NCBI RefSeq assembly: GCF_000374405.1
Contig: NZ_KB894282.1
Coordinates: 1-64,000 of the forward strand
Reading direction: 5' to 3'
Length of the DNA stretch: 64,000 nt
DNA from: Riemerella columbina DSM 16469
GTDB taxonomy: Bacteria; Bacteroidota; Bacteroidia; Flavobacteriales; Weeksellaceae
Positions 1 to 64,000 of this stretch are shown in pieces; position 1 is the first letter of the stretch, and every line of letters begins with the position of its first letter. The position numbers and the translations under genes were made by a program. The notes under the pieces were generated by a model. That model worked only from the letters and a program-made list of their open reading frames with translations, made no database searches and was not told the origin of the DNA.

Positions 1-67
1 ACTAATATAAGCACTAATAGTGGAATAATAACAAAAAGAAAAAAATAAAACCTAAAACTAATTAACT

Positions 68-397
68 ATGAAAAATTTAACAAAAATCAACGAGAGAGTG
101 GCAACAACGCTAATGGAAAATGTAAACGATAGACAAGTTTACTATCAATTTGAAACCGACCAAACGACACCAACCCCGCAAATGGTAAGTTTTACAACAC
201 AGTCGCAAGAGGGGAAAAACTTATCTGGAAACTACTCAAAAAACGGCGGTCTTAATCTTAACGGGCAAGGCGTAACGAGTGCAGAGGATTTACAAATTGT
301 AAACGCCGTATTTACTACGATGTTAGATATTATCAACGCTAATTTTTCTACTAAAGCGGAAGAACAAAACCCGAGTGAAGATGAAAATAGTAATTAA
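68..397 (+). CDS. Unrecognised 109-aa protein of the accessory segment
   Basis: I do not recognise this protein. It is 109 residues, hydrophilic, without signal peptide or membrane segment, rich in Asn/Gln/Thr, and ends in an acidic tail (EDENSN). The ATG follows an A-rich leader; no strong Shine-Dalgarno is visible, as is usual in Bacteroidota. It overlaps the next gene by 17 nt, so the two are probably translated from one message. Location beside a putative Mom-like gene suggests phage or mobile-element cargo, but the sequence itself gives no function. Confidence 0.6.
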   Translation: MKNLTKINERVATTLMENVNDRQVYYQFETDQTTPTPQMVSFTTQSQEGKNLSGNYSKNGGLNLNGQGVTSAEDLQIVNAVFTTMLDIINANFSTKAEEQNPSEDENSN

Positions 398-716
398 TAA
401 ACGCTTTGTTCCAAAGGGTTACTCTGGTATTTCATTATTTCCTTTTGTTGTATTAGCAAAAGCGGAGTATAAAGAAAACAAAGTATTGTTAAATCACGAG
501 GCAATCCATATCCAGCAACAAAAAGAGTTGTTAGTATTGCCGTTTTTCATTTGGTACGGCTTAAATTATCTCTATAATTTGTTTAAGTACAAAAACCATA
601 GAGAAGCGTATAGAAATATTGTTTTTGAACGGGAAGCGTACGGCAATCAAAGTGATTTAGAGTATTTAAAAAACCGCAAAAGATATGCTTTTAAAAAGTA
701 TTTAAAAAGGTTTTAA
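381..716 (+). CDS. Small HExxH-type putative metalloprotease-like protein
   Basis: The 111-residue protein carries HEAIH at about residues 39-43, a zinc-metallopeptidase style HExxH motif, followed by a hydrophobic stretch (about 50-70) and a conserved-looking FEREAY at 82-87 that could give the third metal ligand. Small proteins of this layout occur in flavobacterial genomes and phages, from memory; no substrate is known to me. I chose the ATG at 381 over an in-frame GTG two codons upstream. The N-terminus overlaps the preceding gene by 17 nt, implying coupling. Function beyond a possible metal-binding fold is unproven. Confidence 0.55.
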   Translation: MKIVINKRFVPKGYSGISLFPFVVLAKAEYKENKVLLNHEAIHIQQQKELLVLPFFIWYGLNYLYNLFKYKNHREAYRNIVFEREAYGNQSDLEYLKNRKRYAFKKYLKRF

Positions 717-746
717 AACGCCGAGGGAGGATAGGCGATAAAAATT

Positions 747-856
747 GTCCTCCAACAAATTAAAAAACTTCCTACGGTAATTTAATTTAGCACAAAGCCC
801 ACAGTTGGAGGACTAAAAAGTCTTCTGATTGTGGGTTTTGTATTTATTACCGTAGG
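747..856 (+). other. Structured RNA candidate, interlocking inverted repeats
   Basis: GTCCTCCAAC (747-756) is exactly complementary to GTTGGAGGAC (804-813). CCTACGGTAAT (771-781) is exactly complementary to ATTACCGTAGG (846-856). CCCACA (798-803) pairs with TGTGGG (830-835). The first pairing crosses the second, so a single RNA could form a pseudoknot or switch between two folds. It lies between the HExxH gene and the Mom-like gene, ending 30 nt before the latter's ATG, so it could be a leader regulating that gene. No known RNA family was recognised. Confidence 0.5.
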
Positions 857-886
857 AGCGACAAAAATAAACAAAAAAACAAAACT

Positions 887-1624
887 ATGGAAATAAGAAT
901 TAAAACAAAATCATTGGGTAATTTGGTAATAAAGCCAATAAGCAAGGCTAAAGCCAAAGAGTTAATCATTAAAAACCACTACTCACACAAATGGAATAAC
1001 GCGTCCTTCGGGCTTTATAATTTTGGAATATTCCAAGAGGGAGCGGAATTAGAAATACAATGCTTAGGCGTGACGGTGTATGGTTATATGAAGAATTTAA
1101 AAGCAAAGATATTTACACACCCAAACCCCAATGCTATAATGATAGAGCTAAACCGCATGTGGATAGATGATAGACTTGGAAAGAATGCAGAAAGTTTATT
1201 GATAGCCCATTCATTAAAAGCCATTCGGAAAATAAATAAAAATGTGGTAGCGGTGCAGTCGTTCGCAGACGGTCGTTTGGGGTGTGGGACGATATATAAA
1301 GCCTCTAATTTTAAGTATTTCGGGAAACATCAAACGGTATTCCTGAGAAACAAACGAACGGGCGAAATAACGCACCAGCAGAACCTCACAAACTCTACTT
1401 GTCGCTCTATTTATATTCGAGAGAATATAGCGTATTTATTAAACGATTTTGAGCATTTTAAGGTAGATACCTATCGCTACATTTATCCTTTTTGTAAGCA
1501 CTTTAAGTTTAAAAAACCTCAGAAGCCCTATCCACCATATAATAAAGGCGAATACCCAATCAAGTGGGAAAGAGACCGAGAGAAGATAAAACAAAACCTA
1601 ATCAAAATGATAGCAGAAATTTAA
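887..1624 (+). CDS. Mom-like DNA modification protein (GNAT-like fold), putative
   Basis: The 245-residue protein resembles the Mom family, phage proteins that modify adenines in DNA to evade restriction and are related to GNAT acyltransferases. Visible landmarks: NHYSHKW at about 30-36, IELNRMWIDD at 86-95, AESLL at 101-105, and SFADGRLGCG at 125-134 followed by a Tyr and NFKYFG at 141-146. The basic C-terminal third has no recognised domain. It is preceded by the interlocking inverted repeats and followed by a terminator. Assignment rests on pattern memory, so an unrelated phage acyltransferase-like protein remains possible. Confidence 0.55.
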   Translation: MEIRIKTKSLGNLVIKPISKAKAKELIIKNHYSHKWNNASFGLYNFGIFQEGAELEIQCLGVTVYGYMKNLKAKIFTHPNPNAIMIELNRMWIDDRLGKNAESLLIAHSLKAIRKINKNVVAVQSFADGRLGCGTIYKASNFKYFGKHQTVFLRNKRTGEITHQQNLTNSTCRSIYIRENIAYLLNDFEHFKVDTYRYIYPFCKHFKFKKPQKPYPPYNKGEYPIKWERDREKIKQNLIKMIAEI

Positions 1625-1661
1625 ACACCGCTTAAACGGACATTAAATTTAGGATAAAAAA

Positions 1662-1698
1662 CAGGCTCTAATGTAATCATCAGAGCCTTATTTTTTTT
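1662..1698. terminator. Bidirectional intrinsic terminator
   Basis: AGGCTCT and AGAGCCT flank a 12-nt loop and are followed by a T run on the plus strand. It ends the Mom-like gene and overlaps the stop codon of the convergent lipoprotein gene. It also marks the boundary between accessory segment and lipoprotein operon. Confidence 0.75.
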
Positions 1699-2299
1699 GG
1701 ACATTTCGTTTGCAAAAATCCGATTTTTCGATTTGGCGATTATACTTATTAAGAGTTGCTACATTAATATCAAATCTTCCATCGGTAATTTGGATTTTTT
1801 CTGATGGATTATCCTTATTATAAAGGGATGCAGAAAAAGTTCCTGAAATAATAGGATATGAATTTTTAGTTATACTGATAGTACCTGAATTGGCAGAAGA
1901 TATATATATATTATTATTATTAACAGCATATAGTTGTGCTTCTGAACTATTTGAATGCGGCTCAAAAGGTTGTCCATCCGATTGTCCTATATTGTAAGTA
2001 ACTTTATTATCATCTAACTTACTGATATACATATGTACGAATCCATCGTTTTTATAGTTTTTAATATCTAATCTAAAGCTTCCATAAAGCCTTGAGATAA
2101 ATAAACCATAAGCAGGAGGACCTCCGAAATTTTGTGTTCCATTTTTAGGAACTAATACCTTTCCATTCACTAAACACCCTGCGGTATTAGCTCCGTTCTG
2201 AGTAATAGGAGGCAGTTGATTTTGAGGATCTTCCGAGGTTCGTTCTTTACAAGTAGTAAGCAAGAGACCTACTAACAAGGCTGAAAATAAATGTTTCAT
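1688..2299 (-). CDS. Lipoprotein paralog 1 (DUF6252-like)
   Basis: 203-residue lipoprotein: hydrophobic signal with lipobox LTTC (Cys 17), then a conserved block around ITQNGANTAGC and NGKVLVPKNG, a variable middle, and a conserved C-terminal block (GTFSASLYN through ITDGRFDINV). The GANTxGC block followed by an NGK segment is typical of a Bacteroidota lipoprotein family of unknown function (DUF6252 in my memory). It is the last gene of a four-gene minus-strand run of paralogs, 4 nt after paralog 2. Probably exported and anchored to a membrane by its lipid. Function unknown. Confidence 0.75.
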   Translation of the reverse strand: MKHLFSALLVGLLLTTCKERTSEDPQNQLPPITQNGANTAGCLVNGKVLVPKNGTQNFGGPPAYGLFISRLYGSFRLDIKNYKNDGFVHMYISKLDDNKVTYNIGQSDGQPFEPHSNSSEAQLYAVNNNNIYISSANSGTISITKNSYPIISGTFSASLYNKDNPSEKIQITDGRFDINVATLNKYNRQIEKSDFCKRNVQKK

Positions 2300-2303
2300 A
2301 ATT

Positions 2304-2858
2304 TTATTGATTTAAGGTTGTTACATTAATATCAAATCTTCCATCGGTAATTTGGATTTTTTCCGAGGGATTGTCTTCATTGTAAAGCGTTGCTGAAAAA
2401 GTTCCTGAAACTATCGGATAATCATATCTGGTAATGGTAATTAAACCCGAATGGTCTGACGAAAGGTATTTTTTATTATCTATTTCATAAAACATTTGAG
2501 AAAGCGTTTGGGATGTCCCTGTGCCATTACCATTCGATTGATTTATAGTGAAGTTTCCTGTTTTATTTTTACTCTGTACATATATGTATATACGTCTTTT
2601 TTCTTCAACATTATACAAATCTATATAATACCCAGGAGTATAATTACTTATGTCAATGGTTAATCCGTAAACAGTAGGAATTGCAGAAACTCCATTTTTA
2701 GGAACTAGTACCTTTCCGTTTACCAAACATCCTGCGGTATTAGCTCCGTTTTGGGTAATAGACGGAAGTTTTTCTTGAGCTTCCTCCGTTGTCCGGTCTT
2801 TACAAGTAGTAAATAATAGGCTTACTGACAAAACTGAAAATTTTAAAATTGTTTTCAT
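2304..2858 (-). CDS. Lipoprotein paralog 2 (DUF6252-like)
   Basis: 184-residue lipoprotein with signal peptide and lipobox FTTC (Cys 19). The first ~45 residues are almost identical to paralog 3, and the last ~35 (SGTFSATLYNEDNP, ITDGRFDINV) almost identical to paralogs 1 and 3, while the central ~90 residues diverge. Spacing to neighbours is 4 and 11 nt, so one operon is likely. The pattern of conserved ends and diverged centre suggests duplication with diversification or gene conversion. No enzymatic motif seen; function unknown. Confidence 0.75.
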   Translation of the reverse strand: MKTILKFSVLSVSLLFTTCKDRTTEEAQEKLPSITQNGANTAGCLVNGKVLVPKNGVSAIPTVYGLTIDISNYTPGYYIDLYNVEEKRRIYIYVQSKNKTGNFTINQSNGNGTGTSQTLSQMFYEIDNKKYLSSDHSGLITITRYDYPIVSGTFSATLYNEDNPSEKIQITDGRFDINVTTLNQ

Positions 2859-2869
2859 ATTTTAAACTA

Positions 2870-3475
2870 TTATTTAGGTTGCATTGTAATATTAATATCA
2901 AACCTTCCATCAGTAATTTGGATTTTTTCTGTAGGATTATCTTCATTGTAAACTATTCCAGAAAAAGTTCCAGAACAAACATTCTTTGTAAGTTTAGTTA
3001 TTGTTACTCTCCCTGAATTATCACCCGAAAGGTAAATGGCACCGCTAATATTATTATTTGTTTCTCTTACAAAAATGTAGGGATGATCTCCAATAGGGGC
3101 TATCTCGGCGTATCCGCGACCAATTGTGTATTCACCAACGCCATTTTTAAGATTATTCATATATAAATAAATCCAATATGATTTTCCTTTATCTTTTAAA
3201 TTTGAAATTTTTAAGGATAAATAATCATCCCCTAATATAGGTGTATAAAAATTAGCACCTATATATCCTCCTAACCCTCTAACTTTATGTCCACTTATAG
3301 AGTTTATACCATCTTTGGGAACTAAAATGTAACCATTGATGACACACCCTGCGGTATTAGCTCCGTTTTGAGTAATAGGAGGAAGTTTTTCTTGAGCTTC
3401 CTCCATTGTTCGATCTTTACAAGTAGTAAGTAATAGGCTTACTGACAAAACTGAAAATTTTAAAATTGTTTTCAT
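2870..3475 (-). CDS. Lipoprotein paralog 3 (DUF6252-like)
   Basis: 201-residue lipoprotein, lipobox LTTC (Cys 19), then the family block ITQNGANTAGC. Here the segment after the block reads VINGYILVPKDG rather than the NGKV form of the siblings. The middle is Gly/Tyr rich and unlike the siblings; the C-terminal ITDGRFDINI block is retained. It sits 19 nt after paralog 4 and 11 nt before paralog 2 in the same orientation. Exported lipoprotein of unknown function. Confidence 0.75.
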   Translation of the reverse strand: MKTILKFSVLSVSLLLTTCKDRTMEEAQEKLPPITQNGANTAGCVINGYILVPKDGINSISGHKVRGLGGYIGANFYTPILGDDYLSLKISNLKDKGKSYWIYLYMNNLKNGVGEYTIGRGYAEIAPIGDHPYIFVRETNNNISGAIYLSGDNSGRVTITKLTKNVCSGTFSGIVYNEDNPTEKIQITDGRFDINITMQPK

Positions 3476-3494
3476 AATTTATATAGATTTAAGA

Positions 3495-4025
3495 TTAGTC
3501 AAATTTTTTATCAAATCGTCCTTCTGTAATGTGAATTACATTACCCTTTTCATCTATAACATCAATCTCAAATGTCCCAGAGACTATATTTTTTGGAATA
3601 TCTAAACGAGTTATTTTTATTTTACCTCTTGACTTATTAGGTTTTGAATAATATGTATTTCCGTTTACAGAATAAGACATTCCTATGCTATTATATTCAT
3701 CAATAAATATAGGGATATCATATGTATGATTAATAATAAAATTCTCTTTATCTAATATAATATGTATTCTACTATTATCAGAAATGCTTCTTAAGTCAAC
3801 TCGTATTCTAGTAGAGTTTTTATCACTCATTGCATATGTTCCTAATCCCCCTATTGGATTTATAAACTTCTTACTGGCGACCCATACTTTACCATCCACT
3901 AAGCAACCAGCAGTATTTGCACCCGTTTGAGTAGCCGCAGGTAATACATCTGGATCGGCATCTCTTTCTTTACAGCTTACTATAATTAAGCTAATCAATA
4001 AGATTAAAAATAATTTGGTTTTCAT
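3495..4025 (-). CDS. Lipoprotein paralog 4, most divergent (DUF6252-like)
   Basis: First gene of the lipoprotein run. I start it at the ATG giving MKTKLFLILL; an ATG three codons upstream (4034) is possible. Lipobox IVSC with Cys 18. It keeps the family block (TQTGANTAGC, DGKVWV) and the C-terminal GTFEIDV and ITEGRFDKKF segments but is otherwise the most diverged of the four, so it may be the ancestral copy from which 1-3 arose. 176 residues. Function unknown. Confidence 0.75.
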   Translation of the reverse strand: MKTKLFLILLISLIIVSCKERDADPDVLPAATQTGANTAGCLVDGKVWVASKKFINPIGGLGTYAMSDKNSTRIRVDLRSISDNSRIHIILDKENFIINHTYDIPIFIDEYNSIGMSYSVNGNTYYSKPNKSRGKIKITRLDIPKNIVSGTFEIDVIDEKGNVIHITEGRFDKKFD

Positions 4026-4106
4026 AATGTACATAGATTTAAAAAGTTAATAATTACTATACCCCCGTAAAGTTAATAAAAATTTTAATTCAAAAGCCAT
4101 TTCATT

Positions 4107-4145
4107 AAAAAAAATTCCGTTCATAGCAATATTATGAACGGAATT
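4107..4145 (-). terminator. Intrinsic terminator of the acyl-CoA transferase gene
   Basis: A perfect 13-bp inverted repeat, AATTCCGTTCATA against TATGAACGGAATT, with a 7-nt loop. On the minus strand it is followed by a run of seven or more T. It lies just downstream of the CoA-transferase stop codon. Confidence 0.8.
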
Positions 4146-4169
4146 GATAATTTATATTCAATCTATCAT

Positions 4170-5444
4170 TTAGACTTTAAACCTCTCAAAAGCGGCTTTA
4201 TCCAACATTTCTCTGTCATCTGGATGGGCAATTTCAATTAAAGCTTTGGCTCTTTGTCTTAAGTTTTTACCATAAAGATACGCCGTTCCATATTCTGTAA
4301 TCACATAGTGGATATGCCCACGCGTAGTCACTACCCCTGCACCTTCTTTTAAGAATGGGACAATTCTCGGTACACCTTTTTTAGTTCTAGAAGATATAGC
4401 GATAATAGGCTTCCCATCTTCGCTAAGCGCAGCACCTCTCATAAAATCCATCTGTCCACCAATTCCACTAAACTGGTAAGTTCCAATAGAGTCCGCACAA
4501 ATCTGACCTGTTAAATCCACTTCTATGGCAGAATTAATAGCCGTCATTTTTTTGTTTTTCATGATTTCGATAGGATAGTTTACCTTTTGTACATCTAGAA
4601 ATGCAATGGAAGGATTATCATCTACAAAATCGTATAAGCGTTTGGTTCCAAAGCAGAAACTCGTAATCGTTCTATTTTCATGAACACCTTTAAACTTATT
4701 ATTCACCACATCATTTTGGATTAAATCAATCACACCATCGCTGAGCATTTCGGTATGAATCCCTAAGTTTTTATGATTGTTAAGGCATTTCAATACTGCA
4801 TCTGGAATCGTTCCAATCCCCATTTGCAGCGTAGTACCATCGTCTATCAATTGAGCCACATTATGACCTATCTGTCTCTCTACATCGGTCACTTTAGAGC
4901 CATAATCTATGGTTAGAAGTTCCTCTTCATGCCACACCATTTTATCAAATCTCTTGATATGAACCATCCCATTACCATGGGTTCTTGGCATTTTAGGATT
5001 GACAATAGCAATGATTTTTTTAGCCGTATCTACTGCTGCTCTAGCAATATCCACCGAAGTTCCCAAAGTACAATAGCCATGTACATCTGGTGGCGATACC
5101 GTAACGATAGCCGTATCTAATTCTAAAATTTTCTTTTTAAACAGCAAAGGAATTTCACTTAAAAATACTGGAACAAAATCACCCCTTCCCGTATTGACCG
5201 CCTCTCTTACTGGCGTAGACACAAATAAAGAATTGATATAAAAACTATCTTGGTACTGAGGTTTAGCAATTTCCATATTCCCTTGCTGGGTAATGGATAC
5301 CACTTCTACATCTTTTAAACGATGCGATTGCCTTGCTAGTTCATCTATTAAATAATTGGGGGTACACGCACTACCATGTAGAAAAACACGCTCCCCGCTA
5401 TTTATAATGGATATTGCCTCTTCGGCACTTACATAAGAATTCAT
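4170..5444 (-). CDS. Acetyl-CoA hydrolase/transferase family protein
   Basis: 424 residues, full length for the acetyl-CoA hydrolase/4-hydroxybutyrate CoA-transferase family, which moves CoA between acyl groups or hydrolyses acyl-CoA in the cytoplasm. Seen: the glycine loop LQMGIGTIPDAV at about 206-217, NSAIEVDLTGQ at 304-314 (containing a candidate catalytic Glu at 308), FSGIGGQMDFMRGA at 325-338 and VITEYGTA at 381-388. Exact acyl substrate cannot be read from the sequence. Neighbouring homogentisate dioxygenase is compatible with aromatic or short-chain acid catabolism, but a shared operon is not proven. Confidence 0.88.
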   Translation of the reverse strand: MNSYVSAEEAISIINSGERVFLHGSACTPNYLIDELARQSHRLKDVEVVSITQQGNMEIAKPQYQDSFYINSLFVSTPVREAVNTGRGDFVPVFLSEIPLLFKKKILELDTAIVTVSPPDVHGYCTLGTSVDIARAAVDTAKKIIAIVNPKMPRTHGNGMVHIKRFDKMVWHEEELLTIDYGSKVTDVERQIGHNVAQLIDDGTTLQMGIGTIPDAVLKCLNNHKNLGIHTEMLSDGVIDLIQNDVVNNKFKGVHENRTITSFCFGTKRLYDFVDDNPSIAFLDVQKVNYPIEIMKNKKMTAINSAIEVDLTGQICADSIGTYQFSGIGGQMDFMRGAALSEDGKPIIAISSRTKKGVPRIVPFLKEGAGVVTTRGHIHYVITEYGTAYLYGKNLRQRAKALIEIAHPDDREMLDKAAFERFKV

Positions 5445-5484
5445 ATATTTTATAAATTATACTATTGATTATTATTGTTTTTTT

Positions 5485-6642
5485 TTATTTTTCTAGCCAA
5501 CTGGTGACATAAGAAGGGTCTTCTATCTTTAAGGCTTCTTCGGTAATTTGTAAAGGTCTAAAAGGGTCTACCATCACCGCATATTCTTCGGTGAATTTTT
5601 TACCAATGCTTCGTTCCATCGCTCCAGGGTGTGGTCCATGCACAATACCGCCTGGGTGCAATGTAAAGTCCATTAAATCAATATGATTTCGGCTCATAAA
5701 ATCGCCTTCGGTATAGAATAGCACCTCATCACTATCAATATTTGAATGGTTATACGGTGCAGGAATGGCTTTGGGATGATAGTCGTACATTCTCGCCACA
5801 AAAGAACACACCACAAAATTATGCGCCTCAAAATTTTGATGAATCGGTGGCGGTAGATGGATTCTTCCCGTAATAGGTTCAAAGTTTTTAATATTAAATT
5901 TATATGGGTAAAAATAACCGTCCCAACCGACCACATCAAACGGATGGGTGGCATAGATAAAATCTGTAATTTGATTTTCTTTTTTTACTTTAATGAGAAA
6001 TTCACCCTTTTCATCTTTAGGCTCTACAAAAGTTGGCACCATGATATCTCGCTCACAAAACGGCGAATGTTCCAATAACTGTCCAAACTCGTTTCTATAG
6101 CGCTTAGGGGTATATATAGGGGAATGGCTTTCTAAGAAAAATAAGACATTCTCTTCTGTATCGAAATCTATTTGATAAATCGTTCCTCGGGGGATGACAA
6201 GATAATCACCAACTGAAAATTCTAAATTCCCTACAAAAGTTTTTAGTATTCCAGAGCCTTCGTGTACAAATAATAATTCGTCGCACCCTGCATTTTTATA
6301 AAAATAATCTTTGGTTGAAGATTTAGGCTTTGCCAAGCCCATTTTTAAATCGTTATTAAGCAAAAGTACCTTTCGGCTATCTAAATAATCACGCTCTGGC
6401 GTTACATTTTTGCCTTTAAACATTCTAGGCGTTACATTTTTCTGAACGGCAATTTTAGGCGTTACATCTTTCACTGTTCCTACCGATTTGATTTGTGTAG
6501 GACGATGGATATGATAAAGTAATGAAGCAATGCCATGAAACCCTTCGGTGCCAAACAATTGTTCATAGTAAAACGCATCGTTTTCGGATTTGAAAATGGT
6601 ATGGCGCTTCGGTGGTATATTACCTAATTGTATATATCTCAT
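5485..6642 (-). CDS. hmgA: Homogentisate 1,2-dioxygenase
   Basis: 385-residue cupin-type Fe(II) dioxygenase that opens the ring of homogentisate in tyrosine/phenylalanine catabolism. Seen: YNHSNIDSDEVLFYTEG at about 297-313, supplying His and Glu metal ligands (His 299 and Glu 306 are candidates), and HPGGIVHGPHPGA at 329-341, with His 335 a candidate third ligand. GWDGYFYPY is also typical. Three VTP segments (about 60, 70 and 80) form a short repeat in the N-terminal region. It lies 40 nt downstream-to-upstream of the CoA transferase on the same strand and has its own TAACTTTG promoter-like element. Confidence 0.9.
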   Translation of the reverse strand: MRYIQLGNIPPKRHTIFKSENDAFYYEQLFGTEGFHGIASLLYHIHRPTQIKSVGTVKDVTPKIAVQKNVTPRMFKGKNVTPERDYLDSRKVLLLNNDLKMGLAKPKSSTKDYFYKNAGCDELLFVHEGSGILKTFVGNLEFSVGDYLVIPRGTIYQIDFDTEENVLFFLESHSPIYTPKRYRNEFGQLLEHSPFCERDIMVPTFVEPKDEKGEFLIKVKKENQITDFIYATHPFDVVGWDGYFYPYKFNIKNFEPITGRIHLPPPIHQNFEAHNFVVCSFVARMYDYHPKAIPAPYNHSNIDSDEVLFYTEGDFMSRNHIDLMDFTLHPGGIVHGPHPGAMERSIGKKFTEEYAVMVDPFRPLQITEEALKIEDPSYVTSWLEK

Positions 6643-6665
6643 AAGTTCAGAATTTTGATACCATC

Positions 6666-6673
6666 CAAAGTTA
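6666..6673 (-). promoter_or_regulatory. Putative -7 element of hmgA
   Basis: TAACTTTG on the minus strand matches the Bacteroidota TAnnTTTG -7 consensus, 23 nt before the hmgA start codon. No clear -33 TTG was found. Confidence 0.4.
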
Positions 6674-6734
6674 CGGAATTTTTATCACAATTAAAAACCC
6701 TTTGCATAACTATTCCATGCGGTAAAGCCTCCAA

Positions 6735-7796
6735 TTATTTCTTGCCAAATGCACCGAAATAAGCCGCCCCAAGCAAGGTTGTATTTTTGCTTTTCAGAAG
6801 GTAAATAGGCGTATTATTAAGTACATTCTGCATTTTATCACTCATCACAAAAGTGTCGTAGAATTTAGGCTGGTTCAGTAACGATTCCAACTGATTGGCA
6901 ATACTTCCCGTAATAATAAGCCCACCCGTAGCTTTTAATTTTAAAACTAAATTGCTGGCTTCTCTGGCTAAAAATTCCACAAAAGTATTTATGGCAAGCT
7001 CACACGCTCTATTCTCTTTACTCAGTCCTTTCTCAACAATAATTTCGTGTCTTAAAGGTGTCTCGTTGATTTTATCCGTTAGTTCTTGAGGCACTTGCTG
7101 GCGTCTTACATCTCTAATAAATCTAAACAGATTAAACAAGCCTTCGTTGGACAATACGGTTTCCCAACTTACAATATTATAAATGGTTTTAAGGAACTGA
7201 TATAAATCCAATTCATTAATCGCACGCGGCGAAAATTCGGAGTGTCCTCCTTCCGTAGCAAATGGTCTTAGACACTCGCCATCCCAAAATAGACCTGCTT
7301 CCCCAAGTCCTCTACCTGGCGCTAAAATCGCCACATTACCTTTTTCGCTATAATTGGTTTTAGATGGATTTTGAATCATCGAAATATCATCTTCTTTAAC
7401 ACTTGCCAACCCGTAAGCCGTCGCTTTTAAATCATTAATAAGATAAACACTATCTACCTGAGTTTTTTCTTTAATGGTATCCGCCGTCAAGTCAAATGGT
7501 AAATTATCCGTTGTGCAATGGTTATTCATCACTGGACCTGGCACAGCCACTACAAGCGCATTAGGTTTTTCTAATTGTGTATCTTGTAAAAACTGAATAT
7601 ATATATCGCTATAATTTTGATAATCTTGGGTAGGATATTCTTTTAAATCACCAAGGCTCAGTTCGCCTTGTTCTACTTTACAAAATGCGATTCTTGTTTT
7701 ATTTTGCTTAACATTGGCAACGACAAGCGTCATATTCTGATTTTCGGTATTTTGTTTACCCGGAAAATATAAAGGAAATTGATTTTGGAACGGCAT
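6735..7796 (-). CDS. glk: Glucokinase (Glk family)
   Basis: 353-residue ATP-dependent hexokinase of the bacterial Glk family: phosphorylates glucose to glucose 6-phosphate at the entry of glycolysis. Seen: an N-terminal phosphate-binding segment, VVAVPGPVM at 82-90, NDLKATAYG at 121-129 with a candidate catalytic Asp, GRGLGEAGLFWDG at 161-173 and TEGGHSEFSP at 181-190, the latter two being the strongest family signatures. Length is slightly above the usual ~320 because of an N-terminal extension of about 20 residues. Probably monocistronic, with a TATATTTG element upstream. Confidence 0.88.
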   Translation of the reverse strand: MPFQNQFPLYFPGKQNTENQNMTLVVANVKQNKTRIAFCKVEQGELSLGDLKEYPTQDYQNYSDIYIQFLQDTQLEKPNALVVAVPGPVMNNHCTTDNLPFDLTADTIKEKTQVDSVYLINDLKATAYGLASVKEDDISMIQNPSKTNYSEKGNVAILAPGRGLGEAGLFWDGECLRPFATEGGHSEFSPRAINELDLYQFLKTIYNIVSWETVLSNEGLFNLFRFIRDVRRQQVPQELTDKINETPLRHEIIVEKGLSKENRACELAINTFVEFLAREASNLVLKLKATGGLIITGSIANQLESLLNQPKFYDTFVMSDKMQNVLNNTPIYLLKSKNTTLLGAAYFGAFGKK

Positions 7797-7822
7797 ATCT
7801 ACATTTATTTAAAGTGAGGTTT

Positions 7823-7830
7823 CAAATATA
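7823..7830 (-). promoter_or_regulatory. Putative -7 element of glk
   Basis: TATATTTG on the minus strand, 26 nt before the glk ATG; fits the Bacteroidota TAnnTTTG consensus. Confidence 0.4.
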
Positions 7831-7855
7831 GCAGATTATTTTGTTTTATAAAAAT

Positions 7856-7888
7856 AAAAAATCCATTCTTTTTAAAGAAAGGATTTTT
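7856..7888 (-). terminator. Intrinsic terminator after the SurA-like gene
   Basis: AAAAATCC..TTCTTT against AAAGAA..GGATTTTT forms a hairpin with T tracts, 6 nt beyond the stop codon of the foldase gene on the minus strand. Confidence 0.6.
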
Positions 7889-7893
7889 ATCAG

Positions 7894-9264
7894 TTATTTT
7901 GTAAGTGCTTGTTTATTCCAATCGGTTTTGAATTTGCAATCTTTATAGCGATTGTCTATTGAAATAAAGGTATCTGGCAACCTTTGGTCTATCCATTTTT
8001 CCACGACTTCCCCTCTTTTTTTGTTAAGGGCATATTCTTTTATTCTTTCATAGTCGGTTGATAAATCTAAGGTATGGCTTGGAATTTCCTTAATGACTTT
8101 AAGTAAACTCACGCGCTTTTTGTCTTTATCCAAATCATCTTCAAAAGCCTCAGTCATATCCCCTTCGTTTAGTCCTACAATTTGGTAACTGTAAGTAGGT
8201 GGCAAATTTATTTTTTCCAATTTATCCGAACCAGCAGCATTGGCGATCATCCCAGCATTGAATTTCGTTGCTTTGTCATCAGAATATTTAAACGCTGCTT
8301 CCTTAAAGGTTAATTTTCCATCTAAAATTTGCTGTCTTATTTTATTCAATTCTTTTTTGGCATTTGCCATTTCCTCAGCATTAGGTTCAGCTTTTAGTAA
8401 GATATGTCTCGCATCGTAGTTTTTACCTCTTTTTTTAATCAATTGGATAATGTGGTAACCAAACTCAGACTCAATAGGCTTAGAGATTTCACCTTCTTGT
8501 AAATTGAGTGCTGCAGCTTCAAAAGGTTTTACCATCGCTCCTTTAGCAATATTTTCATAGAGTCCACCTTTAGCCGCAGAACCTGGGTCTTCAGAGTAGA
8601 TTCTTGCCATTTGCTCAAAACTCTCACCATTCTCAATATCTTTTTTAATTTTATTGAGCTTGTCGATTATTTCTTGCTTGTGTGCCTTAGTCAACTCTGG
8701 GCGAATTGTAATTTTCGCTAAAGTAACCTCATCTTTTACCATCGGCAACTGGGATTTGTATACATTATAAAAATCCGTTACTTCATTTGGTGTGATGTTG
8801 ATTCCTTGCGTTACTCTAGCGTATTTCTGCTGTCCGTAATATTGGTCAGAATCAATTTGCTCAATTGCCGACTTCATTTCATAAGAGTTTCGGAATTTGT
8901 ACGCTTCTAACAAGGCTTTTTCCGAAGGGAATTGAGATAATAATTCGTTATATTTGGCATCCGCTTGCTTTTTAATAGCTTCGGATTGGTTTTCTATTAA
9001 AGTATCTTTTTTGGCTTCGTAAATCAATAATTTGTTATTCAACATATTCTCTAGAAACTCACAACGGTCTACGGACTTAGCGCCTTGTTGTTTTGCATAG
9101 TTTTCTTGCTGTTCGATATCCGACTCTAGGACAATTTCATTCCCTACTACGGCGGCTATCCCATCTACCAATTCACCTGGTTTCAATTGTGCCTTCATGT
9201 TGGAACTCAACAAGAACAACATGATTGTACATAAAATACTAATTCTATAAGTTTGATTCATCAT
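7894..9264 (-). CDS. Periplasmic SurA-like peptidyl-prolyl isomerase
   Basis: 456 residues with an N-terminal signal peptide (about 1-26), a SurA-type N-terminal chaperone region (GELVDGIAAVVGNEIVLESDI at about 29-49) and two parvulin (rotamase) domains: the first from about 178 to 275 (VTLAKITIRPE, YSEDPGSAAKGG, ESEFGYHIIQL), the second from about 280 to 390 (DARHILLKAEP, AAFKYSDD). It should act in the periplasm, helping outer-membrane proteins to fold. A SurA orthologue role is inferred; other two-parvulin chaperones are possible. Ends at a terminator and appears to be transcribed alone. Confidence 0.88.
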   Translation of the reverse strand: MMNQTYRISILCTIMLFLLSSNMKAQLKPGELVDGIAAVVGNEIVLESDIEQQENYAKQQGAKSVDRCEFLENMLNNKLLIYEAKKDTLIENQSEAIKKQADAKYNELLSQFPSEKALLEAYKFRNSYEMKSAIEQIDSDQYYGQQKYARVTQGINITPNEVTDFYNVYKSQLPMVKDEVTLAKITIRPELTKAHKQEIIDKLNKIKKDIENGESFEQMARIYSEDPGSAAKGGLYENIAKGAMVKPFEAAALNLQEGEISKPIESEFGYHIIQLIKKRGKNYDARHILLKAEPNAEEMANAKKELNKIRQQILDGKLTFKEAAFKYSDDKATKFNAGMIANAAGSDKLEKINLPPTYSYQIVGLNEGDMTEAFEDDLDKDKKRVSLLKVIKEIPSHTLDLSTDYERIKEYALNKKRGEVVEKWIDQRLPDTFISIDNRYKDCKFKTDWNKQALTK

Positions 9265-9286
9265 CTATTATTTTTTACTTAGAGTG

Positions 9287-9294
9287 CAAAAATA
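9287..9294 (-). promoter_or_regulatory. Putative -7 element of the SurA-like gene
   Basis: TATTTTTG on the minus strand, 22 nt before the start codon; consensus TAnnTTTG. Confidence 0.35.
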
Positions 9295-9357
9295 GGATTT
9301 AATATGGATTTTGCTTTAAAATTTATTATAATTATTTCTTAAAATTTCAGTATGCTA

Positions 9358-10278
9358 CTAAAGTTCTACCTCAAAGGATGTCAGTTTTTTAAACTCATTA
9401 ATTCGGGCTCTTAGCTTTTCTTCGTCCACTTCAATCAATCGTTCTGTACCAAATTTTTCTACGGTAAAAGATGCCATTGCAGAACCTACAATCAATGCCA
9501 TTTTCATATTTTCAAAACTGAAATTCTGGGTTTTAGACAAATATCCTGCAAAACCACCTGCAAAAGTATCGCCCGCACCAGTTGGGTCAAATACTTCCTC
9601 TAAAGGCAAGGCTGGAATGGCAAAAACCTGATGCTCATTAAACAACAAAGCGCCGTGTTCCCCTTTTTTGATAATCACAAAATGTGGCCCTAGCTCCTGA
9701 ATTTTCTGTGCCGCTTTTACTAGCGAATATTCCCCAGAAAGTATTCGGGCTTCTTCATCATTAATACAAATAATATCCGTTTGTGCTATAATCTCTAAAA
9801 GAGCGTCCCAAGTATGAGTCATCCAGAAATTCATAGTATCCAAAATCACCACTTTTGGTCTTTGGTTCATTTGTTTTAAAACCGACATTTGGACTTTAGG
9901 ATGTAAATTTCCTAGCAATAACATCTCTGCATTTTTTGCAATATTTGGAACTTTAGGGTCAAAATTTTCCAAAACATTCAGTTCAGTAGTAATGGTATCT
10001 CGGGCGTTTAAATCATTATGATACTTTCCAGACCAAAAGAAAGTTTTCCCCTCTTCTATCACCTCTACCCCATCAATATTGATGTTTCTGTCCGTCATCA
10101 TTTTTAGTCCATCTTTAGGAAAATCGCCCCCGACTACAGAGACTAGGCAAACGCTAGAATCCAATACCGATGCCGAAAGCCCGATGTAAGTGGCTGCCCC
10201 ACCAAGGGTTTTATCTGTCTTCCCAAACGGGGTTTCTATAGCATCAAAAGCAATGGTTCCTACGGCTAAAAGTTTCAT
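9358..10278 (-). CDS. PfkB-family sugar/nucleoside kinase
   Basis: 306-residue ribokinase-like kinase. Seen: GGAATYIGLS at 26-35 (substrate lid region), INDEEARIL at about 172-180, and the family signature DPTGAGDTFAGGF at 231-243 containing the catalytic Asp (about 237) and anion hole. Substrate is not evident from sequence; homologues in this phylum are annotated as sugar or adenosine kinases. It is 30 nt upstream of gldD in coordinates and follows gldD on the minus strand, so the two may share a transcript. Confidence 0.85.
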   Translation of the reverse strand: MKLLAVGTIAFDAIETPFGKTDKTLGGAATYIGLSASVLDSSVCLVSVVGGDFPKDGLKMMTDRNINIDGVEVIEEGKTFFWSGKYHNDLNARDTITTELNVLENFDPKVPNIAKNAEMLLLGNLHPKVQMSVLKQMNQRPKVVILDTMNFWMTHTWDALLEIIAQTDIICINDEEARILSGEYSLVKAAQKIQELGPHFVIIKKGEHGALLFNEHQVFAIPALPLEEVFDPTGAGDTFAGGFAGYLSKTQNFSFENMKMALIVGSAMASFTVEKFGTERLIEVDEEKLRARINEFKKLTSFEVEL

Positions 10279-10308
10279 ATTAATCTATTATGTTAGTTTT
10301 TGTTAGTT

Positions 10309-10872
10309 CTATTTCTGCCATTTAAAAGTTTCTATTAAATGCAGTATATCTTGTTTTATATAATCTATGGCAGGCGCCAAAGAATCTGGCTTAGGTCGTG
10401 TATTAAAATAAAGATTTCCCGTTACAAAATGATGGGTGCTATCGGTAATATAAAACTGAATATTAGAGGCCGTTTCTCCTTTTAATTCATAAAAATTACC
10501 AAAGACCTGATGTTCGGGATAGCTAAACGATTTGGTTTCTATAGCCGATGCTTTTATGGTGTGCTCGTAGACCATCTTTTCGGCTTCTTTTATATGCAAA
10601 TTAAAATCGTTTTTTATAGGGAAGTAAGTGATAAAAACATTAGCTTTCATCTTTGGGTAGCTTAGATTATACCAGCATGGGGTTTGCTTGGCACCAGAAA
10701 TTGTTGCAAAATCGGAATACTCAAAACCATATCCGCAAGGGCTTTTAAAATCTTGATATTGAGCCTGCGGATATTCCAATCTAAGTTCACCTTTTGGTTT
10801 GGGAACAGTCTCCTGCTGACACCCTGCCAACACTGCTAAACCAAAGCCATACACTACTATCTTCTTATACAC
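10309..10872 (-). CDS. gldD: Gliding motility lipoprotein GldD
   Basis: 187-residue lipoprotein with lipobox LAGC (Cys 18) and the GldD-type sequence (YPKMKANVFITYFPI, YELKGETASNIQFYITDS, HFVTGNLYF). GldD is required for gliding and type IX secretion in flavobacteria. The start codon is GTG at 10872, and a TATATTTG element ends exactly 4 nt before it, so the mRNA may be leaderless. The gene begins about 95 nt from the leader-distal end of the CRISPR array and is transcribed away from it. Identification is by family resemblance. Confidence 0.9.
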   Translation of the reverse strand: MYKKIVVYGFGLAVLAGCQQETVPKPKGELRLEYPQAQYQDFKSPCGYGFEYSDFATISGAKQTPCWYNLSYPKMKANVFITYFPIKNDFNLHIKEAEKMVYEHTIKASAIETKSFSYPEHQVFGNFYELKGETASNIQFYITDSTHHFVTGNLYFNTRPKPDSLAPAIDYIKQDILHLIETFKWQK

Positions 10873-10876
10873 TTTG

Positions 10877-10884
10877 CAAATATA
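10877..10884 (-). promoter_or_regulatory. -7 element of gldD, leaderless spacing
   Basis: TATATTTG on the minus strand followed by CAAA and then the GTG start. With the usual distance from this element to the start site, transcription would begin at or next to the start codon. Confidence 0.5.
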
Positions 10885-10967
10885 ATATTTTTAGTGATAA
10901 GAGTACTATATCCTTCTTTAGATTTTAAAATTTTACTATGCGAAATAGCATCTATTTTTCTTTATTG

Positions 10968-11989
10968 GTATCAATGCTGATACAATCCAATTATAAGGGG
11001 TACTTTGAAAGGTGATTTAGTGCCTCAAACCAAATTTCAATGCTGATACAATCCAATTATAAGAATCAGCTGCCTCCTCAGTTTTAAGTGTAAGTTTAAT
11101 TTCAATGCTGATACAATCCAATTATAAGCTGGAATTACGAAACTACTGCTTATAACTTTTGAAATTTCAATGCTGATACAATCCAATTATAAGTATTTTT
11201 AAATTATTTTAAATTATTTTGTAACTGCTATTTCAATGCTGATACAATCCAATTATAAGTAGAAAGAACCCAAAGATTTAGGGAGCAGAACTCATTTCAA
11301 TGCTGATACAATCCAATTATAAGTATTTTTAAATTATTTTAAATTATTTTGTAACTGCTATTTCAATGCTGATACAATCCAATTATAAGATGGTGTGTAT
11401 TTAGGTGAGAATCTTTTTTTAAGAAGATTTCAATGCTGATACAATCCAATTATAAGTGGGGGTATTTTCAAAGAAAAGAACCTAAATTTTCATATTTCAA
11501 TGCTGATACAATCCAATTATAAGGAAAGGGAACAACCAACTGACAAGCGATAAATTACATATTTCAATGCTGATACAATCCAATTATAAGAATCAATAAC
11601 TTAATCCTGATGCTACTGTAACCTCCATTTCAATGCTGATACAATCCAATTATAAGACATTAGACCACTATGGTTAATGTTATAGCCTTACCATTTCAAT
11701 GCTGATACAATCCAATTATAAGTAAATTTAAACGAAAAGCAGAAGGTTATACCCGCCGATTTCAATGCTGATACAATCCAATTATAAGTTTTTTGTTATC
11801 CTGTATATATATATATATGTATGTAATTTCAATGCTGATACAATCCAATTATAAGACTTTTTACACATCTCTCCACTTGCTTCAATCGCTTATTTCAATG
11901 CTGATACAATCCAATTATAAGTTTTAAATTTTTTTTAAATTTTTTGCTTTCTAAAAATTATTTCAATGCTGATACAATCCAATTATAAG
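10968..11989 (-). CRISPR. Type I-B CRISPR array, 16 repeats, 15 spacers
   Basis: A 30-nt repeat recurs 16 times with spacers of 34-38 nt. On the minus strand it begins CTTATAATTGG and ends GCATTGAAAT, the usual I-B 5' handle, so crRNA is read on the minus strand and the leader is on the right beside cas2. Repeat starts: 10968, 11034, 11099, 11164, 11230, 11294, 11360, 11427, 11494, 11561, 11627, 11693, 11759, 11826, 11892, 11960. The leftmost repeat has lost its handle (GTATC for ATTTC on the plus strand), as expected at the old end. Spacers at 11194-11229 and 11324-11359 are identical. Spacer 11922-11959 is next to the leader and should be the newest. Confidence 0.97.
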
Positions 11990-12039
11990 CCGTTATCCCA
12001 AAAATAACAACTCTTTGATTTTCAATAGTAAAATCACAG

Positions 12040-12047
12040 CAAATATA
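12040..12047 (-). promoter_or_regulatory. Putative -7 element driving the CRISPR array
   Basis: TATATTTG on the minus strand fits TAnnTTTG; transcription would start near 12033-12036 and give a ~45-nt leader before the first repeat. No good -33 TTG is visible. Confidence 0.5.
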
Positions 12048-12063
12048 CGACTTTTTTGGTAAA

Positions 12064-12113
12064 ATTGTCGTCTACCCTCAATGATATGATTACCCCCTAG
12101 GATAGACGACAAT
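12064..12113 (-). terminator. Hairpin between cas2 and the array, possible cas operon terminator
   Basis: A 15-bp inverted repeat with one mismatch (arms 12064-12078 and 12099-12113, outer part ATTGTCGTCTA) around a 20-nt loop. On the minus strand the stem is followed by TTTTA, so it may end the cas transcript before the array promoter. It could also be a protein-binding site used in spacer integration. Confidence 0.5.
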
Positions 12114-12195
12114 ATAATTATCTATATTTCAACCTATTATAAATTTTATTTTTTCAGTATGTCAAAGAACGCTTCTATTTTGGGTAGTTCGACGA

Positions 12196-12459
12196 CTACA
12201 AAAAGTTATCCAAATCATTTTTTTCCTTACCTACCACTTGCTTATCCAACCATTTTTCATCGCGTGATTTGAAAATGATTAGACTGTCTTCCTCCTCATC
12301 CATGATTTGTTTGGCTTTGGCAATTAATTCTTTAAGTTTCACCTCGCTAATCGCTCCCTCGAAAACACTATTTTGTATCCAATTGAGGTATTGTCTGCAC
12401 AATTTGAGCATCTTAGCAACGCGTTTTTCTCCTATATCATAAACCAAAATACAGTACAC
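12196..12459 (-). CDS. cas2: Cas2, adaptation endonuclease-fold protein
   Basis: With the GTG start at 12459 the protein is 87 residues and begins VYCILVYDIG, the typical first strand of Cas2 with its conserved Asp (residue 8). A TTG nine codons upstream (12486) would add a segment uncharacteristic of the family, so I prefer the GTG. The core (KLCRQYLNWIQNSVFEG, then a strand SLIIFKS) is also typical. Cas2 joins Cas1 in the integrase complex that inserts new spacers at the leader. Last cas gene; 41 nt after cas1; followed by the leader. Confidence 0.93.
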   Translation of the reverse strand: MYCILVYDIGEKRVAKMLKLCRQYLNWIQNSVFEGAISEVKLKELIAKAKQIMDEEEDSLIIFKSRDEKWLDKQVVGKEKNDLDNFL

Positions 12460-12500
12460 TTTCCAAAATTTTATGTAAATATACAACTTTTATTCTTTTT

Positions 12501-13505
12501 TTACCACCGCGCCTTAAAGGCTTGATATTCCTCAATTCCCATGATTTGCTTTACGATTTTATAGCACTCCAATTTTATCAGATGCTTGTAACTAACACTT
12601 TTATTAAGCGTACGGTGTTTAATGGTTTCATTTAGTTTTTCTTCCCAAGAGCGCAATACTTTCTTACACCCCGATTCCTTTAACAAACAACTATTGAGGT
12701 GTCTATCGAAATCAGAAGTCTGAATTTGCTTTTTATTCATCAAAGAGAAAATCAAACGATCGACCAAAATAGGCTTAAAAATTTCCGCTAAATCCAACGC
12801 CAACGAGTACCGACGAAATCCTGGCTCGTGCAAAAAACTAATCGTAGGGTTCAACTGTGTATGGTACAATTGATCCAAACAAGTGGTATAGCACATCATA
12901 TTGAGAAACGAAATCAGAGCATTCACTTCATTATTAGGTGGTTGCTTCACTCGGTTATTCATCTCAAAATCATTGATAATTTCCCCAAAACATTCGTAAT
13001 AAGTCATTCGAATATTCCCTTCAATCCCCATCAACTCATCAACCTCTTGGGTTTTCGGTATTTGCTCGATATATTGTTCAATAGCGTCTATTTGGGTAGC
13101 AACTTGCTTCTCTCTTTTGGCATAATATTTCAGATTTCGAAGCATATTATACGCTCCTCCCGACACAAATTTTTGAGCCAAATCCATTCGTTTTTGTTGG
13201 TTTGAATAATGCTTCACTTGCTGTACGACCACCTTCCCGCTCAACAAATAATCTTTGGGCATAAAACTCCCCGTATAATGCTCATAATAATCGAAAAAGT
13301 GTACTGGAATTTGATTTTTACCCAAAAAATTATACATCGCTGAGTTGGCATCTAACGCACCAAAACAATATAAATTTTTCACTCCCTCAACAGGAATATA
13401 TTTGGCTTGACCTTCCTTACCCTCTTTATCTACAGGTATGAATTTCAATGTATTGTCCTTTCGTGAAAGGCGACCGGGATTGAATAAATAGTAACTTTTT
13501 TTCAT
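12501..13505 (-). CDS. cas1: Cas1 integrase, type I-B
   Basis: 334 residues, normal length. Starts with the I-B style MKKSYYLFNPGRLSRKDNTL. Metal-binding catalytic residues are visible: Glu 162 (GIEGNIR), His 226 (FLHEPGFRR) and Asp 238/Glu 241 (LALDLAEIFKP). Cas1 with Cas2 cuts and joins prespacers into the repeat next to the leader. The gene starts 16 nt after the stop of the AAA+ ATPase gene, tighter than the 100-nt gap on the other side of that ATPase. This suggests ATPase-cas1-cas2 as a transcriptional unit. Confidence 0.96.
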   Translation of the reverse strand: MKKSYYLFNPGRLSRKDNTLKFIPVDKEGKEGQAKYIPVEGVKNLYCFGALDANSAMYNFLGKNQIPVHFFDYYEHYTGSFMPKDYLLSGKVVVQQVKHYSNQQKRMDLAQKFVSGGAYNMLRNLKYYAKREKQVATQIDAIEQYIEQIPKTQEVDELMGIEGNIRMTYYECFGEIINDFEMNNRVKQPPNNEVNALISFLNMMCYTTCLDQLYHTQLNPTISFLHEPGFRRYSLALDLAEIFKPILVDRLIFSLMNKKQIQTSDFDRHLNSCLLKESGCKKVLRSWEEKLNETIKHRTLNKSVSYKHLIKLECYKIVKQIMGIEEYQAFKARW

Positions 13506-13521
13506 AGGTTTACGAAATTAT

Positions 13522-14718
13522 TTAGTAAAGAAAACCAAAAAGCCAAAGCGGAATTTTATGAGCAAATCCGACCTCGATACCATCCATCGCAATAAAAGCA
13601 TTGGAAATGCCCGCAATTTGCTTATTCGTCTTATTTTTTCCTCCAACTTCAAATGTATACTGACCATCCACCACAAAATCCCCTTTAGAGACTAAATTCA
13701 AAGTGTGATTTGCATTGCTCAATTGATTCAAAAAAAAGGTCTCTCGGATACTTCCCATATCAGCATTTGCCGTCATCGTGTGGGCTAAAGAGGTGTTTTC
13801 AAAATAAATCTTATCGGGTTTTTGCAATCGGCTCATTCCTTTACCCGTTCGGCTCATATTCCTAACCAATAAAGCATCTCCCAACTCATAAATATAATCA
13901 TACACTTTATTTCTACTGATATTCAATCGATTGGCAATTTTTGTAATATTTGGTTCAAAAGGTGGCGATTCAGCAATGATGCCCAATAGTTTTTTCAATT
14001 TATTGATATTTGCCGCACTATAATCCATAGAATTCATCAAATCTACTTCTAAAATAGTATTAACCACTTGAATGATTCTTTGATTAACCAAAGGGTCATC
14101 CTCATTTTTCACAAAAGGGAAATAACCATTCTTTAGATAAATCTGAAAATGAGGTAAAATCTTAATTTTCCCAACAATTTCTGAACTTATTTCGATATGA
14201 TGAGTGATGATATCCTCCAACGAATAGGCTTCAAAAGTCTGACCATATCTAAAATTCAGAAACTCTCGGAACGACATTCCATTCAAATTTTGAACGATAA
14301 GCCTTCTACTCAAATCCGATTCTCCTCGAAACAAATTCAAGGCGGAAGAACTGGTAAACAAAACCTGAAAATCAGGAAATCCGTCGTAGATAAGTTTCAA
14401 TTCTCTCGACCAATTTTCGTACTTATGAACCTCATCAATAATCAATAGTTTTCCACCCGACTGATACCACAACTGCGCCGTATCAAACAACGAATGGGTA
14501 TAGAAATAAGGATGATCGGCAGAAACATATAGTCCTTGTTTTTTATTCTCGTATTGATATTTCAGATATTGTAAAAGCAAAGTGGTTTTCCCAACCCCAC
14601 CCAGTCCCTTAATCCCCAACAGACGCTCGTTTGCATACAATTTGGGCAACAAATAGCGCGTAAAATTTTGATTCACCTGAGCCAAAACATAGGTCTGAAA
14701 TTGAAATAATTCTTCCAT
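13522..14718 (-). CDS. AAA+ ATPase with DUF4143-like C-terminus inserted in the cas operon
   Basis: 398 residues from the ATG at 14718; a TTG ten codons upstream is unlikely because it overlaps the promoter-like TATCTTAG. Domains: Walker A GLGGVGKTT (38-46), Walker B LLIIDEVHKYENW (91-103), sensor-like LFTSSSA (120-126), arginine-rich RGESDLSRR (131-139), winged-helix-like segment ITKIANRLNISRNKVYDY (about 258-275), and a C-terminal nuclease-like segment with Asp 347, Asp 351 and E357-V-G-G-K361. This is the DUF4143/AAA_14 family, usually stand-alone and of unclear role. Here it sits between cas4 and cas1 on the same strand, behind three 33-bp repeats. It might aid prespacer handling or be a passenger. 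Its base composition is not visibly unlike its neighbours. Confidence 0.85.
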   Translation of the reverse strand: MEELFQFQTYVLAQVNQNFTRYLLPKLYANERLLGIKGLGGVGKTTLLLQYLKYQYENKKQGLYVSADHPYFYTHSLFDTAQLWYQSGGKLLIIDEVHKYENWSRELKLIYDGFPDFQVLFTSSSALNLFRGESDLSRRLIVQNLNGMSFREFLNFRYGQTFEAYSLEDIITHHIEISSEIVGKIKILPHFQIYLKNGYFPFVKNEDDPLVNQRIIQVVNTILEVDLMNSMDYSAANINKLKKLLGIIAESPPFEPNITKIANRLNISRNKVYDYIYELGDALLVRNMSRTGKGMSRLQKPDKIYFENTSLAHTMTANADMGSIRETFFLNQLSNANHTLNLVSKGDFVVDGQYTFEVGGKNKTNKQIAGISNAFIAMDGIEVGFAHKIPLWLFGFLY

Positions 14719-14737
14719 AATGATGTTTTTTACCTCG

Positions 14738-14745
14738 CTAAGATA
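14738..14745 (-). promoter_or_regulatory. Putative -7 element of the ATPase-cas1-cas2 unit
   Basis: TATCTTAG on the minus strand, one base from the TATCTTTG form, 19 nt before the ATPase ATG; an upstream TTG lies in the first 33-bp unit. This would let the adaptation genes be transcribed apart from the interference genes. Confidence 0.4.
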
Positions 14746-14747
14746 CA

Positions 14748-14846
14748 AAATTGTTTTGTGCCAACAACATAATACAAACTAAATTGTTGCATAAATACAA
14801 CAAAAACAACCTAAAATTGTTTTCTAAGAACAACAAAACTACTTTC
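14748..14846 (-). repeat. Three iteron-like 33-bp units upstream of the ATPase
   Basis: AAATTGTT begins at 14748, 14781 and 14814, exactly 33 bp apart, and in every unit is followed after 8 nt by ACAACA (14764, 14797, 14830). In the first and third units TTGTT and AACAA form an inverted repeat around 7 nt. The array fills the whole gap between the cas4 stop and the ATPase promoter. Looks like a phased operator, perhaps bound by the ATPase's own winged-helix domain. Confidence 0.7.
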
Positions 14847-15382
14847 TACTCTTCTCCCGAGTAACAAAAATCACCATAACTACAACTTTTACAAATACGA
14901 GATTGCAATGTCGGTGGGCAATTTTCATCCTGAATTGTTTTCTGAATTTCGGGAATAAGTTTCGTTAATAATGTTCGTTCGGTATCGGACAAAAACACTT
15001 CTGTTGTAAGGCGAAGTTTGGGATATTCTATCTTGCCCGTTACCCCTTCAATACCATTGAGTTCAAAGAGCCAAATATAAAATTTGAGTTGCCATTCGTG
15101 GGCTTCCTCTACCTTGTTACCTCGTTTGGTTTCGTGTATGATTTTCTCTTTTCGGTCGTAAAAATCCACTTTTCCGTATAAAGCAACGGCATTCCATTGG
15201 GTTGATAATTCCACCTCGCTATATTTCTCTGCCCGTTGCGGATAAGAAATCTCGTGCAACAATTTTCCATCATACACCATATCTGAGGAATGCTCCATCG
15301 TAATGCCATTGGCGTGAAGCCAACATTCACGAGGACAAACAATATATAGATTGACCAAAGTAGCATTGATATTCCTCTTCAT
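14846..15382 (-). CDS. cas4: Cas4 nuclease
   Basis: 178 residues. RecB-type nuclease with an iron-sulfur cluster: N-terminal Cys 16/Cys 20 (CPREC), G-x-LLHE with His 43-Glu 44, Asp 73, Glu 84-x-Lys 86 (HETKRG), Gln 98 (EWQLKFYIW), and C-terminal Cys 164, Cys 167 and Cys 173. Cas4 trims prespacers and selects the PAM before Cas1-Cas2 integration. Its ATG overlaps the cas3 stop by one base (TGATG), so translation is coupled. The ATPase and repeat units separate it from cas1, with which Cas4 normally works. Confidence 0.95.
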   Translation of the reverse strand: MKRNINATLVNLYIVCPRECWLHANGITMEHSSDMVYDGKLLHEISYPQRAEKYSEVELSTQWNAVALYGKVDFYDRKEKIIHETKRGNKVEEAHEWQLKFYIWLFELNGIEGVTGKIEYPKLRLTTEVFLSDTERTLLTKLIPEIQKTIQDENCPPTLQSRICKSCSYGDFCYSGEE

Positions 15383-18183
15383 CAGATAAATAAGTTATCA
15401 ATCGCGTCGAACTCCCATTCCTTTAGCCCTAAAGTTTCATCGTAAATTTTCTTCCAATCTGATAGATAACAAAATCCATACACACTCTTTTCCATATCCA
15501 TAAATTCTTTCAGACGAATTTTATTTTTCTTGGAATTAAACATTGAAAACACAAATTTTGATAGAATTCCCTGCATTTTTTTCAAATGAATTACTCTTTG
15601 CTGATAAGATTGTGGATACTGAATCATCTCTAAATAAAAATCAAATACTTGCTTACCACAGATTTTCTGTTCATCATCTGGATAAATACCCGCTTCTGCC
15701 AAATAATCTAAATCCGAAGGTGTAAAAATTGACTCGTACTGACCTACCAAATCAATCTCTACGCAAATCGGCACCCGAATTGGCACGAAACAACTCAAAC
15801 TTTCTTGGTCTATTAGTTGGAATTCTTCGTGAACTGTCGAAAATTTCAACTTTCGGATGGCTTCAATATATTCCGCTATTCCAATAAATTCGATCCGTTT
15901 TTCCAATGTATTTTTATGGTCTAAAACTATTTGATAAAATTTATCAAAATCTTTAGTGTTCAAAATCATCTCCTTTTCTTCAGAAGACAATTGTTTTTCA
16001 GGAAATTGATAGCGCCAATCTTGACTATAAATGCTCCCTGCATTGTTGTAATTAAATAAAAATAATTGACAATGGCTCTTCTTAACATTTCGATTGATTC
16101 TTCCTGCCAATTGCTCATCACTATCCAATAGTGAGGTGTCTTTGAATCCCAAATCCATATCAATATCTACGCCTGCCTCTACCACTTGGGTTGTAATTAG
16201 CAAGATTTTTTTCGTACGATTTTCTTTCCTTTTGATAAAATTGATGATTTCTCTTCTACGATGGTGCAAAATGGTTCCCGATAACACAAAAACTTCGTCA
16301 AAAAAAGAAGCACTGATTTCGTCTATTTTTTTCTCAAAAAGTGTTGTTGAACTTTTGATGATAAATTCTACAATAGTAAACACACTCCCTTTGGGCTTAC
16401 TTTCTCCATAGTCTTGTTCGGCATATTCCTTTGATTTTTCCAAAACTATAGAAGCCAATTCTTTAAGTGTTATCTTATGTTGCACTAAAGAAAAATCAAC
16501 TTTTACTCTATCTGAGAAATTAGGGTTTTGAAAATATTCTGTTTTTGAATTGGGCAACAAAGAAATAATATCACTTTTAGCATCACCAATCGTGAGCATT
16601 CCTATTTTGGGCAGCGTTGCGGACATCAAAATAAATCGGATATTGTATAACTTAGCATACTGATTAAGAAGGTACATTACCTTATCCCAATGAATAGGAT
16701 TATAACTTTGTAATTCATCAATAATGACAATCGAATTTGCTAATCGGTGTAGTAAATAATTCGTTTCCTTTCGGTTAGATTTTAATACATCAAAAAATCG
16801 GATATGAGATAATAAGCAGATCGGATAATTGACAAACAGTTTATCAACCAAATTTCTTTTATCCGCTCCATATTGGTCATCTTCACTTATCTCATTTGCA
16901 AATGAAGTTTTAGAATGTAGAGCAACTATCTCTTTTTCATTTAATTGCAGATTAGTTTTAATACTCTCAAAAGTTTGGTCGATAAGGGTTGTGAATGGAA
17001 AAACATAATAGACCTTATTGATTTTTGAATCGTATCTCAGCAATTCCAAAGCCAACAACATTGAGATATTGGTCTTTCCTCCACCGGTGGGAGCTTCTAA
17101 ATAAAAAATGGGAGCGTTTTTATTTTTCCGAAGGGTTCGTATCGCCTCTGCCGCCATTTGTTGGCGTAGTAGGTTCAGATTTTCATTTGATTTTTCAGTA
17201 GGCTTTTCAAGGCTCAAAGTATTTAGCTCCTCAAAGGTTTTCTTATTAAAATTAACCTTTTGATTATCCTCATCCAAAAAGTCATCGGTTTGAATTTTAG
17301 AATATAATTCCTCTATTCTATGATTGTCAAAAGTCCCTAAATCTGTCACTTCCACTCCATTGATATAATCGTAAGTCGCTAAATAATCCGATGCTGTAAG
17401 CAGAGAATAATTTAGGCGTAAAAGTTGATACAAAGCAACCGATTCTTTATAAGGACCAAAAGCATTCCCTTTCCCTAAATAAAATTCCAATCTCTCTCGG
17501 GTTATTAAATCGACCGATTTCGAATTTTTAAATGGAATTGAAAATTGATTTAAATACCTTTTAAAGACCTCCACTCTTTTGGATTCTTCTAAAATATAAT
17601 CCCAAAAGTTATCTAAAAGAGCATAACTATGATGCCTATATATTCCATACGAAAACAAAAATGCCAATCCGAGCAAACAACTCCTCTCTTTATGCCCCGA
17701 GAAGCGATGCATAATCTCGTCGGTGGTATAAGATAAAAAAAGAAAACTACTCAAAGTAGAGTGCCTCGATTCAATACCATTTTCCTGATTTTCTTTTCCT
17801 TGAAAATGAGGATTTTTCATCTTCACAACTTGGAAATTCTCATTGACTTTTCCATGGTCGTGATAAGCAATACTTTTTATAAAAATTTCTTTTGTTATAT
17901 TGACCAACTCTGGCGAAACCTCAAACTGTACCTCTAAAAAATATTCTTCTATTAGCCGATTGATAACCTCATCCAAATGATGATTATCAACCAATTTCTG
18001 AGTGTATCCCAATACCCTATCGAGATGTTCTGCCAATGTTTCTGGAGCAACATTTCTATCGTTAGGTGGTGTGTGTGCATAGTAAGTGGATGCATTTAGA
18101 AGTGCCATCTCCACCCCATCACTTCCCAAATGATGTTTTATAATCTGTTCTACACTCTTATAACAACTGCACATAGGTTTCAT
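15382..18183 (-). CDS. cas3: Cas3 helicase-nuclease (HD plus DExH)
   Basis: 933 residues, the effector recruited by Cascade to unwind and degrade target DNA. The N-terminal HD nuclease has AYHDHGK (His 108-Asp 109), SRHSTL (His 141) and YRHH (184-185). The helicase has Walker A APTGGGKT (364-371), the DExH-type box IIDELQSY (about 487-494), VVEAGVDIDMDL and QLAGRINR in the C-terminal half. HD and helicase are in one polypeptide. The start overlaps the cas5 3' end by 26 nt, and the end overlaps cas4 by 1 nt. Confidence 0.96.
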   Translation of the reverse strand: MKPMCSCYKSVEQIIKHHLGSDGVEMALLNASTYYAHTPPNDRNVAPETLAEHLDRVLGYTQKLVDNHHLDEVINRLIEEYFLEVQFEVSPELVNITKEIFIKSIAYHDHGKVNENFQVVKMKNPHFQGKENQENGIESRHSTLSSFLFLSYTTDEIMHRFSGHKERSCLLGLAFLFSYGIYRHHSYALLDNFWDYILEESKRVEVFKRYLNQFSIPFKNSKSVDLITRERLEFYLGKGNAFGPYKESVALYQLLRLNYSLLTASDYLATYDYINGVEVTDLGTFDNHRIEELYSKIQTDDFLDEDNQKVNFNKKTFEELNTLSLEKPTEKSNENLNLLRQQMAAEAIRTLRKNKNAPIFYLEAPTGGGKTNISMLLALELLRYDSKINKVYYVFPFTTLIDQTFESIKTNLQLNEKEIVALHSKTSFANEISEDDQYGADKRNLVDKLFVNYPICLLSHIRFFDVLKSNRKETNYLLHRLANSIVIIDELQSYNPIHWDKVMYLLNQYAKLYNIRFILMSATLPKIGMLTIGDAKSDIISLLPNSKTEYFQNPNFSDRVKVDFSLVQHKITLKELASIVLEKSKEYAEQDYGESKPKGSVFTIVEFIIKSSTTLFEKKIDEISASFFDEVFVLSGTILHHRRREIINFIKRKENRTKKILLITTQVVEAGVDIDMDLGFKDTSLLDSDEQLAGRINRNVKKSHCQLFLFNYNNAGSIYSQDWRYQFPEKQLSSEEKEMILNTKDFDKFYQIVLDHKNTLEKRIEFIGIAEYIEAIRKLKFSTVHEEFQLIDQESLSCFVPIRVPICVEIDLVGQYESIFTPSDLDYLAEAGIYPDDEQKICGKQVFDFYLEMIQYPQSYQQRVIHLKKMQGILSKFVFSMFNSKKNKIRLKEFMDMEKSVYGFCYLSDWKKIYDETLGLKEWEFDAIDNLFI

Positions 18184-18931
18184 TCTCTACTAACTGATAC
18201 ACATCTGGCATCTTATTAGCATTATGGATTTGGTAATTAGTAAAAACCAATTCGTCTAAATGATATTGCATCAAATCGAGATTGAATCCCGTAGGTAATC
18301 GCTCAAAATACATAAAAGCGTCCTCCACATTCTCCATATCCAAATCAAAAAAATCCCAACCTCCGGAAGATGCTTCGCTGTGGTCCTTCACTACTTGATT
18401 TTTCTTAAAAAGACTTGCAAAAGAAGCATTCTTCTCAGGAGCTCCTTCCCTATATTGCCACTCTTTGAAATTACTCCACCAAGCGGTAAATTCATTTTTG
18501 CCAAGATAAGGAATATATTCCGATTGTCCTATTTGCAAGCGTTCTAAAAGCGTTTTTTGCTCAGGTTTCTGTTCATCCAACAAAATAAAGATACGATATT
18601 TTGGAGCAATCAAAGTAAGTTCTTCTGTAAGAAAATTCGTTCCTTTATTGGCATATCCCACCGTATTAGTATATTTAATAGGCGTTTTAGAAAAACTGCC
18701 TTTTTGGTGTTCTAATGGAGCAATTCCTACTTTTATATCCGATAATTTTTCGTAATATTCTGGTAATATTCCCTTTTCTTCATAGCCTCTAAGTCCAAGA
18801 ATAGCCCCCAAAATCCCGAGAATAGCGGGCTTATGTATCATATTATACGATACATTAAGCGTATTATTGGTTTCGGGCTTTCTAAAAAACGCAAAATCAC
18901 TTTGTATATCAAATGAAACTAACTTCATCAT
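18158..18931 (-). CDS. cas5: Cas5, type I-B Cascade subunit
   Basis: 257 residues. The N-terminus (KLVSFDIQSDFAFFRKPETN, then LGILGAILGLRGY) is the RAMP start of type I-B Cas5, which caps the 5' handle of the crRNA and contacts Cas8. The opening Met-Met leaves the exact start uncertain by one codon. Placed between cas7 and cas3, as in the standard I-B order, with 12 nt to cas7. No catalytic motif is expected when a separate Cas6 is present. Confidence 0.93.
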   Translation of the reverse strand: MMKLVSFDIQSDFAFFRKPETNNTLNVSYNMIHKPAILGILGAILGLRGYEEKGILPEYYEKLSDIKVGIAPLEHQKGSFSKTPIKYTNTVGYANKGTNFLTEELTLIAPKYRIFILLDEQKPEQKTLLERLQIGQSEYIPYLGKNEFTAWWSNFKEWQYREGAPEKNASFASLFKKNQVVKDHSEASSGGWDFFDLDMENVEDAFMYFERLPTGFNLDLMQYHLDELVFTNYQIHNANKMPDVYQLVENETYVQLL

Positions 18932-18943
18932 AAGAAAGGATTT

Positions 18944-19858
18944 TTATATCGTATGAAATACAGCGTTTTCAGGTGCATTTTCTACTTGGGTAACTGCCTT
19001 ATTATAATAAATTTCTACAGACTCTATTTCACTTGCCACTTCTTTTTGTAATAAGTAATCTTTGACTTTCGACAAATCAATTTTTCTATCTTTATCAATC
19101 TCTACAAATTCAATAAACGACGGCATTACTAACTTAGAACCTTCTTTAAGAGTTATCCAAAATAACAATTCATTTTCTGTACCTGATTTTGCTGAACTAT
19201 CATAAAAACTTGCTCCTTTTCGCAAACCTTCTTTTAATTTTTCAATATCATCGGTTGTTAATCCTTCTATACCTACTCGCGAAGTATCTTCTTCAATATT
19301 TTTAGGATTTACTGAAAAATGATGTACATAGTGCCCCTCTTCCAACTTCGATTGTGTTCCCAAAGTTGTCATCGTACTATCTTTGCTTTTTTCATTCGAA
19401 TTCTTAAAAGGCGACATAATTTGCTCTGAATAAATCACATTCTCAGGAAAGCGATTGACCCCGTGCGTAATTTGACAAGTCCCATGAATAGAAACATTAG
19501 TTGCTCCTGCATAAGTACCTCCAAATAACTTCACATCTAAAACTGAAAGTATATTTTTCAGAATTTCTTTGCGAAGCCCCGCTCCTTTTTTCTCTTTAGT
19601 TTTACCAAAATGCAACTCATAGGTTTCGTCCAATGTACGAGGAGCCATATCATCAGAAAGGGATTTGAAATAAAACACTTTCTCGCCCAAAGCATTCTTC
19701 CAATAATTTCTGATTGAATATTTTAACGCCTTATCTGTGGCATAAACAATTCCATTAGGCAGGCGTCTTGGTTGTCCCGAAAAGTCGGCATTATAATTAG
19801 AATTGATAGACTTGACAATAGCAAATCCGTACACGCGGTTATTAAATTTTTGTGCCAT
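18944..19858 (-). CDS. cas7: Cas7 (Csh2-type), Cascade backbone
   Basis: 304 residues. The N-terminal sequence RVYGFAIVKSINSNYNADF followed by RLPNGIVYATDKALKYSIRNYW is typical of type I-B Cas7/Csh2, the subunit that polymerises along the crRNA spacer. HGTCQITHGVNRF and SKDSTMTTLGTQSKLEEGHYVHHF in the middle are also family-like. It lies 3 nt after cas8b and 12 nt before cas5, so expression is likely stoichiometrically linked in one operon. Confidence 0.95.
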   Translation of the reverse strand: MAQKFNNRVYGFAIVKSINSNYNADFSGQPRRLPNGIVYATDKALKYSIRNYWKNALGEKVFYFKSLSDDMAPRTLDETYELHFGKTKEKKGAGLRKEILKNILSVLDVKLFGGTYAGATNVSIHGTCQITHGVNRFPENVIYSEQIMSPFKNSNEKSKDSTMTTLGTQSKLEEGHYVHHFSVNPKNIEEDTSRVGIEGLTTDDIEKLKEGLRKGASFYDSSAKSGTENELLFWITLKEGSKLVMPSFIEFVEIDKDRKIDLSKVKDYLLQKEVASEIESVEIYYNKAVTQVENAPENAVFHTI

Positions 19859-19861
19859 AAT

Positions 19862-21826
19862 TTATGAGTTTTCGTTTGTTTTATCAGAATTAGAAAATAA
19901 TTGATTTTTCGCAAAAACCCCCGATAATATTTGAGGTTGCAAATCTTTCATATTGATTGATGTATCGTGAGTAAGCACTAAGGCTGATACTTTCCTAAAC
20001 TTTTCAGAAAAATTCTCGTGACTGTAGCGTTGAAAATCCTCTGTAATTCTCTGTTGCAAAGCACTACAATTTGTCTTTTGTAAGTATGGGTCTATCAATC
20101 GATAACTTGTATCATCTGATTTGCTTTTAGAAGTCAGATAGTAAATGACTTGACCAACAGCAAATGCAAATTGCTCATCTGTAACTTTTTCGGCATCAAC
20201 TCTATCATTGATTAAATCCCCAATAAAGTTTTGATATTCTTTTAGTTTGTTTGCCATAGTAGGTTTATTTTTATCCGTTTTATCAAAAAATTCGTATAAA
20301 CTATACCAAAGGTTTAGTTTCTCTTTAATTCCATAGCCATTATTATTTTTTAAATCATCCAAAATACCATTAAAGACCATTTCGGTAAATTCTTTAACCC
20401 CAATAGTTTTTCGGTCAGATTTGTAAACAAAATCATAGACCGCCTTTCTATATTTACTATATGATAAAAATGTTAAATCGCGATTTTCGTAGTCTTCCTT
20501 TTTAAAATCCGAAAAATAATCTACACGATGGTATTTATTTTGTATTAAGTATTTCAGTACTTTGTCCTCCAAATCAAATACGGTTTTCAGAAATGGATAA
20601 CGCATGAAATCTTTCCCTCCTTTTTCTTTGATTTCAAAATAATTGGAAATATTCAATCCATTTTTATCATCTGTCAGATAATAATTGAATTTAGCCACAA
20701 AATCAAAATCGTTGAATACAATTCCATTTTGTGTATTCGCCCATTGAAGTAAGTAATAATTTTGAAAATCCTCCGAATAATCCTGATAGAAAGTTTTTGC
20801 CAAATCCCTAAAATTCAATCGCTCTTCCTTATAAAAAGCAAATACTCTTTTTTTAAACTCATCATTATAAATGAAAATAGGCAACGGATTGGGCAGCGTT
20901 TTTCTTGGCATTACCTTACTCAATTCGTAAAGCGTCTTTGCGTCTTTATTTGAGATTCTACCTGTAATATCAAAAGTTGCTGTTTGATGCATCAAAAATG
21001 GCATATTCGAATTAAAACCATTAAGGAAATCATTAGTTCCATAGATAAGACCTTCGTCGTTAGGTTCTGTATTATAATCCGAAGTATTGAAAAGTTTATC
21101 CGCTAAGTACCTATCATGAGCCGATTGATAACTATCCAAAGGCAAATCCAAATAGAATAAGATATAATCCCCCTCATCTAAAGGCTGCACTTCCATCATT
21201 TGATACTGAAGACTTTTTATTTCTTCTTTAAGTCTCATCTTTTCTTGCTTATCATTGGTAGCCTTTAAGTCATTTTGAAGCCCATCTAATTTATGTTCAA
21301 AATGTTGATATTTTGTCTGTCTAACATTCAATATATCCTCTAAAACTACCTCCCAAGAACCTTTAACCATAAAATCTTTAAATGAAGAAAATGCTCTTTG
21401 TAATCGCTCATCTTCACTAACTAAATTTATTGCATTATCGAAATATTTCTCTTCAAATCGCTCGTATATTTGAGGTTTGTTTTTCTCTTCGTTAGCAATG
21501 TATTTCGCTCCTTCTCTTAGGTGTTCTTTTTTAAAACCGATACAATAGGGCGAACAAGTATGTATGGCTTTAATTGGTAAATCAAAACATTTGTTTGTAT
21601 TTACACACCAAGCATTTTCCTGCAAACGCATACATTGCTCCAAAAGAGGACTTAACTCCTCTCGCTTTTTGTGATAGTAGTCAAAAGAAATCGAATCCGA
21701 TTGCATATTTAATTCCCCATTATCTTTCAGCGAAACCAAAATATGCAACCCAGACTTGGGCATTAGCCCCAAACTTTTAAATTCTTCAGACAAAGACTCT
21801 GTATAATTGATTAACTCTCTTAGCAT
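19862..21826 (-). CDS. cas8b: Cas8b (Csh1/TM1802 type), Cascade large subunit
   Basis: 654 residues, in the usual range for the I-B large subunit that recognises the PAM and helps load target DNA. Seen: four cysteines at about 74, 80, 91 and 95 (WCVNTNKC, HTCSPYC), a probable zinc-binding knuckle found in many TM1802/Csh1 proteins, a charged helical stretch at about 180-215, and an extended C-terminal helical region. The family diverges quickly, so the call rests on length, Cys pattern and position between cas6 and cas7. Confidence 0.9.
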   Translation of the reverse strand: MLRELINYTESLSEEFKSLGLMPKSGLHILVSLKDNGELNMQSDSISFDYYHKKREELSPLLEQCMRLQENAWCVNTNKCFDLPIKAIHTCSPYCIGFKKEHLREGAKYIANEEKNKPQIYERFEEKYFDNAINLVSEDERLQRAFSSFKDFMVKGSWEVVLEDILNVRQTKYQHFEHKLDGLQNDLKATNDKQEKMRLKEEIKSLQYQMMEVQPLDEGDYILFYLDLPLDSYQSAHDRYLADKLFNTSDYNTEPNDEGLIYGTNDFLNGFNSNMPFLMHQTATFDITGRISNKDAKTLYELSKVMPRKTLPNPLPIFIYNDEFKKRVFAFYKEERLNFRDLAKTFYQDYSEDFQNYYLLQWANTQNGIVFNDFDFVAKFNYYLTDDKNGLNISNYFEIKEKGGKDFMRYPFLKTVFDLEDKVLKYLIQNKYHRVDYFSDFKKEDYENRDLTFLSYSKYRKAVYDFVYKSDRKTIGVKEFTEMVFNGILDDLKNNNGYGIKEKLNLWYSLYEFFDKTDKNKPTMANKLKEYQNFIGDLINDRVDAEKVTDEQFAFAVGQVIYYLTSKSKSDDTSYRLIDPYLQKTNCSALQQRITEDFQRYSHENFSEKFRKVSALVLTHDTSINMKDLQPQILSGVFAKNQLFSNSDKTNENS

Positions 21827-21883
21827 AAGTACAGAATATTTCTCTTCAAAGGTATATAATTATTTGTTAAAAACAAAAATATT

Positions 21884-22654
21884 TTAATTCTTTCTCTTCA
21901 CCTCACAATACCCCATTCCCAGCGACGCATTCATTGTTCCAAAACCTCCGAGATAGCCGATTTCTTGTAATTCTTTGGGTGCAGATAATTCAAAATCGAA
22001 AAGATAACCTTTGACTTTTGTTTGCTTGATTTTCCAAAGTTTGGCTTTGGGCTCGGTAGTTAATAATTTAAACTGTACTTCTTCTTTGTCAAATCGTTTT
22101 TCTCCAAGATAAGCATTCGCTTTGTCCACCAAATTAGAAATAAAAGCCTCAGCATAGCGTGTATCCGCAGGGTGTAAATATTCCGCGTGATTGTTACCCT
22201 CAGTACCCACAGAAATACAAATAGGCGTTTGGGCACGATAACGCATTTGTTCCTGCCACTCGGGTAAGGTTTGCAATTGCACTTGATTGACCATTCCCAA
22301 AAACTTAAAGCGAGTTCCTGATTTGAGTTCCATTAAATTGTTTTGAAACAGGCTTTTTACCATATTTTTAGCCCCTTGGTCGATGTTAAAAGAAAGAATT
22401 AAGCGAGTGGGTGCTTCTTGAAGTTCAAAAATTTGTTCTTTTGGATGGATTTTAAACCGTTGCGGACGAAGCATCGAAAAGCAAAAATGCTTGTATTTTT
22501 TCCCATTGATTTCATAGCCTCGTTCGTGTAGCCATTTGGAAAAATCAGCATCCGAGCGGTGCAAAGTGTGGTAAATCCAACTCGAAATAAGGTATGGATA
22601 GTTAATCGGTAATTTTTGGTTTGGTAAGTGATCTATGGTCAATTCTATACGCAT
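21884..22654 (-). CDS. cas6: Cas6 pre-crRNA endoribonuclease
   Basis: 256 residues. Two RAMP folds are implied, with the C-terminal glycine-rich loop GYLGGFGTMNASLGMGYCEV (about 233-252) that defines Cas6. Histidines in the N-terminal half (SSWIYHTLHRSD at about 25-36) are candidates for catalysis. Cas6 cuts within the repeat to leave the 8-nt ATTGAAAT-type handle. First gene of the cas operon; no perfect promoter was found in the 145 nt upstream. Confidence 0.95.
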   Translation of the reverse strand: MRIELTIDHLPNQKLPINYPYLISSWIYHTLHRSDADFSKWLHERGYEINGKKYKHFCFSMLRPQRFKIHPKEQIFELQEAPTRLILSFNIDQGAKNMVKSLFQNNLMELKSGTRFKFLGMVNQVQLQTLPEWQEQMRYRAQTPICISVGTEGNNHAEYLHPADTRYAEAFISNLVDKANAYLGEKRFDKEEVQFKLLTTEPKAKLWKIKQTKVKGYLFDFELSAPKELQEIGYLGGFGTMNASLGMGYCEVKRKN

Positions 22655-22762
22655 AAGATTAAAGATTTTTTACTGTTTAAAATTAATCATAAATTTTAGA
22701 TTATCAAACTTTAACCCTCACAAAAAACCAATAAATAATTTTGATAAAATTGTTTTATTTTT

Positions 22763-22781
22763 ATTTGTAACTATTACAAAT
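22763..22781. promoter_or_regulatory. Perfect 19-bp palindrome, putative operator
   Basis: ATTTGTAA-CTA-TTACAAAT is perfectly symmetric (8-3-8). It lies between the -33 and -7 elements of the small Cys-rich gene and upstream of the divergent cas operon, so one regulator bound here could affect both. I cannot assign a regulator family. Confidence 0.6.
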
Positions 22782-22794
22782 TGCATTATATTTG
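22764..22794 (+). promoter_or_regulatory. Consensus Bacteroidota promoter of the Cys-rich gene
   Basis: TTTG at 22764-22767, 19 nt, then TATATTTG at 22787-22794: a match to the TTTG-N19-TAnnTTTG promoter. The ATG starts 5 nt after the last G, so the transcript is probably leaderless. Confidence 0.7.
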
Positions 22795-22798
22795 CCAC

Positions 22799-22957
22799 AT
22801 GAATGCATCAGTTATTCCATTTAAAATCCCGTCGCTACCTGTTCATAATTACGACGCATCTTCAAATGAACTCTATTGTGGGAAGAAAAAATGTTGTAAA
22901 AAATTTAAAAAAGGGAAACGCTGTAAAAAGTGTCCGGGCAGACTAAAAATGGCGTAA
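22799..22957 (+). CDS. 52-aa Cys/Lys-rich small protein
   Basis: A short ORF starting at 22799. Its N-terminal half is neutral ([14 protein letters not shown]), and its C-terminal half is very basic with six cysteines ([22 protein letters not shown]), suggesting metal or nucleic-acid binding. I recall similar small Cys/Lys-rich proteins in flavobacteria but know no function. Support for it being real: a consensus promoter with leaderless spacing, a perfect palindrome in that promoter and biased composition. Its 3' end overlaps the convergent dnaJ-like gene by 15 nt. It is divergent from cas6, so a link to CRISPR control is possible but unproven. Confidence 0.7.
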
Positions 22958-23626
22958 TAGTTTCGTCATTAAAATAACAACCATCACAATTATTAAAATA
23001 ATCCAAACCCATTTTTGAATTATAAATATCCTTTGCCAATAGAAAAACGGCATCGGTTGCCTAGAAACTGGTTTTTTAACTTTAGTTTTATATTCTTGAT
23101 TCAAATGATGGTCTACTCTATCCGAAGATTCATCATAGTGTACTTCTTTAATAACAATCGCTTTTGCAACCGATTTATGTATTAAAGTATTTGTGGCATT
23201 CAGTAAAATTTGAAATTCGCCATTAGAATCAAATTCCGTGATTTTAAATCGGCGCTCCCCATAAGCTTTTTCTAAACCAAAAGGTATAATTTTCACCAAA
23301 TCTGCATTCTGAGTCTTCCAATTAAGAATCACCTCCTCCCCCTTTTTGGCTCTAACTTTATTAATATGAAATTGCTTGATATAAGGTGGCTTATCCGAAC
23401 GAAACGAACGCTGTAATTGAGCCAATTGTGTATCATACGAAACCCTTAAATCAGCATCAGAAAGTACATCATAAGCTTCCTGCATTTCTCGAAATCGTTC
23501 TACAAAAAAAGTATCGTCATTATTCTTATCGGGATGGTATTTTAGGGACAACTTACGATAGGCTTTTTTAATATCCTCCGCAGATGCCGCTTCATCAACA
23601 CCAAGAAAATAATAATAATTCTTCAT
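22943..23626 (-). CDS. J-domain protein with C-terminal membrane anchor
   Basis: 227 residues: a J domain at about 1-65 ([25 protein letters not shown] at 31-35), a middle beta-rich region of unknown kind, and one C-terminal transmembrane helix (about 205-222) with a short cytoplasmic-like tail. The HPD motif stimulates Hsp70 ATPase. The zinc-finger and substrate domains of DnaJ are absent, so this is a type-III-like co-chaperone anchored at the membrane. Its client is unknown. Confidence 0.88.
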
Positions 23627-23689
23627 ACTAGCACTTCAATGATTCTTTATTTTTGACCATACTTCAGCCTTATTGATGACTAAACATTG

Positions 23690-23728
23690 AAAAAAAGTAA
23701 GGCACAGATTCCAAAATCTATGCCTTAC
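23690..23728 (-). terminator. Intrinsic terminator of tpx
   Basis: GTAAGGCA..AGATT against AATCT..TGCCTTAC with a T run on the minus strand, 10 nt after the tpx stop codon. Confidence 0.8.
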
Positions 23729-23737
23729 CATTAAATA

Positions 23738-24235
23738 TTATTTTAACGCCGCTAAAGCATTAGCATAATTAGGTTCTTCGGTAATTTCTGCTACTTGTTC
23801 CGTATAAAGCACTTTGTTATTTTCATCTAATACCACCACTGCTCTACTTAGCAAACCTTTAAGTGGGGAATCTTCTAAAGTTACTCCAAAATCTTCGCCG
23901 AAACTCCCTCTAAAGTCAGATAAAGTGTCTACATTATTTAAACCTTCAGCCGCACAGAAACGCCCTAATGCAAAGGGTAAATCTCTCGAAATATTAATCA
24001 CCACAGTATTGTCCAATTGAGTGGCTTCTTCATTAAATTTCCTTGCCGAAGCGGCACAAACTCCAGTATCTATGCTCGGAAAGATATTAAGCACTTTTCT
24101 TTTACCTGAATAATCGTTTAGTGATTTTTCTGATAATTCCTCGTTAACCAATTTAAAATCTTTGAATGTTGACCCTACTTCTGGTAATGCACCTACTGTT
24201 TTAGCAGGATTTCCTTTAAATGTGATATTCGCCAT
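23738..24235 (-). CDS. tpx: Thiol peroxidase Tpx
   Basis: 165 residues from [10 protein letters not shown] at 24235; an in-frame ATG further upstream (24286) would add 17 unrelated residues and overlap the promoter, so I reject it. Atypical 2-Cys peroxiredoxin with the signature PSIDTGVCA, peroxidatic Cys at 60 and resolving Cys at 94. Reduces H2O2 and organic peroxides in the cytoplasm using thioredoxin; trxA is at 50.3 kb. Confidence 0.95.
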
Positions 24236-24258
24236 TGTTTTATTTTTTAATGTTGCTT

Positions 24259-24266
24259 CAAATATA
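24259..24266 (-). promoter_or_regulatory. Putative -7 element of tpx
   Basis: TATATTTG on the minus strand, 23 nt before the chosen tpx start; supports that start over the upstream ATG. Confidence 0.4.
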
Positions 24267-24374
24267 ACAATAAAAAAGGACTTCAAAATTGCCTTAATCT
24301 TTTCTCATATTTATTTTAACTGAACTTTAACTTTTATTAAAGATATTTTGGCTCAGAGATTTAATTTTTGGCTG

Positions 24375-24382
24375 TATATTTG
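24375..24382 (+). promoter_or_regulatory. Putative -7 element of porX
   Basis: TATATTTG, 25 nt before the porX ATG; no well-spaced -33 TTG. Confidence 0.4.
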
Positions 24383-24407
24383 AATCATCATTAAAAAAGA
24401 ATTTAAA

Positions 24408-25955
24408 ATGTCAAAAAATATATTATGGATAGATGATGAAGTGGATTTACTAAAACCACACATCGTATTCCTAGAAAATAAAGGGTATAATGTAATCCCC
24501 ATCAACAATGTAAATGAAGCTTTAGAATTACTAGACAATGAACGCTTTGCTCTGGTTCTTCTGGACGAGAATATGCCCGGTATCTCTGGATTAGACGCTA
24601 TTCCACTACTCAAGCAAAAAGATAATGCCATGAAAATAGTTATGGTAACCAAGAGTGAAGAAGAACATATCATGGAACAAGCTATTGGCTCACAAATCGC
24701 GGATTATTTACTAAAACCAATCAATCCTAATCAGGTACTATTATCCTTAAAGAAAAATCTACAAAGTGAAGATTTGGTAGAGCAAAAAACTAAAGTGGAA
24801 TATCAGCAAGAATTTAGAAATCTGAGTATGGAGCTCAGCGACCTTAGAACCTACGAAGACTGGGCAAATTATTATGATAAAATCTTAGGCTGGGAAATTA
24901 AATTTGATAAAGTTTTCGATAATGAATTTGCTGACTTATTGCAATCTCAAAAAGAAGAAGCCAACATTCAATTTGCTAAATTTATAGAAAGAAACTACGA
25001 ATCTTGGCTCAATACCAATGAAAAACCATTGATGAGCCATACGCTTTTTAAGGAAAAAGTAAAGCCAGAATTAGAGCAAGATAAGGTCTTATTATTGATG
25101 ATAGATAACTTGCGCTACGACCAATGGAAAATGATAGAACCCTTGTTCCTAAAGTTCTATACCAAAACCGAAGAAGTCCCATATTATAGTATTTTGCCTA
25201 CCGCCACGCAATATGCTAGAAATGCTTTTTTCGCAGGGCTAATGCCTTCGGAAATTGAAAAGCGATTCCCTAACGAATGGCTAAACGACAACGAAGAAGG
25301 AAATAAAAATGAGTATGAGCAAGATTTCCTAAAAGACCAAATGAAGCGATTAGGACTATCTGCTAAAACGATGAAATACATCAAAATCCTAAACTCAGAC
25401 TATGAGCAAAAGGTTTTGGAAGATTTTAAACAACATCAGAACAAAGATTTTGTAGTTATCGTTTATAATTTCATCGATATTCTTTCACACGCCAAAACGG
25501 ATAATAACATCGTAAACCAACTCATTAGAGATGATAAAACCTTCCGTTCATTAACTTATAACTGGTTTGAAAACTCTACTCTAATGAAGATTATAAAAGC
25601 GGCAGCAGAAAGTGGCTTTAAACTCGCACTAACCACCGACCATGGCACCATCTATGTAAAAAAACCAAGCAGAGTGGTAGGCGATAGAGAAACCTCTACC
25701 AATATCCGATACAAAACAGGAAAAAGCCTTACCTACGACGACAAAGAGGTTTGGGCAATTACACAACCTGAAAAGTTATTTTTACCCAAAGGAAACCTAA
25801 GTAGTAAATATATTTTTGCTAAAAACAATACCTTTTTAGCCTACCCTAAAAATTACAACCATTTCGTTAATTATTATAAAGACACTTATCAACACGGTGG
25901 AATTTCGTTAGAAGAATGTATTATACCATTTTGTTTATTAGAGCCGAAAAAGTAA
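24408..25955 (+). CDS. porX: PorX, response regulator with PglZ domain
   Basis: 515 residues. An N-terminal receiver domain (about 1-120) has Asp 9/Asp 10 and phospho-acceptor Asp 53 (LLDENMPG) and the conserved Lys in YLLKPINP. The C-terminal two thirds form an alkaline-phosphatase-like PglZ domain (LLLMIDNLRYDQW at about 229-241; TTDHGTIYVKKPS near 408-420). This is the architecture of PorX, which with the sensor PorY controls type IX secretion in Bacteroidota; known work assigns it an oligonucleotide phosphodiesterase activity. No histidine kinase is adjacent, as is usual. Fits with gldD, gldF and gldG in the window. Confidence 0.93.
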   Translation: MSKNILWIDDEVDLLKPHIVFLENKGYNVIPINNVNEALELLDNERFALVLLDENMPGISGLDAIPLLKQKDNAMKIVMVTKSEEEHIMEQAIGSQIADYLLKPINPNQVLLSLKKNLQSEDLVEQKTKVEYQQEFRNLSMELSDLRTYEDWANYYDKILGWEIKFDKVFDNEFADLLQSQKEEANIQFAKFIERNYESWLNTNEKPLMSHTLFKEKVKPELEQDKVLLLMIDNLRYDQWKMIEPLFLKFYTKTEEVPYYSILPTATQYARNAFFAGLMPSEIEKRFPNEWLNDNEEGNKNEYEQDFLKDQMKRLGLSAKTMKYIKILNSDYEQKVLEDFKQHQNKDFVVIVYNFIDILSHAKTDNNIVNQLIRDDKTFRSLTYNWFENSTLMKIIKAAAESGFKLALTTDHGTIYVKKPSRVVGDRETSTNIRYKTGKSLTYDDKEVWAITQPEKLFLPKGNLSSKYIFAKNNTFLAYPKNYNHFVNYYKDTYQHGGISLEECIIPFCLLEPKK

Positions 25956-25978
25956 TTTTATAATTATACCATAAAAAT

Positions 25979-26012
25979 AAAAGGCTGCTCAAAATTTTGA
26001 GCAGTCTTTTTT
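25979..26012. terminator. Bidirectional terminator between porX and uvrA
   Basis: GCTGCTCAAAA and TTTTGAGCAG form the stem, flanked by A tract and T tract, serving the convergent porX and uvrA genes. Confidence 0.8.
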
Positions 26013-26031
26013 ATAACTTAATTATAAGATG

Positions 26032-28860
26032 TTACATTTCTTTTTTTAGAAACATCCCCGTGATAGATTTTTTATTTTTAATAATCTCTTCTGGCGTTCC
26101 TTCCGCTACAATTTTTCCACCATTTTTTCCACCTTCGGGTCCTACATCTATAATATGGTCTGCCAGCTTTATCACATCCATATTATGTTCTATAATGATA
26201 AATGAATTACCCAAATCTACTAATTTTTGAATCACATCCATCAGAATTTTAACATCTTCAAAATGCAAGCCCGTGGTTGGTTCATCTAAAATGTAAAGAG
26301 TATTTCCCGTCTGCTTTTTGGACAATTCCGTTGCCAACTTTACACGCTGCGCCTCGCCTCCTGACAAAGTTGTAGATTGCTGTCCTAAAGTAATATAGCC
26401 CAAACCCACTTCTTGCAAGGTTTTAACTTTATTAAAAATTTTAGGAATAGGTTGGAAAAACGCTACGGCTTCATCTATGGTCATTTCCAAAACATCTGCA
26501 ATAGATTTCCCTTTATACCTAACCTCCAAAGTTTCTCTATTAAAGCGCTTCCCATGACAAGTTTCACAATGCACATACACATCGGGTAAAAAGTTCATTT
26601 CTATGACTTTTAGCCCTGCCCCTTGGCAAGTCTCACAGCGTCCCCCTTTTACATTAAATGAAAACCGTCCTGGCTTATAGCCTCTAATTTTACTTTCTGG
26701 CAAATTAGCGAATAAATTCCTAATATCCGAGAATACGCCCGTATAAGTCGCTGGGTTAGAGCGAGGCGTTCTTCCAATCGGCGATTGGTCTACATCTACA
26801 ATCTTATCAATATGCTCTATGCCTTTAATACTCTTATAAGGTAATGGCTCCTGAACCGAACGATAGAAATGTCGGTTGAGGATAGGATAAAGCGTCCCAT
26901 TAATCAATGATGATTTACCACTCCCAGAAATCCCCGTGACTACAACTAATTTTCCTAAAGGAATTTTAAGCGTTACATTTTTCAGATTATTCCCCGTTGC
27001 GCCTTTCAGCACAATTTCCTTCCCACTCCCTGCCCTTCTTTCGCTAGGAATTTCGATTTTTCTTTTGCTCGTAAGATAGTCTGCTGTAATGGTATCCGCT
27101 TTTATTAAATCTTTAGGAGCGCCTTGCCAAAGTACTTTACCCCCAAACCTCCCTGCTTTAGGACCAATATCTAAGACTTCATCAGCCTCTAAAATCATAT
27201 CTTTGTCGTGCTCCACTACCAATACAGAATTGCCTAAATCTCGCAGGTTTTTAAGGGAGTTAATTAACCTTTCGTTATCTCTTTGATGTAGTCCGATAGA
27301 AGGTTCGTCCAAAATATATAGAACATTCACCAACTGAGACCCAATTTGTGTCGCCAATCTAATCCGTTGAGACTCCCCGCCAGATAGTGTTTTACTACTT
27401 CGGTTTAGGCTTAAATATTCTAATCCTACATCTAATAAAAACTGTAACCGCGTTTCAATTTCTTTTAAAATCTCTTGAGCAATGATTTTGTTTTTAGGGC
27501 TAAAGACATTTTTCACACTAACTAACCAATCCTTTAAATCTAAAAGACTCATTGCATTGATATCCGCAATGTTTTTACCATCAATTTTAAACGCTAAACT
27601 CTCTGGCTTCAAACGAGTACCTTGGCAATCTGGACACACTTCTTCCGTGGTAAACTGGCGTTCTATAAGTACCGCATCATAGCTATCTCGCTCCTCTACC
27701 AAACGCTCTAAATATTGGATAAGTCCATCAAAATTAATTTTTGTTTTTTTAGAAATTCCTGCATGTTTTAGGTCTTTGGTAAATTCTTTATGACAGCCGT
27801 TGTAGATATAATCTAAAGCCTCTTTTGGAATGTCTTTATAAGGCGTTCTTAAGTCCAACCCATAAATTTCTAAAATAACTTTAATTTGACTCACCAACCA
27901 CTTGCTACTCTTTAAAACCTCTAAAGGCTTCAGTGCTCCTCTCTGTATGGAAAGATGTTCATCTTCTACCAAATAATCTAAATTAATTTTCTTGATGGTG
28001 CCTAAGCCCTTGCAAGTAGGGCAACTCCCTTTCGGGGAATTAAAGGAAAAAGTATTAGGTTCTGGCAATGGTAGCGCCGTTCCCGTAGAAGCATCCATCA
28101 GATTTTTAGAAAAATACTGGAAATCATCACTCCCAAATTTCTGAATCATCACCACACCATCGCCCATTTGTAAAGCGGTAGATAGCGATTTTTCCATTCT
28201 ACTTTCGGTAGCGTTTTCACCAATAATCCATCGGTCTACCACTACTTCTATATCGTGGGTTTTGTATCGGTCTAATTTTAAATCGTATTCTATATCTTGA
28301 AGTTCACCATCAATTCTAGCTTGAGAATAGCCTTTCTTTGCTAACTGTACAAATAATTCATGATAATGCCCTTTTCTTGAACGAATAAGCGGTGCCAATA
28401 ATAGGACTTTTTCGCCTTTATACTGAGTGCGAATAGCCTCTAAAATTTGCTCCTCTGTATAACTTTGTAATTGCTGCCCCGATTCTAATGAATACGCATC
28501 TGACACTCTCGCAAATAATAGTCTAAGAAAATCGTAAAGTTCTGTTACTGTACCAACGGTTGAGCGCGGATTTTTATTCGTGGTTTTTTGTTCTATCGCA
28601 ATCACAGGCGAAAGCCCTTCTATTTTATCCACATCTGGACGCTCTAGACCTCCCAAAAACTGTCTTGCATACGCCGAAAATGTTTCAATATAGCGGCGCT
28701 GACCTTCAGCAAAAATCGTATCAAATGCCAAAGAAGATTTGCCACTTCCAGACAAGCCTGTAATCACTACCAGTTCATTTCGAGGGATTTTAACATCTAT
28801 ATTTTTTAAGTTATGCTCTCGGGCACCATAAATTTCTATGAATTCCTTAGTTTCGTCCAT
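26032..28860 (-). CDS. uvrA: Excinuclease ABC subunit A
   Basis: 942 residues, full length. Two ABC ATPase halves with Walker A TGLSGSGKSS (about 34-43) and TGISGSGKSS (about 640), ABC signatures LSGGESQRIRLA and LSGGEAQRVKLA, and two zinc-binding Cys sets (CPTCKGLG, CETCQGAGLK). UvrA recognises DNA damage with UvrB in nucleotide excision repair. A TAAATTTG element ends 4 nt before the ATG, so the mRNA may be leaderless. Confidence 0.97.
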   Translation of the reverse strand: MDETKEFIEIYGAREHNLKNIDVKIPRNELVVITGLSGSGKSSLAFDTIFAEGQRRYIETFSAYARQFLGGLERPDVDKIEGLSPVIAIEQKTTNKNPRSTVGTVTELYDFLRLLFARVSDAYSLESGQQLQSYTEEQILEAIRTQYKGEKVLLLAPLIRSRKGHYHELFVQLAKKGYSQARIDGELQDIEYDLKLDRYKTHDIEVVVDRWIIGENATESRMEKSLSTALQMGDGVVMIQKFGSDDFQYFSKNLMDASTGTALPLPEPNTFSFNSPKGSCPTCKGLGTIKKINLDYLVEDEHLSIQRGALKPLEVLKSSKWLVSQIKVILEIYGLDLRTPYKDIPKEALDYIYNGCHKEFTKDLKHAGISKKTKINFDGLIQYLERLVEERDSYDAVLIERQFTTEEVCPDCQGTRLKPESLAFKIDGKNIADINAMSLLDLKDWLVSVKNVFSPKNKIIAQEILKEIETRLQFLLDVGLEYLSLNRSSKTLSGGESQRIRLATQIGSQLVNVLYILDEPSIGLHQRDNERLINSLKNLRDLGNSVLVVEHDKDMILEADEVLDIGPKAGRFGGKVLWQGAPKDLIKADTITADYLTSKRKIEIPSERRAGSGKEIVLKGATGNNLKNVTLKIPLGKLVVVTGISGSGKSSLINGTLYPILNRHFYRSVQEPLPYKSIKGIEHIDKIVDVDQSPIGRTPRSNPATYTGVFSDIRNLFANLPESKIRGYKPGRFSFNVKGGRCETCQGAGLKVIEMNFLPDVYVHCETCHGKRFNRETLEVRYKGKSIADVLEMTIDEAVAFFQPIPKIFNKVKTLQEVGLGYITLGQQSTTLSGGEAQRVKLATELSKKQTGNTLYILDEPTTGLHFEDVKILMDVIQKLVDLGNSFIIIEHNMDVIKLADHIIDVGPEGGKNGGKIVAEGTPEEIIKNKKSITGMFLKKEM

Positions 28861-28864
28861 TCTA

Positions 28865-28872
28865 CAAATTTA
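28865..28872 (-). promoter_or_regulatory. -7 element of uvrA, leaderless spacing
   Basis: TAAATTTG on the minus strand, then TAGA, then ATG. Same 4-nt spacing as gldD, the Cys-rich gene and the SAM hydrolase gene. Confidence 0.5.
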
Positions 28873-28931
28873 GTGAGGAAATATGAATAAAAAAACCAAC
28901 AGCAGAGTAAAATCTACCATTGGTATAATCT

Positions 28932-29459
28932 CTACTTTATCAATCCATCTATCGTTTTTTGAATATCTGGGTCTTCTGGAGATATAGCATAATACTTGGC
29001 AATTCCCGATTTTTGATTAATCACCAAATAACGCGGAATCCAATTAAGGTCGATATAATTATTAAAATCATTTTTCCAACCTTCCGAAAACCAATAGTGC
29101 TCCTTATCCGATAGATGATACTTTTCAATCCCTTTTTTCCAAGCTTCGTTTGAGCGGTCTAAGGAAAACAAAATAAAATCTACTTTAGGATTATTATGTT
29201 CCAATTCATGCACTTTAGGCATTGCCTTAATACAGTCTCTACACCAACTTGCCCATAAATCTAGCACCACCACTTTACCTTTATGTTGTTTTAAAACCTC
29301 TTTTACCGTAGTGGTTTTTCCATTTAAAGTGGTGAGTTTTTGGGCTAAAGCTTCTTTAGAAAATTCTGTTTTTAGCACTTTCGGTGCTTCTTGAGCATTA
29401 ACATATAAAGCCGCTAATAATGCTATGGTACTGATAATTGATTTCATAAATAATTTCAT
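28932..29459 (-). CDS. TlpA-type periplasmic thioredoxin-fold protein
   Basis: About 175 residues from the ATG at 29459 (a second at 29447 is equally good). A longer frame upstream is discarded because it runs through the promoter region. Signal peptide, then a redoxin domain with active site WASWCRDCIKAMP (CxxC as CRDC) and a C-terminal W-I-P-R-Y-L-V strand with the cis-Pro. Likely reduces or forms disulfides in the periplasm. Divergent from purA, with a TATTTTTG element 25 nt upstream. Confidence 0.85.
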   Translation of the reverse strand: MKLFMKSIISTIALLAALYVNAQEAPKVLKTEFSKEALAQKLTTLNGKTTTVKEVLKQHKGKVVVLDLWASWCRDCIKAMPKVHELEHNNPKVDFILFSLDRSNEAWKKGIEKYHLSDKEHYWFSEGWKNDFNNYIDLNWIPRYLVINQKSGIAKYYAISPEDPDIQKTIDGLIK

Positions 29460-29484
29460 TTTACAATAATACAAATTTTCTTTA

Positions 29485-29492
29485 CAAAAATA
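29485..29492 (-). promoter_or_regulatory. Putative -7 element of the tlpA-like gene
   Basis: TATTTTTG on the minus strand, 25 nt before the preferred start. Confidence 0.35.
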
Positions 29493-29504
29493 ACACCAAT
29501 TCGC

Positions 29505-29536
29505 TTTGTATATACCATAAATTTCGGTTATTTTTG
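29505..29536 (+). promoter_or_regulatory. Promoter of purA
   Basis: TTTG at 29505-29508, a 20-nt spacer, TATTTTTG at 29529-29536: close to the Bacteroidota consensus, 30 nt before the purA ATG. Confidence 0.6.
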
Positions 29537-29566
29537 TAGCAATAAATTCTAATAAAAGTAAAATAT

Positions 29567-30856
29567 ATGTCAACTTATATTGTTGTAGGTCTCCAATATG
29601 GGGATGAAGGTAAAGGAAAAATTACCGATGTGCTATCCGCAAAATCAGATTATGTTGTTCGTTTTCAAGGGGGTAATAATGCTGGACATACCGTATATGT
29701 AGGCGAAGATAAATTTGTACTCCACCTGCTCCCTTCTGGAGTGTTGCAATCTAAGGGCAAGTGTATGATTGCCAACGGCGTGGTTGTAGACCCTAAAGCC
29801 TTTATCTCCGAAGTGGAACAAATTGAAGCCAAAGGACTTAAAACTGACCATATTTTCATCAGCCGAAGAGCCCATGTCATTATGCCTTACCATATTTTAT
29901 TAGACACTTACAGAGAAGAAGAATTGGTGGGCGAAAAGCAGATTGGCACCACTAAAAAAGGAATCGGCCCTTGCTACGAAGACAAAATTGCCCGTGTGGG
30001 TATCCGTATGATTGACTTACTCAATCCTGATATTTTAGCTGAAAAAATTAAAAATAATCTTAAAGTAAAAAATTCATTATTTGAAAAATATTTCAATAAA
30101 CCAACTTTAGATTTTGATGAAATTTATAATGAGTTTTTAGCCATTGGCGAGCGATTGAAAGACCGCATTGTAGATACCGAATTAGAACTTAACGAAGCTA
30201 TAAAAGAAGGTAAAAATATTTTATTTGAAGGCGCTCAAGCGCTTATGTTGGATATTGATTTTGGAACTTATCCGTATGTTACTTCCTCTTCACCATCTAC
30301 TGGTGGGGTTTGTACGGGGGCAGGTGTGCCACCTACGGCATTAGAAAATCTTATTGGGGTTGCCAAAGCCTATACCACTAGGGTGGGTAATGGCCCTTTC
30401 CCAACGGAGCTCAACGATGATTTAGGCGAACATATTAGAAAAGTGGGGCATGAATTTGGCGCAACTACTGGACGCCCAAGACGCACAGGCTGGTTGGATT
30501 TAGTATCTCTAAAACACGCGTGCATGATTAATGGTATTAATAATTTAGTGATAACAAAATTAGATGTCCTAACAGGAATAGAACAATTAAAAGTCGCTAC
30601 AAAATACAAAACCGAAGATGGAAAAATCATCGATTACTTTACCTCTTCAACCACCAAATTGTATAAATATGAGCCTATCTACGAAAATTTATCAGGTTGG
30701 GAAGAAGACATTACCAAAGTCCGTAGTTATGATGAACTTCCTGCCAATGCACAGAAATACATTAAGTTTATAGAAGATTATTTAGGAATCAATGTTTATT
30801 TGGTATCTGTAGGCCCAGAGCGAACCCAAAATATCATCAGAAAAGAGTTATTTTAA
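29567..30856 (+). CDS. purA: Adenylosuccinate synthetase
   Basis: 429 residues. GTP-dependent joining of aspartate and IMP, first step of AMP synthesis. Seen: GLQYGDEGKGKITD at about 8-21 (P-loop-like catalytic loop), NNAGHTVYV, GTTKKGIGPCYEDK at about 127-140, TGRPRRTGWLD at about 300, and a C-terminal GPERTQNIIRK. Followed by a strong terminator, and divergent from the tlpA-like gene. Confidence 0.97.
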   Translation: MSTYIVVGLQYGDEGKGKITDVLSAKSDYVVRFQGGNNAGHTVYVGEDKFVLHLLPSGVLQSKGKCMIANGVVVDPKAFISEVEQIEAKGLKTDHIFISRRAHVIMPYHILLDTYREEELVGEKQIGTTKKGIGPCYEDKIARVGIRMIDLLNPDILAEKIKNNLKVKNSLFEKYFNKPTLDFDEIYNEFLAIGERLKDRIVDTELELNEAIKEGKNILFEGAQALMLDIDFGTYPYVTSSSPSTGGVCTGAGVPPTALENLIGVAKAYTTRVGNGPFPTELNDDLGEHIRKVGHEFGATTGRPRRTGWLDLVSLKHACMINGINNLVITKLDVLTGIEQLKVATKYKTEDGKIIDYFTSSTTKLYKYEPIYENLSGWEEDITKVRSYDELPANAQKYIKFIEDYLGINVYLVSVGPERTQNIIRKELF

Positions 30857-30872
30857 AGAGTACAAATTGAAT

Positions 30873-30909
30873 AAAAAATCCTCGCAGAAATTTCTGCGAG
30901 GATTTTTTT
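30873..30909. terminator. Bidirectional terminator between purA and the YbeD-like gene
   Basis: AATCCTCGCAGAAA against TTTCTGCGAGGATT, flanked by A and T tracts. Confidence 0.85.
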
Positions 30910-30914
30910 AATGA

Positions 30915-31223
30915 TTATAACATGATTACCCCATCTATCTTAGCGACTTCTTTATAAAGCCTTATCACGTGGTCTGCATCTAAAACAAAGACCTGAATAC
31001 TTACTGAGATATATTTTCCATTTTTACTTTCTTTAGTAGAAACTGTGGCTTTGGCATCATCAAACACACGATAGATATCGGTCAATTTTGCGCTATCGTT
31101 CGGAATGATAAATTTAAACAAATAGTCTTCTGGAAAATTATGAGTTTTAGTTAAATTTTCTTTTAGAGATTTATAAAATTCCTCTGGATTCTTTTCGGTA
31201 GAACCTCCTATAATTTCTGGCAT
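30915..31223 (-). CDS. DUF493 (YbeD-like) family protein
   Basis: 102 residues, small ferredoxin-like ACT-type fold suggested by the DUF493 pattern: EEFYKSLKENLTKTH, YLFKFIIPND, a strand YISVSIQVFVLDADHVIRLYKEV and the C-terminal V-I-M-L. E. coli YbeD is proposed to be a regulatory protein; the role here is unknown. TATCTTTG promoter element 30 nt upstream. Confidence 0.8.
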   Translation of the reverse strand: MPEIIGGSTEKNPEEFYKSLKENLTKTHNFPEDYLFKFIIPNDSAKLTDIYRVFDDAKATVSTKESKNGKYISVSIQVFVLDADHVIRLYKEVAKIDGVIML

Positions 31224-31252
31224 AATCTTAGCATTATTTTAAAACTTTAAAG

Positions 31253-31260
31253 CAAAGATA
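31253..31260 (-). promoter_or_regulatory. Putative -7 element of the YbeD-like gene
   Basis: TATCTTTG on the minus strand, exact match to TAnnTTTG. Confidence 0.4.
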
Positions 31261-31269
31261 CTAAAAACA

Positions 31270-31302
31270 TTTGTTTCTTGTCCTAAAATAGTATTACTTT
31301 TG
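31270..31302 (+). promoter_or_regulatory. Promoter of the glutamate synthase-like gene
   Basis: TTTG at 31270-31273, 21-nt spacer, TACTTTTG at 31295-31302, 31 nt before the ATG. Confidence 0.5.
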
Positions 31303-31333
31303 TAGTTAACGAAAAAATATAAAATATTAGAAA

Positions 31334-32845
31334 ATGAGAAGACAATTCATCTTTTGGGGATTGGCTGTATTAGTTTTAGTATGGGGTGTTGCCTATTGGC
31401 TAAAATCCTATTACTGGCTGGGTACGCTTTTAACGATTATCTATGCCGTAGGCATTTACAATACCTATCAAACGAAACATGCCATCCTTAGAAACTTTCC
31501 AGTTTTAGGCTATTTCAGATACTTTTTTGAGAGTATTTCACCAGAAATGCAACAATACTTTATTGAAAGAGAGACCGATGGTAAACCTTTCCCTAGAAAC
31601 CAAAGGTCTGCCGCCTACAGAAGAGCTAAAAACATTAGCGATACCGTCGCCTTTGGAACACAGTTGGAAATCAATAATAGAAAATACGAAGGCATTAAAC
31701 ATTCTATTTATGCTAAACCTCCGAAAGAAGAATTGCCAAGAGTAACAGTGGGTGGTAAAGACTGTAAGCAACCTTATAACGCCTCATTATTAAATATTTC
31801 AGCGATGAGTTTTGGAGCGTTAAGCGATAGAGCTCAGATTTCTCTAAATAGAGGGGCTAAAAGAGGTAATTTTTTTCATAATACTGGGGAAGGTGGTATT
31901 TCACCTTACCATTTGGAAGGTGGCGATTTATGTTGGCAGATTGGAACGGGCTATTTTGGCTGTAGAGATGAAGAAGGAAATTTCAATCCAGAATTATATA
32001 AAAAATATGCGACTCTACCTAATGTAAAAATGGTAGAACTTAAACTGTCCCAAGGGGCTAAACCTGGACATGGTGGTGTGCTTCCTGCAGTAAAAAACAC
32101 ACCAGAAATTGCAGCCATCCGACATGTAAAACCTGGAATTACGGTGCTTTCACCGCAAGGACACACTGCATTTTCAGATGCCGCTGGACTACTGCGTTTC
32201 ATTAAACAATTAAGAGATTTAAGTGGTGGTAAACCTGTTGGTTTTAAACTATGTATTGGGGAAACTAGAGAATTTGAAGAGATTTGTACACAAATGAAAG
32301 CCTTGGATATCTATCCTGATTTTATCACTATAGACGGTGCCGAAGGGGGGACTGGCGCAGCACCTCCAGAGTTTTCAGATGGTGTAGGAATGCCATTAGA
32401 GCCTGCCTTGATATTCGTTAATAATACACTTAAAAATTTCGGAATTAGAGAGCAAATTAAAATCATTGCCAGTGGTAAGGTTTTAACGGCTTTGGATATT
32501 CTTAGAGCCATAGCCATGGGAGCAGATTTGTGTAATAATGCGCGTGGCTTTATGTTCTCGTTAGGTTGCATCCAAGCTTTAAGATGTAATACCAACGCTT
32601 GTCCTACGGGAGTGGCTACTCAAGATAAAATGCTAATTAAAGGCTTAGATGTTACCGATAAGAGTGAGCGTGTGTATTATTTCCACAAAAATACTTTGCA
32701 TACTTGTAATGAGCTAATCGCAGCCGCGGGTAGAGAATCTTACGACGAAGTAGACGCCTCTATGTTTATGCGTGGGGACGAATTTGAGCATCTTTCGGAT
32801 TTATATTTCCCAGATGTATTAACCAATGTAAGTATGAAAAATTAA
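31334..32845 (+). CDS. FMN-binding glutamate synthase-family protein
   Basis: 503 residues. Two N-terminal membrane-spanning segments (about 5-20 and 25-45) precede the FMN-binding TIM-barrel of the glutamate synthase large subunit: ISAMSFGALSDRAQISLNRGA, NTGEGGISPYH, KPGHGGVLP, TIDGAEGGTGAAP and the Cys-rich end (GCIQALRCNTNACPTGVATQD). The amidotransferase domain of GltB is missing, so this is not classical GOGAT; the natural substrate is uncertain. Followed by a terminator. Confidence 0.88.
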   Translation: MRRQFIFWGLAVLVLVWGVAYWLKSYYWLGTLLTIIYAVGIYNTYQTKHAILRNFPVLGYFRYFFESISPEMQQYFIERETDGKPFPRNQRSAAYRRAKNISDTVAFGTQLEINNRKYEGIKHSIYAKPPKEELPRVTVGGKDCKQPYNASLLNISAMSFGALSDRAQISLNRGAKRGNFFHNTGEGGISPYHLEGGDLCWQIGTGYFGCRDEEGNFNPELYKKYATLPNVKMVELKLSQGAKPGHGGVLPAVKNTPEIAAIRHVKPGITVLSPQGHTAFSDAAGLLRFIKQLRDLSGGKPVGFKLCIGETREFEEICTQMKALDIYPDFITIDGAEGGTGAAPPEFSDGVGMPLEPALIFVNNTLKNFGIREQIKIIASGKVLTALDILRAIAMGADLCNNARGFMFSLGCIQALRCNTNACPTGVATQDKMLIKGLDVTDKSERVYYFHKNTLHTCNELIAAAGRESYDEVDASMFMRGDEFEHLSDLYFPDVLTNVSMKN

Positions 32846-32864
32846 TCGTACAGAACACTAGACT

Positions 32865-32894
32865 AAAAAAGGCTGTCAGAAATGACAGCCTTTT
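32865..32894. terminator. Bidirectional terminator, GOGAT-like gene and rplT
   Basis: GGCTGTCA and TGACAGCC with a 4-nt loop, flanked by six A and four T; also ends the infC-rpmI-rplT transcript on the minus strand. Confidence 0.8.
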
Positions 32895-32921
32895 GATATT
32901 GATAACAAAAAAATTATACAT

Positions 32922-33266
32922 TTATTTTACTTGATCTACAACAGCTTTGAACGCTTCAGGGTGATTCATTGCTAAGTCTGCAAGAACCTTTCTGTTTAGT
33001 TCGATGTTGTTCTTTTTAAGAGCTCCCATAAATTGAGAGTAAGACATTCCATGCTCTCTGCATCCTGCGTTAATACGCGTAATCCAAAGACTTCTGAAAT
33101 TTCTCTTTTTCTCTTTTCTACCGCGGTAAGCATATTGCATTGCTTTTTCCACGGCGTTTTTAGCTACAGTCCAAACATTTTTTCTTCTTCCGAAAAAACC
33201 TTTAGCTTGCTTCATTACTTTTTTTCTGCGCGCACGAGACGCCACAGCGTTTACTGATCTTGGCAT
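32922..33266 (-). CDS. rplT: 50S ribosomal protein L20
   Basis: 114 residues, basic, with family segments [30 protein letters not shown] and [17 protein letters not shown] (split here across two helices). L20 binds 23S rRNA early in 50S assembly and in other bacteria represses its own operon. Last gene of infC-rpmI-rplT, separated from rpmI by a 121-nt spacer that may carry the control structure. Confidence 0.97.
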
Positions 33267-33387
33267 AATTATAATTGTTTTTTTGAAAAGGGCGGAACAT
33301 GATGTTCTCTTAGGGGCACCGTTTCAGGGTTAAACTTGTTTGTTGAATTTTTTTTAATTCTTATAAACCGATATTGATTTATAAAAA
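33267..33387 (-). promoter_or_regulatory. Long rpmI-rplT spacer, possible L20 leader
   Basis: The gap is 121 nt although flanking operon genes are close. It contains the perfect palindrome GAACAT-G-ATGTTC (33295-33307 on the plus strand) next to an unusually GC-rich stretch (GGGCGG and GGGGCACCG), in otherwise AT-rich sequence. An autoregulatory L20 binding structure is the obvious guess; no Rfam family could be identified by eye. Confidence 0.4.
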
Positions 33388-33585
33388 CTACTTAATCGCT
33401 AATTGCTTATAAACACTTTTTTCATCCACATTAGCTACATAAGACGTTTGCGTAAGATTTCTCTTTTGCTTCGTTTCTTTTTTAGTTAAGATGTGGCTTT
33501 TGTAAGCATTTTTTCTTTTGATTTTACCTGTTCCGGTAAGAGCAAAACGCTTCTTAGCTCCTGATTTCGTTTTTAATTTTGGCAT
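33388..33585 (-). CDS. rpmI: 50S ribosomal protein L35
   Basis: 65 residues, begins [20 protein letters not shown], the standard L35 N-terminus, and is strongly basic throughout. Lies between infC (35-nt gap) and rplT, the order conserved across bacteria. Confidence 0.97.
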
Positions 33586-33620
33586 TTTTCTGCTTTTTAT
33601 GTTTTTGTTATCAATATTCT

Positions 33621-34172
33621 TTATTTTGTTTTTTTAGGACTCATCATCATGATCATTCTTTTACCCTCAAGTTTTGGTAATTGATCTACTTTACCTACAT
33701 GCTCTAAATCTTGAGCTAACTTAAGCAATAAAATCTCGCCTTGATCTTTAAATACGATAGAACGCCCTTTGAAAAATACATAAGTCTTTAGCTTACAACC
33801 TTCTTCCAAGAATTTTTCAGCATGTTTCTTCTTAAACTCGTAATCGTGCTCATCTGTCTGAGGACCAAAACGAATCTCTTTTACTACCACTTTTACTTGC
33901 TTAGCCTTTAGTTCCTTTTGTTTTTTCTTTTGCTCGTATAAGAATTTTTTATAGTCCATTATACGCGCTACATAAGGTTCGGCTTTATCAGAAATCACCA
34001 CCAAATCAAGTTCTTGTTCAGCAGCCATTTCTTTAGCTTTTGACAATGGGTAAACGCCTTGTTCTACATTCTCACCTACTAAACGGAGCTCTTTTGCACG
34101 GATTTTATCATTAATCATATGCGCGTCTTCCTGCTGACGACGCGGTGCATTCCTGTTGTTTTTTCTTCTAAT
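33621..34172 (-). CDS. infC: Translation initiation factor IF-3, non-AUG start
   Basis: Two-domain IF-3: N-domain with [21 protein letters not shown], linker [16 protein letters not shown], and C-domain ending [15 protein letters not shown]. The first ATG (34118) gives 165 residues, but the frame stays open upstream and encodes [15 protein letters not shown], a basic N-terminus like other Bacteroidota IF-3 proteins. I place the start at ATT (34172, giving 183 residues); ATA at 34178 is an alternative. infC is known in E. coli to use AUU so that IF-3 represses its own translation. Upstream neighbour is thrS. Confidence 0.92.
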
Positions 34173-34210
34173 AGCTATGACTGTATATTTTTTAAGTTAA
34201 ACTTTATTTT

Positions 34211-36130
34211 TTAAATAGTAGCTTCTTTTTTGAAAAGTTCCACAAAAGCCTCAATAGACATTTCACCTAAATCGCCTTCACCTCTTTTTCTTACAGAAAC
34301 TGTACCATTTCCTTCTTCATTTTCACCAACGATGAGCATAAATGGTATCTTATTAAGTTCTGCATCACGGATTTTTTTACCCGTTTTTTCATTTCTTTCA
34401 TCTACTAAACCGCAAATATCGTTATTTTCCAACAATTGTGAAACTTTTTTCGCATAATTTGTATGTTTCTCACTAATTGGCAATAAAATATATTGCTCTG
34501 GACTTAGCCAAAGTGGAAAATCTCCCGCCGTATTTTCAATTAGAATAGCAATAAATCGTTCCATAGAACCGAATGGTGCACGGTGAATCATAATCGGTCT
34601 ATGTTTCTCATTATCACTGCCTGTATAAGTAAGGTCGAAGCGTTCTGGTAAATTATAATCTACTTGAATAGTTCCCAACTGCCAACTTCTACCCAATGCA
34701 TCTTTCACCATGAAGTCTAGTTTCGGACCATAAAAAGCCGCTTCCCCATATTCTACTATGGTGTTAAGCCCTTTATTTTTAGCCGCGGTAATAATCGCAC
34801 TCTCTGCCTTTTCCCAGTTTTCTTCGCTACCGATGTATTTTTCTCTATTGTCTTTATCTCTTAAAGAAACCTGCGCCACAAAATCCTCAAACCCTAAAGA
34901 TTTAAAGACATATAAGACCAAATCAATCACTTTTTCAAACTCACCTAATAATTGGTCTGGTGTACAGAATAAGTGGGCATCATCTTGAGTAAAGCCTCGC
35001 ACTCTGGTTAATCCGTGTAGCTCACCACTTTGTTCATAGCGGTATACGGTACCAAACTCTGCATAGCGTTTCGGTAAATCTCTATATGACCATTGGTGCG
35101 ATTTATAAATTTCACAATGGTGTGGGCAGTTCATTGGTTTTAATAAAAACTCTTCGCCTTCGTGTGGAGTTTTGATGGATTGGAAACTATCCGCCCCGTA
35201 TTTTTCATAGTGACCAGAAGTTTTATAGAGCTCTATATTTCCGATATGTGGCGTCATTACAAATTCGTATCCGCCTTTTTTCTGAGCATCGGAAAGGAAA
35301 TTTTCTAATTTTTTTCTAAGTGCTGTTCCTTTTGGTAACCATAGGGGTAATCCAGCACCTACTTTTTCAGAAAAAGTAAATAATCCTAACTCTTTACCTA
35401 GCTTTCTATGGTCGCGACGTTTGGCTTCTTCTAGTCTTTCTAAATATTCGGTTAAATATTTTTGTTTTGGAAATGAAATCCCATAAACTCTCGTCAATTG
35501 AGGGTTTTTCTCATCGCCTCTCCAGTAAGCTCCTGCAGCATTTAATACCTTAACGGCTTTTACAATTCCCGTAGATGGAATATGTCCTCCTCTACAAAGG
35601 TCGGTAAAGTCATCATGGGTACAGAAGGTAATTTCACCATCGTTAAGATTTTGAATTAATTCTGTCTTATAAGGGTTATCTGCATATTGTTTTAGTGCAT
35701 CAGCTTTGGAAACAGGGTAAAGACTAAAGGTGGAGTTTTTCTTTGCATTCTCCAACATTTTTTTTTCTATCTTTTCAAAGTCTTTTTCGGAAAGAGTTTC
35801 ATCACCGAAATCTACATCATAATAGAATCCATTTTCAATCGCTGGACCAATCGTGAGTTTAGCATCTGGGTAATACGCTAAAATGGCTTGTGCCAACAAA
35901 TGGGCAGAGGAATGCCAAAAGGCTTTTTTACCCAAATCATCATTCCATGTCAGTAACTGAACGGTGGCATCTTGCGTAATCGGTGTGGTAATTTCCACTT
36001 GCTTATCATTCACCATAGCAGAAATTGTATTTCTTGCTAGACCGTCGCTGATTGATTTTGCAACCTCATAAGGCGTTACAGCCCCTTCAAATTCCTTGAT
36101 GCTTCCATCTGGAAGAGTGATTTTTATCAT
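34211..36130 (-). CDS. thrS: Threonyl-tRNA synthetase
   Basis: 639 residues with the full bacterial layout: TGS domain (about 1-60), editing domain with [10 protein letters not shown] (HxxxH) and [10 protein letters not shown], class II catalytic core with [13 protein letters not shown] (zinc Cys and His), motif 2 [21 protein letters not shown], motif 3 [15 protein letters not shown], and a C-terminal anticodon-binding domain. Charges tRNA-Thr. thrS-infC-rpmI-rplT is a classical order; spacing to infC is 38 nt from the ATT start. Confidence 0.97.
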
Positions 36131-36147
36131 ATTAAAATTTTAAAACG

Positions 36148-36155
36148 CAAAAATA
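36148..36155 (-). promoter_or_regulatory. Putative -7 element of thrS
   Basis: TATTTTTG on the minus strand, 17 nt before the ATG. The short leader leaves no room for a T-box. Confidence 0.4.
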
Positions 36156-36250
36156 CGAAAATTATGGTAATTTAAAAACTGATCCCCCAACCGAATGTTC
36201 TCCTTAAAAATCTCTTTATTACTGATAACGATTAAAAACTAAAAAGATGG

Positions 36251-36258
36251 TATCTTTG
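36251..36258 (+). promoter_or_regulatory. Putative -7 element of the FAD oxidoreductase gene
   Basis: TATCTTTG, exact consensus match, 27 nt before the ATG. Confidence 0.4.
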
Positions 36259-36285
36259 TGCTTACAAATTAATAGGTGCTGATTT

Positions 36286-37323
36286 ATGAAAACGGATTAC
36301 ATCATCGTGGGCGATGGCTATGCTGCGTTATTTTTCGCCCATCAACTCATTAAACATAACAAAACTTTCAAACTCTATTCCGAAGGTAAAAAAGGGGCTT
36401 CGCAAGTATCTGCGGGCATCATTAATCCTGTTGTATTAAAAAAATTCACTACCTTCTGGAACGCCATGGCACAAATCCAAAATCTGCACACTACCCTATC
36501 CGAAATGACCACTTATCTCGGAAAAGATTTTCTAATAAAAGATTCTATACAGCGTGTATTCCACGATGAAACCGAAAAACAACTTTGGCTAAAAAAAAGA
36601 GCAGAAAAAGAAGAATTACAACCCTTCCTCAACCCTGAATTTAAATCAATTGAGAATATACTTAATCCTTTTGGAACGGGGGAAGTTTGGCATTCTTCTA
36701 GGTTAGATGTAGATGCATTTTTTAGCACTTTCTTGGACTATTTAAAAAAACATCATCATTTGGTAAACGAAAAATTCGATTATAACCAACTAAATCCACA
36801 AACGCAGACTTATCAAAATCTCAATTATAGCCGCATTGTATTTGCAGAAGGGATGGGTATTTTAAATAATCCTTATTTTAAAAATATTGATATTCAACCC
36901 AACAAAGGACACCATATTAAAGTAACACTCTCAAAAGATATTGACTTTAAAGGTATCATCAAAAAGAAACATTTCTTGTTTCCACTGGCACATGGGCAAT
37001 ATTATTATGGAGGCACTTACGACCGTTTTAGCACAGAAGAGCGCATTGACGATAAAGCCGTAGCACAACTTAAAGAAGGTGTAGAAACCATTTATCCTAA
37101 TGATTATGATATCGTAGATACGCAATATGGCTTTAGACCCACCGTAAAGGATAGACGCCCAATGCTGGGCAACCATTCGGAATGGGATAACCTCTATATC
37201 TTTAATGGTCTGGGCGCTAGAGGAATTTTAAATGGTAATTATTTCGCCAAGATTCTTTATCATCACATTGAGCATAATGGTAATTTGCCAGAGGAAGTGA
37301 ATTGGAAACGATTTAATTCGTAA
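36286..37323 (+). CDS. DAO-family FAD-dependent oxidoreductase
   Basis: 345 residues. N-terminal dinucleotide-binding start DYIIVGDGYAALFFA (a GxGxxA variant), QVSAGIINPVVLKK, and C-terminal GFRPTVKDRRPMLGNHSEW and FNGLGARGILNG, the second FAD contact typical of the D-amino-acid oxidase/glycine oxidase superfamily. Substrate unknown. The end is 41 nt upstream of tsaE, and an internal TATCTTTG before tsaE suggests separate transcription. Confidence 0.82.
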   Translation: MKTDYIIVGDGYAALFFAHQLIKHNKTFKLYSEGKKGASQVSAGIINPVVLKKFTTFWNAMAQIQNLHTTLSEMTTYLGKDFLIKDSIQRVFHDETEKQLWLKKRAEKEELQPFLNPEFKSIENILNPFGTGEVWHSSRLDVDAFFSTFLDYLKKHHHLVNEKFDYNQLNPQTQTYQNLNYSRIVFAEGMGILNNPYFKNIDIQPNKGHHIKVTLSKDIDFKGIIKKKHFLFPLAHGQYYYGGTYDRFSTEERIDDKAVAQLKEGVETIYPNDYDIVDTQYGFRPTVKDRRPMLGNHSEWDNLYIFNGLGARGILNGNYFAKILYHHIEHNGNLPEEVNWKRFNS

Positions 37324-37334
37324 CTAAAAACTGC

Positions 37335-37342
37335 TATCTTTG
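37335..37342 (+). promoter_or_regulatory. Putative -7 element of tsaE
   Basis: TATCTTTG, 22 nt before the tsaE ATG. Confidence 0.4.
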
Positions 37343-37364
37343 CAATCGATTTTAAGATTAAAAC

Positions 37365-37772
37365 ATGGAATTTACAATTAAACATATAGAGGACTGGGAA
37401 ACCGTTGCCAAAGAATTGATACCCAATATCCAACATTCCATATTATTATTAAAAGGTAACCTTGGTGCAGGAAAAACTTCGTTTACCAAAGTTTTATTAA
37501 AACAATTAGGTTCCAATGATGAAGTTTCTTCGCCCACCTACTCTATTGTTAATGAATACGATACACCAAAAGGCAAAGTCTATCATTTCGATTTGTACCG
37601 TATGAATGCCATTGAAGAAGCCTTTGATATTGGTATTGAAGAGTATCTTGATAGCGGTGTATTATCCATTATAGAATGGCCAGAACTCTACGAAGAGGAA
37701 CTCTACGATATCCCTTATCATGAGATGAAAATAGAAAATATCGAAGGAAAAAGGCATATCATATTCAAATGA
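37365..37772 (+). CDS. tsaE: tRNA threonylcarbamoyladenosine biosynthesis ATPase TsaE
   Basis: 135 residues. P-loop GNLGAGKTSFTK (about 31-42), SSPTYSIVNEY (about 55-65), HFDLYRM and IIEWPE are all typical of TsaE/YjeE. Works with TsaB and TsaD in making t6A37 on ANN-decoding tRNAs. Directly upstream of ald, with a TATATTTG between them. Confidence 0.95.
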   Translation: MEFTIKHIEDWETVAKELIPNIQHSILLLKGNLGAGKTSFTKVLLKQLGSNDEVSSPTYSIVNEYDTPKGKVYHFDLYRMNAIEEAFDIGIEEYLDSGVLSIIEWPELYEEELYDIPYHEMKIENIEGKRHIIFK

Positions 37773-37786
37773 TGCCTATCTTTTCT

Positions 37787-37794
37787 TATATTTG
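37787..37794 (+). promoter_or_regulatory. Putative -7 element of ald
   Basis: TATATTTG, 24 nt before the ald ATG. Confidence 0.4.
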
Positions 37795-37818
37795 CTCCAT
37801 ATTTAGCGCTAGAATAAT

Positions 37819-39009
37819 ATGAGTAGTACCGTTTACACCCCTTTTAAAGAAGAAGATTTACTCCCAAAAGAGGAGCGTTTGGAAGTGGTAAAGAAAAACC
37901 AACAATTGTTTATTGGTATTCCAAAAGAAACTTGTCTTAATGAAAAAAGGCTATGCCTAACACCCGATGCAGTGCAGGTACTCACTCAAAATGGACATCA
38001 GGTCATTATGGAAACTGGAGCGGGGGAAGGTTGCTTCTTTACCGATTTGCAATATTCCGAAGCAGGTGCCACCATTACCAACGACGCTAAAATAGCACTA
38101 GGACAGCAATTGGTACTAAAAGTTAACCCGCCTACCTTAGACGAAATTCCTTATTTGAAAAACGGAGCATTTCTTATTTCTGCTTTACAAGTTAATTTAA
38201 GAGATGCAGAATATTTCCAAGCCTTAGCCCACAAAAAAATCAGTGCGATTGCTTTTGAATTTGTAAAAGACGAATACCAACAATTGGCATTGGTTAGACT
38301 AATTGGCGAAATTGCAGGGAATGTTTCCATCCTCTACGCTGCCGAACTTTTAGCAAAATCCAATGGATTGATGCTAGGGGGGATTACGGGAGTTCGTCCT
38401 GCGGAAGTGGTGATTATTGGGGCGGGAATTTTAGGCGAATTTGCCGCTAAAACTGCCATTGGGTTGGGTGCTCATGTAAAAGTATTCGACAACTCCTTAG
38501 CTAAGTTAAGACGATTGCACAATTTTATAGACAACCGAGTGTCTACCTCCATCATCGACCCTAAAGAATTAGGCAAAAGTTTAAGACGCGCCGATGTCCT
38601 TATCGGAGCTTTACAACGCAGAAATTTTCCACCTGTGGTAACAGAAGAGATGATTACGAAAATGAAAGCCGGTAGCGTCGCCATAGACTTAACCATAGAT
38701 TACGGCAAATCCATAGAAACAGCAGAACTTACTACGATAAACGACCCTGTCATCTTCAAACATGGCGTGGTGCATTCTGGGATTCCCAATATCACTTCTA
38801 AAACGCCGAGAACAACTACTAAAGCCATTAGTAACTTTTTCCTTAGTTATTTATTGGATGCAGAACACGATGGCGGTCTAGAAACGATGCTTCTAAAAAA
38901 CACCAATATGAAGGATTGTTTCTACACTTACAAAGGGAAATTTACGAAGAAAATGGTTTGCGAAAGATTTCATTTGCCTTACCATGACATCAATTTATTA
39001 ACTTACTAA
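37819..39009 (+). CDS. ald: Alanine dehydrogenase
   Basis: 396 residues of the alanine dehydrogenase/PNT alpha family. Seen: IGIPKETCLNEKRLCLTP near 32-49, the NAD-binding motif VVIIGAGILGEFAAKTA at about 197-213, and HSGIPNITSKTPRTTTKAIS at about 318-337. Reversibly deaminates alanine to pyruvate with NAD. It has an N-terminal extension of about 30 residues compared with the Bacillus enzyme. The stop overlaps the next ATG by one base (TAATG). Confidence 0.88.
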   Translation: MSSTVYTPFKEEDLLPKEERLEVVKKNQQLFIGIPKETCLNEKRLCLTPDAVQVLTQNGHQVIMETGAGEGCFFTDLQYSEAGATITNDAKIALGQQLVLKVNPPTLDEIPYLKNGAFLISALQVNLRDAEYFQALAHKKISAIAFEFVKDEYQQLALVRLIGEIAGNVSILYAAELLAKSNGLMLGGITGVRPAEVVIIGAGILGEFAAKTAIGLGAHVKVFDNSLAKLRRLHNFIDNRVSTSIIDPKELGKSLRRADVLIGALQRRNFPPVVTEEMITKMKAGSVAIDLTIDYGKSIETAELTTINDPVIFKHGVVHSGIPNITSKTPRTTTKAISNFFLSYLLDAEHDGGLETMLLKNTNMKDCFYTYKGKFTKKMVCERFHLPYHDINLLTY

Positions 39010-39386
39010 TGAGAAAATTGAAATTTTATTTAATAGGTTTAATTCCAGGATGTATTCTGATGATTTTTATCCTTAACCAAAAAGGCGTCAGTTGTAGTGG
39101 CTATTTACCTAATAGTAGAGTCATTACAGAAACTTTATCTAAAGAATTTGAATATTCAGAAGCATTTAAAACTGCTTTAGCCCAACATCATATTTCAGAG
39201 CAATTTGTAAAGGATACCTTAGTCCCAAATGGCGATATAGACTTTGATAAAAGTAAGGCACAGCAAAAACCTTGTCCAGAATATTGGTTAGAATATCATG
39301 ACCAACAAAAGCACTATGGCATAACCTTTGAAAAATGCGAGGACAAAGCCTATTTTAAAACTTTGGAAACCATTAATCCAAAATAA
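39009..39386 (+). CDS. Membrane-anchored hypothetical protein after ald
   Basis: 125 residues, not firmly recognised. One N-terminal transmembrane or uncleaved signal segment (KLKFYLIGLIPGCILMIFIL), then a small hydrophilic domain with three cysteines (CSGY, PCPEY, EKCEDK). Translationally coupled to ald by a TAATG overlap and 15 nt before tyrA. Proteins like this, sometimes tagged DUF4258, are common in flavobacteria; no function assigned. Confidence 0.7.
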   Translation: MRKLKFYLIGLIPGCILMIFILNQKGVSCSGYLPNSRVITETLSKEFEYSEAFKTALAQHHISEQFVKDTLVPNGDIDFDKSKAQQKPCPEYWLEYHDQQKHYGITFEKCEDKAYFKTLETINPK

Positions 39387-39401
39387 TTCTAACTCAGAAG
39401 C

Positions 39402-40244
39402 ATGAAATTAGCAGTAATTGGTGTAGGACTTATTGGTGGCTCTATGGCGCTCAAATTAAAACAAAAAAGAGCGGTAGAAATGGTCTATGGTGTAGATGCT
39501 AATATTCAGCATTTAGAGGAAGCATTGGCACTGGGCATTATTGATAAACCTGCTACTTTGGACAAGGCAATCGCAAATTCCGATGTCATCATTTTAGCAA
39601 TTCCAGTAGATGCCACGCAGCAATTATTGCCCGAAGTTTTAGACCAAATAAAACCCCATCAAATGGTGATGGACACAGGCTCTACAAAGCAAGGCATTGT
39701 TGAGATGGTAAAGTATCATCCCAAAAGAGCGCAGTTTGTAGCTACGCATCCTATGTGGGGAACAGAAAATAGCGGACCTCAGTCGGCACAGAAAGAAGCC
39801 TTTACGGGAAAAGTTGCCGTCCTCTGCGACATTAATGATTCGAGTCCTGATGCCTTTAAAATGGCTAAACAGATTTATCAACATTTGGATATGGAAGTAA
39901 TTGATATGCCTGCTGATGAGCATGATGTCCATACGGCATACATTTCGCATATCTCGCACATCACTTCTTATGCTTTAGCCAATACTGTATTGGAAAAAGA
40001 AAAAGAAGAAGATAAAATTTTCCAATTGGCAAGTTCTGGATTTTCCAGTACGGTAAGATTGGCAAAATCGCATCCCGAAATGTGGGTACCGATTTTTAAA
40101 CACAACAAAGAAAATGTTTTGGATGTTCTAAATGAGCATATCTCTCAACTCAGAAAATTTAAATCAGCATTAGAAAAAGAAAATTATACTTTTTTAGAAG
40201 AATTAATAACAAATGCAAACAAAATAAAAGGCATTTTAAAATAG
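39402..40244 (+). CDS. tyrA: Prephenate dehydrogenase
   Basis: 280 residues. NAD-binding start LAVIGVGLIGGSMAL (2-16), DTGSTKQGIVE near 91-101, ATHPMWGTENSGP near 111-123 and SHISHITSYALA near 185-196 with conserved histidines are the TyrA signatures. Oxidative decarboxylation of prephenate to 4-hydroxyphenylpyruvate for tyrosine synthesis. No chorismate-mutase fusion. 10 nt before the potassium transporter gene. Confidence 0.9.
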   Translation: MKLAVIGVGLIGGSMALKLKQKRAVEMVYGVDANIQHLEEALALGIIDKPATLDKAIANSDVIILAIPVDATQQLLPEVLDQIKPHQMVMDTGSTKQGIVEMVKYHPKRAQFVATHPMWGTENSGPQSAQKEAFTGKVAVLCDINDSSPDAFKMAKQIYQHLDMEVIDMPADEHDVHTAYISHISHITSYALANTVLEKEKEEDKIFQLASSGFSSTVRLAKSHPEMWVPIFKHNKENVLDVLNEHISQLRKFKSALEKENYTFLEELITNANKIKGILK

Positions 40245-40254
40245 AAAAAGACCT

Positions 40255-42012
40255 ATGGGATTTAATTTTAGATTTTTATACATTTTTTCATTGATTATCA
40301 GTTTCTTGGGAATCATTGCCTTTATTGGAGACTATGGTTTTACCCATTCCAAAGAGTCCAGAACTATTTTTGATGGCTATTACCACTTCGTACTTGCCGT
40401 TGGGCTAATTTCTACAGCAACAAGATATTACGAGGATAAAATCCGATTTCTAAAAAACAAATCGTTTTTGTTTGATTTGGCTACGGTAATTTTTACCATT
40501 GTTATTTATTATTTTCACTTTTTAAGCCCTTTTCATGGGCAATTAGACCATTTCTTCGCCAATCGCTATTGGGTTATTTTTACGGTGGTACTGACTTTTA
40601 TCCGAGAGTTTTCGGATTTAAAAATTAATTTTAATAGAACCGTGCTCAATCCTGCACAATTATTCATCAGTAGTTTTATAGCGATTATTTTAATTGGTTC
40701 TTATTTGTTGACTTTACCTAAAGCCACTGTACATGGCATTGATTTTATTGATGCTTTATTTACCTCTACCAGTGCCGTTTGTGTAACGGGGCTTGCAGTA
40801 CTCAATACAGGTTCAGATTTTACTACTTTTGGTAAAGTGATTATCATTACTTTAATTCAAATTGGTGGACTAGGGATATTAACCTTTGCGAGTTATTTCA
40901 GTTATTTTTTCAAAGGGGGTACTTCTTATGAAAACCAACTGGCACTAAGCGATATGACGAGTTCTAAAAAATTAGGCGATGTATTTTCTATGCTAAAAAA
41001 CATTATCCTAATTACCTTTGGAATTGAATTATTTTCTGCGGCACTTATCTATTCTAGTGTAGACCCTAATTTATTTCCATCAAAATTTCATCATGTCTTT
41101 TTTGCAATTTTCCATGCGGTTTCTGCCTTCTGTAATGCTGGATTTTCAACCTCAGATGCCAGTTTGTACGACCTCACTTTTAGATATAACTATTTCTTAC
41201 TCTTAGTAGTAGCGTTTACTTTTATATTTGGAGGATTGGGCTTCCCTATTGTAGTGAATATTTTGAAATATCTGCGTTATAAAATTTCTCAAATCATACA
41301 TTTTACTTCTAAAAAAAATAGATTTTATAAACCTTGGATTATCAGTTTAGATAGCCGTATTACTTTAGTCACAACGATTTCTTTAACAACGGTTGCCACA
41401 TTGCTATTTTATATTATGGAATACCATAATACTTTGGAAGAACACCATTCTTATTTTGGAAAATTTGTGACTTCGTTTTTTGCAGCTGCTACCCCTAGAA
41501 CTGCGGGATTCAACTCTATTGATAATGCCTCTATGTCCTTCCCTACCATTATGATGATTTTTCTTCTGATGTGGGTAGGTGCCTCACCACAATCTACGGG
41601 TGGTGGTATTAAAACCAATACCTTTGCCATTGCATTCTTGAATGTACTGAGCCTTGCAAAGGGTAAATCTAAAGTGGAAATATTCCGTAGAGAGGTGGCA
41701 GAAATTTCTATCAGAAGAGCCTTTGCCATTATGACTCTATCCCTTATGGCAATTGGGCTGGGGATTATGCTCATCACTTTTTTTGACCCAGATAAAAATC
41801 TTTTGGATATCTCTTTTGAATGTTTTTCCGCTTATAGTACCGTGGGACTTAGTTTGGGTATTACAGCAGACCTTACCGCGCCTTCTAAAATGGTGCTTAT
41901 TGGAATTATGTTTGTAGGGCGTATCAGTATGCTATCTTTAGTGATTGCCATTGTGAAAAAAGCAAAATACAAAAACTACCAATATCCTAAAGAGGAAATA
42001 ACAATGAACTAA
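40255..42012 (+). CDS. TrkH/KtrB-type potassium uptake membrane subunit
   Basis: 585 residues with about ten membrane segments. Four pore-loop units are visible as glycine motifs: TSTSAVCVTGLAV, HAVSAFCNAGFST, AAATPRTAGFNSI and SAYSTVGLSLGI. An N-terminal extension with extra helices is typical of Bacteroidota members. Translocates K+ (with Na+ or H+), gated by the cytoplasmic RCK subunit encoded 34 nt downstream. Confidence 0.92.
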   Translation: MGFNFRFLYIFSLIISFLGIIAFIGDYGFTHSKESRTIFDGYYHFVLAVGLISTATRYYEDKIRFLKNKSFLFDLATVIFTIVIYYFHFLSPFHGQLDHFFANRYWVIFTVVLTFIREFSDLKINFNRTVLNPAQLFISSFIAIILIGSYLLTLPKATVHGIDFIDALFTSTSAVCVTGLAVLNTGSDFTTFGKVIIITLIQIGGLGILTFASYFSYFFKGGTSYENQLALSDMTSSKKLGDVFSMLKNIILITFGIELFSAALIYSSVDPNLFPSKFHHVFFAIFHAVSAFCNAGFSTSDASLYDLTFRYNYFLLLVVAFTFIFGGLGFPIVVNILKYLRYKISQIIHFTSKKNRFYKPWIISLDSRITLVTTISLTTVATLLFYIMEYHNTLEEHHSYFGKFVTSFFAAATPRTAGFNSIDNASMSFPTIMMIFLLMWVGASPQSTGGGIKTNTFAIAFLNVLSLAKGKSKVEIFRREVAEISIRRAFAIMTLSLMAIGLGIMLITFFDPDKNLLDISFECFSAYSTVGLSLGITADLTAPSKMVLIGIMFVGRISMLSLVIAIVKKAKYKNYQYPKEEITMN

Positions 42013-42046
42013 ATTTAAACCGATTAAAACATTATAAAATAAAATT

Positions 42047-42742
42047 ATGAAATATATTATCGTAGGACTCGGAAACTTTGGGGCATCTTTAGCCGAAAAA
42101 CTAACTGCTCAAGGCAATGAAGTGATTGGGATTGACACCAGTATGGCAAAAGTAGATGCGTGCAAAGAAAAAATATCCCATACCATTTGTATGGACGCCA
42201 CAGACGAATATACCGTATCTGGATTACCATTAAAAGACACCGATATCTTTGTGGTGGCCATTGGGGAAGACCAAGGTTCTAATGTGATGACCACCGCACT
42301 ACTTAAAAATCTACAAGTAAAACGCCTCATCAGTAGAGCCATCAACCCTTTACACGAAAAAGTGCTACAAGCCATTGGTGTAGACGAAATAGTACACCCC
42401 GAAGAAGAAACCGCCGAAAGATGGGCAAAAAAACTCTGTCTCTGCAATGTGGTAGATTCATTTGAATTGAACCAAGAATACAGTATCATCGAAGCTAAAG
42501 TCCCTGAAGAATATGTAGGTCAAACTTTAAAAGACCTCAACTTTAGAGAAAAATATAATTTAGTACCTTTAACGATTATAAAGCAAGTAGAAGTAAAAAG
42601 TCTATTAGGTAAAACTAAAAAAGAGAATAAAGTATTGGGCGTTGCTGTTGCCAATAATATTTTGGAATCTGGCGATATATTGGTGCTTTATGGCTCTAAT
42701 AAAGACTTACAGCGCTTCCTTAAACTAAAACTAAGACCTTAA
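42047..42742 (+). CDS. RCK/TrkA-type regulator of potassium uptake
   Basis: 231 residues. RCK-N Rossmann fold with GLGNFGASLAEKL (about 7-19), acidic IDTSMAKVD, and MDATDEYTV, followed by an RCK-C domain (about 135-225). Binds nucleotides and gates the adjacent channel subunit. Slightly longer at the C-terminus than KtrA because of the insertion KVEVKSLLGKTKKENKV-like segment around 185-200. Confidence 0.9.
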   Translation: MKYIIVGLGNFGASLAEKLTAQGNEVIGIDTSMAKVDACKEKISHTICMDATDEYTVSGLPLKDTDIFVVAIGEDQGSNVMTTALLKNLQVKRLISRAINPLHEKVLQAIGVDEIVHPEEETAERWAKKLCLCNVVDSFELNQEYSIIEAKVPEEYVGQTLKDLNFREKYNLVPLTIIKQVEVKSLLGKTKKENKVLGVAVANNILESGDILVLYGSNKDLQRFLKLKLRP

Positions 42743-42745
42743 TAT

Positions 42746-43375
42746 ATGAATGGATTCGGTAGAGATTTGGTCAAGAAAATAAAGCAAGCCCCTTTAGAGG
42801 GGGAGCAAGCCCACCGCCTGTTTTCGCCACCCTACCGACCGCTATTCACTTTTGAAGAAATCTTATCCAAGCAACCCAAATGGGCTGCCGTTAATCTGCT
42901 ACTCTACCTAAAAAATGACGAGTGGCATATCCCTCTAATTGTGAGAAGCACCAACAAAAACGACCGCCATAGTGGGCAAATTTCTTTACCTGGTGGAAAA
43001 CAAGAGCCAGAGGACAAAAACTTTGCGGCAACTGCCATTAGAGAAACCTCTGAGGAGCTTGGGGTTCATAAAGCTTATATTCGATTGATAAGGGAAATTA
43101 GCCCCATCTATATTCCACCGAGCAATTTCTATGTATATGCGTATATTTCTTATACTAAAAAGAATCCAACCTACCATTTACAAGAACGCGAAGCTGTGGA
43201 ATTAATAGAGTTACCGATATCCGAACTTTTGGAACTGACCGAACGCCCAAAGTGGATGTCCCTTCCCGATACTAAAGGCATAGAAGTCCCTGTGATTCAC
43301 TATAAAGACTACACCATTTGGGGTGCCACCTCTATGATTTTAAGCGAATTTAGCCGATTGCTTAAAAATGTGTAA
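42746..43375 (+). CDS. NUDIX hydrolase, CoA pyrophosphatase type
   Basis: 209 residues with a full NUDIX box (GGKQEPEDKNFAATAIRETSEELG pattern at about 84-107, G-x5-E-x7-REx2EE-x-G). Preceding segment RHSGQISLPGGK matches the NudL/CoAse group that hydrolyses coenzyme A and its derivatives to phosphopantetheine and 3',5'-ADP. Starts 3 nt after the RCK gene stop. Substrate by family inference. Confidence 0.82.
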   Translation: MNGFGRDLVKKIKQAPLEGEQAHRLFSPPYRPLFTFEEILSKQPKWAAVNLLLYLKNDEWHIPLIVRSTNKNDRHSGQISLPGGKQEPEDKNFAATAIRETSEELGVHKAYIRLIREISPIYIPPSNFYVYAYISYTKKNPTYHLQEREAVELIELPISELLELTERPKWMSLPDTKGIEVPVIHYKDYTIWGATSMILSEFSRLLKNV

Positions 43376-43380
43376 ATTTG
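43373..43380 (+). promoter_or_regulatory. Putative -7 element of plsC
   Basis: TAAATTTG overlapping the NUDIX stop codon, 21 nt before the plsC ATG. Confidence 0.35.
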
Positions 43381-43401
43381 TCCGCTTAATCCATTTTAAA
43401 T

Positions 43402-44205
43402 ATGGCGAAAAAAACAATTTTTACCGACTCATTTGGAAACCTCTATTTCTTGAAACGATTTATAATCTTCGTTTTAGGATTGGTATCTTATAGACGCTTT
43501 AACGGGTTCAATAAACTCAAAATTTCAGGGTCTGAAAACTTGGTTGACTTACCACAGAGAAATGTCCTATTTGTATCTAACCACCAAACTTATTTTGCAG
43601 ATGTGGCAGCCATGTACCACGCTTTTTGTGCGGTAAATAATGGCTATCTCAATACCATTAAAAATCCTATTTACCTTCTCAATCCCAAAGTAGATTTCTA
43701 TTATGTAGCAGCGAAAGAAACTATGGATAAAGGGTTGTTAGCTCGTATCTTTAAACTTGCAGGAGCCGTTACCGTTAAAAGAACTTGGCGTGCCGAGGGA
43801 AAAAATGTCAACCGTATGGTAGATATGAGCGAAGTGGAAAACATTGTAAAAGCATTGGATAACGGCTGGGTGATTACCTTTCCACAAGGGACCACTTCTG
43901 CCTTTGCACAAGGTAGAAAAGGAACGGCAAAACTCATTAAACAACAAAAACCTATCGTTATTCCTATTAAAATCAATGGCTTCCGTAGAGCTTTCGACAA
44001 AAAAGGACTGAAAATAAAAGTTACTGGCGTGGAACCGACTATGGAATTTAAACCCGCTTTAGATATTGATTACGAAAACGAAACGGCACAAGAAATCCTA
44101 GAAAAAATTATGTTTGCCATAGAGCAAACCCCAGAGCATAATGTGCTCCATGATTACGACGAGGAACTAAAAAAGAAAAAACAAGAAGAACGCAATAACG
44201 ACTAA
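43402..44205 (+). CDS. 1-acyl-sn-glycerol-3-phosphate acyltransferase-like
   Basis: 267 residues of the PlsC superfamily. Active-site block SNHQTYFADVAAM (about 57-69) shows His and Asp separated by five residues, not the usual four. Substrate block FPQGTTSAFAQGRKG (about 160-174) corresponds to FPEGTRS. N-terminal hydrophobic segment FIIFVLGLVSY may sit in the membrane. Acylates lysophosphatidate or a related lipid. C-terminal tail is highly charged. Confidence 0.83.
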   Translation: MAKKTIFTDSFGNLYFLKRFIIFVLGLVSYRRFNGFNKLKISGSENLVDLPQRNVLFVSNHQTYFADVAAMYHAFCAVNNGYLNTIKNPIYLLNPKVDFYYVAAKETMDKGLLARIFKLAGAVTVKRTWRAEGKNVNRMVDMSEVENIVKALDNGWVITFPQGTTSAFAQGRKGTAKLIKQQKPIVIPIKINGFRRAFDKKGLKIKVTGVEPTMEFKPALDIDYENETAQEILEKIMFAIEQTPEHNVLHDYDEELKKKKQEERNND

Positions 44206-44222
44206 CCATAAAAACACTCCCA

Positions 44223-45560
44223 TTGAAAACACATTTCATCGCTATTGGCGGTAGTGCCATGCATAATCTCGCCATTGCTCTAAAAGATAAAGGCTACCAA
44301 GTAACAGGTTCTGATGATACTATCTTTGAACCTTCCAAATCTAGATTAGCACAAAAGGGTATTTTGCCCGAACAAATCGGTTGGTTTCCAGAAAAAATCA
44401 CCCAAGATATTGATGCTGTAATTCTTGGTATGCACGCCCATGCCGACAATCCAGAATTAGCTAAGGCTAAAGCATTAGGACTAAAAATTTACTCTTACCC
44501 AGAATTCCTTTATGAGCAAAGCAAAGATAAAACCAGAGTGGTTATTGGAGGGTCTCATGGGAAGACCACCATTACTTCGATGATTTTACATGTGTTAAAC
44601 TTTCATCAAAAAGAAGTGGACTTTATGGTGGGAGCGCAATTAGAAGGCTTTGATTGTATGGTGAAAACCACAGCAGAAAATGATTTTATGATTCTAGAAG
44701 GTGATGAATATTTATCCTCACCTATTGATTTGCGTTCTAAATTTTTATTATATCACCCCAATATTGCTCTGATTTCAGGGATTGCTTGGGACCATATCAA
44801 TGTATTTAAAACTTTTGATGATTATATAGAGCAATTTAGAAAATTTGTGGCAACCATTACACCGGGTGGTGTTTTAGTTTATAATGAAGAAGACCCAGAA
44901 GTGGTAAAAGTGGTAGAAACCGCAGAAAACTACTTTAGAAAAATGCCTTATAAAACCCCTGATTACGAAGTAGTCAATCAGCAAGTGTATCTTAAAACCG
45001 AACTAGGCAAAATTCCTGTATCGGTATTTGGTGCTCACAACTTACTCAATATGGAAGGTGCACGATTGATTTGCCAACAATTGGGTATTATGGAAGAAGA
45101 ATTTTATGAGGCAATTATGAGTTTTAAAGGGGCATCTAAACGGTTAGAAAAAGTAGAACGCGACGACCACGCCGTTTTATACAAAGATTTTGCCCACGCT
45201 CCAAGTAAGGTAAAAGCGACCACCCAAGCCTTTGCGAAACAATTTGCCAAGCAAGACACCTACGGTTTTTTAGAGTTACATACTTACTCTTCACTAAACC
45301 CGGAATTTTTGGGACAATACGCTCATGCTTTAGATGCTTTAGACCATGCCGTAGTATTCTATTCCGAAGAAGCCCTTAAGATTAAACGAATGGCACCTAT
45401 TTCCCCAGACTTAATTAAGGAAAAATTCCAAAACCCTAATCTTAAAGTATTTACCGATGCAGAATCTTTACACACCTATTGGGACAGCCTTGATAAAACC
45501 AAAGGTGCATTTCTAATGATGAGTAGCGGTAATTTTGGTAGTTTGGATTTGAAAAGATAA
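44223..45560 (+). CDS. mpl: Mpl, murein tripeptide ligase
   Basis: 445 residues, starting with TTG (no upstream ATG in frame fits). Mur-ligase layout: N-domain FIAIGGSAMHNLAIALKDKGYQVTGSD, ATP loop VVIGGSHGKTTITSMIL near 100-116, MVGAQLEGFD and DGEYLSSP-type EGDEYLSS near 159-166, C-domain KDFAHAPSKVKATTQAF. The HAPS pattern favours Mpl (recycling of L-Ala-gamma-D-Glu-mesoDAP onto UDP-MurNAc) over MurC. Cytoplasmic. Confidence 0.88.
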   Translation: MKTHFIAIGGSAMHNLAIALKDKGYQVTGSDDTIFEPSKSRLAQKGILPEQIGWFPEKITQDIDAVILGMHAHADNPELAKAKALGLKIYSYPEFLYEQSKDKTRVVIGGSHGKTTITSMILHVLNFHQKEVDFMVGAQLEGFDCMVKTTAENDFMILEGDEYLSSPIDLRSKFLLYHPNIALISGIAWDHINVFKTFDDYIEQFRKFVATITPGGVLVYNEEDPEVVKVVETAENYFRKMPYKTPDYEVVNQQVYLKTELGKIPVSVFGAHNLLNMEGARLICQQLGIMEEEFYEAIMSFKGASKRLEKVERDDHAVLYKDFAHAPSKVKATTQAFAKQFAKQDTYGFLELHTYSSLNPEFLGQYAHALDALDHAVVFYSEEALKIKRMAPISPDLIKEKFQNPNLKVFTDAESLHTYWDSLDKTKGAFLMMSSGNFGSLDLKR

Positions 45561-45609
45561 AAAAGGTATAGCGTTTGCAAGTGGTTACCCGAATCATTAT
45601 ACAAACCTT

Positions 45610-46248
45610 ATGAAACTTTATATCATCAGCGGTTTAGGTGCAGATTTCAGCATCTTAGAACGCATTCAATTTCCAGAACATTTAGAACCCGTATTTATCC
45701 CTTGGCTCATGCCAGAAAAAGACGAAGATTTCCATCATTATGTTGATAGAATGGCTGAACCTATTGATACCACCGAAGAATTCTGTTTACTAGGCTATTC
45801 TTTCGGAGGTCTTATCGTTCAGGAAATCCATAAGAAAATCCCTGCTAAAACAATCGTGATTTTGGGGTCTATAAAATCGGATAAAGAAATGCCGATGGTA
45901 GGCAAAACCGCAAGATTTACAAAGATTCCACACCTAATGCCTGCATCGTTCTTCTCAGAAAAATCCGTAATCGTTTATAGCTTTATCCGAAAATTTATAG
46001 AAGCCGATAGCCCCAAAGTAGATAAATACTTTAATGTAAGAGACCCTTATTATTTAAAATGGAGCCTCGAAAAAATTGTAGATTGGAAGTTCGACGAACT
46101 CCCAGATGTGATTCAAGTGATGGGCGATAAGGACTTAGCCTTTCCTATTAAAAATTCCAATCCAGATTTCGTCATTAAGAATGCTACTCACCTCTTCCCT
46201 GCTACAAAATATCGCGAAGTATCGGAAATTCTTAAAAAAGTTTTCTAA
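45610..46248 (+). CDS. Alpha/beta hydrolase
   Basis: 212 residues. Nucleophile elbow LLGYSFGGLIVQE at about 59-71 gives the candidate Ser (GYSFGG), followed by IPAKTIVILGS, and a late VMGDKDLAFPI and NATHLFP carrying the likely acid and His 196. Substrate unknown. Stands alone, 49 nt after mpl. Confidence 0.8.
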   Translation: MKLYIISGLGADFSILERIQFPEHLEPVFIPWLMPEKDEDFHHYVDRMAEPIDTTEEFCLLGYSFGGLIVQEIHKKIPAKTIVILGSIKSDKEMPMVGKTARFTKIPHLMPASFFSEKSVIVYSFIRKFIEADSPKVDKYFNVRDPYYLKWSLEKIVDWKFDELPDVIQVMGDKDLAFPIKNSNPDFVIKNATHLFPATKYREVSEILKKVF

Positions 46249-46265
46249 GTTTATAGAATCTACCT

Positions 46266-46273
46266 TATATTTG
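46266..46273 (+). promoter_or_regulatory. Putative -7 element of sdaA
   Basis: TATATTTG, 23 nt before the ATG. Confidence 0.4.
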
Positions 46274-46296
46274 TAATTCTTTAAATATCATATCCT

Positions 46297-47718
46297 ATGC
46301 AATCAATTAGCGTTTTCGAAATCATCAAAGTAGGCATCGGACCATCCAGTTCACATACCATGGGACCTTGGAATGCCGCAGAACTATTTTTAGATTTGAT
46401 ACGAAGAGAACGCTCTATCCAAGAAGTGAAAGAAGTATTTGTAGAGTTCTATGGTTCATTAGCCAAAACAGGCATTGGACACGGTACTGATATTGCTGGG
46501 ATGCTAGGATTAGCAGGAGAAAATTTTAAAATCATTGATACCACAAAAATCGATGAAAAAATAGAGCATATTAAATCCTCTCAAACCCTTAATTTAGGTA
46601 ACGAAAAAGAAATTCCATTTATCTACGGACATCATTTGGTGCTTAATATGACCGAAAACCTTGATTTTCATCCGAATGGAATGATTTTTAGAGCGGTATT
46701 TAACGATGGGACAGAAATTTCCCAAGATTACTATTCCGTAGGTGGTGGCTTTGTAGCGACTAAAGAAGATAATACGCTAGAGCAAACTTGCGTGCGTACC
46801 CTCTATCCTTGCCATAAAGGTAAAGATATCATCGACAACTGCGAACGGCTGAAATTAGATAAAATTTCTGATTTAATTAAAATCAATGAGGAATCTTGGC
46901 GCAGCCAAGAAGAAACCGAAGCCGAAGCCCTCTATATATGGCAACAAATCAAAGAATGCATCTATAAAGGCGTTAATAAAGAAGGAATTTTACCAGGCGG
47001 GCTTAATGTCACCCGCAGAGCCGCCGCACTTAACAGAAAACTATTGGGCGAAGACAAAGTCTATCACAATATCGATGAGTGGTTTAATCTTGTGGTTAAT
47101 GCTGAAAAAAACTTTAATAATATTACCAAATGGGTCTCGTGTTTTGCGTTAGCAGTCAATGAGGAAAATGCCAGTTTTGGACGCATCATTACCGCTCCTA
47201 CCAATGGTGCCAGCGGTGTCATTCCCGCAGTGCTAATGTATGCTCAAACCTGCACCGAATTTAATTCCAAAGACGATATCATTCACTTCCTATTAGTCGC
47301 GGGTGAAGTGGGGACTTTATTTAAAAAGAATGCTACCATTTCCGCTGCGGCAGGTGGTTGCCAAGCAGAGATTGGCGTTTCTTCGGCGATGGCAGCGGCA
47401 GGGCTTACAGAAATTTCAGGTGGTACTCCAGAACAAGTGCTGATGGCTGCCGAAATCGCTATGGAACACCATTTGGGACTGACTTGCGACCCAATCAAAG
47501 GACTGGTACAAATCCCGTGTATCGAGCGCAATTCTATGGGTGCGATGAAGGCGATTACTGCTTCTAATCTGGCGTTGGAAAGCAATCCCAAAAACGCCCG
47601 CGTCAGCCTAGACCATGTGATAAAATCCATGTGGGAAACCGCCCAAGACATGAATTCTAAATACAAAGAAACCTCAGAAGGTGGCTTAGCCATAGCTGTG
47701 AATATAGCAGAGTGCTAG
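46297..47718 (+). CDS. sdaA: L-serine ammonia-lyase, iron-sulfur
   Basis: 473 residues, single-chain type with beta-like and alpha-like domains fused. Seen: [15 protein letters not shown] at about 13-27, [14 protein letters not shown] near 302-315, and Cys candidates for the [4Fe-4S] cluster at [30 protein letters not shown]. Converts L-serine to pyruvate and ammonia. An isolated gene; its 3' side holds a dispersed repeat. Confidence 0.93.
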
Positions 47719-48153
47719 CAGTCAAAATCAGCAAAACATTTAGCATAAAAATTACCCTTTAAAATTACCTTATATTTTGGGCGTGCCCCTCTGCCTTTTT
47801 TTAAAAAAAAGGCAAAGCGTCGGTCTACGGGCAGTCGTTCTTTTTTGGCTTTTTCAGAAAAGCCAAAAAAAGGAACTCCAACAATGCCCTCCGCCCTCAC
47901 GCAGAAAAAACATTCTTAGATATTTGTACAATAGATTCGAATTATTTAAAATATAAATTAATCAAAGATATTTCTTAAAAAAATTTCCAACTGATAAAAT
48001 GGAAATAAATCATAAATGAGAAATACAGTACTTTCGACATACAAGATGATAATCATCATTGGATAAATCGTCGTTTAAAAAGAAAATTTTTAAAATCGCT
48101 AAAAACTAATAATCATATTTTTCGTAACTTTACCATCAAAATTAGATTTTATA
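47719..48153. other. 435-nt intergenic region
   Basis: No convincing ORF. It contains copy A of the dispersed structured repeat (47775-47904). The remaining AT-rich part (47905-48153) shows a small palindrome GATGATAATCATC at 48045-48057 and no strong promoter. Confidence 0.5.
47775..47904 (+). repeat. Dispersed structured repeat, copy A
   Basis: About 125 nt beginning TTTTGGGCGTGCC and ending CCGCCCTCACGCAG. Shares GCGTCGGTCTACGGGCAGTC (47817-47836) and a 29-nt 3' block (47876-47904) exactly with copy B at 61.3 kb. Between them is a hairpin (47837-47876; GGCTTTT/AAAAGCC core). GGGCG (47779-47783) can pair with CGCCC (47892-47896) and GGGCA (47829-47833) with TGCCC (47885-47889), implying a multi-helix RNA or DNA fold. 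Confidence 0.75.
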
Positions 48154-49920
48154 ATGACAACTAAAGAAAAAATAACGGCACTCCGTGCCCAAATGAAAGA
48201 ACAAAACATCAATGCATTTATCGTATTTTCAGCAGACCCGCATATGAGCGAATACCTACCGAAAGAGTGGCAAGAAAGAAAATGGCTTTCAGGCTTTACT
48301 GGCTCTGCAGGGTTTGTAGTCATCACCCAAGAACAAGCCGCTTTATGGACAGATGGACGCTATTTTGTACAAGCCCCTATTGAATTAGAAGGCTCTGGTA
48401 TCAGCCTAATGAAAGATGGTATAGAGGGAACTCCTAATTATACCGATTGGATTATAGAGCAAACACCAAAAGGTGGAAAAGTAGCTGTAAATGCCTTAGC
48501 AACCTCACATGCCAATTGGAAAAGTCTTGAAGACAAATTAGCAAAGAAAGATATTCAACTCGTAGATAATCCATTATTGGATAAGATCTGGACAGAAAGA
48601 CCTGAACCTTCCAAAAACGAAGTCTTCACCCAACCCGTAAAGTGGGCAGGACAGTCGGTAGAGGATAAACTATCTGCCATTCGTAAAAAAATGGAGGCGC
48701 AAAATACTTCTGTGCATATTATTTCAAGTTTAGATGATGTGGCGTGGACGCTTAACCTTAGAGGAAGTGATGTGACGAGTAACCCTGTATTTTTAGGTTA
48801 TATTGTGCTTTCTAAAGACGAAACGGTATTGTTTGTAGATACTGCAAAACTTAATTCCGAGGCTCAAAAGCAAATGCAAGACGCCAATGTAAAAGTAATG
48901 CCTTACAACGAATTTTTTAATTATTTAAAGCAATTTAAAAACGAAAATATTTTAATTTCACCTAATACCAATCAATCGGTATTTAATGCTTTAGAAGGCA
49001 ATCATTTTGTACTTTCTGCAGTACCTGGACACCTGATGAAAGCTCAGAAAAACAAGACCGAGTTAGAGGGCTTCCGTAAAGTAATGGTAAGAGATGGGGT
49101 AGCCATGGTGAAATTCCTCTATTGGCTAAAACACCAAGTAGGAAAAGAACCTATGACGGAATATACCATTGGTGAAAAATTGAGAAGTTTCCGTGCAGAA
49201 GGTGAAAATTTTGTGGGCATTAGTTTTGGAAGTATTATCGGTTATCAAGGCAATGGTGCAATTGTCCATTATTCCGCTAAAGAAAACGATTGTAAAGAAG
49301 TCTTTGCAGAAGGGAGTATTTTGGTAGATTCAGGTGGTCAATATTTAGAAGGAACAACGGATATTACAAGAACCGTAAAGTTAGGGAAAGTCTCACAAAA
49401 CTTTATCGATGATTGTACTTTAGTGTTAAAAGGAATGATTCAACTTTCTATTGCTAAATTTCCAAAAGGCACAAGAGGTTTCCATATTGATGCGATTGCC
49501 AGACTTCCACTTTGGATGAAGGGTAAAGATTATGCACACGGTACAGGACATGGCGTAGGCAGTTTTATGAATGTACACGAAGGACCTCAAAATATTCGTA
49601 AAGATATGAACCCTCAAGAATTACTACCAGGAATGGTTTGTTCTAATGAACCAGGATTTTATTTAGAAAACGAATACGGAATTCGTCATGAGAATTTAAT
49701 CGCTGTAAAAGAAGTGGAAACTACCCCATTTGGAACATTCTACAACTTTGAAACCCTTACCATTTGTCCATTCGATAAAGAGATCTTCAACAAAGAGTTG
49801 ATGACAGATGTGGAAATTAAATGGTTAAACGATTACCACAAATGGTGCGAAGAGAAATTAGCCCCGCATCTGGAAGGCGATGTAAAAGCATGGTTTCTAG
49901 ACATGGTAAAGCCTTTGTAA
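48154..49920 (+). CDS. Xaa-Pro aminopeptidase (three-domain type)
   Basis: 588 residues. Two N-terminal creatinase-like domains (SADPHMSEYLPKEWQERKWLSGFTGSAG near 29-56; DDVAWTLNLRGSDV near 190-203) and a C-terminal pita-bread metallopeptidase with metal ligands in VDSGGQYLEGTTDITRT, GTGHGVGSFMNVHEGP, MVCSNEPGFY and GIRHENL. Removes N-terminal residues before proline. The three-domain layout is like the eukaryotic APP1 form, and longer than E. coli PepP. Confidence 0.93.
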   Translation: MTTKEKITALRAQMKEQNINAFIVFSADPHMSEYLPKEWQERKWLSGFTGSAGFVVITQEQAALWTDGRYFVQAPIELEGSGISLMKDGIEGTPNYTDWIIEQTPKGGKVAVNALATSHANWKSLEDKLAKKDIQLVDNPLLDKIWTERPEPSKNEVFTQPVKWAGQSVEDKLSAIRKKMEAQNTSVHIISSLDDVAWTLNLRGSDVTSNPVFLGYIVLSKDETVLFVDTAKLNSEAQKQMQDANVKVMPYNEFFNYLKQFKNENILISPNTNQSVFNALEGNHFVLSAVPGHLMKAQKNKTELEGFRKVMVRDGVAMVKFLYWLKHQVGKEPMTEYTIGEKLRSFRAEGENFVGISFGSIIGYQGNGAIVHYSAKENDCKEVFAEGSILVDSGGQYLEGTTDITRTVKLGKVSQNFIDDCTLVLKGMIQLSIAKFPKGTRGFHIDAIARLPLWMKGKDYAHGTGHGVGSFMNVHEGPQNIRKDMNPQELLPGMVCSNEPGFYLENEYGIRHENLIAVKEVETTPFGTFYNFETLTICPFDKEIFNKELMTDVEIKWLNDYHKWCEEKLAPHLEGDVKAWFLDMVKPL

Positions 49921-49941
49921 AAAGTGCTAGCACACAATTAC

Positions 49942-49977
49942 AAAAAAAAGCCTATCAAAATTTTGATAGGCTTTTTT
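49942..49977. terminator. Bidirectional terminator between the aminopeptidase and tRNA-Asp
   Basis: AAGCCTATCAAAA against TTTTGATAGGCTT with A and T tracts on both sides. Confidence 0.85.
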
Positions 49978-49981
49978 ATTG

Positions 49982-50055
49982 CGATCCGGACGGGACTCGA
50001 ACCCGCGACCACCTGCGTGACAGGCAGGTATTCTAACCAGCTGAACTACCGGATC
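49982..50055 (-). tRNA. tRNA-Asp (GTC), copy 1
   Basis: 74-nt cloverleaf on the minus strand: acceptor GATCCGG/CCGGATC, anticodon stem CCTGC/GCAGG with loop CTGTCAC (anticodon GTC), T-loop GGTTCGAGTCC, discriminator G. CCA is not encoded. Confidence 0.97.
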
Positions 50056-50073
50056 TAAATATCTAAAAAAATG

Positions 50074-50147
50074 CGATCCGGACGGGACTCGAACCCGCGA
50101 CCACCTGCGTGACAGGCAGGTATTCTAACCAGCTGAACTACCGGATC
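50074..50147 (-). tRNA. tRNA-Asp (GTC), copy 2
   Basis: Identical to copy 1 and 18 nt away in the same orientation; first transcribed of the pair. CCA not encoded. Confidence 0.97.
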
Positions 50148-50246
50148 TTTTTAGAATTATTATTCTGTACTTATTATGATGTACGCTTGTCTGAATAATG
50201 TGGTTGCAAAAATATAACTTTTTATAATACCAACAAAATTTTTATT

Positions 50247-50278
50247 GTAAAAAAAACGCCTTTTATTCAAAAGGCGTT
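50247..50278 (-). terminator. Intrinsic terminator of trxA
   Basis: AACGCCTTTT against AAAAGGCGTT with a T run on the minus strand, just after the trxA stop. Confidence 0.8.
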
Positions 50279-50300
50279 GTAAATCAATCTAATTATTTTA

Positions 50301-50618
50301 TTAAAGATGAGCAAATAACTTGGCCGCAATAGCTTCTTTAGGCGATACACCAACCAATTTTTCTACAACTTCTCCATTTTTAAAAATCAGCATGGTAGGA
50401 ATATTTCTAATACCATACTCCATTGCCGTCTGTTGGTTGTTATCCACATCTACCTTTCCAACTAATGCTTTACCTTCAAAATCGTTTGAAAGCTCATCAA
50501 TGATTGGGGCTAACATTCTGCATGGTCCACACCATACTGCCCAAAAGTCCACCAATACGGGCTTATCTGAACCTAATACTTCATCTTTAAAATTACTGTC
50601 TGTAAATTCTAATGCCAT
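50301..50618 (-). CDS. trxA: Thioredoxin
   Basis: 105 residues, canonical thioredoxin length. Active site FWAVWCGPCRMLAP (WCGPC at about 29-33), cis-Pro in RNIPTMLIFKNGE. Cytoplasmic disulfide reductant; likely electron donor for Tpx at 23.7 kb. TATATTTG promoter element upstream. Confidence 0.97.
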   Translation of the reverse strand: MALEFTDSNFKDEVLGSDKPVLVDFWAVWCGPCRMLAPIIDELSNDFEGKALVGKVDVDNNQQTAMEYGIRNIPTMLIFKNGEVVEKLVGVSPKEAIAAKLFAHL

Positions 50619-50641
50619 AATAATTTTATTTTAATTTTTCA

Positions 50642-50649
50642 CAAATATA
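50642..50649 (-). promoter_or_regulatory. Putative -7 element of trxA
   Basis: TATATTTG on the minus strand, 23 nt before the trxA start. Confidence 0.4.
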
Positions 50650-50694
50650 CTGTATTATATTGATGATAGCATCAATACTTTAAATTGTTATTAT

Positions 50695-51840
50695 CTATAA
50701 TTTTGCTTTTATATCCAACAAAGCTGCCACTAGCGCGTCTATTTCTTCTTTCGTTGTTTGATGGCTAAAAGATACCCTTAGCGGTGTACAAGATTCCATT
50801 TCCTTTTCATCTAAAAGCATCATCATAACCATAGAGGGCTTACTCGCACCAGAACTACAAGCACTTCCTTGCGAAATCGCGATTCCCTTCATATCAAGTT
50901 GCAAACTAAGTAATGGATTTTTAAACGGAAGCAATACACTCAAAACAGTATACAGACTACGGTCTTGCTCAGCACTTCTACCATTAAACTTTACCCCTTC
51001 AATATGTTTTGATAGTTGCTCTATGGTATAATCTTTGATCGATTGTATTTTCTCTTTATAAGATTGTAAATGTTCCATTGATAATTCCAATGCTTTGCCT
51101 AAACCTACAATTCCGCAAACATTTTCCGTTCCAGCTCTTAGGCTACGCTCTTGTGGTCCTCCAGTAATCAACGCTTTTAATCCAGAAGACTTTCTGATAA
51201 ATGCAAAGCCTGACCCCTTAGGTCCAAAAAATTTATGAGCACTACAAGAAGCAAAATCCAACGGCGTATCTTCAAAATCTAATTCCAAATGTGCCACAGT
51301 TTGTACCGTATCAGAATGGAATAGAGCACCATTGTCTTTGCACAGTTTCGCTATTGCTTTAATATCATATAAATTCCCTACCTCGTTATTAGCATGCATT
51401 AAAGACACCAAAGTTTTTTTGTCTGATGATGCCAACTGTGTTTTCAGTTGCTCCAAATCTAAATCACCTTTTGAATCTGGACGAAGGTAAACCAACTCTA
51501 CCTCTTTCCTTTTCTTCATGTCTAGACAAGTTTCCGCTACACACTTATGCTCCAATGGCGAGGTTATAATGCGCTCTATACCCAAGTGTTCCACACAAGA
51601 TTTAATAATCATATTGTTGGATTCCGTACCACACGAGGTAAACACAATTTCACTGGGTTGCACATTCAATGTTTCTGCTACTTGGCGGCGTACCTCTTCA
51701 ATTTTGGTTTTGGCTTCTTGACCAATACTATGGGTAGACGAAGGGTTCCCATATTGATTTTTCATAGACGCTACCATTGCTTCAATCACTTCTTCCGACA
51801 AGGGTGTCGTAGCTGCGTAATCTAAATATATTTTTTCCAT
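50695..51840 (-). CDS. Cysteine desulfurase (NifS/IscS-like)
   Basis: 381 residues. PLP enzyme start IYLDYAATTPLSEEV, TESNNMIIKS, HSDTVQTVAHLELD, Lys of SAHKFFGPKGSGF (Schiff base), and the mobile catalytic-Cys loop SQGSACSSGASKPS. Releases sulfur from cysteine for Fe-S clusters or tRNA thiolation. No isc or suf gene is adjacent. ATG overlaps the stop of the PrcB-like lipoprotein by one base. Confidence 0.92.
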   Translation of the reverse strand: MEKIYLDYAATTPLSEEVIEAMVASMKNQYGNPSSTHSIGQEAKTKIEEVRRQVAETLNVQPSEIVFTSCGTESNNMIIKSCVEHLGIERIITSPLEHKCVAETCLDMKKRKEVELVYLRPDSKGDLDLEQLKTQLASSDKKTLVSLMHANNEVGNLYDIKAIAKLCKDNGALFHSDTVQTVAHLELDFEDTPLDFASCSAHKFFGPKGSGFAFIRKSSGLKALITGGPQERSLRAGTENVCGIVGLGKALELSMEHLQSYKEKIQSIKDYTIEQLSKHIEGVKFNGRSAEQDRSLYTVLSVLLPFKNPLLSLQLDMKGIAISQGSACSSGASKPSMVMMMLLDEKEMESCTPLRVSFSHQTTKEEIDALVAALLDIKAKL

Positions 51841-52346
51841 TATTTAATCACTATGGTTTTAAATTCATAAGTCTTTGGAACAGAGAATACCATATAAGGG
51901 GTCGATATTACTTGTATTGCCATTTCCCGATCTGGAAATTTACTCGGTGGATCTTTTTTGAGGTAGACCTCTAGCACCCCATCTACTAATGCAATACGCT
52001 CAATCCCTTTTGGTGTATGATCGCCAGAGCGGAACTCGCCAAAATTATATAAAATAACGGTTTGATGTTCTGGAAATACAACTTTTGAATCGGTAGATTT
52101 AGACTGTTCTTCTTTTAATATAAAATCGTTCCCACCTAGCATCGCGTCGAGTTCAGATTGTGTCTTGAGTATTCTAAAACCTTGCTGCTGAGTTCCTCCA
52201 TTAAACTCTGCATGAAATAAATAATCTTGACTATTATAGTCTTCTATCGTCTGCGTAGTCGAGTGCTGTTCTGCCATAATTTTCTTATTTTGAGGCGTAC
52301 ACATAGTACATAGGCATAATCCTGATATTAAAAATAAATGTTTCAT
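51840..52346 (-). CDS. Lipoprotein with PrcB-like C-terminal domain
   Basis: 168 residues. Signal peptide with a Cys (about residue 16) in a lipobox-like LCTMC context, although two alternative cysteines precede it. The C-terminal region (TVILYNFGEFRSGDHTPKGIERI, VISTPYMVFSVPKTYEFKTI) resembles the PrcB_C domain found in Bacteroidota envelope proteins. The role is unknown. Translationally coupled to the cysteine desulfurase gene by TAATG. Confidence 0.7.
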   Translation of the reverse strand: MKHLFLISGLCLCTMCTPQNKKIMAEQHSTTQTIEDYNSQDYLFHAEFNGGTQQQGFRILKTQSELDAMLGGNDFILKEEQSKSTDSKVVFPEHQTVILYNFGEFRSGDHTPKGIERIALVDGVLEVYLKKDPPSKFPDREMAIQVISTPYMVFSVPKTYEFKTIVIK

Positions 52347-52386
52347 ATTGATGTGATTTTGGTGCTAAAATACAAAAAATAATCCA

Positions 52387-52977
52387 TCAATGAAAAAAAC
52401 GAAAATGACCTTCATTTGCCCAATCCAACATCGGTCGGTCGCCATTGGTATCGCCAAACGCTATGCTTTTGTCATAAACTAAATCTTGGGTTGCCATTTC
52501 TATCCTCCTTACTTTTTCTTCACCATTACAATTCTTGGTTTTAAATTTCCCCGTAAATTGTTCCCCTTCAAATAGTGCTTCAGTCGCTAATAAATTCATA
52601 CCAAACGCTTCAGCAAAAGGACTTACCCAAATATCCAAAGATGCCGTTACGATATAACTATAAGTTTGAGAACGGTCTATACTTTTTATAAAATCCAATG
52701 CATTGTTTCTAATAATTTTAGGGTAATATTGTTCAAAAAATGCTTGCGAAGTTTTATATAGCTTCGTTTTGGTCTCCCCTTTTAAAACCCCAGAAATAAA
52801 ACTTTCTTTCACCTTTTGAGCATTCATTAACTTTAATTTTAAAAGTATAAATAATGGCAAATACTTTATGAATTGGATATAATATTTCTTTCGGTTGTAA
52901 AACTTTAGATACAGAAACATCGTATCTTTGGTTGTAAGCGTGCCATCAAAATCAAAAAGGTAGAGTTTTTTCATCAT
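52387..52977 (-). CDS. HAD-family phosphatase (IB type)
   Basis: 196 residues. Motif I LYLFDFDGTLTT (DFDGT), motif II in YIVTAS, motif III K-x with KVRRIE, motif IV FGDTNGDRPML. Serine-phosphatase-like subclass with a helical cap (YLKFYNRKKYYIQFIKYLPL). Substrate unknown. Start overlaps the stop of the preceding 477-residue gene by one base; Met-Met leaves the start uncertain by one codon. Confidence 0.85.
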   Translation of the reverse strand: MMKKLYLFDFDGTLTTKDTMFLYLKFYNRKKYYIQFIKYLPLFILLKLKLMNAQKVKESFISGVLKGETKTKLYKTSQAFFEQYYPKIIRNNALDFIKSIDRSQTYSYIVTASLDIWVSPFAEAFGMNLLATEALFEGEQFTGKFKTKNCNGEEKVRRIEMATQDLVYDKSIAFGDTNGDRPMLDWANEGHFRFFH

Positions 52978-54410
52978 TAAAACTCTTTAAGTTCTATGGC
53001 TTCTTTATAGCCAAACATACCGCGTTCCTTAATCATATCTGCTACCCCTTCTGGTAACTGATGCTCCCAACCCGTTTCACATTGAGCGATTTTTGCCAAG
53101 ATTTCTCTAGAATAGATTTCTGAATAGGCAGGGTTATGATTTTCGATATCTACAATTCTATTATTTAGTTTGAAGTATTTGTATAATTCTTTTAGATTAT
53201 CATTAACTTTTAAGTTTTCAGAATAAAGGTATTCGTGGGTTTCCGGGTCTTTATATGGATAGAGATACACTTTCATATCTTTTCTAAAGAACTTACCAAA
53301 CGCCTCCAAGATACCTCCAGGTAGGTGTTTATAATATTCCTCATCGAATACCATCAATAGATTGTTTACCCCCATACCAATGCCAAGATAACGGATGTTA
53401 TAATTATAAAAATATTCCACCAAACGATAGTATTCCGAGAAGTTGGAAATCATAACGGTATAGCCGAGTTTGGCTAAAACATCTACCCTATCTAGGAAAT
53501 CTCGCTCGTCTATTTTCCCCGTGGCTCTAAGGTTAGAAATGGTAATTTCAAAAATAATTACCGTATCTTTTGGCTCACCGCCTGTATCCTTTAGAAATAA
53601 TTCTAATCCATTTTCAAACATATCGGTATTTACCAAAGTTACGGGTCTAAAACTCCCACGAACCGCAAAAACATCTTTTTTATAAAGAATATCCGCAGGT
53701 AGCATCGGCTGACCTTCTGAATTGAAAATCACCGCTTCGGTCATGCCTTTTTTTACCAACTGAAGGCTCATCAAACGGTTGTCTACATACTCAAATGCAG
53801 GTCCTTGAAAATCAATCATATCAATTTCTATACGGTCAATAGAAATCTCATCATATAAGCTATTGATTAATCGTCTAGGGTTATCGGCATAGTTAAAAGC
53901 ACCATAGATTAGATTAACCCCAAGATTACCAAGGGTTTCCTGCTGGTGTGTGGAATCGTTTTCTTTAAAACGGATATGCAATACTATTTCGCTATATTCC
54001 GCATCGGCTTCGTGCTGAAACATAAGCCCTACCCAACCATGACCTTTAAAGGTTTTATGATAATTAATGGTAGTAACGGTATTGGCATATGAGAAAAATT
54101 TTCTATCGGGTGTATCCTTATTATCCAGCCGTTCTTCAATCAAACGCACTTCGTGCTTTAGCATCTTTTTAAGCCTATTTTGAGTTACAAAGCGATTTTT
54201 CTCTTCCTTACCATAGATGGCATTACTATATTCTTTATCGTAAGCAGACATCGCTTTAGCAATGGTAAGCGAAGAGCCTCCTGCACGAAAAAAGTGTCTT
54301 ACGGTCTCTTGCCCTGCCCCGATTTCTGCGAATGTACCATAGATGTTTGGGTCAAGATTTATAGCTAATGCCTTTTGTTTAGGCGCTAAAATAGGTTTTA
54401 TTTCAGACAT
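52977..54410 (-). CDS. Conserved Bacteroidota protein of unclear function (477 aa)
   Basis: 477 residues, cytoplasmic-looking. Conserved-style segments: PNIYGTFAEIGAGQETVRHFFRAGG-like N-terminus, GNLGVNLIYGAF, NRLMSLQLVKKGMTEAV, IFEITISNLRATG, GVNNLLMVFDEEYY and LPEGVADMIKERGMFGY. I remember homologues annotated variously as a nicotinate-nucleotide adenylyltransferase or TonB-dependent receptor, but no HxGH nucleotidyltransferase motif or barrel is visible, so those labels look wrong. Operonic with the HAD phosphatase. Confidence 0.6.
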   Translation of the reverse strand: MSEIKPILAPKQKALAINLDPNIYGTFAEIGAGQETVRHFFRAGGSSLTIAKAMSAYDKEYSNAIYGKEEKNRFVTQNRLKKMLKHEVRLIEERLDNKDTPDRKFFSYANTVTTINYHKTFKGHGWVGLMFQHEADAEYSEIVLHIRFKENDSTHQQETLGNLGVNLIYGAFNYADNPRRLINSLYDEISIDRIEIDMIDFQGPAFEYVDNRLMSLQLVKKGMTEAVIFNSEGQPMLPADILYKKDVFAVRGSFRPVTLVNTDMFENGLELFLKDTGGEPKDTVIIFEITISNLRATGKIDERDFLDRVDVLAKLGYTVMISNFSEYYRLVEYFYNYNIRYLGIGMGVNNLLMVFDEEYYKHLPGGILEAFGKFFRKDMKVYLYPYKDPETHEYLYSENLKVNDNLKELYKYFKLNNRIVDIENHNPAYSEIYSREILAKIAQCETGWEHQLPEGVADMIKERGMFGYKEAIELKEF

Positions 54411-54474
54411 TGTTTAAATTTATTTTACAATAAAAAATTTTTGTAAATTTACCAAAATGATTTAAATATCAAAA

Positions 54475-55248
54475 ATGCAATTGAAATTTTTAGGCACTGG
54501 CACCTCACAGGGCGTACCAGTTATTGGTTCCAGCCACCCCGTTTGTTTATCTAAAAACCCTAAAGATAAGCGACTTAGAACATCAGCCCTCATCACTACA
54601 AATACTGAAAAAAAAATATTAATCGATTGTGGTCCAGATTTTAGACAGCAAATGCTAGCACAAAACGAACATCAAGTAGATGCCGTACTGGTTACCCATG
54701 AACACAACGATCATATCATCGGTTTAGATGACTTGAGACCCCTTATATTCATCAATCAGCAAGATATGCCTATCTACTGCCAGCAGAGAGTGGCTAAAGA
54801 AATACAATATCGTTTTCCCTATGCCTTTGCAGAACACCGCTACCCTGGTGCCCCAAGTTTTGAGTTGATAGAAATTACACCCCAACCCTTTAAATTATTC
54901 GATGCCACCATAACACCTATTGAAATTATGCATGGGAAACTACCTATATTGGGCTATAAAATAGGGAATCTCGCTTATATTACCGATGCTAAATCTATTC
55001 CTGAGACTTCTATGGCTCAACTTATGAACTTAGATGTTCTTATCATCAATTGCTTAAGAGCCGAAAAAGAACATCATTCTCATTTAATTTTACCCGAAGT
55101 ATTAGAAATCATCAACCGCCTAAAACCTAAAATCACCTATCTTACCCATATTAGTCATCACTTAGGCTTTCATAAAGAAGTTGAGCAAAATCTCCTCCCT
55201 AAGGGAGTTCATTTGGCTTACGATGGGCTAACAATTCATTTTAATTAA
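54475..55248 (+). CDS. MBL-fold metallo-hydrolase (PhnP-like)
   Basis: 257 residues. N-terminal LKFLGTGTSQGVPVIGS, then the metal motif THEHNDHIIGLDDLRP (HxHxDH) at about 75-90, and a C-terminal THISHHLGFHKEVE with further ligands. Looks like the PhnP/ribonuclease Z-like subset that hydrolyses cyclic phosphodiesters. Real substrate unknown. Divergent from the 477-residue gene. Confidence 0.85.
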   Translation: MQLKFLGTGTSQGVPVIGSSHPVCLSKNPKDKRLRTSALITTNTEKKILIDCGPDFRQQMLAQNEHQVDAVLVTHEHNDHIIGLDDLRPLIFINQQDMPIYCQQRVAKEIQYRFPYAFAEHRYPGAPSFELIEITPQPFKLFDATITPIEIMHGKLPILGYKIGNLAYITDAKSIPETSMAQLMNLDVLIINCLRAEKEHHSHLILPEVLEIINRLKPKITYLTHISHHLGFHKEVEQNLLPKGVHLAYDGLTIHFN

Positions 55249-55320
55249 TTTCTAAAAACCACTACTACAATAATTAAGTTTATTTTTAGTCATATTATTT
55301 TCCGCCTTTCGTAAAATCCT

Positions 55321-55328
55321 TATCTTTG
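55321..55328 (+). promoter_or_regulatory. -7 element of the SAM hydrolase gene, leaderless spacing
   Basis: TATCTTTG then CGAC then ATG; no -33 TTG evident. Confidence 0.5.
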
Positions 55329-55332
55329 CGAC

Positions 55333-56154
55333 ATGGCAATAATTACGCTGACATCTGACTATGGATTGATAGACCACCGTGTAGGGGCTATTAAAGGGCG
55401 TATTGTATCCTTAAAAGAAGACGCCAACATCATTGATATTAGCCATAACATCCAGCCTTATGATTTACTACAATCCGCTTATATTATAAGAAATGCCTAT
55501 CGCTATTTTCCTAAAGGCACGGTACATCTTATTGCAGTGGATAGTTTTTATCATAAAGAAAGAAAACCAATTATCTACAAGGTAGATGGACATTATTTTG
55601 TGACGGTAGATAATGGGCTGATGAGCCTTATTTTTTTCGATATAAAACCCGAAGAAGTTTTTGAAATTACCCTAAACAACCGTTTTGATGATGAAGTCAA
55701 TTTTACTGCGACTGATGTACTCGCTCCAGCCGCTGTACATTTGTATAATGGTGGTTTGCCAGAAGTCATCGGAAGGACTTTTAATGAAGTGAAAGACCTC
55801 TCGTTTCCTAGAGCAGTATACAACGATAAAATTATGGCAGGGCAAATTATTTATGTCGATAATTTTGGCAATGCCATTTCCAATATTAATAAAAATTTTT
55901 TCCAAGAGAAATTTGCAGCGTATGAAGATTTTGTAGTGAAATTCCGAAATTATACCTTGTCCAAAATCTATAATCAATACACCGACATTATTACAGACTG
56001 GAAGGAAGAGAAAAAGTTTCATGGTAAACCTATCGCCTTGTTCAATGATGCTGATTTACTAGAAATTTCTATTTATAAAGGCGATAGACAAAATGGTGCC
56101 CACTCGTTACTAGGCTTTAAAGTGGGCGATAAAATTTATATTGAGTTTCAGTAA
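55333..56154 (+). CDS. SAM hydrolase/SAM-dependent halogenase family (DUF62)
   Basis: 273 residues. N-terminal ITLTSDYGLIDHRVGAIKG, IIDISHNIQPYDLLQSAYIIRNAYRYFP-type stretch, HLIAVD, and C-terminal YVDNFGNAISNI are the DUF62 signatures. The family splits S-adenosylmethionine into adenosine and methionine using water; halogenases are rare relatives. Hydrolase is favoured by its common occurrence in bacteria like this. Leaderless mRNA is likely. Confidence 0.9.
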   Translation: MAIITLTSDYGLIDHRVGAIKGRIVSLKEDANIIDISHNIQPYDLLQSAYIIRNAYRYFPKGTVHLIAVDSFYHKERKPIIYKVDGHYFVTVDNGLMSLIFFDIKPEEVFEITLNNRFDDEVNFTATDVLAPAAVHLYNGGLPEVIGRTFNEVKDLSFPRAVYNDKIMAGQIIYVDNFGNAISNINKNFFQEKFAAYEDFVVKFRNYTLSKIYNQYTDIITDWKEEKKFHGKPIALFNDADLLEISIYKGDRQNGAHSLLGFKVGDKIYIEFQ

Positions 56155-56166
56155 ACCACTTAGATT

Positions 56167-56712
56167 ATGACCTATCTTATCATCAAAGCATTGCATATTA
56201 TTTTTATGGTCAGTTATTTTGCTGGACTATTCTATTTGGTAAGACTTTTTGTGTACTATAAAGATACCGACGACTTTACCGCACCTAAGCAAGACATTCT
56301 AAGAGCCCAATATGTATTTATGATTAGACGCTTGTGGAACATCATTACTGTACCAGCGGGCGTTTTGATGTTGGCATTTGGGATTACCCTTATCATCATG
56401 AATCCTTACCTTTTAAAGATGACTTGGTTTCATCTTAAACTAAGTTTTTTATTGGGTTTGGCAGGCTATCATTATTGGTGTTGGCGAACAATTCTTAAGA
56501 TTAAAAATCTTAACCATCAATCGTTGGGCATTCCTAATATCAAATTAAGGCAAGCCAATGAAGTTGCCACTTTTATTTTATTTTTGGTGGTATTTACGGT
56601 AATTTTAAAGTCCGAAACCATTGCCAATTGGTGGAAACTATTACTCGGTTTTTTCTCAATTGTTTTTTTAATTATGATGACGGTAAAATTGGTCAATAAA
56701 AACAGAAAATAA
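56167..56712 (+). CDS. HemJ-like protoporphyrinogen IX oxidase (CopD family)
   Basis: 181 residues with about four to five membrane segments. Conserved His-containing start KALHIIFMVSYFAGLFYLVRLF, RRLWNIITVPAG, WFHLKLSFLLGLAGYHYW and RQANEVATFILF match HemJ. It would oxidise protoporphyrinogen IX to protoporphyrin IX for heme synthesis in the inner membrane. 12 nt after the SAM hydrolase gene, so one operon is likely. Confidence 0.88.
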   Translation: MTYLIIKALHIIFMVSYFAGLFYLVRLFVYYKDTDDFTAPKQDILRAQYVFMIRRLWNIITVPAGVLMLAFGITLIIMNPYLLKMTWFHLKLSFLLGLAGYHYWCWRTILKIKNLNHQSLGIPNIKLRQANEVATFILFLVVFTVILKSETIANWWKLLLGFFSIVFLIMMTVKLVNKNRK

Positions 56713-56725
56713 GCGTTTACAAAAT

Positions 56726-57460
56726 ATGATATCAATTATAAAAAAAGATTTACAGGCTTACTTTGGTGGCTGGTCGGCATGGATGATTATCGCGGCGTAT
56801 AGCCTCATCAGTGCTTTGTTTTTATTCTTTTTTGAAAATCAATTCAATATTTTTGAAATAGGAAGCGCCACATTACAGCCTTATTTCGTCCTTTCCCCAT
56901 GGCTGATGATGTTTCTCGTTCCTACACTCACCATGAAATCCTTTGCCGAAGAAGAGCAAAATGGCACTCTATTTTGGTTATTTGCACAGCCTATCAATAC
57001 CTTTCAGTTGGTATTAAGTAAATTTTGGGCGGCATATATGGTGGGGTTACTTTGTTTATTGCCATCATTGGTGTATCTCTACACCGTATATCAGTTAGGG
57101 GTACCAGAAGGCAACTTAGATTGGGGCATGACTTTAGGCGGGTATCTAGGATTAATGATGCTCGTAGCGACATTTACTGCTATCGGTATTTTAGCCTCTT
57201 CTTTATCTAAACATCAGATTTCAGCCTATCTGATTGGGGTATTTGCAAATTTTATTTTATACTTCGGGATTGAGCAATTGGCAAGTTATAAACTTTTAGG
57301 CGGTGTAGACTATTGGCTTCAAAATTCAGGCTTTTATTATCATTTCATGGGCTTTACCAGAGGGCTTATCGATAGCCGAGATGTCTGTTATTTCCTATTT
57401 ATTATAGGGTTAAGTTTAAGTTTGGCGTATGTTTTCATCAATAAAAAGAAATCGGTATAA
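56726..57460 (+). CDS. gldF: GldF, gliding ABC transporter permease
   Basis: 244 residues with six predicted membrane helices. Motifs of the ABC-2 type permease: IIKKDLQAYFGGWSAWM, LTMKSFAEEEQNGTLFWLFAQPI (split over the cytoplasmic loop), and a terminal KKKSV. In flavobacteria GldF pairs with GldG and GldA as a transporter needed for gliding in some species. No gldA ATPase is adjacent. Stop abuts gldG. Confidence 0.9.
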   Translation: MISIIKKDLQAYFGGWSAWMIIAAYSLISALFLFFFENQFNIFEIGSATLQPYFVLSPWLMMFLVPTLTMKSFAEEEQNGTLFWLFAQPINTFQLVLSKFWAAYMVGLLCLLPSLVYLYTVYQLGVPEGNLDWGMTLGGYLGLMMLVATFTAIGILASSLSKHQISAYLIGVFANFILYFGIEQLASYKLLGGVDYWLQNSGFYYHFMGFTRGLIDSRDVCYFLFIIGLSLSLAYVFINKKKSV

Positions 57461-59125
57461 ATGAAAAATCGAAAATTATATCTTATCATCAGTGCTATCA
57501 TTGGGATTTTCCTGTTATTAGGAAGTTTCGGTATTTTTAGCCAGCGTTTAGACTTAACCCAAGAGCATCGCTATACGCTTTCTGAGGCTTCTGTAAACAC
57601 CATAAAGTCCATTAAAAAACCGCTAAACATCGAAATTTACCTCGATGGCGATTTCCCTGCTTCATTTAAACAATTACAAAATGAAACGCAATTTATGGTT
57701 GAGGAATTTAGAAAAATCAATCCTAATATTGATTATAGTTTTGTAGACCCTATCAAAACCAAAATGTCCCAAGATACCCTAATGGCAATGGGAATGCAGC
57801 CTTCTATTTTACCCGATATGAAAGATGGTAAAGTATCGGAAATTGTACTATTTCCTTATGCGGTACTTAAATATGGGGACTATGGCACGGCGGTACCACT
57901 TATCGTTCAACAAACAGGAATTGATGCCAGTGAGCAACTTCAAAAATCTATTGAAAATTTAGAATACAATTTAGTGTCAAATATCAAGACCTTAACTGAA
58001 AGTCATAAAAAAAACATTGGGATTCTCATCAACCATGAGGAACTTAAACCCGACCAATTTAGGGGTTTTGTAGATATGGCATTGGAAAATTATAATATTG
58101 GTCCCATCATCCCAGAAAAAGCCTCTGGACTTTCATTAGCCGATGTTCCTAGGTTAAAATCTATAGACGCTTTAGTGATTGCTAAGCCAAGAAAACCCTT
58201 TAATGATGATGAAAAATTAGTTTTAGACCAATACATCATGAATGGGGGTAAAACGCTTTGGATGGTAGATGCAGTAAATGCCGAAATGGACACGCTGTTC
58301 CAATCCAAAAAAATAATGGCGTACCCTATCGATTTAAACTTAACAGACTTCTTTTTTAATTATGGCATCAGAATATCGCCTGCCTTAGTAAAAGATTTTA
58401 AAAAGACGGCATTTATACGGTTGAGCGCTGGGGAAATTGCAGGAAACCCTCAGTACAAGAATTTTTTGTGGCCTTATTTTCCATTAGGTGTAGCGGAAAA
58501 TCAGAATGTGATTACCAAAAATATCAATCCTGTAAAATTTGAATTTCCTACTTCTATTGATACTTTGGCACGCCCACTCATCAAAAAAGAAGTCTTATTT
58601 GAATCCAGCGAACGCACCACGAGCAAATCGGTTCCCAATTATGTGGCTTTATCCGAAATTGTAAATGCCGATTCCCTTGGTGCGATGGAAAAACCAAGCA
58701 CTCCAAAAATATTTGCAGTAAGCCTAGAAGGGCAGTTCCAATCCGCCTATAAGGATAGAAGTGAACGACAAGATTACCCGAATTTTAAAGCTAAAAGTCC
58801 AGAAAATAAAATGATTGTCATTGCTGATGGCGATGTGGGAAGAAACCAAACTTTAAAGGGCGAACCTTTACCTTTAGGAGCCGATTTATTAACCAATCAG
58901 CAGTACGGGAATGCTCAGTTTCTTAGAAATGCCTTAGATTGGTTACTTGATGACCAAAATTTAATGACTCTAAGAAATCGAAATATCGAAGCCCGCTTAC
59001 TCGACCATAGACGCATCTATGATGAAAAATCCTCTTGGCAGTGGTTTAATTTATTAGTCCCAATCCTTATCATTGGACTTCTCACTAGCCTTCTATTGGT
59101 TTTAAGAAAAAAGAGGTATCAGTAA
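57461..59125 (+). CDS. gldG: GldG, gliding ABC transporter substrate-binding-like subunit
   Basis: 554 residues: N-terminal transmembrane helix (about 5-25), a large periplasmic domain of the GldG/ABC-2 auxiliary type (YTLSEASVNTIKSIKKPLNIEIYLDGDFP, ETQFMVEEFRKINPNIDYSFVDP), C-terminal transmembrane helix (about 530-548) and basic tail. No gap between gldF stop and gldG start. With GldF and GldA it forms a gliding-associated ABC system; the cargo is not established. Confidence 0.9.
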   Translation: MKNRKLYLIISAIIGIFLLLGSFGIFSQRLDLTQEHRYTLSEASVNTIKSIKKPLNIEIYLDGDFPASFKQLQNETQFMVEEFRKINPNIDYSFVDPIKTKMSQDTLMAMGMQPSILPDMKDGKVSEIVLFPYAVLKYGDYGTAVPLIVQQTGIDASEQLQKSIENLEYNLVSNIKTLTESHKKNIGILINHEELKPDQFRGFVDMALENYNIGPIIPEKASGLSLADVPRLKSIDALVIAKPRKPFNDDEKLVLDQYIMNGGKTLWMVDAVNAEMDTLFQSKKIMAYPIDLNLTDFFFNYGIRISPALVKDFKKTAFIRLSAGEIAGNPQYKNFLWPYFPLGVAENQNVITKNINPVKFEFPTSIDTLARPLIKKEVLFESSERTTSKSVPNYVALSEIVNADSLGAMEKPSTPKIFAVSLEGQFQSAYKDRSERQDYPNFKAKSPENKMIVIADGDVGRNQTLKGEPLPLGADLLTNQQYGNAQFLRNALDWLLDDQNLMTLRNRNIEARLLDHRRIYDEKSSWQWFNLLVPILIIGLLTSLLLVLRKKRYQ

Positions 59126-59311
59126 GAGACTATTGGTCTAAAAGTGATATCTTCTTTTAAGGAATATCCTACTTACTCTCCATCTTACTTTTAATGGTTT
59201 GGGAATATTTTTTTATAGCATTGAAAATTATCAGTTAGTTCTAAAGTTCTTGTTACTGAAAAATTACACTCTTTCTTATCCTACATCAATGCGTTTGATG
59301 ATTGAGGATTA

Positions 59312-59319
59312 TATCTTTG
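59312..59319 (+). promoter_or_regulatory. Putative -7 element of the pirin gene
   Basis: TATCTTTG, 38 nt before the ATG. Confidence 0.35.
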
Positions 59320-59357
59320 CCATATTAATAAATTAAAGAACAATAAAAAATCATAGT

Positions 59358-60077
59358 ATGAAAACGATTTACCACTCTTCAGAAAGTAGAGGACACGCAG
59401 ACCACGGTTGGCTAAATGCCTACCATACCTTTAGTTTTGCCAATTATTACGACCCAGAGCGCGTGCTATTCGGCACACTTAGAGTTTTGAACGACGATAC
59501 CGTAGCGGGTGGCATGGGCTTTAGCAAGCATCCCCATTCCAATATGGAAATCATTACCATTCCTTTGTCGGGCGATTTAAAACACGAAGATAGTATGGGC
59601 AATGTGGGCATTATCTCGAAAGGCGAAATCCAAGTGATGAGTGCAGGGACAGGTGTGATGCATAGCGAAAAAAATGCAAATGCCAACCAACCCGTAAAAT
59701 TGCTACAAATTTGGGTAATCCCAAACCAAGAAAATGTAACACCGCGCTACCAACAAATCCATATAGACACAGAAAACAAAACCAACGATTTCCAGCAAAT
59801 TCTATCCCCAAATCCAGACGATGAAGGCGTATGGATTCATCAAGAAGCGTGGTTTTCTATGGCGCGTTTTGAAGCAGGACACAGCCAAACTTACCATTGG
59901 CATAACAAAGGAAATGGCGTATATGTCTTTGTAATCGAGGGTAAAGCCAAAGTAGGCGAACAAATCCTTAACCGCCGCGATGGTTTAGGGATAACGGAAA
60001 CCGACCAGTTTCAGTTAGAAGCCTTAGAAGATAGTCAAATCTTGATAATGGAAATCTCAATGGAATTACCAGAGTAA
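59358..60077 (+). CDS. Pirin family protein
   Basis: 239 residues, cupin fold. The metal site motif HPHSNMEIITIPLSG (about 56-70) and EIQVMSAGTGVMHSE (about 89-103) are typical of pirins, some of which are quercetinases. Substrate is not known. Start of a run of four same-strand genes (pirin, FMN reductase, YjdI-like, acetyltransferase), each under 70 nt apart. Confidence 0.9.
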   Translation: MKTIYHSSESRGHADHGWLNAYHTFSFANYYDPERVLFGTLRVLNDDTVAGGMGFSKHPHSNMEIITIPLSGDLKHEDSMGNVGIISKGEIQVMSAGTGVMHSEKNANANQPVKLLQIWVIPNQENVTPRYQQIHIDTENKTNDFQQILSPNPDDEGVWIHQEAWFSMARFEAGHSQTYHWHNKGNGVYVFVIEGKAKVGEQILNRRDGLGITETDQFQLEALEDSQILIMEISMELPE

Positions 60078-60099
60078 ATTATCATTAAAAAATTAACTT

Positions 60100-60633
60100 A
60101 TGAAAATACTAGCCTTTGCAGAGAGTTCATCTTCCCAATCCATAAATAAATCCCTTGTAGAATGGGTGTTAAAATCCTTTCCCGAGGCAGAAATCAACCT
60201 TTTGGATTTAAACGATTTCGAGATGCCGATTTTTTCGGTTGACCAAGAGAAGAAAGAGTTTCCACCCCAAGCGCAGAAGTTTATAGACGCCATTGCCCAG
60301 AGTGATACTATCGTTTGTTCTATGGCAGAGCATAATAAAAACTTTACCATAGCATTCAAAAATATATTCGATTGGTGCTCACGCATTGATGTCAAATTAT
60401 TTCAGAACAAAAAAATGTTCCTTATGAGTACTTCCCCAGGAGGCTATGGCGGTGGCAATGTAATGAATATTGCAAAAACCACTTTCCCAAGTTTTGGTGC
60501 AGAAGTAGTAGAAACTTTCAGTTTGCCGAAATATTACGAGAATTTTGACCTTGAAAATGGGGTCATCAACAAAGAACTCTCAGATGAACTTACTGAGAAA
60601 ATTGCAAAATTTAAAATTGCTTTAGAAGGATAA
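60100..60633 (+). CDS. NADPH-dependent FMN reductase-type flavoprotein
   Basis: 177 residues of the flavodoxin-like FMN_red family: ILAFAESSSSQSINKSLVEW, IVCSMAEHNKNFTIAFKNIFDW and LMSTSPGGYGGGN loop around FMN phosphates. Acts as quinone or azo-type reductase in the cytoplasm, exact substrate unknown. Sits 22 nt after the pirin gene. Confidence 0.85.
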   Translation: MKILAFAESSSSQSINKSLVEWVLKSFPEAEINLLDLNDFEMPIFSVDQEKKEFPPQAQKFIDAIAQSDTIVCSMAEHNKNFTIAFKNIFDWCSRIDVKLFQNKKMFLMSTSPGGYGGGNVMNIAKTTFPSFGAEVVETFSLPKYYENFDLENGVINKELSDELTEKIAKFKIALEG

Positions 60634-60698
60634 AACGAGGATTAGTCTAAAATTTGTACACTATACTTCAAATATAATAACCCATTAAAATAAATTAA

Positions 60699-60908
60699 AT
60701 GATAACAACAAAAGAATACAGCAACGGAGAAATCACCATTTTATGGCAACAAGAGAAATGTATCCATGCAGGTATTTCTGTAAAAACTTTACCGCAAGTG
60801 TACAACCCCAAAGAGCGTCCCTGGATAAAACCCGAAAATGCCAGTAGCGAAGCCATTATCCAGCAAGTTGCACAATGTCCATCAGGTGCTTTAACCATCA
60901 AAAAATGA
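60699..60908 (+). CDS. Small [4Fe-4S] mono-cluster protein YjdI family
   Basis: 69 residues. Cysteines in KCIHAGISVKTLP and QCPSGAL plus the KxERPWIKPENAS linker are the pattern of the YjdI-type Fer4_19 domain. Likely binds one iron-sulfur cluster; function unknown. Followed 7 nt later by the acetyltransferase gene; the same yjdI-yjdJ pair occurs in E. coli, supporting joint function. Confidence 0.85.
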   Translation: MITTKEYSNGEITILWQQEKCIHAGISVKTLPQVYNPKERPWIKPENASSEAIIQQVAQCPSGALTIKK

Positions 60909-60915
60909 TGAAATT

Positions 60916-61200
60916 ATGATACAAATAAAACAAGAAGAAAATGACCGCAGAGGCAGATTTGTAATTTATGATACCGAACAAGAATCAGGAGAGATGAGTT
61001 ATATTTGGGCAGAATCTGGGAAATTCATTATAGACCATACATTTGTAAATCCCGCCTTTAAGGGCAAAGGCTATGGAAAAAAATTATTAGAAGAGGCCGT
61101 AGAGTTTGCTCGGAAAAAAGGAGTAAAGATTTTGCCTTTGTGTCCATTTGCCAAAGCCGAGTTTGATAAAAATCCAAGTTTCAAGGATATACTTTTTTGA
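60916..61200 (+). CDS. GCN5-related N-acetyltransferase (YjdJ-like)
   Basis: 94 residues, the short acetyltransferase form. Acetyl-CoA loop VNPAFKGKGYGKKLLEEAVEFARKKG (R/Q-x-x-G-x-G/A pattern, about 36-60), then ILPLCPFAKAEFDKN containing the conserved Cys and Phe-x-x-x-Phe. Paired with the YjdI-like protein. Substrate unknown. Confidence 0.85.
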   Translation: MIQIKQEENDRRGRFVIYDTEQESGEMSYIWAESGKFIIDHTFVNPAFKGKGYGKKLLEEAVEFARKKGVKILPLCPFAKAEFDKNPSFKDILF

Positions 61201-61301
61201 TCTGGTGTCTCTTAAAAACATCCAAACACTTGTCACCAAACACATAACTTCAAGTAAAGAAACCCTAAATCGTCTTTGCCACGAATATTTTTTTAAGTTG
61301 A

Positions 61302-61425
61302 TTTGGGCGTGCCTCTCTGCCTTTTTTTTAGGAAAAGGCAGAGCGTCGGTCTACGGGCAGTCACTTTGCGTGCTTTTTTAGGAAAGCACGCATGAGCTCC
61401 AACAATGCCCTCCGCCCTCACGCAG
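61302..61425 (+). repeat. Dispersed structured repeat, copy B
   Basis: Same ends and conserved blocks as copy A (20-nt block at 61343-61362, 29-nt block at 61397-61425). The variable hairpin is a different sequence but still pairs: TGCGTGCTTT (61367-61376) with AAAGCACGCA (61383-61392). First hairpin CTCTGCC/GGCAGAG is also kept. Same orientation as copy A, 13.5 kb away. Confidence 0.75.
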
Positions 61426-61491
61426 TAGCACTGGACAAGATTCCACTATTACTATTCTACAAAACTACCAAAAACAACCTACAGAAATTTG

Positions 61492-61499
61492 TATCTTTG
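61492..61499 (+). promoter_or_regulatory. Putative -7 element of the restriction-methylation gene
   Basis: TATCTTTG, 55 nt before the ATG. Confidence 0.35.
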
Positions 61500-61554
61500 C
61501 TAAAAACAATAGCAGATTTCATTTCTGTACAAATACACCTTAGCAAATATACCT

Positions 61555-64000
61555 ATGAAATACAGAAACATTAGAGAGGAAGAACTCAAAAACAAAGTAG
61601 GCACCGAATTTTTTAAAGATTATGACACTACCGAAATAGTAGGCAATATAGACTTCACCGTACTACCACGACAAGAAACCATCTTTGGAAGAACCGCTCT
61701 ACTTTGGGCAGAAGCCAAAACGGGAAACTACGACACTACCACTATGTTCGTACAACTCATCCTTACCATTGGCAAAGCAAGAACATTCGACAAAACCTTT
61801 CCCCCAGCATTTCTTGGAGCCTTCGACGGGCAGAAAATCGCTTTTGTACCCTATATCAATATCCAAGATATTTTCTACCTCAATGATTTCAATTGGAATG
61901 TTACCCCCAGCAATCACACCACCAAAGAATTCCAACTCATCAAAGAACGCATAGACCAAACTCTGAAAAAAACATCCTATGTGTACGATTACCTAACCGA
62001 CGAAAAAGAACTCCGCTTCTTCATCAAAAACAACATCGCTAACGCCTCCGAAGTTCGCAAAATCAAAATCGATAAAAACAACTTCATCCCCATCTACCTC
62101 CGCTGGCTCGAAATCGTAAAACCCACCATAGATGTAGACTGGGAAGAACTCAAGAAAAACAATATTTTAGACAGTGACTTCTACCTTGCCGATATATTTG
62201 TAGATGATAAAGACACCCAAAAACTCGATGATGATACCTCCATCCGCGATAGCCTCTTTGTCATCTACCAAAACCAAGGCTATAAAATATCTAAAGACAA
62301 CCTCCGCCAAATGTTCGATGCCACCATCAGCATACGCAACAAAGACACCTATCAACAATTTTGGAAACGCTACAAACGCCCACCCATTAACGAATTTCAA
62401 GAATACATCATCGAACGAAGAGACCTACTCGTACCACAAGACATCCGCGAACGCAAAGGCGCCTTCTTCACCCCAAGAAAATGGGTAGAACTCTCACAAA
62501 AATACCTCACCGATTATCTCGGCGAAAACTGGCAAGACGACTATTATATTTGGGATTGTGCCGCCGGAACGGGCAACCTACTGGCAGGGTTCACCAATAA
62601 ATTCAATATCTGGGCAAGCACCCTCGATATGGCAGATGTCAATGTCATGCACGAGCGTATAGACCACGGTGCCAACCTCCTGAAAAGCCATGTCTTTCAG
62701 TTCGATTTCCTAAACGATGACTTTTCCAAACTCCCACAAGGCTTGCAAGACATTATTAACGATGAAGAAAAACGCAAAAAACTCATCATCTATATCAACC
62801 CACCTTATGCAGAAGCTACCACAGCCAAAACCGTTACAGGAACAGGGACTAATAAAGCAGGCGTTGCTAATAAACATAAAACATTAGAAAAATACAAAAC
62901 CTTTATGGGGCGTGCATCTAATGAAATTTTTGCCCACTTTTTAGCCAGAATATACAACGAAATCCCTAACAGCAAGATTGCAGAATTTTCAACTTTGAAA
63001 ATTCTGCAATCTTCCAACTTCAAGGATTTCAGGAAAAACTTTCGAGCGAAGCTCGAAAAAATTTTTGCGGTTCCAGCCGATACCTTTGATAATGTCAAAG
63101 GAAAATTCCCCATTGGCTTTTTAATCTGGGATACATCAATTAAAGAAATTTTTGAGGAAAGTACATTAGATCTCTATACTCGAAGTGGAGACTTTTTATA
63201 CTCAAAAGGTATATATTCAAATGATGATACCCGTTCAATAAATAAGTGGATTAAAATTTTCCTCGATGAAAGCAACAATACTATTATTGGATACTTACCA
63301 AGCCCAGCCCCTGATTTTCAAAATCAAAAATTCCTATTTTTAACCATTGAAAAGGGAACTCGCCATGTTTACTATTTACCAATAACTAAAAATAATATTT
63401 TTAAAATAAGTATCTATTATACCGTACGCCACGCCATCCCTGCCACATGGCTCAACGACCGTGATCAATTTCTTTATCCGAACGGCGGCTGGCAAAGCGA
63501 TCAAGAATTTCAAAATGATTGCCTCACCTATACCCTATTCAGTAATAATATCTCAAGCAAAGAAGGCACCAACCATTGGATACCCTTTACCGAGCAAGAA
63601 GTCAACGCACAAGACAAGTTCCATAGCCGCTTTATGACAGATTTCATACAGGGCAAATGCAAATCCACCATTAATATAGAACCCAATCCTCTCTTTACTA
63701 CTGAAGGAAATTCGTGGCATATACCTACAAAACCCCTACAATTCTCCGAAGAAGCCCAATCCGTATTCCAAGCAGGCAAAGCCCTTTGGCAATACTACCA
63801 TGCCCAAAACAATGCCCAGCCCAATGCCAGCCTCTACGACATTCGTGAACATTTCCAAGGGCGCAACGAGAAGGGCAGAATGAATGCCCATAGTACAGAC
63901 CAGCATTACACCCAACTCATTACCCAACTTAGAGACACCCTAAAAGATTTAGCCCAAAAGATCACACCTAAAATCTATGAATACGGTTTTCTAAAAGAAT
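61555..64000 (+). CDS. Type IIG-like restriction/N6-adenine methyltransferase, truncated by window end
   Basis: An uninterrupted frame of 815 codons runs off the window. N-terminal nuclease-like segment with ALLWAEAKTG (E-x-K of a PD-(D/E)xK site) preceded by an acidic residue in NIDFTVL. Methyltransferase: AdoMet motif I IWDCAAGTGNLLAGF near 337, motif IV IYINPPYAEA near 404, and VPADTFDNVKGKFPIGF near 503-519. This is the Eco57I/type IIG-like pattern, where one chain methylates and cuts. The start ATG is preceded by an A/T leader. Two strong hairpins (62974-63013, 63040-63058) lie inside the gene. The C-terminal specificity region is not visible. Confidence 0.82.
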   Translation, partial: MKYRNIREEELKNKVGTEFFKDYDTTEIVGNIDFTVLPRQETIFGRTALLWAEAKTGNYDTTTMFVQLILTIGKARTFDKTFPPAFLGAFDGQKIAFVPYINIQDIFYLNDFNWNVTPSNHTTKEFQLIKERIDQTLKKTSYVYDYLTDEKELRFFIKNNIANASEVRKIKIDKNNFIPIYLRWLEIVKPTIDVDWEELKKNNILDSDFYLADIFVDDKDTQKLDDDTSIRDSLFVIYQNQGYKISKDNLRQMFDATISIRNKDTYQQFWKRYKRPPINEFQEYIIERRDLLVPQDIRERKGAFFTPRKWVELSQKYLTDYLGENWQDDYYIWDCAAGTGNLLAGFTNKFNIWASTLDMADVNVMHERIDHGANLLKSHVFQFDFLNDDFSKLPQGLQDIINDEEKRKKLIIYINPPYAEATTAKTVTGTGTNKAGVANKHKTLEKYKTFMGRASNEIFAHFLARIYNEIPNSKIAEFSTLKILQSSNFKDFRKNFRAKLEKIFAVPADTFDNVKGKFPIGFLIWDTSIKEIFEESTLDLYTRSGDFLYSKGIYSNDDTRSINKWIKIFLDESNNTIIGYLPSPAPDFQNQKFLFLTIEKGTRHVYYLPITKNNIFKISIYYTVRHAIPATWLNDRDQFLYPNGGWQSDQEFQNDCLTYTLFSNNISSKEGTNHWIPFTEQEVNAQDKFHSRFMTDFIQGKCKSTINIEPNPLFTTEGNSWHIPTKPLQFSEEAQSVFQAGKALWQYYHAQNNAQPNASLYDIREHFQGRNEKGRMNAHSTDQHYTQLITQLRDTLKDLAQKITPKIYEYGFLKE
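62974..63013 (+). repeat. 18-bp perfect hairpin inside the methyltransferase gene
   Basis: AAGATTGCAGAATTTTCA (62974-62991), loop ACTT, then its exact reverse complement (62996-63013). It remains in frame and encodes family-like residues (KIAEFSTLKILQSS). Confidence 0.85.
63040..63058 (+). repeat. 8-bp hairpin with GAA loop inside the methyltransferase gene
   Basis: TTTCGAGC-GAA-GCTCGAAA, 27 nt after the 18-bp hairpin; a GNA-type triloop stem within coding sequence. Confidence 0.75.

What the first reader, a model, noticed from the sequence alone, without database searches (positions are those of the whole stretch)
13522..14718. AAA+ ATPase with nuclease-like tail embedded between cas4 and cas1 of a type I-B locus
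Seen: Walker A (GLGGVGKTT), Walker B (LLIIDEVHKY), a winged-helix-like segment and a C-terminal D..EVGGK pattern, in the same orientation, 16 nt before cas1. Known: DUF4143/AAA_14 ATPases are normally stand-alone and not part of I-B operons; Cas4 normally neighbours Cas1 in I-B. Inference: it may be an adaptation accessory factor (for example prespacer processing or control of Cas1-Cas2), or a passenger gene exploiting a safe site.
Basis: partly seen in the sequence, partly recalled or inferred. Interest (0 to 1): 0.78.

Follow-up and report, generated by a model that had tools for sequence, protein, structure and literature searches.

The report
Self-regulated ATPase passenger inside CRISPR operon
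An ATPase gene that carries its own promoter and its own apparent DNA control sites has slipped between two CRISPR spacer-capture genes; it looks like a travelling, self-regulated (probably defence) gene using a popular landing spot rather than a new part of the CRISPR machinery.

Summary
An intact AAA_14+DUF4143 ATPase gene (13522-14718, minus strand) lies between cas4 and cas1 of a complete I-B locus.

It is best read as an autonomous single-gene cassette, not an adaptation factor:
- In the closest I-B relative cas4 and cas1 overlap by 4 bp; the window's extra ~1.34 kb starts and ends at that overlap.
- The same order occurs once more, on an Emticicia plasmid. There cas4 and cas1 are dead and the ATPase is intact; its nearest kin (Runella) is outside CRISPR.
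- The cas4/cas1 junction is a landing site: 17 of 41 Bacteroidota loci have >=300 bp there (RAYT, four-helix, GxxExxY, ORF6N and others), against 1 of 41 at cas1-cas2.

Unexpected finding: this ATPase subfamily carries tandem palindromes 32-33 bp apart over its own promoter, in 74% of 165 homologues against about 2% in controls. Half-sites diverge with the protein and co-vary most with its winged-helix recognition helix. The window's sites have no other perfect match in its genome, so the gene looks autoregulated and does not visibly control cas.

The family matches PADLOC candidate PDC-S01, common and untested. Four other homologues sit in CRISPR loci, roughly ten-fold above a crude expectation. 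Defence is plausible but unproven.

The parts
13522..14718 (-). AAA_14 + winged helix + DUF4143 ATPase (398 aa), PDC-S01-like
   Evidence: ORF; Pfam; PADLOC; model pLDDT 93.6
14719..14845 (-). 127-bp regulatory leader of the ATPase, inserted with the gene
   Evidence: absent from the empty cas4/cas1 junction of the closest relative G042
14814..14833 (-). operator-like palindrome unit 1, TTGTTCTTAGAAAACAATTT
14781..14800 (-). operator-like palindrome unit 2, TTGTATTTATGCAACAATTT (33 bp from unit 1)
14748..14767 (-). operator-like palindrome unit 3, TTGTTGGCACAAAACAATTT (33 bp from unit 2), in the promoter spacer
14738..14745 (-). probable Bacteroidota -7 box TATCTTAG (consensus TAnnTTTG)
   Evidence: read from sequence; consensus from own knowledge
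13506..13521 (-). 16 bp between ATPase stop and cas1 ATG, part of the insert
14846..15382 (-). cas4 (intact; its last codon and stop lie at the insertion boundary)
12501..13505 (-). cas1 (I-B, TIGR03641)
12196..12486 (-). cas2 (true start probably GTG at 12459)
10968..12006 (-). CRISPR array, 16 repeats
15382..22654 (-). cas3, cas5b, cas7, cas8b, cas6 (rest of the I-B operon)

Best explanation
The ATPase is an autonomous single-gene cassette (promoter + tandem operators + ORF, about 1.34 kb) that landed between cas4 and cas1 without breaking either gene. The AAA+ domain is of the SSO1545/STAND-Orc type and carries a winged helix that most likely binds two or three palindromes spaced 33 bp (three helical turns) over its own promoter. 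Neighbouring bound subunits would sit on the same DNA face and repress the gene. A signal or nucleotide switch would release it, and the degenerate PD-(D/E)XK-like tail would be the effector. Its role is most likely a stand-alone defence function (PDC-S01) independent of the CRISPR system. Shown by sequence: the insertion, the conserved operator architecture, its co-variation with the protein, purifying selection, and independence from live cas genes. Inferred: binding, repression, release, effector activity and defence.
For: Insertion: G042 (Cas4 79%, Cas1 82% identical) reads GGAGAAG|TATGAAAAA; the window reads GGAGAAG-[about 1.34 kb]-TATGAAAAA. Independence: Emticicia has cas4 and cas1 with stops and a truncated cas1, with an intact ATPase between. 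Its closest relative is Runella's ATPase (74% aa, support 100), beside dinB and a recombinase. The window's nearest (L051 56%, L197 53%) have no cas nearby. Docking site: gaps >=300 bp at cas4/cas1 in 17/41, cas1/cas2 1/41, upstream of cas4 2/34; the recognisable inserts are unrelated families. Operators: at least two copies of one palindrome in 47/95 upstreams (shuffles 0.4%, downstream 1%), replicated in 25/70 new loci (shuffles 0.1%). The 32/33-bp unit score is >=22 in 74% of 165, against 2% in shuffles, 0.6-1.8% at other lags and 1.8% of 1,088 other genes. Co-variation: half-site similarity 0.93 at 70-79% protein identity against 0.55 for DNA between sites; the top protein position is N270 in the recognition helix. 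Private sites: the only two perfect genome matches lie at this promoter. Selection: dN/dS about 0.05-0.18 in eight pairs. Family: PDC-S01 2e-27.
Against: Autoregulation is a comparative inference; no binding data exist. About a quarter of homologues lack a strong tandem unit, and the specificity signal at N270 comes from 190 related, non-independent pairs. Defence is unsupported by most neighbours, which are housekeeping genes. CRISPR loci hold more copies than expected (5 of about 165 including the window), which leaves room for a functional link. Several of those loci are MAG contigs.
Confidence: 0.72

Rival explanations
1. Adaptation accessory: the ATPase processes prespacers or controls Cas1-Cas2, hence its place between cas4 and cas1.
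For: Same order found twice (window, Emticicia), and a third copy lies just upstream of cas6-cas1 in Draconibacterium; all three fall in one 15-row clade with support 100.
Against: Emticicia keeps the ATPase while cas4/cas1 are dead; nearest kin are non-CRISPR; 0 of 66 other Cas1b genomes have a close copy next to cas1; unrelated genes occupy the same spot in about a dozen loci; other CRISPR-linked copies sit at array ends.
Confidence: 0.07
2. Selfish passenger without host benefit: a mobile single-gene element that persists by self-regulation and occasional copying.
For: Patchy distribution (11/246 family genomes, 0 of 5 other genus members), up to 6 copies per genome (G003), a preference for sites just behind a same-strand gene (58/85), several phyla mixed in the tree.
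Against: No transposase in the cassette, and no terminal repeats or target duplication seen at the window's insertion; dN/dS well below 1; integrases or Y1 transposases are adjacent in only a handful of loci.
Confidence: 0.2
3. Regulator of the CRISPR locus: the winged helix binds the leader or cas promoter.
For: Winged helix and operator sites adjacent to cas genes.
Against: Genome-wide, perfect operator matches occur only at the ATPase promoter and one-mismatch hits elsewhere (22) are not far above the reversed-pattern control (14); none lie at the leader or upstream of cas6.
Confidence: 0.05

Closest known systems
PDC-S01 (PADLOC single-gene phage defence candidate; AAA_14 + DUF4143)
   Same: Profile match 2e-27 over residues 36-360; single gene; PDCs were nominated by 'guilt-by-embedding' (PMC12988326), and this gene is itself embedded in a defence operon.
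   Different: Divergent from the profiles (94 bits); subfamily motif E-V-G-G-x-x-K; carries 33-bp-spaced self-operators, not mentioned in the passages read.
SSO1545 / PABY2304 archaeal ATPases and NB-ARC/STAND proteins (CED-4, plant NLRs)
   Same: Best structural matches over residues ~10-320: Z 15.7 (2fna, 262 aligned, 4.2 A), 15.5 (2qen, 261, 4.3 A), 15.1 (CED-4, 255, 4.5 A).
   Different: 13-14% identity; tail 321-398 differs and was hardly tested.
IniR (mycobacterial STAND-like regulator with SSO1545-type AAA+ domain, PMC5760070)
   Same: SSO1545-like AAA+ joined to a DNA-binding domain; acts in transcription.
   Different: MalT-like sensor and LuxR-type DNA-binding domain; regulates iniBAC rather than itself.
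Other cas4/cas1 inserts (RAYT, 23S_rRNA_IVP, GxxExxY/PDDEXK_3, ORF6N, PRiA4_ORF3)
   Same: Single unrelated genes at the same junction.
   Different: Other families, mostly shorter; no ATPase.

Membership tests
AAA_14 (PF13173) | Profile score above gathering cut-off; Walker A and B | tested here: met
   86.8 bits vs 27; G38, G41, G43, K44, D95, E96 invariant in 84 sequences
DUF4143 (PF13635) | Profile score above cut-off | tested here: met
   38.3 vs 28.1 bits, residues 246-349
PD-(D/E)XK nuclease | D...(D/E)-x-K active site in a restriction-type core | tested here: inconclusive
   D347 invariant, E357 and K363 about 98% but spaced E-x5-K; tail alone modelled at pLDDT 52, so its fold was not compared
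PDC-S01 | PADLOC profile match | tested here: met
   94.1 bits, E=2.1e-27
PDC-S01 | Anti-phage activity | not testable with these tools
   The family is described as experimentally unvalidated (PMC12988326)
Cas adaptation accessory protein | Recurs with cas4/cas1 in independent lineages | tested here: inconclusive
   Two cases at this junction (window, Emticicia) but 0 of 66 other Cas1b genomes
Cas adaptation accessory protein | ATPase history follows the cas locus | tested here: not met
   The two ATPases are each closer to non-CRISPR homologues (quick tree; identity)
Cas adaptation accessory protein | Lost or decayed when cas genes decay | tested here: not met
   Intact between dead cas4 and cas1 in Emticicia
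Type I-B CRISPR-Cas locus (context) | cas6-cas8b-cas7-cas5b-cas3-cas4-cas1-cas2 with array | tested here: met

The most novel reading that the evidence does not exclude
A very common candidate defence family (PDC-S01) includes a subfamily that is a self-regulated, portable module. Its winged helix co-diversifies with tandem 33-bp-spaced operators, so each copy is insulated from its paralogues, and it nests preferentially in CRISPR-Cas loci, where it could guard or back up the CRISPR system when that is inhibited or decays.
Probability: 0.15. Interest if true: 0.82.

Novelty: new variant of a known kind. Interest (0 to 1): 0.5.

Why it matters
PDC-S01 is reported as the fourth most common defence candidate in prokaryotes (PMC12988326) and I found no described mechanism. 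A conserved operator array that co-varies with the protein's recognition helix gives a directly testable handle: what it binds, when it is switched on, and why several copies can coexist in one genome. Separately, the cas4/cas1 junction as a frequent docking site warns against naming new 'adaptation factors' from their place in a cas operon.

Tried and rejected
- Adaptation-factor reading: weighed against 41 cas4-upstream-of-cas1 loci and ATPase searches of 66 Cas1b genomes; not supported.
- Regulation of cas by the ATPase: genome-wide operator scan found no other perfect sites.
- Site-specific integration: the window and Emticicia inserts enter at the same place, but the cas4 stop overlaps the cas1 start in relatives, so only this point leaves both genes intact. 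The coincidence is forced and is no proof of targeting.
- PDB by sequence: nothing convincing. Foldseek top hits are generic AAA+; VIA-align gave SSO1545-type.
- C-terminal domain alone: single-sequence model failed (pLDDT 52); no restriction-type fold could be tested.
- Literature on DUF4143: one passing mention only. No paper found on inserts between cas4 and cas1 or on these operators; the embedding paper itself did not appear in the library searches.
- Phage and virus collections: 1 GenBank phage record and 5 IMG/VR contigs, so not a mainly viral gene.
The careful tree did not finish; the quick tree was used.
- Array-like repeats at L073, L080 and L126 flagged by script were not counted: L126 is a short tandem repeat on inspection, the other two have MAG-like short repeats and were not examined further.

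Full report
OBSERVATION. The locus is a complete I-B set (cas6, cas8b, cas7, cas5b, cas3, cas4, ATPase, cas1, cas2) with a 16-repeat array. Pfam gives AAA_14 and DUF4143 over their cut-offs; PADLOC gives PDC-S01, E=2e-27.

INSERTION. In the closest I-B relative found (G042: Cas4 79%, Cas1 82% identical) the cas4 stop overlaps the cas1 start. Aligning the two sites gives GGAGAAG|TATGAAAAA (empty) and GGAGAAG-[about 1.34 kb]-TATGAAAAA (window). So ORF plus leader was added with neither gene broken. None of five other genomes of the genus has the ATPase; in the family 11 of 246 do, scattered, up to six copies in one genome.

A LANDING SITE. Among 41 Bacteroidota Cas1b loci with cas4 upstream of cas1, 17 have 300 bp or more between them. 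The cas1-cas2 junction has one of 41 (Fisher p=2e-5) and the junction upstream of cas4 two of 34. Pfam on the inserts finds four-helix 23S_rRNA_IVP, GxxExxY (PDDEXK_3), ORF6N, PRiA4_ORF3 and a PolB-type exonuclease. Three more encode RAYT-like proteins: the naming rests on their sequence, with one weak sub-threshold Y1_Tnp hit. Some gaps hold no recognisable gene. The junction therefore tolerates many unrelated passengers, and position alone says little about function.

RECURRENCE. A second cas4-ATPase-cas1 order lies on Emticicia oligotrophica pEMTOL02 (L050). There cas4 carries stops and cas1 is stop-ridden and truncated after about 107 codons, while the ATPase is intact. That ATPase is 74% identical to one on a Runella plasmid, outside CRISPR (support 100), and only 50.5% to the window's. 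The window's groups with L051 and L197, also outside CRISPR. Two separate entries are the simplest reading. Further CRISPR-linked copies: Draconibacterium L060/L059 between cas3 and cas6-cas1; G069 at the trailer end of an array of at least 58 repeats, whose last repeat is truncated; and a horse-faeces Bacteroidaceae MAG (L123), 36 bp from a short type II array beside a frameshifted cas9. That is 4 of about 164 besides the window. By length (about 10 kb per CRISPR locus, half of genomes, 3 Mb) I expect about 0.3, so there is roughly ten-fold enrichment. This is a crude estimate without a matched control family. It fits either defence-gene nesting or simple tolerance.

THE CASSETTE REGULATES ITSELF (inferred). 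Looking for what the 127-bp leader holds, I found three units AACAATTT starting about 103, 70 and 37 bases before the ATG, exactly 33 bp apart, each half of a palindrome. The whole subfamily shows the same architecture with other sequences: at least two copies of one palindrome in 47 of 95 upstream regions, against 0.4% in dinucleotide shuffles, 1% downstream and 0% in coding sequence. It replicated in 70 loci not used for discovery: 36% against 0.1%. With a score that tolerates mismatches, 74% of 165 upstreams have a 32/33-bp tandem palindrome, against 2% in shuffles, 0.6-1.8% at other spacings and 1.8% of 1,088 other genes in the same loci; several top-scoring controls are paralogues of this ATPase or genes that appear to share its upstream region. 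In the window and in Emticicia the sites overlap a Bacteroidota-type promoter (consensus from own knowledge).

PROTEIN AND SITE CO-VARY. At 70-79% protein identity half-sites are 93% alike, while the DNA between sites is at background, 55%. Among pairs matched for overall identity, the position whose residue best predicts a shared half-site is N270, with S268, Y273 and I276 also high; these lie on or just before the winged-helix recognition helix 269-281. The pairs are not independent, so this is suggestive. In the window genome the only two perfect matches are at this promoter; one-mismatch hits elsewhere (22) are not far above the reversed-pattern control (14) and none is at the CRISPR leader or cas promoter. 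Autoregulation, not control of cas, follows as an inference.

STRUCTURE AND SELECTION. The AlphaFold model (79 sequences, pLDDT 93.6) matches SSO1545 (Z 15.7, 262 aligned, 4.2 A), PABY2304 (15.5) and CED-4/NLR NB-ARC proteins over residues ~10-320. The tail has D347, E357 and K363 nearly invariant, but as E-x5-K instead of E-x-K, and could not be modelled alone; nuclease activity stays open. dN/dS of roughly 0.05-0.18 in eight close pairs with measurable dS shows selection for function.

NEIGHBOURS. Of 121 immediate neighbours, eight are other PDC-S01-type ATPases, three integrases, two Y1 transposases and two Fic; most are ordinary metabolic or translation genes. The upstream gap is usually over 100 bp (median 181), and the upstream neighbour is on the same strand in 58 of 85. 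This fits a gene with its own promoter dropped behind other genes.

VERDICT. The placement is real but the ATPase is a guest. The unexpected result is a conserved, protein-matched operator array in part of one of the commonest untested defence-candidate families.

Noticed in passing
L166 (G398:C5:109000-117000), between cas4 and cas1: A predicted 3'-5' exonuclease (DNA_pol_B_exo2, 1.8e-15) sits between cas4 and cas1; of all the inserts this is the one whose activity would suit prespacer trimming.
   Followed up: no
L190, L192, L195 (cas4/cas1 gaps): RAYT-like transposase genes, two of them with many short repeated units, inside I-B cas operons.
   Followed up: partly
L123:9237-9565 and 9883-13425: Short type II array with ~47-nt repeats next to a cas9 split by a frameshift, a GxxExxY-like gene and an ATPase copy.
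   Followed up: partly
L235 (G069:C32:1-14000), 25-3880: CRISPR array of at least 58 repeats without cas genes in the stretch read, ending in a truncated repeat directly before an ATPase copy.
   Followed up: partly
window 11164-11259 and 11294-11389: Two identical repeat-spacer units: one spacer is duplicated in the array, two units apart.
   Followed up: no
window 12065-12112: 13-bp inverted repeat (TTGTCGTCTATCC...GGGTAGACGACAA) in the leader between cas2 and the array.
   Followed up: no
window 1688-4034: Four tandem paralogous lipoprotein-like genes sharing CKxR...NGANTAGC.
   Followed up: no
window contig's genome G000, C1:25331-26020: A second, unrelated Cas1 in the same genome, probably of a type II system.
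   Followed up: no
G003 (same family), L005, L014-L018: Six divergent copies of this ATPase subfamily in one 3-Mb genome; the copies whose palindromes scored differ in half-site, as insulation of paralogues would predict.
   Followed up: partly
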